Below, in pieces: positions 1-64,000 of a stretch of 64,000 nt of DNA. Positions within the stretch are counted from its first letter, which is position 1; the number at the start of each line of letters is the position of its first letter. A program made the translations under genes and the position numbers. The stretch lies in contig QYRS01000003.1 in NCBI GenBank assembly GCA_006503535.1, positions 4,650,001 through 4,714,000 on the forward strand, written 5' to 3'. The notes below the pieces were generated by a model. The model ran no database searches. It saw only the letters and a list, made by a program, of their open reading frames with translations, and was not told where the DNA came from. The DNA comes from Arthrinium phaeospermum (Eukaryota > Ascomycota > Sordariomycetes > Amphisphaeriales > Apiosporaceae).

Positions 1-3000
1 CCGCCTGCGCCGCCAGCTCGACGGGGAGCCAGCTGAGCGGCGCGTCCCCGAGGTCCGGCAGGCAGCCCGTGAAGCTCGCAGTCGACAGCATGAGGGGATA
101 GGCCTCGCTCCCGTTCCAGATGCCCATGTTATTCGCGAAGAGCTGGCCAACGCGGATGATGGATACCGGAGGCTGAAAGGCCAAACCATCTTGGTGGTTC
201 ATTTCCCCTTGTTTCTCTTCGGTGACGTACTTGTCGTGGGCTGCGGCGCATATGCCCTCGGCCACCCACTTGGACCGCGCATACCCCAGAGGCGCCGCGT
301 CGGTCGGGTCCCGCGAGACCTCCTCCGCGATGCTCCCCGACGGCGACGACGCGTTGTTATTGATGACGGCCGCCGTGGAGCTGACGAGGTAGAAGCGCGA
401 CCGGCACTCCGCGGCGAGCCGGATCAGGTTCCGCGTGGCCGCAAAGTGCTGCCCGAACGAGCCGATGCGCAAGCTGAAGTTGACGGGCCAGGCCGCATGG
501 ATCACGACCGCCGGCTGGTCCCGCACGATGCGCTCGAGGAGCCGCGGGGCCAGCCCCAAGTCGGGGCGGTCCAGCTCGCTCGGCAGGCAGACGATCCGAC
601 CCTCGAGCCAGCGGGTCTCGTCCCAGGCCTCGAGGCGGTCTAGGCCTCGCTTCGAGAGCGACTGGGAGACGCGGTCGTGGGCGGCCGAGGGGCTCGGCGC
701 GCGGACAAGGCAGTAGATCCGGCTGATGCTGTGATCTGTCAAGAGGTAGTGGGCGATGTGGGCGCCGAGTGCGCCGGTCGCGCCCGTCAGAACGACAGTG
801 ATGCCGCCGCCGCCGATGGGTTCCGACCGTCGGCGGAACTGCAGATCGTCAAAGTCGCTATTCTGCTGCACCAAGTCTCGCATCAACGCCAAGTCGGCAT
901 CCGTCACTTTACCGCCGAGCCCATCTTCTCCCGACTGCTTCCGCCGGACTCGCAGCACGTACTCCACCAACTCGTCGATGGTGCCGCAGTCGTAGATGAC
1001 GTTCATCGGCAGCGGCGCCGCCCCGTCCGGCAGCAGGTCGCGCTCGATCGCCTTGCGGACCTGGATGCAGGCAATGGAGTCCACGCCTTGCCCGTACAGA
1101 TCGTGGGAGGGGTCCAGATCCTGGCGGCCTAGTACCTGGGCGAATCTTTCGGCGATGGCCGCCGGGACGTCATCATCATTCGAAACGTACTGAGAAGAAG
1201 TGTTCCCCGCGGATCCTCCTCCTCCTTCGTACGCCTTTTCGATCAGGTCGCCGTACTGTTCTTCGGCTTGCCGGCGCATGATGGTCCCCTTGCTGCTTTT
1301 GGGCAGCGTCCTTTCCACCCCGTCCGTCCCCGACAGGACCACGACCAACATGGACCGGGTGAGACGCGCATGGCCCGGCGAGTCCTGATTCAGCTTCTGT
1401 ATCGCCGGCCACACCGCGTCTACCACCTCGAACTCCGACGATGCCCGACCGTCGCTCGGAAATAAAAGGGCCCCCGGGTAGTCCCTCCCTCCCCCAAAGA
1501 CCAAAACGTCCCGCAAGTGCCGCGCCGACGCGGCCGCGAGGACGGCGCCCTCGAGCGGCGACGGGTCAAACTTCTTGCCGTTGGCCAGCGTGATCTGGGC
1601 GTCGGACCGGCTGTGGTAGCGCCACGCCCCCGGGATGGACGAATGCGGCGCGAACAGGTCGGCCGTCGCGTACGACCCGTCAGCGCGGTTCGTCTTGGCC
1701 CGCAGCGGCCAGCCGGACCGCGCGACCAGCTCCGACAGGCTACCATCGTCTCCACGGGGCTCGAAAGCCAGGATACCACCGTCGTTTTCATTCTTCGAAA
1801 CCACGCCCGCGGCGGGCCGGAGGAACTGCCACTCCTTGTCGGTCGCGTAGTCGCGGTGCGAGGACAGGAGGAAGCCGCACTCGGCGCTGCCCATGCGCGA
1901 GACGAGGTTCACGTCCTGCCCGACCAGCCGATCCCCGACGGCGGCCGGCAGCGCGGCGCCGCCCACGCCGACCAGGTCCATGGACCGCAGCAGCCGGAGC
2001 CCGTCGGCGGACTCGGACAGCATCTGCAGCACGTACGGCACCGAGGTGAAGTAGCCCACTTTCACCTTATCCAACTTGGCCGATGACGAGTTCGAGTTCG
2101 AGTTCTCGTCGGCCACGCAATGCTTCCTCGCGCACTCGACCGCCCTGACGACGTTGGCCCCCGTGACGGGCGCGACGCCCTCGGGGAAACACCAGACCGC
2201 GGCCCCCGCGGCCCAGGCGCGGAAGCAGTCGGCCAGGCCGCCGTGGTAGAGCGGCGTGGTCGAGAAGGTGGCGGGGCGGTTCGCGGTCGGGGCCGGGGCC
2301 AGTCGGGGCAGGATGCCGACGGCGCCCCAGTGGCTCTGGCGGATGGGTTTGGGCAGGCCGGACGAGGTGCCCGAGGTGTGGCGGAGGTAGGCGACGTCCA
2401 GGTTCTTTCGACGGTCCGTCGAGGCCGACGGGGTCGACGGGTGGTAGGAGTAGTCATTATTGTCAGAAGAGAAGATGGGCGATCTGTCATAAGAGGGGAT
2501 GTCTAGTATGCTGAGTATTCCTCTCAGGCCTTCTACCTTGTCGTGGTACATCCGATCCACGAATATGGTGTCCGCGCCCGACGTCGAGCACAAGTGTACG
2601 ACTGCCTTTTCTTCCAATTGGGGCCTGTATTCTCAGGGTTAGACGAGTGGCCCATGTATCTTTTTCCATATCATACTCATGACTTACGCCAAAAGAAAGA
2701 CGGTATAGCCCAGTCGCATAAGTCCCAGCCAAGTGAAGATGAAATCCAGGCTGCTCGCGCACATCAGTCCGATGGTGCCTTTCGCGTCAGGGGTATCCCG
2801 CCGCTGCCCCAAGCGATTGCTTAACACTGTAGCCGCACGGCATGAGAGCTGTTTCAGTTCCCCAAACGTCACTTGCGGCGGATGCTCATCGCTGAAGTCG
2901 GCAAACCCGAGGGCGGGCCCATTCGGGATATCTCGTCCTTGATCGTCTATTAACTCGAGGACGGTGGAGAACTCGGTGGGTTGCTGGGTCGGTTGGTCGC

Positions 3001-3061
3001 TCTTCCACAGAGCCGCTTCGCCGAGGGTGCAGGTGAAGTAGTTCATGTCCTGCGACTCCAT
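1..3061 (-). CDS. NRPS-like A-T-R enzyme (adenylation, carrier, thioester reductase), 3' end cut by window edge
   Basis: Exon 1 is 3061-2688 and exon 2 runs from 2624 off the left edge; the 63-bp intron 2687-2625 starts GTAAGT and ends CAG. I read exon 2 through without a stop, giving about 999 residues. The adenylation domain (about 1-560) has core motif HTSGTSSGLPKPI, SRMGSAECG, a YATADLF version of A7 and the A10 lysine in LPKSSKG. The carrier domain has GQGVDSI with the pantetheine serine near residue 641. The reductase domain has the NADPH loop TGATGALG near 737 and a YARSK (YxxxK) pair near 905/909; the frame leaves the window just after SWLPVEL, so probably fewer than about 100 residues are missing. 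No condensation or thioesterase domain is visible. It should activate a carboxylic acid, load it on the carrier and release it reductively as an aldehyde. In cyanobacterial mycosporine clusters the NRPS-like partner (MysE) ends in a thioesterase; here a reductase takes that place. The divergent AKR next door could finish the reduction to an alcohol. Substrate is inferred. Confidence 0.85.
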
Positions 3062-3594
3062 GGCTTATTATTCACAAGTAGAACCAGCGCGATCTCAATC
3101 TGAAAGTCAAAAACACTGTATTTAGATACTAAAGGTCTAAGCCCACCAGGGTTGCTTGGTGTCGCTTGAAGACTGGCAATGGTGGTGTCGGGGGCATTCC
3201 CCCACATGCCGACTGCATCATGGCCGGCCGGAGCCGCGCATACCAGAGAAGCCACATCGAAATTTGATTTCAAGCCGTCATATACCACCCAAGAGAGGAA
3301 CTCGAGAATGAACTAGGAGCAGCGAGGTGTGCTTCGGGCCATTATGAATGCTAGGCATGGTTATGACGTAATCGACTTGCAGGCGGTGCCTCACGCCAAC
3401 TCCACCAAGACCTGCACATGCCAGCAAGCGTCAAGCCTACTTGTACAGGCGAGGAAACAGAGAGAGACAGGGCCACAGGCACTTGGCACATCTCCACCAA
3501 ATCATTGGACGAGCTGAAACCGTGCCTGAGCATACTCGACCCCTCCCCGATCAACTTTAAACAACAACACCATCACCAAAACAAAACCCCAAGA
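3062..3594. promoter_or_regulatory. Divergent promoter region between NRPS-like gene and AKR
   Basis: This 533-bp gap separates two start codons facing away from each other, so it must hold both promoters and supports shared control of the NRPS-like gene and the aldo-keto reductase. The AKR start is preceded by a CA-rich leader typical of fungal 5' UTRs. I see no convincing coding frame. Confidence 0.5.
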
Positions 3595-4513
3595 ATGACG
3601 AAAAGGGCCATCACCGACACCATCCGCCTGGCGAGCGCCCGGCCGATCCCGCAGCTGGGGTTCGGCGTGTACAAGTCGCCGCCGGAGCTGTGCATCCAGT
3701 CGGTGCTGACGGCGCTGCGGTACGGCTACCGCCACGTCGACACGGCGCAGTACTACGCCAACGAGGCCGAGGTGGGCCAGGCCCTGCAGCTGACGGAGCT
3801 CGTCGACCGGGCCGACGTCTTCCTGACCACCAAGATCCTCACCCCCGAGGGGTCGGCCGAGGAGAACTACCGGAAGTGCGTCGAGAGCGTGCGGAAGCTG
3901 GACGCCTCCGGGGAGGATGGGTATGTGGACTTGTTCCTGATTCACAGCCCCAACTGCGGCGGCGCCGAGAAGCGCAAGATGCTCTGGCAGGCGCTCGAGC
4001 GGCTGCACAGGGAGGGCAAGGCAAAGAGCATCGGCGTCAGCAACTTTGGCATCCAGCACATCGAGGAGCTCAAGGCGTTTGCCGAGGTCTGGCCGCCGCA
4101 CGTCAACCAGATCGAGGTAAGCAGGTTACTTCACCAGTCCCAGTCTCCGTCTCAATAATACTGACTGATTCCCCTCCAAGCTCCACCCGTGGTCGCAGCA
4201 GACGGAAATCGTCGAGTACTGCGAAAAGCAGGGCATCGCCATCGAGGCCTACTGCCCGCTCGTCCGCAACACCAAGGCCGAGGACCCGACCCTGGCCAAA
4301 GTGGCCGGGAAGCACGGGGTGACGCCGAATCAGGTGCTGGTGCGGTACTGCCTGGAGCGGGGCTGGATCCCGCTGCCCAAGAGCGACAACACGGAGCGCA
4401 TCGCCATGAACGCGGATGTGTATGAATTTGCATTGGATCAGGAGGACATGGCGGCGCTGAACGGGCTGGACCAGGGGGCGGCGGGGGCGATTGTGCAGGC
4501 GGTGTCGAATTAG
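3595..4513 (+). CDS. Aldo-keto reductase
   Basis: Two exons, 3595-4116 and 4181-4513, separated by a 64-bp intron (GTAAGC...AAG with CTGAC branch site), give 284 residues, a usual AKR length. The catalytic tetrad is visible: Asp49 and Tyr54 in VDTAQYY, Lys80 in LTTKIL, His117 in LIHSPN. Downstream are SIGVSNFG, the spliced NQIELHPW and the NADPH-binding LPKSDN segment. The start at 3595 sits in an adenine-rich context (AAGAATG) and directly precedes the conserved (beta/alpha)8 barrel start. The family reduces aldehydes and ketones with NADPH. Lying head-to-head with a reductase-terminated NRPS-like enzyme and tail-to-tail with the ATP-grasp gene, it probably converts the released aldehyde to a primary alcohol; that role is inference, the fold assignment is not. 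Confidence 0.9.
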
Positions 4514-4700
4514 AACGTAGTAGCGACGGCACTTGAGATCTTATGAAATCAATGGTCAAGATCTATATGAATTGATCGAGTAATTGTGTTGATCACCATG
4601 TACATTAGGTATTTAATCTGCTATTTGGCTCAATTGACTACGTGCCGAGTCTTTATCTAACACTTGACAACATATCCCCCCTGCCACACGTTCACGATGT

Positions 4701-6338
4701 CTAGCAGCCAAACATCTTGGTGGTGCTGACATTGACCCGGCTCCACCGCTGGCCCCGCCACCAGGCATCCAGGATGCTCAGCGGCCAGTACGCGTGGTAG
4801 AGCGCGACCGCCGGCAACGGGTCCCAAGCCTCCCACGTGCCTTCTTTCCAGGTCAGCACGTGGCTGAAGAAGGCGAGAAGACCGACGAGGAACGCCTGGA
4901 GCGTGAGGCGGCCGGTCGCCAGCCGGTAGGCCGGATGCACGACCAGCGACACCAGGTCGTGCCCGATCCAGTACCGCGACTCCGCGTCCGCCGGCGGCAC
5001 GACCAGTTCCAATTCACTTTCGCCGTTAGTATTGCCGTTGACGCTCTTGGACGGCCCGACGGCGGACAGGTAGGCGCGGACCATGTCCCGCATCTCGGGC
5101 CCCGGCCGCGCGAACAAGACGACGGCGGTGTGGGCGCGGGGATTGCACTCGATCGCGTACATGCCGCGCCGGAACCCGTCCTCCGCGACCCCGTCGTCCT
5201 CGACCATGAAATCAAAACTCAAATGCCCCGTCATCTCTTCCGGAGTATCCGACCGCGCCACGAACTCGCGCGTGAACCGCAGCATGGCTTGGAATAACGC
5301 CGAGTCGGCCGGCAGGGGCCGGTAGTGCATCAGCAGCTCGGCGCTGGGGCAGGCGGCGAAGCAGCGCACCTGGCCCCGGACCACGAGGGCGTGGGTGCAG
5401 TACTCGGCGCCGCCCGGGACGAACTGCTGCACGATCCAGGGGTTGGCGGCGGACACGGGGAGGAGGGCGAGGTGTGTCTCGGTTTCTTGGGGCGTGGCGA
5501 GCGGGAGGAGGGTCATGTTGCCGCGGTTGGCGTCGTCGACGCCGATGGGCTTGAGGATGAACTTCTTCTGCTTCTTCTGCTGCTTGCCGTCGCTGGTTTC
5601 CTGGTCGGCCACCGAAGAATCGTCGAGGATGCGCAGGATCTCCCGCTGCGACGTCACGGTGTGCGTCTCGGGGCAGGGCAGCCCTAGCCGCGCCGTCTCC
5701 CGCATGAACGCGTCCTTCTCGTGCAGCCGCATCGTGTTCGCGAGGTCGAACTGGATGCACCTGCACCCGGTGCGCCGCTCGATGGCCTCTTTCGCTACGG
5801 CGTCCTCGGCCGCGCTCGCCACGCCCGAGCACGAGACCCAGAGGTCCACGCCGTCCGTCCGGACGATGTCGACGAGCCGCTCGACGTACGCGTCGGCGGC
5901 GGCGCCCGCCTTCTTGGAGCTGCTGCTGCCACTAACGGAATGGTGGTCGGGCTTGGGCATGCGGTAGAAGGCCGACAGGCTCCGCGACGAGCGGCCCGAG
6001 CACGGGATGCCGGGGGACTCGAAGTCGGCGCCGATGACGCGGTGGCCGGACAGGTGGAAGGCGCGCGCCAGCGTCAGGCCCTTGGCCATGCCGACGCCCG
6101 TCACCAAGACGGTGCGCCGGTCTCGCGCATCTTCTTCTTCTTCCTCGTGGCGGCGCTGGTCGGGAGAGCCCGGTGGGCCGGCGGCGACGACGACGTATTG
6201 GGCAATGCGGCCGAGGCACAGGGCGAGGAGCGACAGCGGCAAGAGTAGGATGCTGAGAATAGCGAGACTGAAAGTCCGCAAGGTGTCCGACATGGGATAG
6301 CCCGCCATGATGACTGCGAGGTCTGAAGCTATTCCCAA
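4701..6338 (-). CDS. ATP-grasp ligase, membrane anchored, mycosporine (MysC-like) type
   Basis: A single uninterrupted frame of 545 residues. A hydrophobic segment (about 23-45) near the N terminus looks like a membrane anchor. It is followed by an acidic linker, a Rossmann-like pre-grasp segment (TVLVTGVGMAKG, 77-88), the ATP-binding lysine region (FILKPIGVDD, 260-269) and the metal/phosphate end of the grasp fold (IECNPRAHT, 397-405). A second hydrophobic stretch (about 479-496) lies near the C terminus. ATP-grasp enzymes form amide or C-N bonds through acyl- or enol-phosphates; in mycosporine biosynthesis the family member joins an amino acid to 4-deoxygadusol. With a DDGS-type cyclase and O-methyltransferase alongside, this is the expected ligase. 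Starts at residues 11 or 16 (6308, 6293) are possible and keep the anchor. It ends 187 bp from the convergent AKR. Confidence 0.8.
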   Translation of the reverse strand: MGIASDLAVIMAGYPMSDTLRTFSLAILSILLLPLSLLALCLGRIAQYVVVAAGPPGSPDQRRHEEEEEDARDRRTVLVTGVGMAKGLTLARAFHLSGHRVIGADFESPGIPCSGRSSRSLSAFYRMPKPDHHSVSGSSSSKKAGAAADAYVERLVDIVRTDGVDLWVSCSGVASAAEDAVAKEAIERRTGCRCIQFDLANTMRLHEKDAFMRETARLGLPCPETHTVTSQREILRILDDSSVADQETSDGKQQKKQKKFILKPIGVDDANRGNMTLLPLATPQETETHLALLPVSAANPWIVQQFVPGGAEYCTHALVVRGQVRCFAACPSAELLMHYRPLPADSALFQAMLRFTREFVARSDTPEEMTGHLSFDFMVEDDGVAEDGFRRGMYAIECNPRAHTAVVLFARPGPEMRDMVRAYLSAVGPSKSVNGNTNGESELELVVPPADAESRYWIGHDLVSLVVHPAYRLATGRLTLQAFLVGLLAFFSHVLTWKEGTWEAWDPLPAVALYHAYWPLSILDAWWRGQRWSRVNVSTTKMFGC

Positions 6339-7307
6339 CGTCGTGGTTGCGATGAGACTCGTGGTACAGGAGCGAGTAAGTGTGCGACCGAACGGAACCT
6401 GTAATCAACGAATTATCAACTAGGTTGCTTTAGATCCCGATCTATCGCTTATTTCTCCTACACAGTGCACACGGCCGAGTGAGCACGACATCCAAGAACT
6501 GAGCGGGTCCTCTTGTCGGGTGGGTGGGACGGCCTACTAAACGAGCCTCCACGGGTTCGCGGCTGAGAACGGGTAGCGATCTGGGCCTAGCTGGGTAGTA
6601 TGGGCCGCTAGAAAGGCCATCGATCGCGGATGGTGTGCAGTAGTTTAGGATACTGTAGGCCCTAAGTAGGAGGCCCGGTCCAGAGCCGCTTGGCGTCGAC
6701 TACTGGCGTGATCTACCGACCAGCACCAGTGGTAGTCCCGCTGGATCTGAGTTGATGAATCATGGGAAATCTGTCGGCTGTCCACCACCTCAACATTCCC
6801 ATTCCTCAGGAACGCCTGGTGTTTCTTTTTCTTCGAAGCGAGCATGCACTTCTGGCTTGGCGGGTCGGAGTATGGAGTACGTCATGACTTTGACCACCGC
6901 GCATGCATGCCAACCAGCCGACATGGGGGGCGCGCATACGTCGGAGTGAAACATCCGGGACGTCACGTACATACGCGGGGAACCGCAACGCAATACTGAC
7001 CCAATGCAGGAAGAACGACATTTCACGATGATTTTTGGGGCATGTTACTTGGCCCAACATAGTTGGTCAGATTGTGTTGTAGAGGTAGTAAGGGTTGGGA
7101 AGACAACGCTATTTTATTTAACTCTTTTTGAAAATTCTAAGACCAGCGCACCATGGCGACAGCTGAGTCTCTACACATTATGATAATAATCCCCTTGATA
7201 CTCCGGAAAATTCAATGTCCTGTCAGGACCCCATTTAGACCCCTTCGTGATAATCGCTATGCTACTTTCGTGAACTGTGTCTTCAAAATGCAAGTCCGAT
7301 GGGCTAT
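6339..7307. other. Intergenic, ATP-grasp promoter and DDGS 3' flank
   Basis: No frame here has coding character; the short ORFs overlap on both strands and have no recognisable motif. It must contain the promoter of the ATP-grasp gene and the terminator of the DDGS gene. A TTTTATTTAA stretch near 7110-7122 lies beyond the DDGS stop and could belong to its 3' flank. Confidence 0.4.
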
Positions 7308-8810
7308 CTATGCCTGGACCTTGATGCCGTTAGAGCCGCCGTTCAGCAAGCCATTGGCAGCCGTCTTGGCCTTCTCGAGGAGGGACTCGTTGCCGTTCGC
7401 GTGACCGTTGGCATGGCCGTTGGTGTGGCCATTGGTGCCGTTACCGTTCACGCTCTGTGACTCGGAAATGACGCCGGCCTGCTTGGCGGCCGCCTCGACG
7501 CCGAGCTCCTCGGTCGCGTTGTCGGTGTAGCCCGTGTCGCTCTGGTCGACGTAGGCCTCGAGCCCGGCGCCCTCGCGGGGGTAGGTCTTGCAGGCCGCCT
7601 TGTGCAGGCGCAGCGTCTCTTGGAGCTCCTCGACGGAGACGTCGTTGAGAAACGAGCAGCTACCCAGGGGGTTGGGCACGGCGAGGCGGAGCAGGCCGTC
7701 GCGGGTCTTGAGGATGGCGGCAGTGCCCTTGTCGACGACGTCGTCGTCGAACAGGGGGTGGTCGATGGACAGGCCGGCGCGGGAGAAGAGGGTGAGCAGG
7801 CGCGTGTGTTCGGCGTCGGAGAGCAGACCGCGCTTCTTGGCGAGGGTGGCGGTGAAGGCCATGTCGATGGAGATGGCGTGGCCGTGGCGGAGAGGGGTCT
7901 CGGGGATGAGCTCGTGCAGGGGCGACCAGGTGTGGCCGTAGGCGATGACGCGGTCGAGACCGATCTCGTGCAGGTTGGGCGACTCGAGCTTGAGCATCTC
8001 GTAGATGGCCTCGCGGTTGTTGATGTCGGCGGCCGTTGTGAGCTCGCGGGTGGCGCCGTCGCCGCGGCCGAACTTGTGCTCGATGAGCTGCTCGCAGAAC
8101 TTGTCGAGCAGGTCGAAGACCTGGAGATGGGAGCACGACGAGATCTTGATCAGCTCGGCGAACCCGTTGCGCACCTGGGCAATGGGCAGGGTCCGCAGGA
8201 AGGTGAAATCGAGGAAGGTGTGCATGGGGGCGTGGTAGGCGCCGAGGCGGTTCTTGTAGTTGCCGTAGTTGACGGCCACCTTGATGGAGACGCTGGCGTC
8301 GATGAGGCCGATGACGGTGGTGGGCACCCGGATGAAGTTGGTGTTTCGCCGGTAGGAGGCGCAAGCGAAGCTGGATTGCATGTCAGTAAGGTGCCATGTT
8401 TCTTGTAGTTCCTTTATTAAGTTGTAGACTCACCCAGCAACGTCAGTAACGAGACCGCCGCCAACAACCAGCACGGGCTCCTTGCGGATGATGCCGAACT
8501 CGGTCATGGAGTCGCAGATGCTCAGGTACGTGTCGATAGTCTTGGCCTTCTCGCCGATGGACGTCTTGTGCACCTTGAGGGTGAGGCCGTAGTGCTCAAA
8601 GTACTTCTCCATCTTCTTGCCGTACATGCTGAAGACGTTCTTGTCCGTCACGGCCAGCACGCGGCCCCATTTCTTGTAGCAGTCGGCCAAACCCGTGTTG
8701 TTGATGTCGAAGACGCCATCCACAAAGGTGAAGTCGTACTCGATCTTCTCGTAGCCCTCGACGTGGAAGCCCGCCTTGGTCTCCGAGACGTTGGCCTTAA
8801 GATCAGACAT
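7308..8810 (-). CDS. Sugar-phosphate cyclase, desmethyl-4-deoxygadusol synthase (DDGS) type
   Basis: Exons 8810-8434 and 8370-7308 around a 63-bp intron (GTGAGT...CAG) encode 479 residues. The protein has the dehydroquinate-synthase fold signature: NAD loop VVGGGLVTDVAG (115-126), RVPTTVIGLIDASVSIK, and the metal ligands expected from the family, Glu198 in GFAELIK, His272 in AYGHTWSP and His288 in LRHGHAIS. It differs from true dehydroquinate synthases in the last motif (HGHA in place of HGEA) and is a stand-alone protein rather than part of an AROM pentafunctional enzyme. Cyclases of this subgroup turn sedoheptulose 7-phosphate into desmethyl-4-deoxygadusol or 2-epi-5-epi-valiolone. The adjacent O-methyltransferase and ATP-grasp favour the DDGS role. 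The last 55 residues are a Gly/Asn/His-rich low-complexity tail absent from the catalytic core. Confidence 0.88.
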
Positions 8811-9793
8811 GTTGAATGGGATGGGAAAGCAGTGATGGTAGGGGTCAGGAGCGGAGGGTCAGGGAAGAAGATGCTAATACACCTAATGTGTGATTGCTGG
8901 GATCTGAGGAAGGACTGAGAGGAGAAAGGATGATGGGGATGGGACAATGAAAAGCCCATGTTGGATGCCGGCCAGTGGCCTTCAAGTAATGGCGGTTTCC
9001 CATCCCAAAGAGTACCACATCGCCGAGTCAATTCGTCATGATATCCAGTCATTGACACGACGACTCTTTGTCGAGTACTGCAACCGAATGCCATTGGCAT
9101 TAGCCCACGCGCCATTCGCGCCGTCCCAATGGCTGCCTGTCGTACTGAAATGTGTTGAGACATTGCTTATTTGCATGGCGTGGATGGTGTTGCAGCCCCT
9201 GGCGCTAGCATCAACGGGGGCTAGCAGGGGGCTAACCGAAAGGTATGGAGGGGGCCAAGATCCGGATGGGAAAGCTCCAAAATGCCATTCCCAATCAAAT
9301 GGCCATTCCCATAGTCGGACCTTTGACCGGACCAAGCCCCCCGCCCTCTCGCCTATCTGAATTCGGTCGCTAGGCCCTCGCGCTAGCGTAGAGCTGGTCA
9401 TGGCGACGTATAGCAGCTACAGGAAAGCAGGTGGGGGCCCGAAGGCTCGCTTGCGCCCGGCGCCCGAGTCGATGACTTCAAGACACGAGATGGTGACACC
9501 CTCGAATCCTTAGCAGCGAAAAACGCGTCGCAAGTGCAATTTCCCTCGGCTGCAAGCGGGGGGCATCCTGACAGGTATGTAGATCCTGGACCGAAGGGTA
9601 GCTGCCGACTGTTGGCTGGGAGACTAGGTAGTAGGAGCCGTAGTAATGAGCGAGCTTGGGCATGGGAAGTTGACAGGCACGCGAATCTGACTTAGAACAC
9701 CATCGTTAACAGATTCTACATGCAGATAAGTGAAATTCGACTCCATCGCCCTCAATCAGAGTCTCCAAGAAGCTATCAATACATCACACCACA
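8811..9793. promoter_or_regulatory. Divergent DDGS / O-methyltransferase promoter with three GCTAGC palindromes
   Basis: A 983-bp gap between the start codons of the cyclase (minus) and methyltransferase (plus). It contains the palindrome GCTAGC at 9204-9209, 9220-9225 and 9382-9387, the first two only 16 bp apart, plus CCCCT/AGGGG stress-element-like pentamers around 9196-9232. I see no coding frame. Shared control of the first two pathway steps is the obvious inference; no factor is known for these sites. Confidence 0.45.
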
Positions 9794-10797
9794 ATGAGTA
9801 GCACACTAAAGCAAGCCGACTTCAAGGGGCAGGCGTATCAGACCCAGGAAGATGTCTACGTACGTGCATCCCCAAATCGCATCTAGTTCTCTTCTTCTTG
9901 AGCTTTACAGTTGAATTGACCTCAATAACCACCCAGTTTGACGATGGCCGCGAGATCGCCTTGCTGCACTTCATGTACAGCCACCCGAAACTCGAGGAGC
10001 TGCGAGGCCACCCCCAAAAGGTCCTCGACGCCATCGACGAGTACGGGCGCACCCAAAAGTACCTCATGAACATCGGCGAGTACAAGTCCAAGACCGTCGT
10101 CGACCTCATCCGCAAGGAGAAGCCGCAGGTCATGCTGGAGCTGGGCGGCTACGTCGGGTACTCTGCCATCGCCTTTGGCGCCGCCGTGCAGGAAGCGGGC
10201 GGGAAACGCTACTTCAGCCTGGAGAAGAGCCCCGAGTTCGGCGCCGTGATTGCCATGCTCGTCGATCTGGCGGGGCTGAGCGATGTCGTTAAGGTCATCG
10301 TCGGGAGTAGCTCCGACTCTTTAAGGCGGCTTCACAAGACGGGCCAACTCCAGCACATCGACCTCCTCTTCCTCGATCACTATAAGCCCCTCTACACCGA
10401 AGACCTGAAGCTGTGCGAAGAGCTCGGGCTCGTGGGGCCTGGATCCGTTTACGCGGCCGACAATGGTGAGTGATCTCTCGCGCGAAACACTCAAAGTTAT
10501 ATCGTGCTGCGGAAGACTAATGCGGTGTTACCAGTTGTCAAACCCGGAAACCCTCCGTACCTCGAGTATGTCCGCAGCACCGTCGAGCAAAAGCGCCAGA
10601 AGGCGTCGAGCGCCAATGCCAACGGGCCCAAGGGACGACCCGAGCTCGTGTACGATAGCAAGTTCGTCGAGGGCTGGGAGCCTAGCGGTGTACCAGTGAG
10701 TTAATGCGACACAGCCAACATCACCTCCGAATACTTTTTGCTAACGGTTTCATAGGATGCGCTCGAGATTACACGATGCGTACGAGTCGAATCATAG
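9794..10797 (+). CDS. SAM-dependent O-methyltransferase, catechol-OMT-like
   Basis: Four exons: 9794-9859, 9937-10465, 10535-10695, 10756-10797 (introns 77, 69 and 60 bp, all GT-AG), giving 265 residues. The start at 9794 follows CACCACA and opens an exon of 22 codons. The SAM motif LELGGYVGYSAIAFG lies at about 89-103, followed by the acidic SLEKSPEF strand and LLFLDHYKPLY, the metal/substrate loop of class I, COMT-type methyltransferases. The splice at 10465/10535 restores AADNVVKPG, a normal COMT segment, which supports the model. In mycosporine pathways the methyltransferase turns desmethyl-4-deoxygadusol into 4-deoxygadusol; its pairing with the cyclase across one promoter fits that step. 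Confidence 0.88.
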
Positions 10798-11597
10798 CAG
10801 GATAATATTATACGCTGGGTAGATAATATTCGAATCAGGTATCTCGATAGTCATGTAGTTACGTTGAAACGACCTGAATGATTTGGTAGCACACATATTC
10901 TTCGTGATGGTTTGTTGTTGTAACGCTGTCATCTGCATTTCGGACAGCCTCCAAGACCTGATACCCCTCTGTTAGTGCTGGAACCCTGGACCCTGTAGCT
11001 TAGGTACCCCACCACTAGCGCTACAGGGGGTCGATCGCCCTAAGGATCGCCCTAGAATCGCAAGGTTCATCTCGTCTCATCTAGCGATGCAACCCGCCCG
11101 CCCCAAACTTGCGGGAGGGATAAGGTTAGAAGGGAAAATTTCAGATCAACTAAATCTCATCAGGCAGATCAAAGTACATCCACGTGCGAAGATCTCTGCC
11201 CGGTATTGACTGGCCTTCTTTCGTGGGCGCATCTCCGTTCCATCTAGGCTATTGCCAAACCGGCTTCTGTTGAATCCCATGTGTAGCAGCAACGCCTAGT
11301 CACGGCAGCCTGCAGAAGAGGAAGAGGTGACATGTGGTTCCAGGCCCTTTTGCGTCGAGTTGTCATGAATCATCACCCCACGGCCACACAGTGCAGCCCC
11401 GCGGGGAATCATGACGTTTCTATCGGGGAAGTGATAGATCACATACTGTACCTTGGCGCCGTGTTTCCAGCGGCGGATTATTTCCGTGGTCGATAACGCA
11501 ATGGATACGATTTCATGAATGAGGTAAAGTTGAACCTGCCTGCCCAAGACTTGGTGGTCAAGCCCGGCAACGCGTGTGCTCCAACATCAAGTACAAC
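10798..11597. other. Intergenic, no gene seen
   Basis: About 800 bp with no frame that shows coding character. It holds the methyltransferase 3' flank and the promoter of the GT8 gene; the AT-rich stretch just after 10797 is compatible with polyadenylation signals. Confidence 0.4.
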
Positions 11598-12794
11598 ATG
11601 GCGGCCCCTCGTACATCCACTCAGCGATATGCTTACGTAACCCTCATCACGCGCGCCAGCTACCTGGCCGGCGTGGTGCTGCTGGCCGACACGCTGCGGC
11701 GCCACGGCAGCCGGCACCCGCTCATCGTGCTCTATACGCCCAACCTTTCGACCGACGCCGTGCGGGCGCTGGAGCTGGAGGCGCCGCGGCAGAACCTGGT
11801 CCTGCGGCGGTGCGAGCCCCTGCTGCCGCCGGGGGATGCCAAGATCACCCTGATCGCCCAGCGCTTCGAGGACACCTGGACCAAGCTCCGCGTCTTCGAG
11901 CTGTGCGTCGACTACGACGTGGTCTGCTACCTCGACGCCGACATGGCCGTCTTCAACCGCAACATGGATGCCATTTTCGAGAAGGCGGAAAAGGAGCTGC
12001 CAGAAGGCTGGCTGGGCGCCAACCACTGCTGCGTCTGCAACCGGGACAAGGACCCCTGGGCGCCGGCGGATTGGCGATGGGAGAACTGCGCTTACACGCC
12101 CGTCTCGCACCCCGGCGGGCTGACCCAGCCCACCCAGCCGCCGAGCAGCGACGACGGCAACGACGAGGACGACTTCAAGCCCATCGCCGCCTTGGATGAG
12201 GGCTCGTCCCGAACACACCGGCTGCTCAACGGCGGCATGTTCGTCTTCCGCCCCACGCCGGCGCTGCGCGATTCCCTGCTGTCCTTCTTCCACACCAACG
12301 CGGCCCTGCTGTCGACCTTCAAGTTCCCGGACCAGGACTTCCTGGCGCACTTCTTCCGGGGGCGGTGGCGGGCTCTGGGGTGGCAGTACAACGCCCTCAA
12401 GACGATGCGGTACTGGCACGGCGGGCTCTGGCGCGACGACGAGGTGGTCTGCCTGCACTACATCGTCGACAAGCCCTGGACCCGCCGCGTGGGCGCGGAC
12501 GGGGTCGCTGGGTACAAGGGCCGGGACGGGGCGACGCACCAGTGGTGGTGGGACGCCTACGAGAGGTGGGAGGAGGAGCGACTACTAGGGTGCAGCGGAA
12601 AGACGGCGGAAAACGAGGGGGCGGTGGGTAGGGAGGTGGTGGCGCTCGTTCGTAAAGGGGTGGCCCCGCCCCTGGGGGTTTCGGACGGATGGTTCGAGGG
12701 GGACGATCCGGATCTGCAGGCCATTGGGGCCTCGGTCCAGGGGTTCGCCCACAACCAGGCCCCGTCGTCGCTCGAGGTGGCCACCGAGGCTTGA
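11598..12794 (+). CDS. Family 8 glycosyltransferase (galactinol synthase / glycogenin-like)
   Basis: Intronless, 398 residues from the ATG at 11598 (AACATGGCG is a better context than the in-frame ATG-like start 24 bp upstream). It begins with RYAYVTLITRASYLAGVVLL, the nucleotide-sugar binding strand of GT8 enzymes, has the metal-binding DAD triad at 113-115 in CYLDADMAVF, a middle block with LLNGGMFVF and DFLAHFF, and the late HYIVDKPW motif typical of the family. It has no signal peptide or membrane span, so it is cytosolic. GT8 enzymes of this shape transfer a hexose from UDP-sugar to small acceptors (inositol) or to protein tyrosine. It lies 0.8 kb beyond the methyltransferase in the same orientation. 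Because fungal mycosporine-glutaminol is known as a glucoside, this is a candidate tailoring enzyme; a galactinol-synthase-like or glycogenin-like housekeeping role is the alternative. Confidence 0.85.
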   Translation: MAAPRTSTQRYAYVTLITRASYLAGVVLLADTLRRHGSRHPLIVLYTPNLSTDAVRALELEAPRQNLVLRRCEPLLPPGDAKITLIAQRFEDTWTKLRVFELCVDYDVVCYLDADMAVFNRNMDAIFEKAEKELPEGWLGANHCCVCNRDKDPWAPADWRWENCAYTPVSHPGGLTQPTQPPSSDDGNDEDDFKPIAALDEGSSRTHRLLNGGMFVFRPTPALRDSLLSFFHTNAALLSTFKFPDQDFLAHFFRGRWRALGWQYNALKTMRYWHGGLWRDDEVVCLHYIVDKPWTRRVGADGVAGYKGRDGATHQWWWDAYERWEEERLLGCSGKTAENEGAVGREVVALVRKGVAPPLGVSDGWFEGDDPDLQAIGASVQGFAHNQAPSSLEVATEA

Positions 12795-13984
12795 ACGTTC
12801 GTGCGTGTCTGGCGGGGAGGAGGCGACTAGGGCCTGAACTGCCCGTGCCTGACTAAGTCGGGGACGACGATGATCTGGGGATGTGTGCGGGGAAATCGCA
12901 GCTCGGGGTCTCGAGGTCTCGAGGTCTCATGGGGCGCGGACAGTAGCGCAGTAGTTCAGGGGATTTTGGCTTCCTCCCCAGACCCTGCCCTACGGAGAAC
13001 ATACTTGTACTACGTGTCAGTTGATGCCGTTGACCGTTTGCGGAATCTAAATGTGAGCTGGAGGAAAGACGAAAGTATACTCTAAAAAGGGCTCCTAAGG
13101 CTGAACTCGCTGATCGTCGACTTTTCCATTACTAAGAACAGTAGGGCGTCCGGTGAGCTGCGGTAACCGCGAACCGTAATGTGCCAAGGGCTCGACTGTT
13201 TAGTTTGCTGGAGTCCATCGGAGCGATATGTCCCTTTTGCGTCGAGCCCCTCGTCGGGTCCCTTCTTCCAAAAGGAGCCGTAAGGGAGGGAAGCCAGGAC
13301 CTTTAAGGGCAAGCGAACTTCTGCATTCGCAATTGAGCAACTCCCTTAGGCAATGAACCCCCAATTCCCATTTCCCGGGTCCCATCGCGAACGGGAAGTG
13401 CTTTTCATGGCGGCCGCTATTTACTTTTTCCTGCAACCGTAATGCGAAACAGGCGGCCCTGGACTGCGGGTCGAGAAGCATGTCTCAGTAAGATTGGCGA
13501 GCGACTCGCTATGACCTGGGGACCCTCGTGCAGCCAGCCCAACGTCGGCTGCACACCAGATTCGAGCCGGCAGAATAGCCATAGGATAACCCGGCGCACG
13601 TCAATCCAGATAAGCAATCGGCTATCCGCCGCCGCAATTTCCGGCGGCTTTCGCTAGGACCCAGGACAGCAAAACAACGCGCGATGAGACAGAGAGCGAG
13701 AGCCCGTTCTCGTTGCCCACGAAGTGGTGTGGGAGACGCCCATTCGAATTGATCGTAGGGCGCGCGATGGGGATTTATATATATGGCCATGGAAGACTTC
13801 GTTTCCAGAATACGAAAGCTGAATCATCAAGTCCTTCCACTCTCACGCACTCACTCACTCACCAACATCCACACGCTCATTCCGAGTATCGCCAACGAAC
13901 TCACGCCCCTCCTTTTGACCAACCGATCAATCGATACCGACTAAACAATAATCTAATAACCAACAACAAACCCCTCCCGCCAAA
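12795..13984. promoter_or_regulatory. HsbA-like gene upstream region with TATA box
   Basis: About 1.2 kb without a gene. TATATATAT at 13776-13784 lies roughly 200 bp before the next start codon and is followed by a pyrimidine- and CA-rich leader (CTCACGCACTCACTCACTCACC), the usual look of a strongly expressed fungal promoter. The rest shows nothing. Confidence 0.5.
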
Positions 13985-14749
13985 ATGAAGTACTCTTTCG
14001 TCCAGGTCACCACCACCCTCCTCGCCGGCATGGCCGCGGCCCGGGGCGTCGAGAAGCGCCACGGCGGCAGCGACAACCTGCACGGGGCCATGGCCGACGT
14101 GATTGACGCGACCAACACGCTGGACCACGTCGTGTCGGCCTACAGCGGGGGCGAGGCCGAGGAGGTCGACTGCGCCGTCAACACGGCCGTCACCGTCCTG
14201 CGCCACGCCACCGAGGTCGCCAACACCATGGCCGCCCCCATGAGCGAGAAAGAGGCCGAGGACTGGAAGGCCTCGACCGTCAAGCTCTGCGACGTCGGCG
14301 ACAGCCTCGTCAAGACGTTCGACGCCAAGGTCGAGGCCTTCAACGACGCGCGCATCTGCAACAGCGTCAACACCCACGTCACCGACCTGGGTACGTTCCT
14401 TCCTCAGACCAGAACAGACGAATGATACTAATATCTTACCACAGACGACCAGGTCACGGCCCTGATCAAGGCCGTCGGCAACAAGCTGCCCAAGGGCAGC
14501 GACGCCGCCTTCCCGCAGAAGACCAAGACGTACTTCAGCAAGATCAAGGACGGCATGGACGAGCACTGCAACGCCTGCGGCGTCCTCAACGACGCCCCCT
14601 ACTCGGGCGTGCCCCTCAACGGCAGCAGCAGCGGCACCGGCACCACCGGCGCCGGCACCTACCCGGGCCCCATCAACACCAACGGCGCCGCGGCCGTCGG
14701 CGTGTCGGGCGTCATGACCTTCATGGCCCTGGTCGCCTTCTTGGTTTAA
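13985..14749 (+). CDS. HsbA-like secreted cell-wall protein with GPI-type tail
   Basis: Exons 13985-14390 and 14445-14749 around a 54-bp intron (GTACGT, branch GATACTAAT, CACAG) encode 236 residues. Residues 1-19 form a signal peptide, followed by a Lys-Arg processing-like site at 24-25. The body is helical with the pattern of hydrophobic surface-binding protein A: hydrophobic heptads and four to five cysteines (VDCAV, KLCDV, RICNS, HCNAC). The last 50 residues are Ser/Gly/Thr-rich and end in a hydrophobic segment (VMTFMALVAFLV) suited to GPI anchoring. HsbA proteins coat hydrophobic surfaces and help recruit cutinases or hydrolases in aspergilli; here a wall-attached version is likely. Family call is by pattern, not alignment. 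Confidence 0.75.
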
Positions 14750-15564
14750 GGAGGCAGCTGTTTTTTCTTTTTGGAGGCGGGGCTCTCTCGATCCACTGTA
14801 ACACCAAGTAAAGTATGGGGAGGATAGGATGGACGCAGACCCTGGGCTCCAGGCTTTTGCCCCTTATTTAATGAGTGTCCGGCTACCCTCTTTATCCCGG
14901 ACTGTAAGATAGCTGTATAAGTATGTATGTACAACTCATGTATTCTAATTGAGAACAACCCGGTTATGCCCCGGTCGCCCGCAGCAGCTGCTTCTTTTAC
15001 TCTATATTAATTGTTTGGCACGGCCGAATTGTCGCCATTCAAATATGTATCCTTATTTGGCATACTCGTGGATTTAATTAATTTGAAAGACTGCGTGCAG
15101 CCAACGCGGGGCTTCCAACCCCTCAACCTTCCAGGGGTTACGTGGTGCGGGGGAAACGGGGAGAGAGAGCCATTCTGGGCAGCCCCAGTGCTAAGTAAGC
15201 CCCAGGTTCATTCAGCGAAAATGCTACGCTACGACAGCCGGCAGCCGGCGGCTGAGCATGCATGCCAATGCGGCACACACTCACTTTACATGCAACATGC
15301 GAATCTCTCTTTTGCCCGCATTGCGTTTTCTCGACATGGGTGCGAAAAGTGAAGGCAGACCCGGGTCCTGGGAAGAGCGTGTCCATTCCAGTTTGCTTGA
15401 AGCGCCGCCCACCCACGGGTACTACTACTACTAGAGTCGGGTACCTACTAGACGGAACTAGCGCCGACCTAGGTTAGAAAAGAGAATCAAGAGACCGAAC
15501 CTTGCGTACCTGGCAAACCACAGCACACAGCATTGCATCGCGTTCGGATGCAGCCGTATGGAAC
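14750..15564. other. Intergenic, no gene seen
   Basis: Holds the HsbA-like 3' flank and the promoter of the Zn2Cys6 gene. Short ORFs on both strands here have no motif. Confidence 0.4.
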
Positions 15565-18408
15565 ATGCCGAGCCGTCGTGTCCCGCCAGATAGGCGGAAA
15601 CGCACTGAGATCAGCTGCGACAAGTAAGGAGTTTTCGATTATCATCCCGTTTCTCTTCGTTCTTTCTTCCGTTTCTTTCTCTCTTCTCTTGTCGTATTCC
15701 CAGCTCTCAAATCATCCCCTAAAGCCATTCTCTTCTGATTTGTCGCGCATTCCTGCTTCTAACATGACACCCGTAGATGCAAGTCCCGGAAACAAAAGTG
15801 CCACCGGCTGCTGTCGGAACTGAGCCCGGATGGGTACGACAGCCGCGCCCCGTGCCGGTACTGCCAGACGCACGGGTTCGAGTGCGTGACGACGCAGATG
15901 CGCAAAAAGCGCGTCTTCGCCACCGTCGAGGAGAGCCTCGAGGCGCGCGTGGGTCTGCTGGAGAGCCTGGTCAAGGGGCTGGTGCCCGACGCCGACACGT
16001 CGAGCGTCGAGGGCCTGCGCGCGCTGGGGGCGTCGCTGGGTATCACCATGCCGGAGCTGTCGGACACCCGGCGCGGCAGCGGCACGCCTGCGGGGGCGTC
16101 TTCGTCGGACCAGGTGGATGTCAAGGGAGTTGACGGTAAATCGAGCAATGTTTCCCACGAGGGGAAGAGGGAGGAGCAGATGCCCGTCCTGCGCGACCAG
16201 CAGGGCCAGATGCAGTACATCGGCCCCGCCAGCAGCTACATCTTCCAGATCCGCATGCGCGCCATCCTCGCCGGCCGCAACTCGCACTGCCAAAGCCAGG
16301 GGCAATTCTTCCTCTTCGCCAACAACGCGACCGATAAGGCCTGGATGGGCAAGGTGGCGGACATCCAACGCGAGATGAGCGCCGGGCGCACTCCTCCGCT
16401 CGAGGCCGACGAGCTTGGCAGCGGGATTGATGAGGACGACGACGACGACGAGAGTGATGATGGGCGCGAAGCATCGGTGCGGACGGAGGAGAGCCTGCTG
16501 TCGGGAACACTCCCGGACCGGCTCGTCGACGCCTTTTTCGAGCGCATTCACCCGGACTTTCCGGTGCTGTCCGAGGAGTGCTTCCGGCGGAAGTACGAGC
16601 GGATCCGTCAGCGGAAGTCTTCGCCGCTGGGCGGCAGCAACGGCGGCGTAGATGCCGACGCATCTTGGGTATGCAGTTTCCTGTGTGTCCTTATCCTCGC
16701 CCGACGGACAATCGCACCCGATGGAGGTGACGACGACTTTCTATCCACTGCCCGAGGCCAGGAAGCCGAAGCCCGCTGGTGGCGCAAGGTGCAGACCCTA
16801 TTGCCCAGCGTCGTATTCACGTCGTGCACCACGGCGGTGCAGGCTTTGCTCCTCGCCGCGCTGCATTTGAACAACACCAACAACAAGGACTCATGCTGGA
16901 CCCTGACGGGAGCCGCGGTGCGCATCGCCATCGCCATCGGCCTGCACCGCGATGCGACGCTTCAAGCGCAGCATGACGCCAACTCAGAAACAGCACCAGC
17001 TCAGAAAGTGCAGCTGCTGAGAAAACGCCTCTGGTGGACGCTGTACCAGTTCGAGCTGATGCAGGCCGCGTCTCTCGACCGGCCCAGCGCGATCGACGAC
17101 GTCGCGTGCAGTATTAACGCCGCGATCCAGCCGCCGCCCGCGAATGTAGGAGCGGACGCGACGACGGAATACTACTCGACCCGCCTGTTGCGGATGCTGT
17201 CGCAGGCCTGTCGGGTCGTGCGGACTATGAACAACAGCAGCTCCGCCGGCGGGGAGAGTGCCGACGATTCCTACAGCGGTCCGGTGTCCCCGGCGGCCAG
17301 CCTCATCCGCGACATGCGGAGGTGGAGGGATGGCCTCCCATGCGAATTATCCCAGCAGGCGGTCACCATGGACACCAGCACATATAAGCAAGACCCAGAC
17401 CATAGCCCGATGACACCGCGCTCGAGAAGGTCCCTTCTCCTGATGCACGTGCAATACCACCACATCCTCTGCGTCATCACACGCAACCCCATGCTCACCG
17501 CCGCCAGTCGCCTGTTCGACAACAGCAGCAGCACCAATAACAACGATAATGACGGCCCCAACAGTCTAGGGGTCCCCGAAGGCGGCGGCGGCTGCAACGC
17601 CTTCCTCACCGACGTCTGCATCGCCGCCGCCCAGGACTCGGCCCGCCTGCTTCTGCGGCTCGACGCCGACGGCCTCTTCGACCAGGTGACCTGGTTCGAC
17701 TTCTACTTCCTCTACCAGGCCGCGCAGGTCCTAGTCCTGGGCGTCATGTACGATGCCAAGCGCGGGGACCACCGTTCTCATACTACTCCCGCAGCTAATG
17801 GAGGTGGTGGTGGTACTAGCAACAGCCGTTTAGACACGTCGCGGCAGCTGCTGCATAGCTGCACCGAGCTCGCCGGCCGCGTCGCGCGGAACCCGCTCGT
17901 GCCCGGCACCGTCCACCGGTTCGCCGTCGTGGTGGGCGAGCTGGTCGGCCTGGTCGAGGATTTTATACGAGGGCCGGCCATAGTCGAAGGCCGCGTCGCT
18001 GTTGATGTTACTACTACTGGTCCGCCCAACGCCGCCGCCCCTGCCAATGTGCCTTTATCTTCTTCTTCGGGGTTCCCGTCGATTCCCGACAGCGGTGGTG
18101 ATCACCAACACCAACAACAGCAGCCTTCTTACTACCAGGCCGATGATGACTCTCACATCAACAATAATCAGGCATCTCATATGGATATAGACGCAGCCGA
18201 AGTGGCCTTGGAACATGGGGGTGGAATTCACCACGAGCTAGAGCCAGGTAGCAGCGACTTGGTCATGGTCGGGACGCCGTCGGACATGCAGTTCCCGGCC
18301 GACATGGCCGCGCATTTCGGTTTCCCCGACGGCTCCTGGACGTACCGGGAAGGACAGTGGAATGATTTCGGAAGCATGGTTCTGGGCAACGGTGCCTACG
18401 ATACTTGA
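15565..18408 (+). CDS. Zn2Cys6 transcription factor with fungal-specific middle domain
   Basis: Two exons, 15565-15623 and 15777-18408, encode 896 residues. The short first exon (MPSRRVPPDRRKR...) is needed to complete the zinc cluster: Cys18 comes from exon 1 and Cys21, Cys28, Cys46, Cys49 and Cys56 from exon 2. The 153-bp intron has GTAAGG, a long pyrimidine tract, CTAAC and TAG. A basic stretch RRKR precedes the cluster. The loop between the third and fourth cysteines is 17 residues, longer than the common 5-12. A coiled segment (ARVGLLESLVKGL) follows, then an acidic run, then the Fungal_trans-type region (FFERIHPDFPVLSEE; AAVRIAIAIGLHRDA; RKRLWWTLYQFE; SLDRPSAI). The C terminus is rich in His, Gln and Asn. 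It would act as a nuclear activator or repressor. Control of the mycosporine genes 5 kb away is possible but only by proximity. Confidence 0.85.
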
Positions 18409-18731
18409 ACGGGGTGTTTGATCAAGGAGTGCGGGCTACATGAGGGTGTGGGCAGGGGGGTCGAGATACATAATATAGTAGTGTATGAACTCCTCTCTGG
18501 CAATTTGACATGTCACTGTTACGTAGCCAGCTAATAGACTCCCGAAAGTGTTACTTCGCCAAAAGGCTTTCGGTTAATAAACTTCGGTGCACTGCGACTT
18601 CGAACCCTGTATAACCCGGGATGTTGCTCAATGGACGCCTAAGCTGGACCATGGTTCTTATATCATCACGACTCCCTGGTGCCTTGATCGTTCTGCTGAT
18701 TAACGCAAGAGCTCCTTCACCCACCGCTCGG
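18409..18731. other. Short intergenic, ferric reductase promoter
   Basis: Gene-free apart from in-frame upstream ATGs at 18621 and 18651 that would extend the next protein N-terminally. Confidence 0.35.
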
Positions 18732-20693
18732 ATGACTCCCCCAATTTCCCTGCTTCTGCTCGGCGTTCTGGTCGGTGGAGGACAGGGCATCTTCCACCCC
18801 GACGTCAGCTGCCGGCATGGCCTCCTTGACGCCAAGATCCAGACGTGCAATCCGCCGTCGACAGAAACGTTCCAGCAGCTTACAAGTGAGAGTCTACAAT
18901 TGATGAATGCGACTTCGACCCCTCAAGTCCAGACCCGGTTCTCAGTATTTACCGAAGCAGCTTCGCGTAGTCCCACCAAACCCGACGACGGCGACGGCCG
19001 GGTTCGTCCGACCGAAGACCCAGCCGGGCGATACGGGTACATCGCATCCTAAACCACCACCAAATGCATCAGGTTAACGCGAAATAGGATAGTTTTGCTG
19101 GGTACTGGCGTCCTCGTGCCAGTAGCCTTGTCGCTTTTCCGGTTCCTGCCCATCCCGCCGTCGCTGTCCAGCCGCATCTTCGCCCGCCTCATCGACCCCC
19201 CGGTCCTCGGAACCCGCTACGCCGTCCCTCTCCTGGGCCTCGGTTTCGTCCCCACGCGCGGACAAGCCCTCTTTATCGCCTACCTGTGGATCCTGAACAT
19301 CGTCCTCACGGCCGTGGCGTACCCCCCGTCGGCGACCCGGCCAGAACTCGTTTCGCTGGTCGGACACCGCGTCGGGCTCTTCAGCTTCGCCAATCTGGCC
19401 TTGGCCGTGCTGTACGCCAGCCGCAACAGTCTTCTTCTCAATCTGACCGACTGGTCGCACGCCACGTTCCTCCTGCTTCACCGCTGGACCGCCGTCATCA
19501 GCATCCTGCAAGCCAGTCTCCACTCCGCCGTCCTCCTGCAAAAGTACCACGACGCGGTAGTGGGATACGCGGGCGTGGCGCAGAAGGAGTACCTGATTTG
19601 GGGCGTCGTCGCGCTGGTGGCCATGGTGGTGATGATCCCCACCTCGCTGCTGCCCTTCAGGCGGAGGGCGTACGAGGCCTTTCTGGCCTCCCACACCGTA
19701 CTCTCTGCCATGGTATTGGTCGGCTGCTGTCTGCACATCGTCCACCGCTACGGGTGGCGGTGGGAGTACCAGGCCTGGATCGTGACCGCGTTGGGGATGT
19801 GGGGCTTTGACCGTCTGCTGGCGCGGCCGGTCCGAATCTGGAGGAACGGGGGACTCAAGGAGGCCAAGGTATCGGTCGTCGATTCCGACTATCTGATGAT
19901 CGAGGTGCCTGGCGTGACGGCTGAAGGGCACGCGTACCTGTACTTTCCGTCATTGAGCTGGTGCATCTGGGAGAACCATCCATTCTCTGTTGCAGCTGTA
20001 AGTCGCCAGACTCGAGCCGTGCCGTTACTTTCCGGCTCCGATTCGGAGGCCCAATCGCCTGAGACTGTAGAGAAGAACATGACTGCCAGGAGCCGGGCCG
20101 TGGGGATCCACACCGGCGCATCACATATACCTGGCATACTCTTCTTCGTTCGGTGTCGGGGCGGTCTCACCACCAAGCTTCGGAAGCACGCGGGGCAGAG
20201 TCAGGGCGTCAAGGTCCTGGTGGAATCGTCCTACGGCGCCGACATATCACTCATATCACGGCGCAGTTTGGGTTGGGGGTCGTTTCCGAAGTACCCAAAC
20301 CTGGTCTGCATCGCGGGCGGGGTAGGGATCACGGCGATGCTGCCCCTGATCAAACACAATGCGTCTTCTTCGGGCACGACGGAGCTGTACTGGGGTGTGC
20401 GGAGTGTGCCCCTGGTTGAGGCGGTGGCACGGGCCGTAGGGCAGGAGGCCGTAATAGTAGGTCCCAACACCGCGACCAACACGATTTGGGGTCACGCCAA
20501 CGTGTCCATTTTGGTCGGCATGCGCTTCGACCTCAAGTCGGTGCTTAGGGAGGCGGTAGGGCGCGCGACTGGCGGCACGACCGTCGCGGTTTGCGGGCCG
20601 CCCGGCATGGCGGACGAGGTCAGGTCAATCGTTACTGGGCTCGGCAGAAAGGGAGTGGCCGTCAAGTTGCGTGAGGAGAACTTCGTATGCTGA
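18732..20693 (+). CDS. Ferric reductase-like transmembrane oxidoreductase (FRE/NOX family)
   Basis: Exons 18732-19036 and 19088-20693 around a 51-bp intron. The splice restores RYGIVLLGTGVLVPVALSLF, the usual first core helix, which supports it. About 636 residues. Order: signal peptide (MTPPISLLLLGVLVGGGQG), a short Cys-poor extracellular part, six to seven helices with the haem histidine pairs (LHRWTAVISILQASLHS and SHTVLSAMVLVGCCLHIVHR), FAD site HPFSVAA, NADPH sites CIAGGVGITAMLP and VCGPPGMADEV, and a C-terminal phenylalanine two from the end. It passes electrons from NADPH through FAD and two haems to extracellular ferric iron. The N-terminal extracellular region is shorter and less Cys-rich than in most fungal FREs, so a missed upstream exon is possible. 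Alternative starts at 18621 and 18651. Confidence 0.8.
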
Positions 20694-21095
20694 GGGGGTG
20701 ACGGAGTGTTGCGTCGCACCACAGACAAAGGACTCGTTTCTGAAAGGGCCAGGGATTGAGCAGACCCAACTGCTTGGGTACGCGCCGCCCGACATCCGAT
20801 CGTTGCTGTTTTCTAATTATGGCGCAGCATTGCATTGCAATGACCCAACTGATGCACCGTGACGACGACAACGAACCAATCATGTAATCCGGGTGTGCGA
20901 CCCCTGCTCTACTGGCCCAAAGCGGCGGCCAACGCGATTACGGCACAGTCATCAGAAGTTCTTTCATTCCCAGAGGCTCAGTCATGGAAGCGAAATGAAA
21001 AGTTCTTTGTTTCCAGATACTTCACCTTGTTCTCAAACACAATGTGCAGAGCAGAATTTGTCGTTGATCGATCCATCGAACCTCCTCTGGCCATC
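20694..21095. other. Intergenic, no gene seen
   Basis: About 400 bp between the ferric reductase stop and the preferred start of the next gene. The frame of that gene is open from 20859, but the extra N-terminal residues look non-coding. Confidence 0.35.
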
Positions 21096-22454
21096 ATGCG
21101 ATCTTGTACCAGGCTGCGAAAGCTGTTGCTAGCCGCGACCCTTCTTACTGTCTGTTTCTATTGGTCAGCCTACCGCGTCTGGTATTTTCCGTGGGTGGCC
21201 GCCAGGCCTAATGCTTCTGTTTGTCCAGAATCTCCCTTGCTTGAAGACATCCTGGTAGTTCTTCGGAAGCATGCCACCGGGAGCCGCGGCAAGCTCCCCG
21301 TCCAACTAAGGACGGGTTTCACCTGCATCCCAGATTTTGTGGTCTACTCGGACGCTGAAGATGGCAATGCCGAGCATCGCATTCAGGACAACCTCGATGA
21401 TGTAGACGAGAAGGTCGGGCTTTCCAACCACGACTCTGACCGATACAACAAGGTCCGGGTTGCGGGTAGGAAGAATCACAACCACCAGACCCCGCTCGGA
21501 AGCGGTGGCCGAGGTGGCACGGGCAGCCCCGGGTGGAAAGTCGATAAGTGGAGGTTTATGTTGATGGCGGACAGGGCCTTGCGTCGTCGGCCAGACGCGA
21601 AATGGTTCGTTTTCATCGAAGCAGACACCTACTTGGTTTGGCAGAACATGCTCGAGTGGCTGTCCAAGTTTAATCCAGAACAGCCTCACTATCTGGGAGA
21701 TTCCGTGCTCGTGTTCTCCAACCCGGCCATACGGAATGCATTACATAGATGGAAAGAGACGAATGCAGAGACCGAGACCGACACCACAGAGCAACCGGCT
21801 GAAGACATTTTCTGGACGTTTCCCAATTCTGAGGGGAGCAGTCTGACTACGATGGACTGGAGTGTTTTCAAATCTGGCCAGGGATTGTGGTGCTATGCGC
21901 CGACAGCTTTCCACCACACGAGCACCCTGGAATTCGAGGCGCTCTGGAAGTTTGAGCAGCGGTGGCTAACCGGCCATCCGCACATCACCCCCAGATTTGG
22001 AGATATATTCAAAGGCGTGATCCTGCCCCAGCTTCGCGAAAGGCGAGACTCATGGAACAACATGGCGGCTGGTATTGAGCACAGCGAGGAGACGTTCGAG
22101 AAGCTGTCCGAGGAGGACCGCGATGCCTTGACGTATGCGGAGCGGCAGGCCCCGGTCTCCTTTGAGGGTTGCCGCACACTATGCGAGTGCAAACGCGACT
22201 GCATCCAGTTTTCCTTCTCTGCGGGCACGTGTGTTACGTCCACGGAACTTCGTCTCGGACACGCTGCCTACTCGCCCTGTCTGGAATCCTCCAACGCTGC
22301 TGCCAAGTGCCTCAAACCTGCCGGGCCCAGAAACGGTACGCTGAGCAGTCCAGACCAGTTTATCCTGGCAGGCTGGATGATGGACAGGGTTTCCAACTAC
22401 ATAGAGGACCTGGATAGTTCTTGCGCGCTTGTGGCAGATAGATGGATATCATAA
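21096..22454 (+). CDS. GT31-like (fringe-type) glycosyltransferase, internally shortened paralogue
   Basis: 452 residues from 21096, where MRSCTRLRKLLLAATLL gives a type II membrane anchor matching the start of the paralogue at 59354. The luminal part has the fringe-like FVFIEADTYLVW (EAD at 175-177 in place of DxD) and an apple/PAN-like Cys-rich C terminus. Compared with the 59.4-kb protein it lacks the segment corresponding to its residues about 228-241 (the GHGG part of the GHGGSGYV motif) and the CCGD block, where it instead has a Glu/Thr-rich insertion. Those parts bind donor and acceptor in the paralogue, so this copy is probably catalytically altered or inactive even though its frame is open. 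Unannotated introns cannot remove this, since the missing motifs are not present in other frames nearby. Confidence 0.7.
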   Translation: MRSCTRLRKLLLAATLLTVCFYWSAYRVWYFPWVAARPNASVCPESPLLEDILVVLRKHATGSRGKLPVQLRTGFTCIPDFVVYSDAEDGNAEHRIQDNLDDVDEKVGLSNHDSDRYNKVRVAGRKNHNHQTPLGSGGRGGTGSPGWKVDKWRFMLMADRALRRRPDAKWFVFIEADTYLVWQNMLEWLSKFNPEQPHYLGDSVLVFSNPAIRNALHRWKETNAETETDTTEQPAEDIFWTFPNSEGSSLTTMDWSVFKSGQGLWCYAPTAFHHTSTLEFEALWKFEQRWLTGHPHITPRFGDIFKGVILPQLRERRDSWNNMAAGIEHSEETFEKLSEEDRDALTYAERQAPVSFEGCRTLCECKRDCIQFSFSAGTCVTSTELRLGHAAYSPCLESSNAAAKCLKPAGPRNGTLSSPDQFILAGWMMDRVSNYIEDLDSSCALVADRWIS

Positions 22455-22636
22455 AATAGCCGATTATATACAGCGTTGGCTTGGATCTGCCACAAAGAGG
22501 TCTTGGTAACCTTCGCCGCGCATCGTCCAATGAAAGATAAAGAAGTCATCAGCAGTGACTTCCGGGAGCTGAAATAAGGGGCTGCTGTCTCGTTACCTGA
22601 CTCTCGCTGCACAAGAGGCGTGGACCAGTGGTGTAA

Positions 22637-22837
22637 ATGCACATGCGGCGAGGCTGGGAACACAACCAAGATTCGGACGGCTATCGTCTGTTGGGCCCCT
22701 TGAGAGACAGAACTGACGACGACGACGACGACAACGACAACGCCGGGGACGCCAACGCTGAGAGCGCCGACAACGACGACCTCTTCGACTCGGCCACCTG
22801 GGGGTTCTCTTGCCATCGCCAAGCCGCAGACAATTGA
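22637..22837 (+). pseudogene. Fragment duplicating the linker of the coiled-coil gene at 23159
   Basis: The frame here reads YRLLGPLRDR followed by a long Asp/Asn run and ADNDD; the intact gene 1 kb downstream reads YELLGPLRER followed by an acidic Glu/Asn linker. Order and spacing agree, so this is probably a truncated local duplicate. No other part of the gene is recognisable upstream. Confidence 0.45.
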
Positions 22838-23158
22838 ATGTAACTGACCCTCTGAAACCAAGCTACCTTTCCAACCCTGAACTGCACACACACTGACCCT
22901 TGCGCATACGACCACAAAAACACTTTCACCCATCCCCGTCCCACGCAAATTTCATTTTTTATTCGCCAACCTGTGCTCCGGCATTCTCGCAAAAAAGGGA
23001 ATAGAAAACAGCACCATATTGTTTCACCAGCGCAAGAACCCAGCATATCGTTGTCTCTTCTTTATCCATCTCTGACCAAACACAGAAAGAAACGACGAAG
23101 AAAAGAAAATCAGCAATCGACATCCTTCAACCTTGAACTCCGCACTGGCCAATTGACG

Positions 23159-24364
23159 ATGGCTGATCACTTTGCCGACGTGGCGCGGCCACATAACATG
23201 TCCGAGGACATCTTCAAGAGCAACAAGGCTCTGGCCAACAAATGCATTGACGGCTTGGACCCCGGTATCTGGTCTGAGGTTGCCATCGACGAGGCCAAAC
23301 AGGCCTTGAAAGCGCAGCTCCAGCTCAAGCACAACCTCAAGCGAGCCAATGATGCCAAGATAGTTTCCATCCTACACGATTCATTGCGCGAGACGGCTCC
23401 GATGGGCTCCTTCCAATCAGCTGGAGCAGGATCGCCTTGGCACCACGCAGAGGCCTACGTCAATAAGGCTTCCTTGGGGCTCCTCAAGGCGGTTCAAGGC
23501 TTGATGAGATCGGGCAAACTCCCAGGCATACTCTCGGGGGCATTGAAGGACAGAGGACAAGAGGACCTGCTAGTCTTCATTCAGGACCCGGTCAAGTACA
23601 AGGTGGAGCTTGGCGAGTACCATACAGACTGGGACGAGACCAACGCCAAGAAGCGACCGTCCAAGATCATTGTCAAGGAAGGAATGGCACCGGGTGATGA
23701 GAACAACCCGACACTGCGCCATGACCCTCGACCTGACGAGGAAAAGGGATGGGAAGCAATCGAGGAGACGTCAGAGTACGAGCTCCTGGGTCCCTTGCGG
23801 GAGAGACTCGATCGAGAGCAAGAAGATTCAGCATCGAACGAAGACGAATCGAGCGCAAACGAGAACGAAGACGACGAGAGCAACACCGACGGCGGCTCCA
23901 TGGTCCTGGCCACTCCCCCTCGCCGCCCTACCAGACAGCTGGACATGCACGATGCTGACGAGCTGAACGAGCTTATTGACGAGCACGAGGAAGAGCTCGC
24001 AACGCGAGATGCCAAGCTAGCCGCCGAAAAGGACAAGGTCGCCGACCGAGAAGCCAAGCTGGCTCTGCTCCGAGACCAGAACAAGATTCTCACTCGCGAG
24101 AACGCCGACCTCAAGCGCCAGGCTGCCCGGAATGGCCAAGCCAAGCGTCTCCAGGCCACGATCGACTCGCTCCGAAACGAAGTCGAGTCGGGCAAACGCC
24201 GAATCGCCCGTCGGGATGAGCATATTGGCTGGCTTGACCAGCAGGTCGCTCTGAAGGAGAGTCGCCTCGCCACACTCCAAGAGAGCCTGGAGGTGCTCAG
24301 AAAGGATATTGCAGCGCTCGGAGCTCAAGAGGAGGATGAGGAGGACGAGGATGAGGATGAATAA
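23159..24364 (+). CDS. Uncharacterised coiled-coil protein
   Basis: 401 residues from the ATG at 23159, which follows AATTGACG; the frame is open further upstream but reads like a leader. I do not recognise the N-terminal domain (about 1-180; MADHFADVARPHN..., helical, with GLLKAVQGLMRSGKLPG). Residues about 205-260 are an acidic low-complexity linker. About 275-395 form a long coiled coil (DAKLAAEKDKVADREAKLA...), and the protein ends in a Glu/Asp run. It looks cytosolic or nuclear. Similar domain layouts, often broken, recur across the next 17 kb, so this is probably the best-preserved member of a locally amplified type of gene. Confidence 0.65.
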   Translation: MADHFADVARPHNMSEDIFKSNKALANKCIDGLDPGIWSEVAIDEAKQALKAQLQLKHNLKRANDAKIVSILHDSLRETAPMGSFQSAGAGSPWHHAEAYVNKASLGLLKAVQGLMRSGKLPGILSGALKDRGQEDLLVFIQDPVKYKVELGEYHTDWDETNAKKRPSKIIVKEGMAPGDENNPTLRHDPRPDEEKGWEAIEETSEYELLGPLRERLDREQEDSASNEDESSANENEDDESNTDGGSMVLATPPRRPTRQLDMHDADELNELIDEHEEELATRDAKLAAEKDKVADREAKLALLRDQNKILTRENADLKRQAARNGQAKRLQATIDSLRNEVESGKRRIARRDEHIGWLDQQVALKESRLATLQESLEVLRKDIAALGAQEEDEEDEDEDE

Positions 24365-25230
24365 ATCAAGTCGGCCGCGGGATCCGACACTCCGTTGCCT
24401 CGGTACTAAATACCGTCAACTCATGCTACATCGATTGGCCCTTGCCGACGATTGGATCCGGCCTGTCTTCGCTGGAGCGGTTACACCCTCGACATTTGAT
24501 GGGACTTTGTGAGATTCTGAGACTTGTGTTATGTAGAGTAAATAATTCTGTGGTAGTAAGATACGTTCTGGTCCCCTCTAAGCGAAAAGCTGCAAATGAT
24601 CAAACCGTGACTGCTCAAAGGCTACAAAATCCCCATCAAGTGTATGGTGGTCTCCTCCTCCTCCGCTGGCTCCATGGATTTAACCATCTCGATTCTCTTG
24701 ACGGCGATTAGCCGCATTTTCCGAGCCAAGGTCGGACTGGGCACCGGCAGGCTTGCTAGGAGGGACGCGGTTCGATGCAGAAGTCATCAAGGATGGACCG
24801 GAGCCACTGCCCACTGTCCCTACCAAGATGGGGGCCACCACTTGGATAAGCTGTTGGGAGCTGGTCAGCCCACCCTCCAGCCGCCCGAAAGACCTAGACT
24901 GACCTGAAGCATGCCCGGCGATTGATGCTGACGTCAAAAGCAAGAAGTTGGTCGGCGAGGAGCATCAACAAAGACAAGCAAGTCTTTGTTGACAGACTTG
25001 CAGCCGCCGGACAGGCCTCGCTCTGTATCGCCCAGGGCACCATCGCCACCATCCTTGTCGAACCCGTCAATCCCAATGCTGCAAAGCAGCTGCTGCTGCT
25101 GATCCCGCCAACCGCACCATCTAACTTTCGCCTCAGATTCTCGCCATCGTCGTTCTCATCGATGAAATCACCATCCTGCTTCTCAATATTGTCAGGCTTT
25201 ATTTACATCGTCCTCTCCTTGAAGTCCAAC
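24365..25230. other. Intergenic / possible relic
   Basis: No intact gene. The minus frame around 24943-24580 is fairly open and hydrophilic, with a stop at 24680, and may be another relic, but I cannot align it to anything. Confidence 0.3.
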
Positions 25231-26234
25231 ATGTTTCCGCACACATTTAACTTCAAGGAGATAAAGCTTTGGACGGGTCGACCTCTAGTGGTCAACATCA
25301 CCCACGAAACCCCCGACAGTGTGCATGGAGGGGTCGAGAAGGACACGGAGAACTATCTGTACCCCACAAGAAAGCCGTTCCAGGAGCTGAAATGCACCGC
25401 CATGCAGCTCGATATCCTCAAGAAGGTCGCACGCGGCTGGAGCGGGACCGAGACAGCCAAGCTGCTGTATGCCGAGTACCCGTTCCTGCGCTTGGAACGC
25501 AAAGGCTGTAGAGCACTGACACATGGCAGAGACTCGAGTTACGAAGGTGCCAAAGGCACACAAAAGAGGCCGTAATAATGAGACAGTCGGGTCTGACGCG
25601 GGTGACCATCAACTACGACGTTCCTCCTCTCACGTTTAGAAAGTCCCGCGACACGACCGACGAGTACTACAGATACCAGTGACGATGCATCGAGCTCTCC
25701 AAGGACCTTGCCGCCACGATCAACAATGACATCAACGCCATCAGACTGGAGCGTCGCAAGTTCACGGTGAAGAGACCATCGCGCGAGGAGGCGGGCCCGA
25801 GCCCCTCGCCGGCCAAAAAGGCCAAAACCCAGCAGGCAGACATGAGTAACCCACTACCGCCTAGAAATAGCAACAACAAGGCCTATACGTCCCGGAACAT
25901 GGACAACGAAACGCTCATGCAGGCTCTCTGAAGCGGACAAGCAGCGGTCGAGAAGACCAAGGCGAAACGGGACGACCTGTCGGCACAGCTGGAGCAGAAA
26001 GAAATAGATCTGGCTAGCGAGAAGGAGACACATAAGAAGACCAAGACCGCCCTGGCAGCATCCGGAGAGCGGGCAGACCAGGCCTCAGAGCAACTCGATA
26101 CGCTCATGAACGCAGTACAGGAGCTGGAGACGGAGGCTGAGAAGCAGCAGGCTACGACGAATGTCATCATCGAGAGATGTGAAAAGAACTTCATAGCTAT
26201 GCAGCTTTTAGGAGAACGCTACTTGTCTAGTTAA
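25231..26234 (+). pseudogene. Broken coiled-coil family gene with two in-frame TGA codons
   Basis: An N-terminal part (MFPHTFNFKEIKLWTGRP... to about 25575) changes frame into a part starting TRVTINYDVPPLTF. That second part contains TGA at 25680-25682 (after DEYYRYQ) and at 25929-25931 (after MQAL), then continues as a coiled coil (AVEKTKAKRDDLSAQLEQKE) to TAA at 26232. Coding character (charged heptads, conserved frame) persists on both sides of each stop. Both TGA codons would be CGA (Arg) after one C-to-T change. The block EYYRYQ-RC...LERRKFT resembles the corresponding block in the 29- and 31-kb copies. Function unknown. Confidence 0.55.
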
Positions 26235-26721
26235 TACGTCTAATACGGAATGATTTTCTTATCGCAAGAGCGAATAATGACGAAGCTAGAATCACGGGAC
26301 GTGGCATTATAGTGGTCTGAAATCTCGCATTATCTAGTGAAAAGGGCATTGCCACCGTAGGGTGAAATGTAGACCAGATGGGGAACACAGGAAATAGAGA
26401 AAAGACATGGCCATGGCCGTGGCAGTAGTAAGACCCGTGACCATACGAGACCAGAGTGATCTCGAAGAGGAGCAGGAAACGTCGAGATGCAATCTTTCCC
26501 TTTGCCATACGTCGACTAAGGGAGACGGGACTGTCTTTAGTTCCACATACGGCCTTTTGAAGCGAAGTCCTCAATACCTCGGTTCTCCTTAAGCATGTAG
26601 CCAAAGACTGCCCAGCTAACTCTCTCCTCTTCCTCGGGTCCATGTTCTTCTCTCGGAGCCCAACTACGCTCGTAGCACGATCTAGGCAACAGTCCCATCA
26701 AATAAACTGAGCAGCACCCGC
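26235..26721. other. Intergenic, no convincing gene
   Basis: A minus-strand ORF of 138 codons spans 26643-26227 but has no motif, biased low-complexity composition and overlapping alternatives; I treat it as chance. Confidence 0.3.
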
Positions 26722-27246
26722 TCAGAGCATGATGCATGATGGGTTCATCGTTTCAATGTTCCAGTCCCGGAGGCTATCGAGTTCCTGTTTGAGCTCGGCA
26801 ATTTGCACACGGTATTCCTCGGGGGCGCCTTCGGCAAGCCGGGCCAGTTTCTTGTCGCAGCAGTCCATGATGCTCTGGAGGTCGGTCATTCGCCCGTCTT
26901 GCCCAGTGACTTTGCGCTGAAGTCGTCGGATCTCTTGCTCCTTGGAGGCAAGCTGCTTGTTACGGGATTCGACCTGCTCGGTGAGATTCTCAACCTGTTC
27001 GGTGAGAGTCTCGACCTCCTTCTTCATATTGGCCAATTTGCGATCTTCCCAGGCCATCCGGTCATCGGCGGCGTCCAGCTGGGCATTTTGCAGTCGAATC
27101 TTGGCCTCGAGCTCCTTGGCGCGTGCTCTCAACTTCTTGTTCACATCAGATTCCTCTGGCACGGTCGGCTTCTTGGTCTCATCGGGCTTATCCGGCACAG
27201 TCGACTGGGGTTGGGCGGCGCTCAACTCGGCGTTTTGGTCAGCCAT
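26722..27246 (-). CDS. Small coiled-coil protein
   Basis: 174 residues, intact. After a 30-residue Pro/Glu-rich start (MADQNAELSAAQPQSTVPDK) nearly the whole protein is a coiled coil with regular heptads (VETLTEQVENLTEQVESRNK). It ends in SCIML, a CaaX-like cysteine four from the end that could suit prenylation, though the residues are not ideal. The first residues resemble those of other coil genes in this island. No enzymatic motif. Confidence 0.6.
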   Translation of the reverse strand: MADQNAELSAAQPQSTVPDKPDETKKPTVPEESDVNKKLRARAKELEAKIRLQNAQLDAADDRMAWEDRKLANMKKEVETLTEQVENLTEQVESRNKQLASKEQEIRRLQRKVTGQDGRMTDLQSIMDCCDKKLARLAEGAPEEYRVQIAELKQELDSLRDWNIETMNPSCIML

Positions 27247-27950
27247 GGCTTCGGTCGGGTGTCTGGTGGCGGTGATGGTAACTGGTACGTGGGGACTTTT
27301 GTGTGCAATGGAGGAGCTGCTGATTGATCACAGTCACTGCCCGCCAATCGAAGTAAAAGAATGCCGGATGCTGTTTTTTGCCGCAGTGAGAGGATAATGA
27401 ATGCTGTTTTTTCCCGCGCAGTGCGGTGGCTGTGTCTCGGCGATTTTCTGAGTCAAAAATCGACGGGGAAGCTGGGTTGTTGCTTTGGGGGTGGTGTGTC
27501 AATGGTAAAGTGGCGGTTCTGCCTGTTTAACGCAATTGATCCCTGTTTCTGCGGGTGTTTTACAGTGGAAAAATCAGTTAGTGTGAGAAGAACCGACACG
27601 GCACTCCGTGTAGGAGGAAGATGGTAGCGGATGTGGTGATGAGGAGCTGGCAACCCCGCCGAAGAAGCTTAGTTGACCTGGACAGACAAGAGGGGCAGGA
27701 ACATGCCTATAGGCATTGAATGTTTTTGCTTTGCTGAAAACCACAGAAGCTTGGGATCATAGACGCGTGCATACTGTTCAGGAGGGTTGAACCACATCAG
27801 CACGCCTTGGTACAATGAGAAAGGGTGTCATCTTGCTGAACCTTGTAAGTGACATAAAGGCTACCTGTAGTTTCATGATATGAGAGGCAATAGGCTCAAA
27901 TGTAGAGAGTGTTCTCCTTGAATGAAAATCTTGAGTAGCTTCCATAAGAT
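27247..27950. other. Intergenic, no gene seen
   Basis: Upstream flank of the minus-strand coil gene; nothing recognisable. Confidence 0.3.
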
Positions 27951-27952
27951 CC

Positions 27953-28095
27953 CCTTCATGAAATCTCCTGCATGAAATCCCCCATCTGCATGAAATCCTC
28001 CAGCTGCATGAAATCCCTCAGCTGCATGAAATCCCTCAGCTGAAAGGCCCTGCATGAAATCCCCCCTCTGCATGAAATCCTCTCCATGAAAGTCC
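27953..28095. repeat. Minisatellite, about 18-bp units
   Basis: Imperfect tandem copies of TGCATGAAATCCCTCAGC: the core CATGAAATCC/CATGAAAT recurs at least eight times between 27957 and 28090, with spacing mostly 15-22 bp. In the minus frame it reads as a GFHAA-type repeat, but the surrounding frame has no other coding signal. Confidence 0.8.
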
Positions 28096-28284
28096 TAAGC
28101 ACCGGTGCTTCCCCATCACCGGCAACGCTCCTTCACCAACAAAACTTCCACATCTCCATCCCCACCTTCACACTTCTGGAACCAAATCTTCAGCTTCACC
28201 TGAAATCCAGCACGTCGTGTCTGTGCTATCACCATCGCTGACACATATATTGTCAAATACATACATCGACGTCTCGCACCAGTC
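28096..28284. other. Short spacer
   Basis: Between the minisatellite and the next relic; nothing seen. Confidence 0.3.
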
Positions 28285-28527
28285 ATGGCCTACGCGACGC
28301 CTATAGAATCTTAAAACCTTACTGCCGACGAGGCATCCACCGCGATCCCTACTTTCGGTCTGTGAGAATAAGCGAAAGGCCTCAGTTCCTATGTAATCAA
28401 CAAGAAAGAAGAACTCAAGGGGGTCAAGACCGAGGTTGAATAGCTTCGACGAAAGGAGTCATCCCTCACAGAGAAGAATGCCACTATCACTGAACAGAAC
28501 ACAATGCATAATGCTCGAAGTTGTTAA
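28285..28527 (+). pseudogene. Coiled-coil gene relic with several in-frame stops
   Basis: Starting at ATG 28285 (MAYATPIES), one frame keeps a charged, heptad-like character (VINKKEELKGVKTEVE, then LRRKESSLTEKNATITEQNT) but is broken by TAA at 28312, TGA and TAA further on, and TAG between the two coil halves. This looks like an old member of the same coil-rich group. Confidence 0.45.
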
Positions 28528-28958
28528 GAGGTTCTAAAATGGCAAGGGATCAAGAGGCTGGTGCCCAAACACATGACCGCCATCATCATCAAGCTCGAGG
28601 GCAACACATGCTGGTCACCAGAGCCTCACCTTTTTACAATCCGATCAAAAGCAGCCTCCCACTTCGTTTCTCTCATCAAATCAAGCAATTAAATTCCTTC
28701 ATGCTGCCCATTCTTTCTTTTTTGCACCAAGGCAGTTGTGCCCCAAACTGCCTTCCTCATTCATCAACTATTATTCTGGAACCTTTGCTCCAGGTCAGCT
28801 CAGCACCACTCTCAGCTCATCGTAACCAAAAACATCCAGATATTTCGTCTTTAGTAAGTGTTGCTGTCCTTTCTCTCAATTTATTTTTTCCCCTCTTTGA
28901 GAATAAACATTCTCCCAACATTTTCCCTTTCTAGAACCTCGTTCTCACAGCCTGCAAT
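28528..28958. other. Intergenic, pyrimidine-rich leader
   Basis: CT-rich run before the next gene, compatible with promoter and 5' UTR; no gene seen. Confidence 0.3.
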
Positions 28959-30871
28959 GTGTACATATTTCCACACTGCACCTTCCTGGGAATTCCTTCA
29001 GGCCTCCACCCACCTTCCTTCCATATTCTGACGTTATTAAACAGTTTGCTATCCTACACCTTATTGCGACCGGCGAGAGGAATAGTGTCGAATAACCAGA
29101 CCCGATCTGCGTCAAACCCAAATCCAAGCTCTATCCCAATCCATAACAACGAAGAGACATTGGCTGCGTACCTGGGTTTCACCCACATCGTTACCTTCAG
29201 ACCCTTCTGCCTTTCCCCTCGCGCCCTCCACGTCGCACGCATCATCAATGCATACAGCGTCAAGACCAGGATCGGGGTCCAGCTCGACGTTGTCTATGCT
29301 ATGTTCCTCCTATGCGACTCGGACGATACCTTCCAAGCCACCTATCGAGTCAGCAATGAGTCAATCAAGAACCTCAACCAAGCCAATGATCAACTGTGGG
29401 ACTCTATCGAGGACAAGGCGGTGGTCTTGGCCAATGTGTTAGTATGGGCCTGCGACATGTTTGCTGAGGCTGCTGGTGCCGCGGACCCTACTTGGAAAGG
29501 TGTCGAATGCCATGACTGCGTCGAGCACCTGCTCTCTCAGGGCGACGTTGAAGGAGTCCTCCCCCTGGTATGTATGGTGTAATGTGACGCCTGTCTCGCA
29601 GCTACACCCAGCTTTCTGCTTCACGCCAACCATAATGCTAACTGACCGTCACAGGTGCCGTGGACTGATGATATACGCCCCAAGATTCAGCATTATCCTG
29701 AAGTCGGCGAGTTGTCCTTGAAGAAGTATTACAGAGTCATCGCTGTGTCTCGTCGTTGCGCCAAGGTGGTCCTAGCCAGCAAGTCGTACATCAACCACTT
29801 TGGTCGGCGTGTTGCCAAAGGTATATCCATGCAGTCGCAGCCTGACCAGGTCAGCCTCACCACAAAGCGCAACATCATCTGGAGTATGCATCTCATTCGC
29901 TCGGGTCCTGATGGAGTTCTAGGAATCGGATCTACCATACAACCCGAGCGTGATCCAGAGTGGATGCAGCCTTTGGTCACTCAGCAGGACACTGCAAACG
30001 TTTCTACTCCACTCAACGAGCCTGGCCACAGTCTGACAATGCCAATTCGAATCCAGGCGAGGGCCCTGGCGGCTCTGGTGGCTCTGGTGGCTCTGACAAT
30101 ATTGGCGGTTCCGGCGGTTCTGATACCTCTGGCAATCCTGGTGGCTCTGACGGTTTTGGCGACATGGGCAACCCTGATTCCGAATCCGACTCGGACTCGG
30201 ACTCGCACATGGAGGACGAGCTACCCGATTCTTTGCCGGTGGTCGTGGATGCGAAACCTGGGACCCGCGCTGCTGATACAGCTTCCGCCCCCGCCTCTTC
30301 GGGTAAGAAGAGCAGTGCTGCTGGTGGTCGTTATCCCTCGGGCTCCCAACAGTCTCAACCTACACCCGGAGACAAAGGTGTTTACATCACTATCGAAGAC
30401 GATGATGACGATGCTGAAGACGGGAGCGATTACCCAAACAAGGCACGCAAGATCTCGCCTGTCGGTTCCCCTCGCGATGAATCACGCAACACCGTTGCCG
30501 ATGAACACCTCGGTGAAATTTCCAAGGCGTTCGTTCGGGATCAGAGGGCAGGAATCAACGGCTTGTCTTTGTCGAACCGCGTTAAAGCATTGACAGCTCG
30601 CAATCACGCAGTCGCGAGCAAACTCGTTTTGCGAGATGATCAGGTCGCCTTGCACGGTGACCAGGTCGACGGAATGGAAGCTCGGATTCGCATTCTAGAG
30701 AGTGAGGTCACCACCTGCGAGCGGCGCCTTGACGCGCAGGAAACGGAGAGCAATGACCTCGAGCAGGGCCTTGCCGACGAGGCGAAGAAGGGCAAAGGTC
30801 TCGAGCAGCGCCTTGCCGACCAGATGGGGAGCAACACCAATCTTCAGCAGCGCCTTGCCGAGCTGGTCTAG
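28959..30871 (+). CDS. Two-domain protein of unknown family: helical N-domain plus C-terminal coiled coil (copy B)
   Basis: The start is uncertain; coding character is clear from about 29150. An 87-bp intron, 29568-29654 (GTATGT...CTAAC...CACAG), joins EGVLPL to VPWTDDIRPKI. A second change of frame near 29976-30031 can be a 56-bp intron with a weak GTCACT donor or a frameshift. After it come a Gly/Ser repeat (GGSGGSD type), an acidic Asp/Ser run, a Ser/Pro linker, a basic NKARKISPVGSP (possible nuclear signal) and a coiled coil with repeated LEQRLADQ/LQQRLAEL units. The N-domain (AAYLGFTHIV; YAMFLLCDSDDTFQ; DPTWKGVECHDCVEHLL) is not recognised. The 31-kb copy shares blocks and the intron position. 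Confidence 0.5.
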
Positions 30872-31066
30872 AAGAACGGGGGTCTACTCCCAATTTTGGC
30901 CTGAACAAGCAGGTAGAGAACATAAAGACTTCCTTGGCCGCCCAAGGACGGTCGGGCTAAAGAGCTGGAAAGACAGCTTGAGTCTTGTGCTGTCACCGGC
31001 CGCGATCTCGAAGCCCAGGTCGCAACCGACGATGAGGAAAGGTCTGGACTCGAGGACAAGCCGGAA

Positions 31067-32878
31067 ATGGAACAAGCCATGCAGCACACCAAGGGCGGCA
31101 AGGGCAGCCCGAGTGTCACCCGCCCTGGTGATCGAGAGTTCTTGTTGCACCCCGGCTTGAGGAAGAGCGAGAGCGCCATGTCCGTCTACCTAGGCTACAG
31201 CAACACTCGTTTGTTTCGGCAATTCTCATTCACTGCCATTTGCCTTTACGTAAATATCCTACTCGACTCTCTCTCCTGTAATGCCCCTACCCTACTGCGG
31301 GAGCTGTACCAGACGTTCCTGAGTTTCTCCTCCGATACGGAATTTCGCAGCCACTACGACATCAACGAAGCCGACCTTATGAACCTGCCGGCACGCCCAG
31401 CCCGACTTGGAAAGACGTTCCGTACCCGCAACAAGCCGAAGCTCTACTGAAAGCGAAAGGCGTCGAAAACCCCGTCCTCCCCGTGGTAAGAGAACATCTA
31501 CGCCTGTTCAAACTCCAAACGTGATGGGAGACACCGGTAACTAACACCAGCTTCCTGCACAGATCGAATGGGCAGACGAGATTCGTCCCAAGCTTTACTT
31601 CCAGAGCATGGCGAGTCGGAATTCGAGCAGTACCATCGGATCGTCGCTCTTGCACGACGTAACATAGGCCACGCCCTGAACAAGAAGCATCACAAGAAGT
31701 GCATTCAATTAACGGAGAAATACATCAATGCGACAAATACCCCCAACCTTGACGACATTGAATTGAAACGCCGGATGTTTACGCCCGCGTGCCTCGAGCC
31801 CGTGCAGAAGCCTATTGACCAAAAACACTGGCCGGCCTGGTTTGTGGCTGATAGCGGTCGCCCCGAGGAGCAGAACGATGTTCCCGTGCCCGATCTGCCA
31901 CAGCCACCCATGATGATGGTCAATGAGCCCCCAACTCACCAAGACCGGCCACTTCAGGCGAGATCCGACCGTGACACCCCGGCTTTCAAGTCAGAGGCCC
32001 GGCAAGAGGATGGAACGCTCGCCCGGGAACAAATCCCGAAAGCGCACAGAGCAGCTCTCCCACCGCCACGTCAAACGGGGCCCCGCGAGCCAACAACCCC
32101 GCTGCCAGCCGCCGCCGTGAACCAAACCATCAGAAGCGCACTATTGGCAACTTCCAAGATGGAGCACTTGACATCAACGGGTCTGAGGCGAACGCGGAAA
32201 CACAGAGTATAGCCAAGAAGATGCGTACGTCGACTTATCGACTCTCGGTATCAGCATTTACTCTTCTTGGGGTGAATAGAATGTCCTATAAGGGAATAGT
32301 GGAATTTTTGGAACAACCGGTTATTCCATCCCTTGCGAGATACTAGACTAACGTGGAATAAACACTAGAACAGAAAGGAATAAACACCGAAAGTCGATTA
32401 CCATTCAAACCCTCCCCGGGCATCCGCAGCCGTGCTTAGTGGACTGCACACACCCCTGACCCAGCTCTCCTCTGGCCGCACCCAGACAGACTCCAAAGAC
32501 AGAATCGCCCTCTTAGAGACCGAGGTGGCCAAGTTGGATAGCCTCTTGGATACAGAGAAACGGAAGAATGCATCGGACAATGGTCTTGCCAAAGCCAAAG
32601 AACAGGAGGCGAAGGCTGCGCATTTCCGCGAAGGCCGCCAAGGCCTCGAGTTACAGGTCCAGAGCCTACAACGGGACCTTGAAGGCCGAAGCAACCGTGT
32701 CGCATCCCTCGAGGAGGAAATGCGTTCCAAGGACGCCCAGCTCGACTCGGCAAACGGGAAAGTTGCGACCGTGCAGGCCTAAAGAGATACTATAATGGAA
32801 CACCTCGACAGATTCTTCAAGGAGGTTAAAGGAAAGCACAACATCTCCAATGACGTATCCAGTCCATCTCAGCTATAA
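31067..32878 (+). pseudogene. Diverged tandem paralogue of the 29-kb gene (copy C), frameshifted
   Basis: Blocks align in order with copy B: VYLGYSNTRLFRQF to AYLGFTHIVTFRPF; LYQTFLSFSSDTEF to VYAMFLLCDSDDTF; PTWKDVPYPQQAEALL to DPTWKGVECHDCVEHLL; a 77-bp intron at 31486-31562 in the same place; EWADEIRPK to PWTDDIRPK; FEQYHRIVALARRN to LKKYYRVIAVSRRC. The frame changes between TEFRSHY and PTWKD, and again near 31600 between DEIRPK and PEHGESEF. A coiled coil follows at about 32430-32780 with a TAA at 32780, beyond which the frame reads on (IMEHLDRFFKEVKGK) to 32878. The breaks suggest a pseudogene. Confidence 0.5.
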
Positions 32879-33741
32879 TTATCTTCCGGTAATGTCTCTC
32901 AACGGTATAACTCTACTTGGCAATCCCCTTCCTGGGTAAATGGCGACCTGGTATATTTCTAATAAACCGAAACACCACTCGCCCTCTTTCACCCATGCCC
33001 CCCTCTCCCGGTTTTTCTCCCAACGGTACAACTCTACTTGGCATATCCCTTTACGGTTACAAGCCATACGCCACCACACCCTATGGCATGGTCTCGGCAC
33101 ATGCGCTCTCAGGGGACCAATCCGGAATCTTACCGGCAGGAACCCCCAGAGACCTTAGAGACGTGCTCGGGCCTAGACACGGTCTCACAAGGACTAAGCC
33201 TGTCTATGGCAGTTCATGGAGTCACAGATATCTAGTCACAGATACCATGAATCTCCTTTCGTCTGAATTCTCAACTACATAATGCTTTGTACCATAGAAG
33301 ATTTACGTTCTCGATGATCACAGTGGTTCATTTCACGCCATTCATTAATGCACTTTACATTTCATAGATTCCCCTTGACACTACTCTAATAGACTTTGAG
33401 CATCGTAATGGTAGTCGACCTCTGTGACTATGCATGATCACGGGGTATCACATAGCAAATACAAGCAACGTAATAGTGCAACTGAGAAGTTACCTGGAGA
33501 TGAAATCAAATTTGTCCTACGAAAGACTCGAGCCGTGACACGTTTCCCTTTGTAGATCGATCCTCGGGCACGTCCAAATCGCAATTGCGTGCATCTACCT
33601 CTCTGTGACTACATGTCCCGCTTTTGAGACCTAGCATCCAGCTAAGTATGCTCTGCATTTGCCTTCCATGACCAAAGATCTGGCTATTACATCATGTGAC
33701 AACATCACCAGCATGCGAAATCATCACCCATACAGATACCA
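32879..33741. other. Intergenic, no gene seen
   Basis: About 860 bp with lower GC and only short overlapping ORFs; between the coil relics and the next minus-strand gene. Confidence 0.35.
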
Positions 33742-34966
33742 TTATCCGTTGAATGCTGTATGTAGCCCAGCCGAACCCAGCTTATTTACTGCGTGTTTCT
33801 TCGCCTTCTGGCGCTGCCGAAGGTGTGTGTTCGAGGCCACAGTATCACCGCCAGTTCTGTTGTCGGGCACATGAGCAGGACCCTCGTACTCACTGTCGGT
33901 ATCGCTGGCGGCCGCAGGCTTCTTGCGTTTGAGGCTGGCCTGGGATGCGGGCTTCGCAGTCGAACTGCTGGCGCCACCGCTGCTGCGCTGCTGGGGAGAA
34001 TTGGTGTCTTGAGAGGAGGCAAATCGGTTGGCACGCGGAGTGGATCGACGGACGGAGAGGGCTGTGTCAGCTTCGGCCAGGGCCGCGGGTGCGTCCGAGC
34101 GTTTGCCCCGACCCTTGGTTGCATTGCGCGTAGTCTTCTGTTTGGCTGCCGACTTGGCTGGGGCAACCGGGCTCTGGGGTGGGCTGGATAGCGGGCTAGA
34201 AGAATCATTGCGGTCCACGGCGACAGCCTTCCGAGTTGAGGCGGGCGGTGATACGTTGGAATCGGGAAGATCGGTACCACAGTCAGCAGGAGAGGATGGT
34301 GCCTGAGGAGACGACGGCGGCATGTACGGATCACGGACGTCCTTTTGACCAGCCTTCCTGTGACCACGCCCGCCGGCGGTAGCACCTGGGTCCAGGCCCA
34401 AATCGAAACTGGGCCCGAGCGTCATGCAATGGTCCTGTAAAAGCGTACTGGTTAGGATCTATACAGCAGGACAGAGGTGGGGGTGGGGGCTCAGACTAAC
34501 CTCTGACACCCGCCTCGCTGCTGGCCAGTGGAGTCGGTGCCAGCGCATCAGGCTTCAGCTTGCGTCTAGCAGCGGAGGACTGTCTCTGCAAGAAGACCTT
34601 ATAGTTCTGCTCTTTGTCGGCCACCTGAGGACGGACATCGCGAATCTTACTATTGGTGGAATTGAGCTCACCACGAACAGCTCTGTGACCAGCCCCGGGC
34701 AGCCTGCGAGTCAACAACGCCTCGAGTCGATCCCGTTCGGCTTCCAGATGCGTCAGTGTCTCACGCATGCCCGGTATCGTGCTGAAGGGTCGATTGGGGT
34801 CGTGGGAAAGGTCTGCATTGGCATTCGATGCGATGCCATCATCGATACTGGACTCGTGGATGTTGGGAGACGATGAGACACGGTTCGCGAGGAAGTCGCC
34901 CGTGGCTGTGTTGAAGACGGGCTTGGTGCTTTGGTCCTTCAACGCCGAATGAGACGCCAGGTCCAT
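33742..34966 (-). CDS. Hydrophilic low-complexity protein of unknown function, two exons or frameshifted
   Basis: Two open parts, 34966 to about 34510 (MDLASHSALKDQSTKPVFN...; includes a short coil MRETLTHLEAERDRLEALL) and 34425-33742 (MTLGPSFDLGLDPG...; Ser/Pro/Ala-rich, basic blocks LKRKKP and RQRQKAKKHAV that resemble nuclear signals). A gap of roughly 80 bp with TTTTACAG looks like an intron, but I could not find a strong donor that keeps both frames, so a frameshift is possible. Frames further upstream (to 35237) also look hydrophilic in changing frames. Composition resembles the linkers of the neighbouring coil genes. Confidence 0.35.
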
Positions 34967-36740
34967 CGGCTAAGAGGGAGGGGGGACGCAACGGGCAGAG
35001 GACGGGCAGAGGATGGGGGTTCAGCTTTGCCTTGTGCGTGATTGAGACTGCCTCGCTCAACAGCAACGGCGCCAGGGGTGATGTCACTGTCAGTATTGCT
35101 GTCGTTAGCGGTGTTGGCAGGGTCGTTGTTGAGAGCCCGACTGATCTGATTGCCGGACCATCTGAGGGCGATACCAGTGCCTCCAACAGCAATGGGCCCC
35201 CTACGTAGCTTGCAAGCGCTCCCGCGATGTTCTCCATTCCCTGCTAGCTCGAGGGCAGTTGATACCAGTGCCCAAAGGGGTTGCTATAGGCCGAGTACGA
35301 GACTAATGAAGTTGCATGCAACGGGACGAGGACGGGGACGGGGAAGGGAAAGCGTTACAACAGAGTGTACCTAAGCAAATCGTCACCGGCCTGATGTCAT
35401 GCACCTCGAGGGGATTAACGGGATAGTGCTGGGGTGGAGAAGGAGAGAATGGGCGGCGAGGTCACACCTGCTGGGGGCTGCAAGGCCGGGCAAGACCACA
35501 AAGAACGTGTCCACCATACATCAAAGCGGCAAGTGAAAATTCCACGCTTGCAGGCACATGGAACACAGAAGGGACAAGGGGAAGGATCCAACTGTGCGGG
35601 GTGTCAAGGCATCCGACATGCGCAGCCAATGACGTGGGACACAGCATCGAACCTTGCGCCCCTCCCAACGCGCCTTCCACCCTGATACTCCAACAAGGGG
35701 AAGCCGGGAGGAATTCACATTGGACAAGTTAGTCGACAGCAAAGTGCTCACAATCAATAGGCTCATGGACTCTGTCTTGATGTATACACTTTCGAGAAAC
35801 TGGTTAAACTGAGCTCCCACAAGGCCACCATTTATAAAATAGAATAAAAACATGACCAACTAGGCGCAAAGACAGAACGCCAGAAGTGAATCTAAGCCAT
35901 AATATGGTCTGTAAAGCCCTGCTAACAAGCAAACGTGAAGCCCATATAAAGAAAGCATCGTAACCACCGGAGCTGCCAGCGTGGCCTTGATGGTCGTGAC
36001 TAGAGGGAGCGTATCAGGGCAACTGATTCGGGCTTCAGTGCGACATTGTCGGAACGGAGAGCGTGGCGCGCGTTAGAGGGACTCGATGCAGTTCTAGCAT
36101 CGAGGTCGTCAGGCTTAGTATAGCTGATATTCTCACCATTGCCATCCATAGCGGTGGGGAGGTTGTCGGCCATGATTGATCGGTAAAGTTGCAGTCGGGA
36201 CAGTGAGGCAACAGGAACTTTGGTGATTGAGGTATGGTCTGGGGTCCAAAGGGATCTGGCTTGTACGAACAGTCTGGTTCACAAACTGAAGATGGCCATC
36301 TAAGAGCAGGAAGTAGGAGGTACAGACGGGCGTGACTCTGGTTCTCAGAGGGAGGAAGAACTAGTTGTTCAAAGTCGCTGGTAGAAATTCTTGTCGGGAT
36401 CGCGTGGACTGGTTGAACAAGGCGATGGAGTGGTAAGTAAAACTTACCCGGGCAGTCTCGGATGAAGGGGAAAAAGGAAGATAAACGCAATCTTGGTCAA
36501 ATAATTGCAGCACTTATTTTGAAGAGAATTGCCCAACGAGGTTGGCCTTGATGGGAGGGTGGGTTGTTTGGTTAAAGAGTGGAAGATGTTGATGAAGGAG
36601 CCAGGCCCAAAATCAACAATTGCAGTAGGTAAGTAGGAGCTGCAAATGGCCATCTTGAATGTGATTGTTGCAGGGTAGGACCGATAGCAAAAACCATCAA
36701 GGCCCAGCTCTTGCCCTTGCCAGCGTTTCTTTCCAGCAGC
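34967..36740. other. Gene-poor stretch
   Basis: No intact gene. The minus frame from 36173 (MADNLPTAMDGNGEN..., 57 codons to 36000) resembles the start of the local coil genes and may be a remnant. Nothing else is convincing. Confidence 0.3.
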
Positions 36741-38416
36741 TTATCCTTCTTTGGCGGCTGCTGTGAACTTGACATGTCTCTCGGGGTCGCCATGCTGAAC
36801 AGGGCCGACGGTGAACAGCACGGGCACATGCGGCATGACGGTGATTCCGGTGCAGGTGGCCTCCTTGTACACCTCGGACTGGAGAAGACCACGGTTGTCT
36901 ACCTGGCTGGGAGGCATATTGGTGGCGCCAAAGATGGTGTCGATGGTCTTCTTGTAGGATGCAAACTCGGAGTCATCCTGGCTGGCTCAACCAGTCTCTG
37001 GCGTCCAGCAGGATCCCGTAGTATTGGCCGTGACCGTCACGCTCGCCATTGCGATCAAAAAAGTCGATATCGTTGGTCTGATCGTAAAAAAACAGTCCAG
37101 ATCTTCTTTCCCTCCATGACTTCAATGACCGTCATCTTCCCTGTATGGTCCATATGCGGCGGGGACCAGCAGTACTTCTGCCCACAGATCGAGAAGGATG
37201 TGCTCAAGTGAGCCTGCCTCAACTTATCCACACGAGCCAGGGAGGCAGGATCATTTAGAAGGCCTTTGGACTTGAACTCCTCTAGTAACACTACATCCCG
37301 ATTCTGTAGGCAGCTGTCCATGCGGTAGCGAGGCAGTTCCTGAATGTCGAGGAGGTTGATGTGTCCCAGTTCCTCGTGTCTGCCTCGCCCCTCTGGACAT
37401 TTTCTGACATCCTCGGGTGGCAACATGATGATTGAGCCCGCATCCTCCCCACGCCCCATCCACTGTGTGCTGAGCTCGTGTCTGTGAATCTTCATCAAGT
37501 CCAGGGTGTATTCTATGGAGAATATTTCATTCTCCTCCTAGTTATGTCGCCAAGCCTTGGGCACACAGAGAGGGCATGCGGGATTCCTAGCGTTGGACAG
37601 GATCTCGGTTACCTCCTCGGGCGTGCGCAGTACAATGCAAGCTCGGGAAAAGGTGCCGCCGGGTTGGGCCCCCTTGTCACACTTGCTGAGGATACTCTTG
37701 TAGGTCGAAGCCGAAATGAGCTGTAAAGAATTGCCGATGCAGGCGTCTAGGATGGCCAACATGTTGTACGAATCGAAATAAAAGGATTGGGTTCCCTTGT
37801 ACTGTTGACGAACTTGTTATGATGTCCGCCTTGGCTTGAAGGAGAACATCTTGCGTGAACTTTCGAGTCTGGTTCGATTCTTGGCGAATATCCATTCCCG
37901 AGTGCTCAGGCAGAGTGCTATCATGCACAGGCTGCTGTGCAGGAGGCGAAGGTCTGCTGCGGTTGGTGAGCTTGCAATACTCCTTGATATGGTTCGTGGC
38001 GTCTTCCTCGGAGCGCAATGGAGTTCTTCGTGATCCCATATCAAGTGGGTAACAAGGAGCTGACGCTTCTTGTTACCGGGGAATATCATTCCGCACTGAG
38101 AGCAGGCATAGTATGGCAGGGCTGCATGAATCTTGACGTCTCTAGTCTTCGAGCTGTGAAACCCGCAGCCAAACTGGCATATATCGCGTGGGCCCAACAT
38201 TGCCGGGTGTTTCTGGCCGAGGTGTCTGTCGAGATACTTCTTGCCGACCACCCGCTTGCAATATGGACACGGCTCTGCATGTTCCCGGTGCTGCCCCATG
38301 CTCGAAGCTGCAAATGCGATCCCACAGACGTCAAATTTCGTAGGGTACTTGGAGGACCCCGGGCGTTGCACTGGCTCCACGTCGGACGGTGGATTCTTCA
38401 GCGACATCCTGGACAA
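36741..38416 (-). pseudogene. C2H2 zinc-finger / JmjC-domain gene, broken
   Basis: From ATG 38416 the frame encodes zinc fingers: CPYCKRVVGKKYLDRHLGQKH (C2H2 spacing 2-12-4) and YACSQCGMIF...THLIWDH. It shifts frame after WDHEE (near 38025), and again near 37780, has an in-frame TAG at about 37538, then encodes a JmjC core with KYCWSPPHMDHTGKMTVIEV (HxD iron ligands) and MEGKKIWTVF. A run of seven T near 37090 breaks the frame, which resumes as YDQTNDIDFFDRNGE, breaks again, and ends with DDSEFASYKKTIDTIFGATN... to TAA at 36741. JmjC proteins are Fe(II)/2-oxoglutarate oxygenases, often acting on chromatin. With four or five disruptions this copy cannot make a full protein. Removing single bases in homopolymers would repair some but not all. 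Confidence 0.55.
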
Positions 38417-38441
38417 TGCTGGCGACTATGAAGAAGAATAA
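38417..38441. other. Spacer upstream of JmjC relic
   Basis: Short spacer only. Confidence 0.2.
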
Positions 38442-39170
38442 CTAGTCAGCTTTTGAAGCAATATATTCCACCGCACGGTATATGTAGAGAAACGGGGGGA
38501 GGGGCAAACAGGGGACGCAAGACGTGCTGGAAGTGCCAAGCGTTCTACTCGCCATGATCCGACCGAAGCTTGTTGTCGGCTCCACGCCGAGGTCGAGACA
38601 GTTACTGTGCATGTATTGGTAATTATTGGTGTCTGGGACCAGAAGCGAGGGATGCGCCTTGACAAACGTGTCGATGTGCAACTGGATCACGGGAAATGGA
38701 ACCCAGAAAGAATTGTTCGCCTTCGCACCGTCAAGGGATTTTGGCTGAACAAACAGATGGAGGAGCAGTATGTTGTAGATACTGCTGGGTCTGGTAGCTT
38801 CGTGGACTCGACTTGGCTGGCTGCGTTGGGCTGAACGACGACGCCAGCGCGAGACGCAAGCTGCTGCCAGCGCTAGGCGGGACAGACGTTTAAGAGGAGA
38901 AGATGGACCAATGAGAAATACAAACAACAGTGTCAAGGGCTTCTTGCTACAGAGGTCGTGGTGGGCAAAGACCATTTGCCGGTGCAGCTGGCCATGGAAT
39001 GCAAATTCGTAAGGAAAGTGCAAGGTAGACGGAGGCGGGGGGTTTATGACCTTGCAGAAAAATGGGTGACCCCTCGCTATGAAGAAGAAGCCATCCAGAT
39101 ATTTATCAACACCGTCATCATAAGTCAAAACACGGTATGCAGTCTCTAGAGCCTCTTTGTTACTACTCAA
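38442..39170 (-). CDS. Hypothetical ORF, doubtful
   Basis: 242 codons open, with a plausible mid section (PFPVIQLHIDTFVKAHPSLLV) but no motif, no clear start context and alternative ORFs on the other strand. Might be a relic exon or chance. Confidence 0.2.
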   Translation of the reverse strand: MSSNKEALETAYRVLTYDDGVDKYLDGFFFIARGHPFFCKVINPPPPSTLHFPYEFAFHGQLHRQMVFAHHDLCSKKPLTLLFVFLIGPSSPLKRLSRLALAAACVSRWRRRSAQRSQPSRVHEATRPSSIYNILLLHLFVQPKSLDGAKANNSFWVPFPVIQLHIDTFVKAHPSLLVPDTNNYQYMHSNCLDLGVEPTTSFGRIMASRTLGTSSTSCVPCLPLPPFLYIYRAVEYIASKAD

Positions 39171-39473
39171 CTATTGGTATTCCCAAGAATACACGCCGCC
39201 GATCCCATCGCATGCAAAGAAGAACTAAGAAATGTGCAGCGTTTCTGGAAGCTGTCGATCCCAACGCCGGCACACTGTATTCCCTTTTCCGTTTGTCGGT
39301 TACCCCTTTGCGAGATTCGTGATGATATCCAGATCTTGAGTACCACGCCCTGGGACCATTACTGGTCAATCCTTGAACCATCTTTAGATAGCAAAAACGA
39401 CAACAAATACGTGCGTCTAGCCCCAAGCTTCAACAGAGGGGGTTGAATAAATGCGCGATGTAACAGGCATTGC
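39171..39473. other. Intergenic, no gene seen
   Basis: About 300 bp without signal. Confidence 0.3.
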
Positions 39474-40545
39474 TCAACGGCCAAGGTCATCGCGGAGGGC
39501 CTTGAGGTGGTCCTTGATGCCTCGCACGTAGTTTGCCTGACTCTCATTAATCTCACGATGGGTTTGGGCCGCAATGTCGCGGTTTCGGTCCGTGTCTGGA
39601 CCCCAGGGTGGGTGGGCGCAATGCTGCTTGTTCTGCGCCTTGATGGCCCCAAGCTCATGTCTCAGAGACTGGTTCTCCTTACTTAGCTTCATGTTCTCGT
39701 CGCTCAGCTTCATATTCGGAGCCGAGACTGACTGGAGCATCTCGCATTGCCTATTTGCCAGGGCGCCAATGTCCCCGCTGCCGTCGGCTGGGGCGGGAGG
39801 TGCAGCATTGTGGGTATTTTGCGACTCGGTCTTGGCTGTCTTCGCCTTCTTAAGACGAAGAGGGCTGGGAAGCGGAAGAAGACGAATGGATCTCAGAATC
39901 CCGTCTCTTGCTGCCAGGCTCGTCCGAAGTTCTCTTTGCGTTGCCAGTGGAGGAAAGGCTGCTCGAAGCTTTCTTGGAATCGGGGGCAGATCGGATGTGG
40001 AGAGCACCATTGCTTCCACCAGCCATAACGCGATCATTTGCCTTATCCTTGTTGTTGGGCTTGTTCTTGGACTTGGCCTTGGCAGCAGATGCGACTGTGG
40101 ATACAGCGTCCTTGGGTCTGGCAGCCTTGGCAGACTTGGTGCCATTGCCGTTGACGGGACTGGCAGGGCTGGGCTCACCGTGCTTCTTGCTTCCAGTGGG
40201 CTCAGCCTTGTTGGTGCCCTTGGCTCTGGGCAAGTTGGCATCCCCAGAGGGCTTTGTCTTCTTGTCGTTCTGGTCCACCTTATTCTTCATCTTGTCGCCA
40301 GCGATGGCCATCGGGGGCACAGCATTGCCCGGATCGGACTGATGGGCCGCCTGTGCCGGGCCGGATTCGGCTTTCTTGGCATTGGCACCGCCGTTGTCGG
40401 CGCTCTGAGACGGCATGGTGGCAGCCACAGATTCTTGTGTGGTGTTTGGGCCGGAATCGTTCTTGTGCTACTGGGCGGCACCTTGCGTCTCTGCAGGCAG
40501 CCCTTGATCGGTTTTGGGCTGGCTGTCGGTCTTCTGAGCAGACAT
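39474..40545 (-). pseudogene. Charged coil-type gene with one nonsense codon and one frameshift
   Basis: ATG 40545 opens MSAQKTDSQPKTDQGL; TAG at 40470-40468 interrupts after 25 codons (ETQGAAQ stop HKNDSG). The same frame continues 190 codons as a Lys/Ala/Ser/Asn-rich region with basic KRTSDEPGSKRRD, until TAA at about 39850. One extra base in GTCTTAAG there moves the sequence into a frame that continues KKAKTAKTESQNTHNAA, then a short coil (MKLSDENMKLSKENQSLRHE) and a C terminus at 39474. Layout (basic linker then coil) resembles the other coil genes of the island. Confidence 0.5.
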
Positions 40546-40904
40546 TTATTGAAGAGTTTGTAGTGTTTTCTTGACACTGATAAGAATAGTCAGCAAGCTG
40601 TTTCATGTAGGATAAGAGCTCCCAAATAATTCTTAGAGAATTGTTTAAGTACTTACATAGATGCCGGGCGAATACAAGATTGGTGTTACTAAATTCTCGT
40701 GAGAGGAAAGAGACTCAACCCTTGGATTTGGTGAAAGATATTCGTGAAGCTGCCGTCAACCGCCGGCGTCTCCTGCCCTCCATCGAGTGTCCCAATTGCA
40801 GATGTTGTGGCGCCATGGCTATGCCTTAAACATGGCGGGCAGAATCTTTGTAGGGTCGTCGGGGGCCCTCAAGAACGTCATGAACTAGAAGGTTCTGATT
40901 ATCG
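40546..40904. other. Intergenic, no gene seen
   Basis: Spacer with no coding signal. Confidence 0.3.
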
Positions 40905-41255
40905 CTCACGTTGGCAGATGAGACCATAACGACCATGGTAGGGACGGGATAGAGGTCCTCGATGTTGGTGGTGATGGGCTCGGTGGTTCCTTCCTCTCGA
41001 ACCTTGGCCAGGTTGGTGTTGAAGAACAGTCCCTCGCTAACATGGATGCTCTACTCGCAGCAGGGCGGAAGCTGGCAAACTGGGTAATGGTCCAAGTGGT
41101 GGCCGGATCCCGGCGAGATTCGGACACCATCTCGTAGTCCTCTTTGTTCTTTGGAGAAATGCCAAAGAAGGTAACGTTTCCCAACCCTCTTGGTTGCTAG
41201 TGACCAGATCGTCGATGAACGGCATCAGGCCAGTGATGGATTTGTTGGACGTCAT
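40905..41255 (-). pseudogene. Fragment related to the C-terminal part of the JmjC relic
   Basis: From ATG 41255 (MTSNKSITGLMPFIDDLV) with frame changes near 41185 and 41040 one can follow GNVTFFGISPKNKEDY, TTWTITQFASFRP and EGLFFNTNLAKVREEG. These match in order the 37-kb segments FFDRNGE, QYYGILLDARD, KKTIDTIFGATNMPPS and RGLLQSEVYKEAT. So this is a second, also broken, copy of that C-terminal unit. Confidence 0.35.
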
Positions 41256-42750
41256 GGTGACAGGTAAGACGGCCGCTCTGTCTAATCCAGGGACTTGATT
41301 AGCTGATGGTCGAGTGATGTGTCTGTTTTGCGGGACAGGAAACGCGAAAGCTTGGGGAGGGGTATTTAGCAGATGGGTACACATATGAATTGAGACTTAC
41401 CTCGATAGGTGTAGATACCTTGCAAATGAATGCTTGTCCGATTTCGGACTCTGTGTACGCAGCCCGTAGCCAGCTCGTGATGGATTGGTAATGCATCGCA
41501 ATGACTGGAATGGGGGAGACGTCGAGCTTCGTAGTGGATGATTACCGGAAGCGATCAACAGGACAAGTAAGTTGGGGCTGTGGAAGTCATCTGTGTAAGA
41601 CAGTTGTGGAGGCCGTACTACGCAGCAAAACCCACTTCCTGGCCACTGCTTGCATCTTATAAGGAGGAGGTTGCTGGCTGGCGCTGGGGATGTTCCTGTA
41701 GATCGGGCATCGGTCTCTCGTTGTAGTTGGAGTCGTGTCTAACAACGGGCTTGGCGGCCGGCTTGGCGTCAGGGACCCCGGCAGGAGGGGGCTTGGCAGC
41801 TTGAGTGGATGTGAAGTGTTTGCTGGAGAGATATTAGCGGGCAAAGCAACAGCGGCAACATCTACGAGATTAAGAATTCCGGCACCTGTGCGGCCTAAAG
41901 CGATGGGGAGATGCTGGACACGGTCGTGGACAGCGGCAGCCGTAGCTAGGAAACTAAGAGATCGAGACCATGACCGTAGGGCGGAGTTTCTGCAGCCCCC
42001 ATCCTGCACTTCGATCTTCTCAGTTGGCCTCTCTTCGAGGACCCCAGTGGGTTGCTTAGGGTTGGAAGAAGCTTGGTCGGGTCTGGTCGGGCTCTTTGCA
42101 GCGGTGGTGACTGCAGCTTGGCTAGCTGCAACACAGTCAGTCTTTCATTCCTTCTGTTACAGGGCCTTGCGAAACGTCTCCTCTACGGAAGAAAGGTGAT
42201 TGGTTTATTTGTGCATGGACGAGACGAGAGGAAGATTTTTCCAATGGCTGCCATGTTACTCACTTTGATGTTGGGGTTCTGTGACCGTTGGCCTCATGCG
42301 CTTTTGCAAGAGTTCAAAGGGCAAACATACTGTCGCCAAGGAAGAACTAGTTGATTTAGCACTGGAGGCCGGCCAATTGCCGGGGTCTTGTGTGCGAGTA
42401 GCTGGCGGGATCTGCGAATGGTGTTTGGAATGCAATCGCTGCAGTTGGATACCACGGTGGTGGCCTGTTAGTTCTGTGACCACCCAGCCTGATTGACCCT
42501 CGGCCAACATGGGAATGGAATGATCTGCTAGTTGAACCTAGAGGCTTTCTTTGTCTGCAGACTCATGCTTTCAATATCGCAATGCACACAATTCCTGGAT
42601 GGGATTCTCAATTGGGCTATCAATTCTGGTATCTGGTATTCGCAGTGCATGCTCCCCTAGGTTAGCAACCCCAGGGGCCTTTTGATCATTCTAGTTCCAT
42701 GCCACATCCTCTCGCCATACCGCACTGACCTTCATCGACAGTGTCTAGGA
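41256..42750. other. Gene-poor stretch with hydrophilic minus-strand remnants
   Basis: Between 42130 and 41640 the minus strand shows hydrophilic frames (SPTRPDQASSNPKQPTG; KPPPAGVPDAKPAAKP) in different phases, with GT-AG signals between. It could be a small low-complexity gene or a remnant; I cannot build one model. Confidence 0.25.
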
Positions 42751-44318
42751 CTAGAGAAGGCCGAACCTATCCGGGAATCCAGTCCAGTCTTCATATTCAA
42801 TTGCCACTTTGTCCTCCAAGTGAGTACCCTTCCACAGTCCTCCCGCCTGAGCTTTATCGAAGGAAGTCGTCTTTGTGCATGTGATGAAGATGTGTTCCAA
42901 GTGAGGCACACGATGGAAGAGACCAGAGATGAACCGTTCAAAGAACCCATCCCTATCATCTTCGAAACAATACGAGCTCTGTAAAGAGATTCGGTTCAGT
43001 GAAGGGCAATGGCGAATATCTTCCCCAAGCTCATCAAGCTTCTAACTCTAACAAGAAAGTTAAAGTTAGCTGAGTATACGCTAAAAATGAAAGCAGTGCT
43101 AAAGGGAAGTTTAGGATCCAAAGTTACTCACATCTGTCCCGCTATCGACATGGGGACTGCCAGCTGCAAGGTCCTCCTGCTCGATCTCACAATCGACAAG
43201 GCAGAGGGACTTCAGACTACCACGACTTTTCAACTTGGGAAGTATTCCGGCGAAACAGCCGTAACCCTCATACAGGGAATAGGCGACTATCTGTAGAGCC
43301 TCTAAGTTCTCGATCAAGTAGATGGTGTCAAAGAGATCATCCACGGAGCTTGTACGAACTGCGTCGATATCAAGCTTCTTGAGAGACGGGCAGGCGGTGA
43401 CAAGATTGATGGCAAACTTGGTCCGCAATCTTGAACGTCCGAGTAAACTCAAGCCGCGAACACAGAGCGTCGCTAGACCCGGAAATTGTTGGAGAGCCAG
43501 AAGGTCGGCGAGTCCCTCAAGCTCACGCTCACCAGATTTGACCAGTCCTCCAATGTCAAGAATGAGGCATGTCAGGTTGGGGAAACGTATCGGCGTGGTG
43601 ACTGATCCATTCCAAGGCCCACCAAGAAGATAGACGAGTCGTGAGGGGAGTTCCTGGCAGTGATATTGGGCCGTGTTGACTGTTCTTCTCGTGCCCTTGA
43701 AGAGAATTGGATCATCTTGGTATTGCAGCTGCAGGTAGTTAGGGATGACTGAGATCGAAAGTTCCCTGTGTCCAGAATAGATTAGCAACATTCGTTTAGC
43801 TCGTTAAAATGAGTCACGTACTGGACGTGATTGAACCAGCCCTTAGACTGCCGTTGGATTGCTTGGATCGTGCGAGATAGGCTTCTGGGAGAATCGCTCA
43901 GCGCGATCACTCTGAAGTATTCGCCCATAACCATCTTGCGGAAGTACTTGCAGGTCAAGCAGAGCGATCGCCGGCTCTTGGTGTCCAAGTGCTTGAGGAT
44001 CAATAGTTCGACCTCTGTGCTCAGGACGACCCCGTTGCATGAGAGGCCCTGCGAACCTTGCTCGTCATTCGGGTCGGTGGGTTGCTCGAGAGAAGCTCCA
44101 GACTGTGCCGGATCCTCGGGTCTTGCCTCGCCATTCGGGTCGGTGGGTTGGTCGAGAGAAGCGCCAGACTGTGCCGGATCCTCGGGTATTGCCTCGCCAT
44201 CTGGGTCGGTGGGTTGGTCGAGAGAAGCGCCAGACTTTGCCGGATCCTCGGGTCTTGCCTTGACGCGCCGATCACTCTCGATCGGGCTGGCGGCGCGCTT
44301 GGGTTGGTGGGATGTCAT
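42751..44318 (-). CDS. F-box protein with LRR-like C-terminal part, three exons
   Basis: Exons 44318-43822, 43765-43132 and 42978-42751 (introns 56 and 153 bp, GTACGT and GTGAGT donors, CACAG and TACAG acceptors) encode 452 residues. The start follows a long leader; the first 25 residues are basic. Residues about 26-90 are three 22-residue repeats (PEDPAQSGASLDQPTDPNGE). Then the F-box LSTEVELLILKHLDTKSRRS...CKYFRKM, and alternating hydrophobic segments (FPNLTCLILDIGG; FPGLATLCVRGLSLLG; CPSLKKLDIDAV; SLKSLCLVDCEI) like leucine-rich repeats. Exon 3 (SSYCFEDDRDGFFERFISGL...) was found from the GTGAGT donor at 43131, the downstream TTTACAG and a 228-nt open frame; it reads VPHLEHIFIT, again LRR-like. 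F-box proteins bring substrates to SCF ubiquitin ligases. Confidence 0.75.
44065..44262 (-). repeat. Tandem repeat, three 66-bp units inside the F-box gene
   Basis: GGGTCGGTGGGTTG recurs at 44071, 44137 and 44203, exactly 66 bp apart, and flanking bases repeat with few changes. The unit is in frame, so copy number changes would lengthen or shorten the protein by 22 residues. Confidence 0.9.
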
Positions 44319-44983
44319 GATGTGTGTCAGTTGGTGGTTCGGCGTTGTTGATGGTGAATGGATGAAGTTCTGACGATGAAAAATGAAATGTTGGGTGTGG
44401 GAGCGCGCAAATGCAGATGTTGCAAAAGTTGGGTTGCTGCCTTGCTGCAATGATCCTCCACCATGGGAGGAGTGGAAAGATTGTAACCAGCAAAATCACA
44501 TTGGGTGGGACAATCAGGTAGCTGACTGCATCGCACCTTCCAGATAGACGTACATGTAAAGAATGAACAATCGATAAGAGATGATGGGAACCTGCTCTTT
44601 CCTCGCAACCAGCTAAACAGCGCTTCTAGTAGTGCAAGACCGTTTTCCCAGTCGTATCGACGTACAGGTTGCCAACAATGCCTTCTTACATGATGCTCTG
44701 TAATTAAAAACAAAGTTGCAGGTGAAGGCGATGTAGATAGGAGCAGTATCTATTTCTACGCAGTTTCAAAGTACACATGAAATCAAACTCAGTCACATGC
44801 AGTACTCGATTTCGCATGGCAAGATATCAATTGGTGACAGTATTCAATTCAAAGTTGCAGGAATCAACCAAATCTTCGATGTTAGTTAAATGCAAATGAG
44901 GTCGAGTACTCAAGCGTTTCCTGTCCTAGCTAAAGCTGCCACCAGAGTTATCAAGTGGGCACACAATGAATAACGTGGTCATG
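44319..44983. other. Intergenic, F-box promoter side
   Basis: Contains the upstream region of the F-box gene and the 3' flank of the DUF6604-like relic; no gene seen. Confidence 0.35.
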
Positions 44984-47009
44984 TCATATTGCCTGCCACA
45001 CGATCGTATCCCACGCCCCAATGGTGCCCAGTGGCAGTACCGGTCCATGATATTTCCAGGAGGTAGTACGTTGGTTGGCGAGCAGCACATCTCTGCGTCT
45101 CAGGAGCATAACCTCCATATCGGGCCACGTCCCGTCAGGTAACGGGTCGTAGGCTTGGAGGGCGTTGTCGGCGGACCTGTTCGCAATAGGGCTCCGGTCC
45201 ATTTGCGGGATGGCGTCTGCTTCGGGGGCGGGTGGGAGAACTGGTCGATAGGGTGCCTCTGGAGCTCCGCCATGGGTGTCGGACATAGGTCCGAATCGCC
45301 GACGATAGCTGCGCTCTTCTTTATCGATTCTTTGTAGCGGCGGATCTGTCTGTGGGTGATAGCCTTGCGATTAGAGGAGGTGTATGTCGCCACGGCGCCA
45401 TATTTGGCTTCGTACTCCTGCTTCATAGTGGCAGGTGAAGGGATCCCGACCGATTCCGCTCCAGGACGTCCGTGGCCAGCCACACTAGCTTTCTGAGAGC
45501 GTCTGGGTATTTCATGTTTGGGCGGAGTGGATTGGAAGCGTTGTCATTGCGAACCATCTTGAAACTGACACAGGCGTAGGCACCCCGACAAATGGAACGC
45601 TCAATGGCCTCGATGGTGGATTGAAAGCCCGGCACGCTCTTCTCGACGTTGGTCTGGGTGCGCAGCATTACGCCCGTAGCAAGCCAGGCGCCGATGGTGA
45701 TGACACGCGGACCAGGCTAAGTCTTGGCGACCTTGGCATGCAGGGGGGAGATGAGCGTGGGGCCATAGAGGCGGTCGGGTATGAGGCGACAGCATCGGTG
45801 CAGATGCATAAAGTGAAGCAGAAGGCAGCCGAGTTGTTGATGGGCGCGGTAGGAGTCGATCAGGTCCGGGCTCGGGCCGCCGGGCCGTCTCTCGTGTGGG
45901 TCCATGGCCTGGGGAGTGAGATATACCGGCCACCCCTCGTCGCCGGGGCCGATGGGTCCAACGCGGTCCTTGATGCCTTCTAGAAACCGAACGCGGGATC
46001 CAAACGTGGAGGCCCCGAATTTCTCTTTGGACAAGTCACTGTCGCGTCCAAGGAAGACCAGGATCTGATTGAGGTCCGGTCGGGCGAATTCGGCATCGTC
46101 GCCAGCTCCTGTGTGATCGAGAATCATGCTGCCAAATCTCGAATCGAACTGATACTGCAGCTCGTCCGCGATGGTCATGGCGAGCTGGATCATGAGACCA
46201 ATATCGGTACGACCCGACGGCAGCGGCAGGGGAGCCGGACAGCCTCGAGATGTCTGCAGTGCAGGCGCCGTTTCATCTTCTGCCAGCGAAGCAATGTAAT
46301 CCACCATGGTTTCAACGGGCAAAAACACCTTGGACCGGAAGTGGCGTTCGGCTTGCCGTCTCCTGATTTCTTTTTCCTCCACCTCCTCTTGCATCTTGTA
46401 GAAGATCCGTGTCTCGGCTGGAACGAGGACGTGCTCGTCGGAGAGCGTGTCCGCGGCGAAGTCCCGGCCTTCGTCCACGTCCAAGGCCTGGTACGGGTTG
46501 CTGAAGTTCGTGTTAGTGTACCTAGAGGGGATCGGAATTGAGCGGGATGAGGTCACCATACCTGGCAGTGTTGTCTGCATTCGTGCACTTATAAGCTCTG
46601 AGATTCTCCTGCCGAGTCTGTATGGCCTGTAGGTGGCACAGAATCTCCTCGAGTACCTTGGTGACAAAGTGCATGTGGCGAATGTCGCTGTCGGGATCCG
46701 ACACGCCCGACTCCTGATACCATTGTGTAGTTTTCGTCCGCAGCTTGATGGCCGACTTCAGGTCGCGAATTATGTAGCCGGGGACCACCACCTTATCGTC
46801 GTGACTCTTGGCGAGGAAAGAGCTCATTTCTTGTACTGCTCGCCCGTGTAGACATAAGATGTTGTCTTGGTGTCCCGCGGCCCCGAGACTCGGTCGTGGT
46901 CGATTGGCTCAAGGATGAATGACATCGATTGACTAGCAGGTACCAACCACTCAAGCACTGAGCAAGTCTTGATGCTGTATTCTCGACAGTCGTCTGGCGC
47001 CGGCACCAT
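44984..47009 (-). pseudogene. DUF6604-like gene, disrupted
   Basis: ATG 47009 opens MVPAPDDCREYSIKTCSVLEW, the N-terminal pattern of fungal DUF6604 proteins. At 46826 the frame breaks in AAGAAATG; one more A would join YTGEQYKK to MSSFLAKS. A 40-bp intron (46561-46522) then joins NADNTAR to YTNTNFSNPYQALDVDEG. The frame runs to TAG at 45719-45717, resumes in the same phase (MLRTQTNVEKSVPGFQ), shifts near 45450 (TMKQEYEAKYGAVATYT) and near 45290 (PDGTWPDMEVMLLRRRDVL) to a stop at 44984. The order (N-domain, acidic middle, TWPDMEVML near the end) follows the family layout. Function of DUF6604 is unknown. Confidence 0.55.
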
Positions 47010-47823
47010 ACTGGTTGTTCAGGCCGGAATGCGGCTGAGGTGAGTTGTCATGTGTAGGTAAGTCGTGCTGTATTGGCGTACTTGGTTGCGGATGCCTTGA
47101 TTAAAAATTGCCAAAAAAAGAGAGAAGATCAAGCAAGAAAACATATGTTTCTACTTGTTCAATTCAACATGAATGGGATGAAGGAATACAGAGCAAAGCA
47201 GTTCAGCCAAAAAATAAGTAAGCGACTGTATAAGGATGTGTGCCAATAGGTGCCCAACAGTTGGAATCAAATGGGGTCTGTTCACGATATCGGAAGCCCA
47301 CACAATGATTTCACGTAACAGTCACCCCCCCTTGCTTGAGCTGATAGCATTGTTCCCAACTGTCATGAGAATCAGCCAAACCACTTTGCCATGCAGTCGG
47401 ATAACCACGCTGCAGGAAACCGTCGACATACTTGGAAAGGTATTTGAGAGGGTCTAGGCTAAGAAAGGTGAATAAACAAATCGTTCATTGGACTAACGCT
47501 GGCATTTTGGGCATTTAATGGTGGTGGGATAAGCATAACCTGACCTCTGGTTATCCCATTGCCCCCTCCAAATGTCACTGGATATCTGGTCACTTGGATT
47601 GTACTTCTTCAGTTGGAAGTAAGATCCTCTGTATGGATCAGCTAATAGATCAAGAGAGAGGCGTCTCCTGGGTCCAACAGATTAAGTAGTCACCAGCGAA
47701 CACAGCGTAGACCTTTCTCCCGGGACATTCACGAGCTTCTAGCAAAAGTTTCTCCTCCAGGAAACCAGTATTATAGACAACCAAATATGATGTATAAACC
47801 TTTTACAGGCCTGCCAGGCACTC
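47010..47823. other. Intergenic, no gene seen
   Basis: Separates the island from the transporter; only short ORFs without motifs. Confidence 0.35.
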
Positions 47824-49353
47824 TTACTTGCTTATGTCGGGTGGCTTGTCGACGGAGTGACTCGCGCGCATCCTCGCCTCTCGCCACCCCTGTCCCCATC
47901 GCAGCATAACCAGCATGCCAAGACCTTGTGAAACCCCAACGACCAGGGCCAACACGGTAAACAACCAGGCCCAGCCCAACGCGTCGGTCAGCGGCTGGAG
48001 GACGGCCAGCCCAACCCCGCTCAAGCCGCTCCGTGTCAGCGATGCTGCAGCGGCCGCCGTGCTCGGGCGGTCCGGGTGCACGTCGATCAGCAGGGTGTTA
48101 AACGAGGAGAAGAGCAGCGACTTGACGAAACCCGCGACCCCCTGGAGCACCAGGATCACGGCCGGGTGGGCGCGGTACTGGACCGCCCAGCCGAGTCCCG
48201 CGATGCTCAGGTGCCTCACGCCGTACGCGATCCACATCTCGCGGATGCGGGCCTTTTCGATGGGGAAGCCGTCGACCCCGTGCCCGTCGGCCGGCAATCC
48301 GGCCTCACGAGCCGTGCGGCGGTACCGGGCCCGCATCCAAGGCCCTGCGACGAAACCGGCGATGATGATGGTAATTGCGCACGGGAGATAGGACAGTCCG
48401 ATGAAGAGCTCGCTCCAGCCGTAGTTCTGCTTGAAGATCTGAGGCCAGGCGGCATTGATGGTGTACCACTCGGCGTAGGTGCAGCTGCCGAGCCACAGGA
48501 TCAGGGCGGTATCCTTCCAGAGCATGATCCGGAGACTCGAGAGCGGGTTCGGGAATCGAGGCTTGGATTGGGTGTTGGGCTTCTCACTCGTGCTTGTGGC
48601 GGAGGCCTGGCCTTCAGTTGTGCTGTCTTTTGCTGACCATCGCGGCCCAAGCGTCATCCACCCGCGAGCCCCTTTCCGAGTCAGTCTCTTCCCTTGGCCG
48701 CCGTTGCCCACCACAGAGCGAGCAGTCTCGGGCAGAAACACTGTGATCGACACCAGGGTCACCGCCGAGAAGATGGCCATGGACGCAAATACCCAAGTCG
48801 CGTTCCCCGTCCGCCAGGCCACCAACCCTCCCACCACCGGACCAATGGCCATTCCCATATTCGAGATGCTGATCACCGGCCCCACCATCGAGCCCCTCTC
48901 GGCCGGGATGCACACGTCGCTGACCACGCCCCATATAGTCGTGGCGCACGCGCTCGACCCAAAGGCCTGCAGCGCCCGGAGCAGCAGCAGGGCGGCGTAG
49001 CTCCGACCGGCGACATCGTTGACGGCCAGCCCGATGCTGCCGGCGGTGTAGACCAACAAGTTGGCGAGGGTTACCAGGCGGCGCCCGTATTGGTCTGCGG
49101 TCGGGGCGAAGAAGATGGGCATGATGGCGGCCACTACTACGTAGAGCGTGATGGTCAGGTTGATGGCCTGGGCCGAGGCATGGTATTGCTCCTGGAGGAG
49201 TGGGAGCAGGGGTAGGTAGATGTTGGCGGTCAGCGGGGACGTCACGCTGGCCAGTCCGAGAAGAACCGTCAAGACCTTTCGGTGTCGAGGTGTGAGAATG
49301 GAATACGGTTCTACCGCTGGTGCAGGTGCAGGGGAGGTATTGGCCGACGTCAT
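47824..49353 (-). CDS. MFS drug:H+ antiporter, DHA1 (QDR-like)
   Basis: Intronless, 509 residues, twelve predicted membrane segments with a central hydrophilic loop of about 60 residues (Ser/Thr/Pro-rich). Helix 1 has SVTSPLTANIYLPLLPLL, as in QDR/DHA1 transporters; motif A appears as PTADQYGRRLVTL after helix 2, and the antiporter motif C as NMGMAIGPVVGGLVAW in helix 5. The start 49353 (MTSANTSPAPAPAVEP) gives a short cytosolic N terminus. It probably exports small molecules with proton exchange at the plasma membrane. It is 37 kb from the mycosporine genes, so a link to that pathway is not suggested. Confidence 0.85.
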   Translation of the reverse strand: MTSANTSPAPAPAVEPYSILTPRHRKVLTVLLGLASVTSPLTANIYLPLLPLLQEQYHASAQAINLTITLYVVVAAIMPIFFAPTADQYGRRLVTLANLLVYTAGSIGLAVNDVAGRSYAALLLLRALQAFGSSACATTIWGVVSDVCIPAERGSMVGPVISISNMGMAIGPVVGGLVAWRTGNATWVFASMAIFSAVTLVSITVFLPETARSVVGNGGQGKRLTRKGARGWMTLGPRWSAKDSTTEGQASATSTSEKPNTQSKPRFPNPLSSLRIMLWKDTALILWLGSCTYAEWYTINAAWPQIFKQNYGWSELFIGLSYLPCAITIIIAGFVAGPWMRARYRRTAREAGLPADGHGVDGFPIEKARIREMWIAYGVRHLSIAGLGWAVQYRAHPAVILVLQGVAGFVKSLLFSSFNTLLIDVHPDRPSTAAAAASLTRSGLSGVGLAVLQPLTDALGWAWLFTVLALVVGVSQGLGMLVMLRWGQGWREARMRASHSVDKPPDISK

Positions 49354-49765
49354 GATAGCAAAACTCTGCCGAGTAGCCTTATTGACATTAAGCCAAGTGT
49401 GGTGTATTTCTCTGTCCCGGCAGAGTCAAAACGGTTTAAAACTATTTGGAAAGAGACCGATCGAGTACTGACGGTCAAGCCCGCCGGCAGATGGACAAGT
49501 TCAGGGCAAACACAAGAGGCAATGCGGGGTTCTTTGGTTCCTTGGCATGCTGCATCCCCAACCAACAAATGCGTGCCGATCAATGTGATAGCCATGAGTG
49601 GCTGATTTGGCTGCGAGACTCTGAGGCACATGCATAAGACCGTGGAATTAAGACCTATTGCGGACTACGAATTTGGGAAACTTCCGCTCTATATCTGCAT
49701 GCTATTATGTTGACACCCACGTAGCTCTCCAACGCCGGCTCACGCTCTCAGTCTGAGCCACGAGA
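49354..49765. other. Intergenic
   Basis: About 410 bp; MFS promoter and NLR 3' flank. Nothing else seen. Confidence 0.35.
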
Positions 49766-52700
49766 TCACTGGAAAGGGTTGACGTCCACCACCTTGTTGA
49801 GACCTTTCTTGACAACCGCCACTTCCCCTTTCACAACAAACAATATATCGCCCAGCTTCGTGATGCTGATGAGAGGCTCGTGGTGCGTACGGAGCCAGTC
49901 GACCGGCGGGGCGAAATGAAACATCAGCTTCTCACCACCTCGACCTCTCATCCCGTTGGCCTTGATAGAGCATATCCACCCTTCTCTGTGGAGAAATACC
50001 AGACGGTCACGAAACGTTCCTACGACCAAGGTGATGGGCTCGGCGTGATTCCGACACTCGGGCAAAGCAGACACTGCCTCCGCCCCTATGGTGAAGCTAT
50101 TGGCTGGAAAGCACATTCGAGATCCCCCGGTATGTATCCCTTCTGCTGCAAACGAGATCATAAGCATAGTGTTGGTATTGGCAAAGGTGGTAGACGCCTT
50201 CTGGATCCTGGGGTTGGCAGGGTGTCCTTCCAGAAGAGACAAACCCCCTGGTACCGTCCAGTCTATCTCCAAATCTGCCCACTTGTGTAGCCGAACTTTC
50301 GTTGCCGTAAGGTACAGTAATGAAGAAGGGTCTTTCGGGTGTTGTGCCCATAGATGGGGTTCGCTGTCCGGATCTTCGCACCCGAGTAGCGCGGTCTCCC
50401 GTCCGTCAAGGGCAGAGCAGACGACTGCTTGGTCCTCGGAGCAGATCAGGATAAACGAGGAGTCTGGGCTGCACAAGAACTGCCTCACCCCTTTCAAAGA
50501 GACGTGATGCTTCCATAGAAGCTTCGCGACCCATTGCCCAGCTTCTCGGGCGACATCGTGCGCCATCATGAAGCCGTCGGTGTCCACACTGAACAGAGTC
50601 CGGCGCAGCTTGGTTTTCCCGCAGTGCAGGGCCTTGATGGACGAGACATGGGAGAATAGAGTCCCAAGAATAGTACCGTTCTTGGTCTCGTGGACTGCCA
50701 CAGTCGAGTCCTCCTTGCCAACGAAGAACACGTCGCCATCTGTGTCGGTAGCCAGCGCAGATATGCGAGAAACTTCGGCCTCTTGCCTTTCATACGCGCC
50801 GTCCTGGCTCCCACTTCCCAAGGACGGGGATCGCACGCTTTCATGGCCAACATCCCTGCGAAAGAGCGAGACGGGACTCCAGACGCTGCAGTTGCGAGTA
50901 CCGGCTCGGATGACCAGAAAGCGAGTATTGTCTGAAGCAAAAGCCAACGACGCCACGGCGCCATCGCTGGGACGTATGCGGTAGATCTTGTGCAGCGTTT
51001 CAAAGTCATACAGCTCAATGGCCCCGTCATTTCTCGCAGCAGCCAGTGTCCTCCCATCTGGTGAGGAAACGAGGGTGGAGAAGGTCACGGAAGACAGTCT
51101 CGCGACCACGTTGCCGGCCTCGGTGTCAAACAGCACCAGCTCGGCCGTGCCGTAATTCACCACCAGCAGAGACGTATCCGGCAACCGGCTGAAGGTCATG
51201 CAGTAAATTTGGATGATTTTCTCCTGTTCGACGTCGTCCGAGAGCCCCTTCTCGTGATCAAACACTTGATGCGACTCCGACTCGTAGTTGTACACCAAGA
51301 CACTCCGACACGTGTAGCCGACCGCAAGAAGACCCAGATCCGTGTTGAAAGTGGCGCACTGCGGAGCAATGCCATTGTACCAGTTCCTGTACGGGTCGTC
51401 GAGGTTGTCGGTCCAGCTGGTGGCCTCGAACGTGCGGCTGATCAGGTTCAAGGCGAGCAGGGTGTTGTTATGCAGGGCCACCAAAAGCAGCTGGTCGTCG
51501 TCCACAAAGTGCATGGCCAGGCAGTTGTACCTTGTATTGAGCTCCCACTGCTTCTCCCACGTCTCGGTGTTCCATATCCGAACGATGCGTTTCCCGAAGC
51601 TTGCTAGTAGCGGCCGCGAGGTAGCAAAGTGGACATGGGTGACGGGACCACCATGGGATATCGTCTTTTCTTCGAGACAAGTCTTATCGTTGAATATACA
51701 TATCCGTCCAAGAGATGTTCCAATGCAAAATGCATTATCGGACACGCCGATCGAGTGAAGTCTCTCGCGCCTCGCCGCGCCAGAGGCGCTGACTGTGGTC
51801 GGATCACTGGGTATGACGGCACACAAGTAGTCATCCCAACTCTTGTTTGACAGGCCGCGCACTTGAAGTGCTGCTGAAGTGCCCAAAGAGGCAAACTGGG
51901 TATATGGCGCTGACTCGGTGGGACAGAAGGGCGGCACGAGGTTTAAAATGGACTCCGGGTGGATCAAAAGCTGCCTGCTAAACTTGCCAACCAGTCGGAC
52001 AAGGTCCGTCGCCCATGCGTCGACAACAATGACCTCATCACCCAACAAGAGGTTGACGCGGGACTTCCGGCGCAGGAAGAGCTTGAGGACTTGGGCCATC
52101 TGCAACACGGTGTCCAGCTCACCCATGCTGGCCAGATGTTCGATCCAGTGCAGCACGTTCGTCTTGAGGAACAGAGCAAGCGACTCGAGCATGTCAGGGT
52201 CCGATGCAGAGCACTTGTTGACATGTTCATGCAGAGCCGTACACGCATACGAGGCGAAAGCGGATTGTTCATGAGCAGTAGCCACCATTTTGCGCTTTTT
52301 GGCCTTGAGCTCGGGACCATTCAAGTAGCCAAGGCAGGCCATACCCAGCGTCTTGTTCGCAACCTCTTCGTCGATTGTCAGGGCGTCAAACTCCGAGTTG
52401 ATGTCTCTGCGCATGAGGAAGCGGGTGGCACTAGAATGACGCATTTTGACACGTGAGCTCTCGTCCACGTAGACCAAGTCATAGCAATACTGGGATATGA
52501 TGGATTCGACGTCGCTGATATCGTCGTCGGTCTGGCTTTCGAGGACAAACTTCAATTCCGCCGTGGTCAGGGGCCGAACAGCGCATGTGACCCAAACAAG
52601 AATCTCCTGAGTCAGACCGTCCTTGTCTGGCATGGTTTGCAGGATTCGCGCGTAGAGCTGATCCATACCTGGCGGGGTTTCCTCGAGTGCTCTCAGGCGG

Positions 52701-54685
52701 GCTTGAGAGCCAGGAATGCCCCGTAGCCGTCGGAGCACAAGGACAACCCAGAGGAAGCACCCATTCGACTTCTCAAGGACAAGCTCTTTCAGCCTACTTC
52801 TCTCCCGTTTGGTTGCACCTTGAAGTTCGTGCTCTGTAGCGTCGAGATACCTGGCAATGTCTCCCTGAACATCGGGTATGTGGATGTCTCGAGGTGTGAC
52901 GGACGTTGGGGGAATGAGGTAATGTGTGAAAGGATGCCTGGATGTCGCGATGATTCTCACAAGGCCTTTTGACTTCTCCCTAACACGGAGCAGGAACTTT
53001 GCCAGCTCGGGCCCAGCGCGGCATTCGTCAATGGCATCCACCACCAGATACGTTGCTTGGTTCCCAAGCGAAGCTCGAAATATCCCTTCGTCCCAGAGCT
53101 TCCTATGCAGAGTCCTGTAATCGCCCGAGGCCGCACCTGGGTCCCTCCTGCAGATCTGGAGAATCCGTCGCCTCACATCCGGATGCTTGGACATCTGCCA
53201 TGTGATAGAGAGCAGGAAGCTCTCCATGGACGACCTAGCCTTGTCGCCGTGCCTGAAGAAGTAGTAGCAACATCGATTCTTGGCTAGCTCAAGCTCCTCC
53301 ACGATGTGGCCGGTCAGATAGGACTTGCCACATCCGGGTGGGCCTCGGACCCAGAAGATGCTAGACTGCGTAGCATCTTGCAACCACTTGCAGTAGTCGT
53401 CATCCACGCAGAGCCATTCGCAGGTTCCCGGGTGACGGTCAGCTCGAACGCGGTGCAGCTCATCTGCAGGGGGCTCCCATACGCCGAGAAACTCGCTGAT
53501 TTCGGTGTCGCTCTGGTAAATGCTGCTAACGGGCGACGCGGTGGCTTCCATGTCCACTTTGGGTCCGGCGCTATCTGGTAAACATGAGGATATGGCTTGC
53601 CATATGGCAATAAAGTTGTGTTCATCCGCGGACTCAAACTTGCACACGCTCCGGTGGTCCCCATATAACAGAGCAGACTGTTCATGGGCATAGTTGAGGA
53701 TCGCGTCCACCTTAGGGACGATCATGACATCTCTTAGCCCCCCCAGGCTGAGAGGCTCTGTTTCATAGAAGGAGTGAAGCATCAGATCTGTTGAGTGAGC
53801 TGGGAACAGCGTATTAATCGTCTGTACCGTATCCGAGTTGCGTCGTAAGTCTTCGAGGTATGGTTTCAGCCCCGAAGTCATGCGGAATATCCTGTCGAGT
53901 ATCGGTGCCAACTCAGATCCCGTGTGCGGGGTTGCAATAAATACTATAGCCTTGATCCTTCCTGAAATGTCCTTGTATACCGTCATCTGTTTGGCAAGTA
54001 TATAGGTCTGCTTCATGATCAGACCGCCCATACTGTGGCCAACGAGAATGATGGGACTCTGTTAGGCTGTCAGCGACGGATGGTATGAATCATTTCCACA
54101 TGCATAGATCTGTTCAACAAGCTGGCTTGTGTTTGCTCCTTGCTCAGGGTGACGTGATGGGATGAAGTGAATGAGAAAGGGGGCACATACGTTTGACTCG
54201 TTGACGACGGGATTGTTGAGCAGATTATTAAGCAACGACTTGGAGAAATCTTGAATGTTCAAGGTGCTGCTCTTTTTGAAGTTCGAATCGTACCCAAAGA
54301 TGTGAACGCTAGTTTGCCTGAAAGGTGGCTGTTTCGGAAGCAGGTCGCGTGGCCAAAGGACGCCATTCTTGGACCAGGTATGTTCAGAGCCTCCACCTAA
54401 GCCGTGTACGAACACGACATGTGCGGTGGCCAAGTCTCCGGACGATGGTTGGTGGACAGTGGTGAGGCCGAGAGGCCCCTTGGTGTTTACGTCACTGATG
54501 CCTGATGACTGAGACGAAGATTGCCGAAGAGTGAAGTGACGTGTAAAGCGGGATCGGTTTGGCAGGGTGGACTGTCTCGGCAAGGAGCCGGCTTCGGACT
54601 GTGACCATCCAGCGCTGGACGAGCGCGAGAGATGATCCTCCGAGCTGGACTGTGTCTGATAGGGCGGTCTTTGCGGGGAACCCAT
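49766..54685 (-). CDS. NLR-like STAND protein: alpha/beta-hydrolase, NACHT, WD40-type propeller
   Basis: Exons 54685-54191 and 54058-49766 around a 132-bp intron (GTATGT...AACAG) encode 1595 residues. Residues 1-85 are Ser/Gln-rich and disordered. The N-terminal effector is an alpha/beta-hydrolase of the PGAP1/lipase type: VVFVHGLGGGSEHTW, the nucleophile elbow LVGHSMGGL with Ser174 and FIATPHTGS; ADEHNFI offers the histidine (312). The intron lies just before the elbow, and splicing restores NESN-SPIILVGHSMGG. The NACHT ATPase follows: WVRGPPGCGKSYL (P-loop 404-411), Walker B TYLVVDAIDEC, then HPFTHYLIPP and the winged-helix region. From about 850 on the sequence has degenerate WD40-like blades (VRIWNTETWEKQW; IELYDFETLHKIY; VFFVGKEDSTVAVHE). 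Such proteins trigger cell death or immunity-like responses on ligand binding in fungi. The frame is intact. Confidence 0.85.
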
Positions 54686-55247
54686 TCTGAACAGCCCGGA
54701 AGAGTCGCGCAGGGGGGTGGTGCATTCCCGGGTGCGAAACTTCAGTGTACCGGGCCGAGTCGACCGCTGGCTCTACGATCGTGACTTGGGACTTGGGACC
54801 GTGACAACAAAAATGTGTGCGCTGGATTGACTGCACGGTAACTAGGGAACAGGCGTGTGGGAGCACAGGGCTTCCTCGACATCATGTCCGTGACCGCTTT
54901 CCTCAGAGCCTCGCGCGGGGTGAAGGACGCCTGCATATTGGTCACGCCCGAACACTCTGGTGCCAAGATACTAGCGAAGCGCCACCCCTGACCTGGCCCA
55001 AGTCCTCGCCTGGGAGCACCCAACGCAGCGGTTATCAATTGGCCAAACATCCCCGTACATGCATGTATTCGAATGGCGCCCGCAGATCAAATCGCTTTTG
55101 GAAACACGGGGATCCCCAGGTTTCCCCAGGCATCTCTCTCCGTCGCATGACATCTTTTCTAGTTCTACCTGAATCCCCATTCTTCCAGATCTCCCTTGCA
55201 AGGCTCCAGTTCCATGGTACGGGATCCGATCGTACTTTGTTGGCACA
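54686..55247. other. Divergent promoter region, NLR / kinase-like gene
   Basis: 560 bp between two start codons facing away from each other. No coding frame seen. Confidence 0.4.
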
Positions 55248-56828
55248 ATGACAACCTCAGTTGAGGCAAGAGCGGTAACGCTGCCAAACGTCGAGAAGGA
55301 TGAACAATTGACGGCAGACGCCTTGATTGAGAAGAACCGGGCGGCATTCCTTACCAACGATGCTATACTAGCTAAAGAAGACTTCAGCGGTCTTGAGGAC
55401 GGCACCGGGGCTTGGTGGACAATGGGCGCACACGTGATTCCCCAATATATCATTGAAGACGTTGATGACAATGTCTTGGCCTGTATGCTACGCCCCTTCC
55501 TTTTCTCTTTCCCTCTAATTCTCTGTTTGTCTCCCGATTTTCGTATCTACATCATGATCAATCCATGTACTCCACGAGCCCTGCTGGCAGCATCTGACGC
55601 TTCTCAGTATTGCCGGACGGAACGGAAGTCATTTCTATCGATCCGCATGGAAACAGTACTTGGTCTCGTACTGCCGAGATACAGACTGAACTAGACGGCC
55701 AACCCATTTCGTACTTCATCAAAACCACCGACTACCGGTCTGGCAGAGTCATGTACCATAGTGAGTTTGAGTCGCTCAAGGCCATGTATGAGGCGGTGCC
55801 TGGCATCTGCCCAGAACCGATCGGCTGGGGCCACTATGCCTCCGACCCTTCCGTCTTCTTCCTGCTGTGCCACTTCGTCGACATCTTCAACGAGCCGCCC
55901 GACATCAACCTTCTGCCTTCTAGGATGGCCCAGCTTCATGACAAGGCCATCGCCAAGGATGGAAAGTATGGGTGGCATGTGCCCATTGCGGGCGGCCAGA
56001 TGCCGGTGGTGGTGGCCAAGAGCAGATCCTGGGAGGATTTCTTCACCCGCTACACGCGCTACATGTTTCGCGCCGAGGAGATGGCTCAGGGCCCACGAAC
56101 CCCCGAGATTGAGCGTCTGGCGGGGGTGTTATTCAACCGGATCATCCCGAGACTGCTGAGACCCCTGGAGACGGGTGGTCGCGAACTCGTGCCCCGGCTG
56201 CTCCATACCGATCTTTGGACAGGCAATCTGGGAGTCAACGAAGAGGGGGATGCCATCATATTCGACCCAATGTCTATGTACGGCCACAACGAAAGTATGT
56301 GCAGGATTAGCAGTGTCATAGTCTCTAGGGATGTCTTTACTAATCAACAGGCAGTGGATATCGGTGTCTGGAACAATGCACGTCAGAAAACGGGCATGCC
56401 CTTCATTAACCACTACCACAGCACGTATCCGCGATCGGCGCCAGAGGAAGATTCGTACGGCCGCATTCAGCTTTATGCACTGTAAGTAGAAACTCGAGTC
56501 ACAGATCGTGGGCCTAGGTTGGAACCACTGACGGCCTGGTCTCGGCCAGCTGGTATATACACCTGAACTGACATAGCACTAGCGTTTTCGAGGTCAGGGT
56601 AGCAGCTACCAAAGTGGGCAACCCCCTTTACCGAGATGAGTAAGTGCCCGGGTGCAGGATCCGATTCATCCGTTGTCCGGTCTTCTGACGTATGCTAGAA
56701 TGGTTCGCTACATGACCGACCTCGAGAACCGATATCCCGAGTCTTACGAGGAGTGGGCCAAGAGCCGAAACGAGCCGGTCTGCCCGGCAAAGGTAGATTC
56801 GGGACTGAAGTGGCCATATCAGCTGTGA
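55248..56828 (+). CDS. Fructosamine-kinase-like (protein ribulosamine 3-kinase family) protein
   Basis: Five exons: 55248-55482, 55608-56294, 56355-56481, 56577-56639, 56699-56828; introns 125, 60, 95 and 59 bp. The protein has 413 residues. Each junction restores family sequence: DDNVLA-LLPDGTEVISIDPHG, YGHNE-MDIGVWNN, LYAL-LTSVFEV, YRDE-MVRYMTDLE. Motifs: ISYFIKT (ATP lysine), ESLKAMYEAVPGICPEPIGWG, the catalytic loop LLHTDLWTGNLG and the metal Asp in AIIFDP. These match the fungal fructosamine-kinase/APH-fold group, which phosphorylates sugar amines on glycated proteins. The N-terminal 80 residues (MTTSVEARAVTLPNVEKDEQ...) before the kinase core are not typical and remain unexplained. Small exons in the last third are absent from simple ORF views. 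Confidence 0.82.
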
Positions 56829-59353
56829 ATTTCGACGACGACAAACATGGAGTCCTAGGGTTCATGGGAAGAGTGGTGTGGTAGCGACCGAAGTGATGGG
56901 ATACTGTCTCGAACTTGGCCTTCCAGAAGTTCCATGTATTATTACTGATGTTAGTATTCAAGCCAATCAAGTCGTAAACTAGCCAAGAGTAGCCATGCAG
57001 CTTTATGTAGCACTCTTTCAAATTCATTGCAAGGTCGATCTTGCTGAGCCGGATGAAAGCAACCTGCCGGTCAGCGCCGAGCACGGTGAGTAGGGCTGCC
57101 CGAGGCTGTTGTTGTTGAGCTTCCGACGGCTCGAAACGGGAAGGGACGGGCATGATGGACCGGGCTGGGATTGGGCCAGGAAACTGCGGGCGCGCGTGGT
57201 GCTATGCTTCATGCGACAGGATGGATTACCTTGAAAACCTTGCCCGGAAAAGATCATTTCCCTTGGAATGGAAGCCAGGAAAGTGGTCTGGATCTCTTCC
57301 CGCTACAATCGAGTGTCAGAGAGTCATTAGAGTCATCATCTTGCAGTGCTATCAAGCAAGCTCCCGAATTGTCCAGCGCCGCCCTGAAGTTGGTCGGTGG
57401 CGGGGTAACTCTTAACCTAGTCAGTGAGAGTCGTTTTATGACTTCGCATGAGTTGAGTACGATCGCGCAGAATGCGAGTAAGTTGTGAAGTGCATATGTC
57501 TCTACCTATGTATTTATGCTGTGGTTCGGCGTAGAGAGTCGCAAGTTGATCGAGCCAAATGCGGGGGTGCCTTGGTAACGCACGATGGGGGCAGATGGTG
57601 CATGGTCACGACACAGCCCAAGAAATACGAAAAGCAACATAAGTAACCACTGGTGACCTTCGGATGGGGCAGCTACAGTAGCTTGTCAAACGTCCCAACT
57701 TTAACACGACGACATGCGATCCAGCGGCTCAGACTTCAAAGTCCACACCTCCAAGGCAGAAAGAAGCAACGGGGAGCTAGGGTCCGCAGATAGGATGGCC
57801 AGTTCTAAGTGGTTGCGACGCGAGAAGAGGGTGGGCGAAGAGGTGTCATCTGTCATCTACTGGAACGGTCAGCCTCCCATTTCCACCAGAAACTGGCATC
57901 AAAATGTGAATGGGCTGGCAGAGAAGAATACATGTCATGTTGTTGCATTGTTTCACGCAGCGCACTGAACTCATAAGGGGGCTGATGCGATCCCAACATT
58001 ACGTCCAATCGGGGCGGCGGCCAAGTTTTTTTACACGCAGGAGATTGCCCCGAACGCCGACCCCACGGTTCTCCAGGCGGGCCACTAGAAACCCCTGGCC
58101 CCTGGCGTGTTGGTGCTTTGTGCTTGGTGGTCCTGCATGCGACAAAGTCAGTTGGAGTTAAGCCTAACCAAAGATGCTTCTAGACGCTACTTTATCTGGG
58201 CAGTTTTGCTTGGTTGTCGGTTCTCGCTCGCCATTAACCGAATGAAGAAGAAAAAATGCGACAGCCAACTTGGCTTTTTTCGATGGACCCCACCGACAGG
58301 CAACAGGCGAGACGAGATTGATCAATTGCCAAGCCACGAGATTGGATCAACATAGCTGATGCAGACGAACGCGTACGGCTGCGGCTCCATATTACGTGTT
58401 CACCCCTCTCTAGGCACCCGAGAGCCGATGGCTGTCTGCATCAGAAACATGCGTTGCGTACTGACGGGTGACGTGACTTGTGTCGAAACTGGGTCGCCGA
58501 CGGAGCCCAGAAATCATTTCTCCATGGCATCGCGCCTTTTTCGTTTGGAATGGTTCGTCCCAGCCCGGCGGCTCGGAAGGACTAAATAAGGAAACTGCAG
58601 TTACTCCGGGAAGGAGAGTTGGCGCATGGCAGCTTGAGTTTAGGTGCTGTTGCAACAGTTGCAGCCAGTGAGATGGGAGCTGTCAATGGCTTAGCAGCAC
58701 TTGGCAATTGACACTCGCACGCCATTTGATTGATCCTACGTGACATCTCATGCGAGACTTGCATCTTGGCTAAGTGGGAATGCACCTCGTAATCTCCCTG
58801 CAGCTGCTGACTGCGTGCTGCTTGCCTGCCTTTGAGTGCTTGAACAGAATGCGCACTTCAGTGATCAAGTGGCGCCGGCCGTATCGTATCGCAATGAGCA
58901 TCGCATCCCAGTCATCTGGCAGCAAGCAAAAGCACACTGCATCCAAGCGACCGACTTCTACTCAGCTTGCGACGGGGGTGCCTTGCTCCAGGTGATTTCT
59001 TTGGACGCCATCCACAGCAGCCGCGGTGGTGTAACTGATTTGCAGGATCCCACTTCCCTGTTGGCCGTACCTGCCCACCCAACAGCAAGGCCCCGGATGC
59101 ATCAGCATCAGCAAGGGACGCACCACTCGTCAAACAAACAAATGACACACCAAAACTGCTGGCACTCTAACCACTTCCCGGATCCGTCACACCAACCAAC
59201 ATAACCTAACACCTCGTGTTACGTCTGACCTGCCTTGCCTCGCCTTGCTGCTTTGCCTTGCCTCTTTTCCTTTATTGTGTTCCCTCATTCCTCCAAACCC
59301 TTTTTACTTCTTTTTTTCTTGTCTCGCCCCGCCGACATGTTCCGCTCGACATC
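56829..59353. other. Long intergenic, no gene seen
   Basis: About 2.5 kb with only overlapping short ORFs. A minus ORF starting at 57153 overlaps the kinase 3' end and has no motif. CCTTGCCT-rich and CTTTTTT-rich leader sequence from about 59220 is the likely 5' UTR of the next gene. Confidence 0.35.
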
Positions 59354-60886
59354 ATGATTCAATCGCGGCGCTCTTGCACGGCGACCCTGCTACTCGCCAT
59401 CTTCTTGGTTGCCACTTTTTACACAGCCGCCCGCATCGGCATTCTGGGCCCCTCCTACTTAAAACCACCACACCCTTATTACCACGGAGATGCCGCCGCC
59501 GCCGGCGCTAACACCACCACCGAAACTCAAGATGGCGCCGCAACACAACCGCCGCCGCCCAAGGATCCCGCCTGCGCCTGGATGCCCGACACCTCCAACA
59601 TCCTCGTCGTCATGAAGACGGGCGCCAGCGAAGCCTTTTCCAAGGTGCCGACGCAGCTCATGACGACATTGCGCTGCCTCCCCGACTATCTCATCTTCTC
59701 CGACATGAAGCAGACCATCGCCGGCGTGGAGATCCGCGACAGCCTGGACACCGTCCTGGAGGAGGCCAAGAAGGACAACTCGGACTTTGTGCTCTACAAC
59801 TACCAGAAGGCCTGCGAGGTGGACCTGGAGAACTGCAACAAGGAGGGCGGGGACGCCGCGAAGGCCGGGTGGAACCTGGACAAGTACAAGAACATCCACA
59901 TGGCCGAGAAGACGTTCAACCTGCGGCCCAACTACGACTGGTACATCTTCGTCGACGCCGACACGTACGTGCTCTGGCCCAACCTGGTGCAGTGGCTCAA
60001 GAAGTTCAGCCCCACCAACAAGCACTACTTTGGCAGCATGACCATGATCAGCCAGTTCCCCTTCGGCCACGGCGGCAGCGGCTACGTCGTCTCCAAGGCC
60101 GCCATGCGCGAGTTTGCCGGACGGCCCGGCGACGAGAGCATCGCCAACAAGTGGGACACCAAGATCCACGAGTCCTGCTGCGGCGACTACATGTTCGCCA
60201 AGGCCTTGAAGGAGGCCACCGACGTCTCGGTCAAGAACGTCGTAAGTGATTCCGTCTTCTTCTTTTCCAGGAAGTCTTCAAACTGACTTGTCTTCCAGTG
60301 GCCCACCATCAACGGCGAGAAGCCCTACACGCTGCCCTTTGGACCGCTCCACTGGTGCCACCCCGTCGTCACGATGCACCACATGAATGCCGAAGAGGTG
60401 TCGTCCTTCTGGGAGTACGAGCGCGACTTCTTCCAGCCGCGCGACAAGGCGCGGTCGCTGACGACGCAGCGCACGCTGCTGCTCAAGGACATCTACACGC
60501 GCTACTTCGCGCCCAAGATGCAGGCCAGCCGTGAGGACTGGGACAACCTGAGCGACGACGTCCTCTACATCGACCGCGACTCGGGCCGCAAGTGGGACAC
60601 GTTCGAGCTGGAGCGGGCCAAGAAGGGCCCCATGTCGCAGGTCGAGCGCAAGGCGCACAAGAGCTTCGAGGACTGCCGCGCCATGTGCGAGGCCGTCGAG
60701 AGCTGCTTCCAGTTCCTCTACCAGGACGGCCTCTGCGCCTCGAGCCTGTCCTTCAAGCTGGGCAAGCCCAACCGCAGCGAGCAGAGCCCCGCCAAGCGCT
60801 GGAAGAGCGGCTGGATCGTACCCAAGATCAACAAATGGATTGAGCGGCAGGGTGAGTGTAAGAAGCCCATCTGGCCTTCGGTATAA
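59354..60886 (+). CDS. GT31-like (fringe-type) glycosyltransferase with PAN-like C terminus
   Basis: Exons 59354-60241 and 60299-60886 around a 57-bp intron (GTAAGT...CCAG) encode 483 residues. The start at 59354 gives MIQSRRSCTATLLLAIFLVA, a type II signal anchor for the Golgi; the frame is open upstream but leader-like. The luminal domain has NILVVMKTGASEAFSKVP, DYLIFSD, WYIFVDADTYVLW (DAD 201-203), FGHGGSGYVVS (238-247), CCGDYMF (275-281) and LPFGPLHWCHPVVTMHH, the fringe-like donor, metal and acceptor motifs of the fungal GT31 group. The C terminus has an apple/PAN-like Cys module (SFEDCRAMCEAVESCFQFLY). It is the intact counterpart of the shortened protein at 21.1 kb. It probably decorates secreted glycoproteins or wall glycans. 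Confidence 0.85.
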
Positions 60887-61701
60887 CAGGACGGGGACGG
60901 GGACTCTACTTTGTATATTATGTAAGCTCTGGGATGATGGGACATGACGATGATTTGGTACACCCCGTGGGCTATGACATTTCTGGGACGGGCAAAAGCG
61001 GCAAGGGGTTTTCGTGGGCGGCGCAATCTGATTTTTGGGGATACCTACAACCTTGGGCACATCTTGCCAGGTGTTAAGACGCATCGCTATAGACAAGAAT
61101 TGAACTATTGAACCAACGCAGCCAACGCGCAATCCCATTATCGCTTCATGTCACACCACAGACTGAATGCAAGACCCCACGCCCAGCTTGTCCGCCGGTC
61201 TTGGCTCTTAGGGGTCGGTGAAGGGGTTGGTGGGTCTGGTTCCCTTGTAACCCAGCTTATGCGGAGGCGGGACAGGTATGGAGTACGGGGAAGCCAACCG
61301 CTCCATCCGGGGACAATCGTCTGGCGATTCCCGTCCGCCCGCCTTTTCGTGATGCCAGCTCCTCAGCTCTTCGTCCACGGGTAGACCAGCAACCAGTAAC
61401 GATGCGTACCGATATCCCCACAAACTGCATGCAGTGTCTTCCCCCTGTCCTACTGCGACGCCCCCACTTCATGCGAAGAAGCGGTATGGAATGCTTCTTC
61501 AACCCAGGCCAGCCGCCGGATGGCGGAGGTGATCAAGGGTCAGTGGGGCAATCGAGGCCAGCACGGACGATTGGGAAACTATCATGTGCTCGGGGACGGA
61601 TTATTGATTGGCGGTGGGCCTTGGCTTGACGAGCAATGCCAGATCGTCGCCTGTCTGTCAGCCAATGTGGCCTTGGCACCTCTGCTTTCGGTCTCCAAGT
61701 G
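60887..61701. other. Convergent intergenic region
   Basis: Between two 3' ends; no gene seen. Confidence 0.35.
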
Positions 61702-62691
61702 TCACCTAGACTGCTGCTGCTCTTTGGTCTCCTGCATGACCTGAATCAGCAGCTCCGGGTTCGTGGCCAGGCCACGCAGGTTCACCGCCAGCTCGTCCGG
61801 GGGCGACGCCGCGATGATGCTGCGCAGCTGGGTGGAGCTCAGGTCGGGGTCCAGACCCGGCTGCTGCGCCCGGATGTACCGGATGCTGTAGTCCCCGTGG
61901 CCCTGCACGTGCTTGCGGCACATCCAGACTTCGCTGTCGCTGCTGTTGGTCTCTTCTTCCCCCTGGTCTTGACCCTGCTGCTGCTGCTGCATCTCCGTCT
62001 GCTCCTGCTCCCAGGGCTGGAATCCCACCATGGGAAGGAGCGAGTGCCCAGCTCCCCGATCAAAGTCGGCCGTCCGGCAGATATTGGACGTGACGACGCC
62101 GTGCCACCCGTGACACTGCGGCCTGTCCGCCTTGACGTAGTCGGGCCCCAGCAGCTCGTGGAACTCGAGCGCGAAACCGTCCCGGGCGCAGGCGTCGTGG
62201 AGCTTGCCCTGGAACACCCACCACGCGTTGACGTCGCGCGGCAGCACCCAGAGCCAGCGCCGCCTTCCCTCCTCGCCCAGGCCGTCCTCGACCAGTCGAC
62301 GACGCTGGTCGAAGGTGAGCCGGAGAGGCTTCTCGTCGTTCCGGACTTTGCGCTGGACCCAGCTGTCGCCGTGCGCCATGACGAGGACGGCGACGGCATT
62401 GAAACCATCCGGGTCGCGGCTGTGGCGGTAGGCGTGGTCCAGCAGGGCGGCGTGGCCGAGGTGCGGCGGGTGGAAGCTGCCGATGTAGTAGATGATGCGG
62501 TTCTGGCGGTCGCGCCGCAGCGTCGGCGGCGGCGGCAGTGTTGTTTCTTCCCCTGCTGATCCCGTTGCTTCGGTGGTGAATGGTTGGATGGAGGGATCTT
62601 TGGTCCAGGCCTTGCGGATGTAGTCCTCCAGCTTCGCCGTCTCGGGCGGGGAGCCGGCCGGCATTATCTTGTCCAGATACTTTTTGAACAT
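61702..62691 (-). CDS. NMNAT-like nucleotidyltransferase (HxGH family)
   Basis: Intronless, 329 residues. After a 65-residue lead the Rossmann core starts IIYYIGSFHPPHLGH with the nucleotidyl-transfer motif HLGH at 77-80. Near the C terminus lies LSSTQLRSII, the second phosphate motif (SxTxxR type). Between them is a Gln/Glu-rich insertion (TEMQQQQQGQDQGEEE) that looks disordered. The family transfers AMP or CMP to small phosphates, as in NAD or coenzyme A synthesis; this divergent version resembles fungal stand-alone nicotinate/nicotinamide mononucleotide adenylyltransferase-like proteins rather than the essential NMNAT itself. Substrate not determinable here. Confidence 0.8.
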   Translation of the reverse strand: MFKKYLDKIMPAGSPPETAKLEDYIRKAWTKDPSIQPFTTEATGSAGEETTLPPPPTLRRDRQNRIIYYIGSFHPPHLGHAALLDHAYRHSRDPDGFNAVAVLVMAHGDSWVQRKVRNDEKPLRLTFDQRRRLVEDGLGEEGRRRWLWVLPRDVNAWWVFQGKLHDACARDGFALEFHELLGPDYVKADRPQCHGWHGVVTSNICRTADFDRGAGHSLLPMVGFQPWEQEQTEMQQQQQGQDQGEEETNSSDSEVWMCRKHVQGHGDYSIRYIRAQQPGLDPDLSSTQLRSIIAASPPDELAVNLRGLATNPELLIQVMQETKEQQQSR

Positions 62692-63089
62692 ACTGAAATC
62701 ACAGCGGAAATGGATCTTCAGAGCCCGCGGGTTTGGCTCAATTGTCTTTGGTCACGTCTTCTGGTTTTGTGCAAATGAGAATACCAAACACCAAAAGTCC
62801 GGAACCAGTTGTTCTTCTGTAATCCTCAATCATCTCCAAGTAGTGTAGTTTTGCATCAATGGATGCCTGGCTCCTCGGCGCGCTAGCTAGAGTTGCCTCA
62901 GCGAGATGCCATTCCGGCTGCTGCCTTGGGAGGTCCCCCCCCCCAAAACTCGGGATTACGTAATGTCTGTGCCTCCGGGCCAGACGCATTGGAGTCCACC
63001 TGAGAGCTGAACAAGAAGGAACCGATATGTATCAATTGGAAGGGATATTTTCGTTACTGAGAGGAGAGGGAGATATTGTAGCTTGGGTC
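62692..63089. other. Intergenic
   Basis: NMNAT-like promoter; includes an unusual run of cytosines near 62936-62943. No gene seen. Confidence 0.35.
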
Positions 63090-63836
63090 TTATGAGTTCC
63101 AGGCCCGGCTGTCGCGGAGCCTTTTGCCGTGGGAGCCATCAGCAAAGTCCGCCACGACAAGACTTTCGATGAACCATACATGTGACGGAACCATCTTGTA
63201 AAACGCCGGTAGACTGCCCAGAATCCTCGCCAGGGTATAAACAGCTGTTTTTATAGAAGAATATACTTGTGAGCGTTTCAATTGGGGCTGCCTGCCGTCG
63301 CTAGGCCGTTGGCGGCATCTGCAACGAATTCCAGTCACGGTTGCACGTGGGCAATCCCCCGCCGTGCGACTGGCAGGACCTGTTATCCGAACTTCAATAC
63401 GCAACTTGGCAGATAGTAGGCTTTCGGCCGAAATTACAAAAAGTTGGATATAGTTGCTTCTTAATCGACTTACTTTGAACTGCATTGAAGATTGCTTTTT
63501 TGGCGCGGACGAAACTGCTGGCTGGGAGACCTGTATGGCCTCAAGCTTCAAAGTTCTGGTGTTGATGTGCCTGGCGCCACCTTCTGTTGAAAACGCTACC
63601 CCCACGGTTTCCGAATAGCGGCAGGGAAGCTTCACCCCTGAATTGCGAAGTGCGTTCTGCAATTCAGGATTGGCGTCATTATTGAGCGTAGTGTTAGAAA
63701 TGTCCAGATTGTGAGAGTTCGGCCGCAACAGACAGGAAGTGGTAATGCCAATTGGGTTTTCAACACGTAGTGCGGGCGTGGGGGTATTCTGAATTTGAAT
63801 CAGGGGCCACTCCGGAGAGCTTACGTCCGAGGCCAT
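63090..63836 (-). CDS. Hypothetical protein, possibly spliced
   Basis: 248 codons open from 63836 (MASDVSSPEWPLIQIQNTPT). I do not recognise it. Inside, QFK is followed by GTAAGTCG, a strong donor, and 69 bp later CCAAG could be an acceptor in the same phase, so an in-frame intron of 69 bp is likely; CACAAGTATATTC is a second possible donor. The spliced protein would have a Thr/Ser/Asn-rich first half and a C terminus with HVWFIESLVVADFADGSHGK. No signal peptide. Confidence 0.35.
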   Translation of the reverse strand: MASDVSSPEWPLIQIQNTPTPALRVENPIGITTSCLLRPNSHNLDISNTTLNNDANPELQNALRNSGVKLPCRYSETVGVAFSTEGGARHINTRTLKLEAIQVSQPAVSSAPKKQSSMQFKVSRLRSNYIQLFVISAESLLSAKLRIEVRITGPASRTAGDCPRATVTGIRCRCRQRPSDGRQPQLKRSQVYSSIKTAVYTLARILGSLPAFYKMVPSHVWFIESLVVADFADGSHGKRLRDSRAWNS

Positions 63837-64000
63837 GTATGTTCTTCACAAACGTTGAATCAAATCCATTACTGGTCTCCTGGTAGGTACGTCAGAGCCA
63901 TGTTCTTTCTGCCTGTTTATTCCGCATTCCGGTGGATGCGCCATGATGTAAATATCGAGATCAAGCAGAGGCGAAAAGCTCCGGCAAAGTCAAGCAACAA
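63837..64000. other. Right edge
   Basis: Upstream flank of the last ORF; nothing seen. Confidence 0.3.

Follow-up and report, generated by a model that had tools for sequence, protein, structure and literature searches.

A fungal mycosporine locus in which an A-T-R reductase and an AKR adjoin the core genes and may form an amino-alcohol product

Introduction

Amino-alcohol mycosporines have been described from fungi, and in the literature searched the alcohol-forming step has no assigned gene; no paper was found that proposes a reduction by an A-T-R protein and an aldo-keto reductase (AKR) in mycosporine synthesis. The NRPS-like enzymes of cyanobacterial mycosporine synthesis have the layout A-T-TE, with a terminal thioesterase, and attach a second amino acid, while A-T-R carboxylate reductases of the Neurospora type convert simple carboxylic acids to aldehydes.

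The MYC cluster of Phaffia rhodozyma contains three enzyme types that are also found in the locus described here, namely a 2-desmethyl-4-deoxygadusol synthase (DDGS), an O-methyltransferase (OMT) and an ATP-grasp ligase (ATPG)(PMC10057719). The DDGS and OMT genes are divergent in both, and in Phaffia the ATPG gene adjoins OMT on the same strand; the described cluster includes neither an A-T-R nor an AKR. Expression of the three Phaffia genes in S. cerevisiae is reported to give an HPLC peak that co-migrated with mycosporine glutaminol, and in the authors' scheme glutaminol is the substrate that ATPG incorporates (PMC10057719, section 2.3). The “myc” gene cluster families of the Hypoxylaceae are predicted to be mycosporine-like and, as our locus does, include an NRPS-like gene; the passages of PMC8403587 used here propose no reduction step. 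Fusarium NRPS11, of the ChNPS12 subfamily, is treated as an orphan with unknown product in the cited parts of PMC6480918, PMC3694855 and PMC5483468. Here, we compare these systems with a locus at one end of a 64,000-nucleotide stretch of an Arthrinium phaeospermum contig (QYRS01000003.1), hereafter the window.

Results

Five adjacent genes, modelled from DNA with splice sites chosen by eye, encode a DDGS, a COMT-like methyltransferase and an ATPG, together with an AKR and an A-T-R reductase that consists of a single module. The A-T-R NRPS-like reductase (adenylation, carrier and thioester reductase domains; 1158 aa) is encoded on the minus strand by two exons, 3061–2688 and 2624 to −478, and its gene thus extends 478 bp beyond the left window edge; the start at base 1 given in an earlier note on this DNA reflects a gene cut by the window. 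A divergent intergenic region of 533 bp (3062–3594) lies between this gene and the AKR gene on the plus strand (exons 3595–4116 and 4181–4513; 284 aa, PF00248). ATPG, a ligase of the fungal MysC type, follows as a single exon on the minus strand (6308–4701; 535 aa), as does DDGS (minus strand, exons 8810–8434 and 8370–7308; 479 aa), which shares a divergent intergenic region of 983 bp (8811–9793) with OMT (plus strand, four exons within 9794–10797; 265 aa). Gene models and Pfam matches agree with the earlier description of five adjacent genes of these classes with two divergent promoter regions, and because linked homologues recur in other fungi, the grouping is more than chance. A GT8 glycosyltransferase gene (11598–12794, plus strand, PF01501) is a possible additional member that could serve in glucosylation. 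The genome holds no second copy of ATPG; the only other DDGS match, at 26%, falls within a long reading frame interpreted as AROM, and paralogues of the A-T-R and the AKR are 27–43% and 30–45% identical, respectively. Four intergenic regions were scanned for a GATC core and for consensus sites of AbaA, BrlA, CreA, AreA and PacC. In none of the 24 comparisons, with 200 shuffles each, was a regulator site convincingly enriched; even the smallest shuffle counts were 11 and 12 out of 200.

The cyclase carries the Pfam domains DHQ_synthase and DHQS_C, and is 55% identical to 5TPR as against 36% to ValA, with search E values of 3.8e-147 on the DDGS side and 1.7e-69 on the valiolone side. At 222 discriminating columns it agrees with 5TPR in 97, with ValA in 23 and with neither in 102, and in a tree with 72 bacterial loci it is placed beside cyanobacterial DDGS, albeit on a long branch in a quick tree. 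It also has 23 of the 30 residues in the stretch by which the Phaffia authors named their DDGS (PMC10057719). A valiolone synthase identity is rejected on the identities, E values, column counts and tree, and the cyclase is classed as a DDGS rather than a DHQS; the grouping with 2-epi-5-epi-valiolone synthases that could have overturned the earlier reading of the locus was looked for and is absent. OMT matches Methyltransf_24 and Methyltransf_3. ATPG has a hydrophobic helix at the N terminus and no Pfam match, and PDB sequence searches, single or profile, returned no ATP-grasp entries for it. Fold search alone succeeded: the predicted structure (pLDDT 84.8) matches ATP-grasp enzymes, PurK and GAR synthetase among them, with a best E of 1.9e-11. 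The locus thus holds a DDGS-type cyclase with a linked OMT and a linked ATP-grasp ligase, which supports the earlier view of these three genes as the minimal mycosporine set.

Among 72 bacterial DDGS loci that were fetched, all have an ATPG relative near DDGS and 62 an OMT relative. At E 1e-4, no locus matches the A domain or the AKR, and none has a GT8 relative; weak R-type matches (26–27%) occur in two (L062 and L067), and no bacterial counterpart of the A-T-R was seen in the set. In this set, the cyanobacterial and actinobacterial DDGS-OMT-ATP-grasp clusters share the core with the window and differ from it in lacking such matches to the A domain and the AKR. Two scans of viral contigs gave no confirmed DDGS relative.

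The A-T-R matches AMP-binding, AMP-binding_C_3, PP-binding and NAD_binding_4, which is the layout of an adenylate-forming reductase: A domain, carrier and NAD(P)-dependent thioester reductase, and no condensation domain. Pfam finds NAD_binding_4 where the cyanobacterial A-T-TE enzymes have their thioesterase, and no thioesterase domain in the protein. In amino-acid-activating A domains, an Asp in motif A4 binds the α-amino group. This Asp is absent from the A-T-R, where a His occupies the LgrA Asp position in 120 of 121 aligned rows, although the alignment with LgrA is weak. The carrier Ser is present in all 121 rows, and the R-domain Tyr and Lys in 120. The domain layout is that of the Neurospora crassa carboxylate reductase, whose R domain (8aep) is matched in sequence by that of the A-T-R with E 4.6e-21, but whose gene context differs from that in the window. 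In a model of the A. marii orthologue, the R domain also resembles that of the Neurospora carboxylate reductase in fold; MxaA R domains are similar as well, and the fold neighbours of the whole model include both aryl-acid ligases and amino-acid NRPS modules. The AKR matches Aldo_ket_red, and its tetrad D49, Y54, K80 and H117 is kept in 121 of 121 rows.

Protein searches returned 785 matches for the A-T-R, 1276 for ATPG and 7997 for the AKR, of which 120 each were listed. Among the 120 A-T-R homologues listed, at least 36 have an ATPG homologue from the listed matches on their contig, at least 24 an AKR homologue and at least seven both, while for 67 neither partner is listed there. Linkage of ATPG with the AKR is rarer than that of A-T-R with ATPG, and was seen on at least eight contigs among the matches listed. 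The A-T-R lies beside ATPG or on its contig in Apiospora, Pestalotiopsis, Hypoxylaceae, Xylaria, Microdochium and Pyricularia, i.e., in several families and two subclasses, with Apiospora in Amphisphaeriales and Pyricularia in Magnaporthales. Gene numbers of tagged A-T-R/ATPG pairs differ by one or two in all eight cases (Apiospora, Pestalotiopsis and Pyricularia), and the AKR number falls between them in all three genomes with a listed AKR tag. Because this linkage recurs in distant orders, it ties the A-T-R to predicted mycosporine assembly. Within the Hypoxylaceae, A-T-R and ATPG have a contig in common in Hypoxylon, Annulohypoxylon, Daldinia and Hypomontagnella. In all four Hypoxylon genomes for which the three proteins are listed, a separate contig carries the AKR homologue, and Xylaria has no AKR among the matches listed.

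A different pattern is seen in Hypocreales, where 15 of the 55 listed A-T-R homologues have an AKR on the contig, consecutive in nine of nine tagged pairs, but none has an ATPG there among the matches listed. Linked ATPGs outside Apiospora score 544–665 bits and the ATPG matches listed go down to 500 bits, so that a co-inherited Hypocreales ATPG of the usual divergence would be expected among them. Fusarium NRPS11 is a homologue of the window A-T-R (46–50% identical) with an adjoining AKR, and its contigs, unlike the window, hold no ATPG among the matches listed.

Discussion

The enzyme classes, the conserved catalytic residues, the gene order and the recurrent linkage are all observed here, and the explanation that fits them best is a mycosporine pathway that has probably been extended by a carboxylate-to-alcohol module, with an amino-alcohol product in either order of steps. 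Substrates, step order and product are predictions from sequence. DDGS would cyclise sedoheptulose 7-phosphate, OMT would methylate the product to 4-deoxygadusol, and ATPG would couple an amino acid to it. The A-T-R would adenylate a carboxylate, load it on the phosphopantetheine arm and reduce the thioester to an aldehyde, which the AKR would convert to the alcohol, and the end product would be an amino-alcohol mycosporine of the glutaminol, glutamicol or serinol type. Domains, catalytic residues and recurrent linkage count in favour of such a module; against it count the 67 A-T-R homologues for which neither partner is among the matches listed on the contig and, as regards the need for A-T-R and AKR, the three-gene result in Phaffia. 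The carboxyl-to-alcohol role proposed earlier for the A-T-R/AKR pair accordingly gains from the A-T-R/ATPG linkage and loses from Phaffia, from the Hypocreales pairs without a listed ATPG, from the separate AKR in Hypoxylon and from Xylaria, where no AKR is listed.

Tentatively, and short of an even chance, we suggest that the A-T-R and the AKR act after ligation, on the assembled mycosporine-amino acid. This order is slightly favoured over reduction before ligation because His replaces the motif A4 Asp. In the latter variant, the two enzymes would make a free amino alcohol, e.g., glutaminol, for ATPG to couple, as the Phaffia authors draw it (PMC10057719, section 2.3), and retention of the A-T-R/AKR pair in Hypocreales, on contigs for which no ATPG is listed, suggests that the pair may act on a free substrate. 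The missing Asp, as judged from the weak LgrA alignment, and the occurrence of aryl-acid ligases besides amino-acid NRPS modules among the fold neighbours argue against it; the missing Asp also weakens the earlier option that free glutamine or glutamate is reduced, and we regard this order as doubtful.

Unlikely, but to be taken seriously, is that the A-T-R and the AKR reduce an unrelated acid, as Fusarium NRPS11 might, and that the product of the adjoining three-gene mycosporine cluster keeps its carboxylate. The Hypocreales pairs fit such independence, the more so as an ATPG of usual divergence should have reached the matches listed there, and so does the reported sufficiency of three core genes in Phaffia (PMC10057719). 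Against this, one member of Hypocreales, Trichothecium roseum, is cited as a source of mycosporine glutaminol in a reference title in PMC10384724. Furthermore, the breadth of A-T-R/ATPG linkage across families and subclasses, and its excess over ATPG/AKR linkage, would not be expected if the A-T-R were a chance neighbour of the ligase. Reduction by an R domain can end with the aldehyde, and Xylaria has contigs with A-T-R and ATPG and no listed AKR partner; the aldehyde might be retained, undergo cyclisation or react with a second amine to give an imine-type or cyclic mycosporine instead of a simple amino alcohol. That outcome is improbable given the position of the AKR, between A-T-R and ATPG in three tagged genomes and beside the A-T-R in the tagged Hypocreales pairs, and given that the fungal mycosporines named in the cited part of PMC10384724 are amino-acid or amino-alcohol forms.

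With a carboxylate-to-alcohol module as the preferred reading, the recurrent A-T-R beside the mycosporine ligase becomes a named candidate for the alcohol-forming step. Fusarium NRPS11 gains a hypothesis, namely that with the neighbouring AKR it would convert an acid to an alcohol. If reduction does follow ligation, NRPS11 and its AKR would be an alcohol-forming module of more than one pathway, or part of an unrecognised mycosporine pathway in Fusarium. The cluster may account for the origin of alcohol-type mycosporine sunscreens in fungi.

Cluster organization and flanking genes

The genome comprises 48.4 Mb in 19 contigs, and the window occupies C3:4650001-4714000, with the cluster 128-140 kb from the end of this contig. 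According to the gene models, the five-gene set starts at -478, left of the window edge, and ends at 10797. It encodes, in order, an NRPS-like adenylation-carrier-thioester reductase protein (A-T-R, minus), an aldo-keto reductase (AKR, plus), an ATP-grasp ligase (4701-6308, minus), a 2-desmethyl-4-deoxygadusol synthase (DDGS, minus) and a COMT-like methyltransferase (OMT, plus), with A-T-R/AKR and DDGS/OMT as divergent pairs. Among the matches listed in protein searches, Apiospora marii is the top named relative (A-T-R 86%, ligase 87%, AKR 94% identity), so the genome probably belongs to a further member of that genus. Subtilase pieces and an AA9 gene lie to the left; GT8, HsbA, a fungal transcription factor domain and a ferric reductase lie to the right. 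The GT8 glycosyltransferase (11598-12794, plus), 800 bp from OMT, is a candidate for glucosylation; in Phaffia, the glucosylation gene reportedly resides outside the MYC cluster (PMC10057719, section 2.3). Elsewhere, the window encodes an NLR-like protein with an NPHP3-type nucleotide-binding domain and WD40 repeats (49769-54031, minus), and two Fringe-like glycosyltransferase frames (20859-22454 and 59216-60286, plus).

Mycosporine core enzymes

The earlier note described the cyclase as DDGS-type, and this assignment holds. The protein is 55% identical to the DDGS reference 5TPR (E = 3.8e-147) and 36% to the valiolone synthase reference ValA (E = 1.7e-69), and in the 222 columns distinguishing these two it agrees with 5TPR in 97, with ValA in 23 and with neither in 102. 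In a quick tree (SH-aLRT support only) that includes ValA, the DHQS frame from this genome and the 72 bacterial loci, it adjoins cyanobacterial DDGS on a long branch; a grouping with valiolone synthases, named earlier as contrary to a mycosporine product, did not occur. It also matches 23 of the 30 residues in a stretch by which a DDGS was named in Phaffia (PMC10057719, section 2.1). Beyond the 5TPR-aligned part, the C-terminal tail (7308-7570, minus) is of low complexity and rich in Asn, Gly and His.

A Pfam search with the ligase gave no match; its structure model is confident, and the top fold matches are ATP-grasp enzymes. Because the 72 bacterial loci were picked on DDGS alone, they test the ligase and OMT assignments alike: by tblastn at E 1e-4, 72/72 encode a relative of the ligase (median 1052 bp from DDGS) and 62/72 a relative of OMT (median 311 bp). 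Residues 6-43 of the ligase form long hydrophobic helices at the N-terminus, and 96 of the best 120 homologues listed have a 19-residue stretch above 1.6 (Kyte-Doolittle) within their first 70 residues; judged from sequence, the fungal ligase may be membrane-anchored.

Reductase module

By Pfam, A-T-R contains AMP-binding, carrier and NAD_binding_4 domains. When it is aligned with its best 120 listed homologues, every row keeps the carrier Ser (121/121) and all but one keep the R-domain Tyr and Lys (120/121). AKR residues D49, Y54, K80 and H117 are invariant in the corresponding alignment (121/121). The R domain resembles those of Neurospora carboxylate reductase and MxaA in sequence and fold, the latter compared through a model of the A. 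marii orthologue whose pTM of 0.54 makes the domain packing unsure. In amino-acid-activating adenylation domains, an Asp in motif A4 holds the alpha-amino group. Opposite this Asp in LgrA, an amino-acid-activating reference, A-T-R has a His (low-scoring phmmer alignment), as do 120/121 rows. The simplest reading is that the substrate of A-T-R would lack a free alpha-amino group, as an assembled mycosporine does.

Linkage in other fungi

Each protein search listed the best 120 homologues with the size of their longest contig, equal sizes being taken as the same contig; since representatives at 90% identity were searched and each list stops at 120, the counts are lower bounds. For the best 120 A-T-R homologues listed, a listed ligase is found on the same contig in at least 36, a listed AKR in at least 24 and both in at least seven, and 67 have neither listed partner there. 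Ligase linkage is commoner for A-T-R than for AKR (36 contigs versus 8, among the matches listed). Of the 36, ten contigs are shorter than 500 kb, and for these the crude summed chance is 0.05 at a 45-Mb genome. Where both proteins carry tags (five Apiospora genomes, two Pestalotiopsis and Pyricularia pennisetigena), the gene numbers are 2 apart in seven pairs and 1 apart in one, and the AKR number falls between them in 3/3 cases with a listed AKR tag. In a quick A-T-R tree with several weak deep forks, ligase-linked proteins are scattered across Amphisphaeriales, Xylariales, Microdochium and Pyricularia.

Role of the reductase pair

Fungal mycosporine clusters are already known, and passages of an earlier account note NRPS-like 'myc' clusters in Hypoxylaceae with no reduction step proposed there (PMC8403587). 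Assignment of an A-T-R to the amino-alcohol step was not found in the open-access titles, abstract openings and passages searched.

The chief rival explanation, which we consider rather doubtful, is that the A-T-R/AKR pair acts on a substrate of its own. Several observations fit poorly with reduction to an amino alcohol. Of the best 120 A-T-R homologues listed, 55 come from genera that we take to be Hypocreales. An AKR lies on the same contig in 15/55 (among the matches listed), consecutively in 9/9 tagged pairs, and a listed ligase in 0/55, with the ligase list reaching down to 500 bits. In the 28 linked pairs from genera other than Apiospora (among the matches listed), the ligase scores 544-665 bits, so a co-inherited Hypocreales ligase of usual divergence would be expected in that list; a diverged one may exist. 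One of the 55 is annotated as Fusarium poae nrps11; in the passages concerned, NRPS11 is uncharacterised (PMC5483468, PMC3694855) and placed in the ChNPS12 subfamily (PMC6480918). A reference title in PMC10384724 gives Trichothecium roseum, which belongs to Hypocreales, as a source of mycosporine glutaminol. In Hypoxylon, AKR homologue and A-T-R are on separate contigs in the four genomes with all three proteins listed, and no Xylaria AKR is among the best 120 matches listed. The three Phaffia core genes gave a peak in yeast co-migrating with mycosporine glutaminol (PMC10057719, section 2.3); either alcohol formation in that system is handled by the host or the ligase, or mass confirmation of the peak is needed.

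Both the enzyme classes and the linkage are best accounted for if the carboxylate of the amino acid is reduced to the alcohol, which we regard as fairly probable. Reduction before ligation is favoured by the stand-alone A-T-R/AKR pair in Hypocreales and by the Phaffia scheme, reduction after ligation by the missing motif A4 Asp in A-T-R; neither order is probable by itself, and the latter is slightly the likelier.
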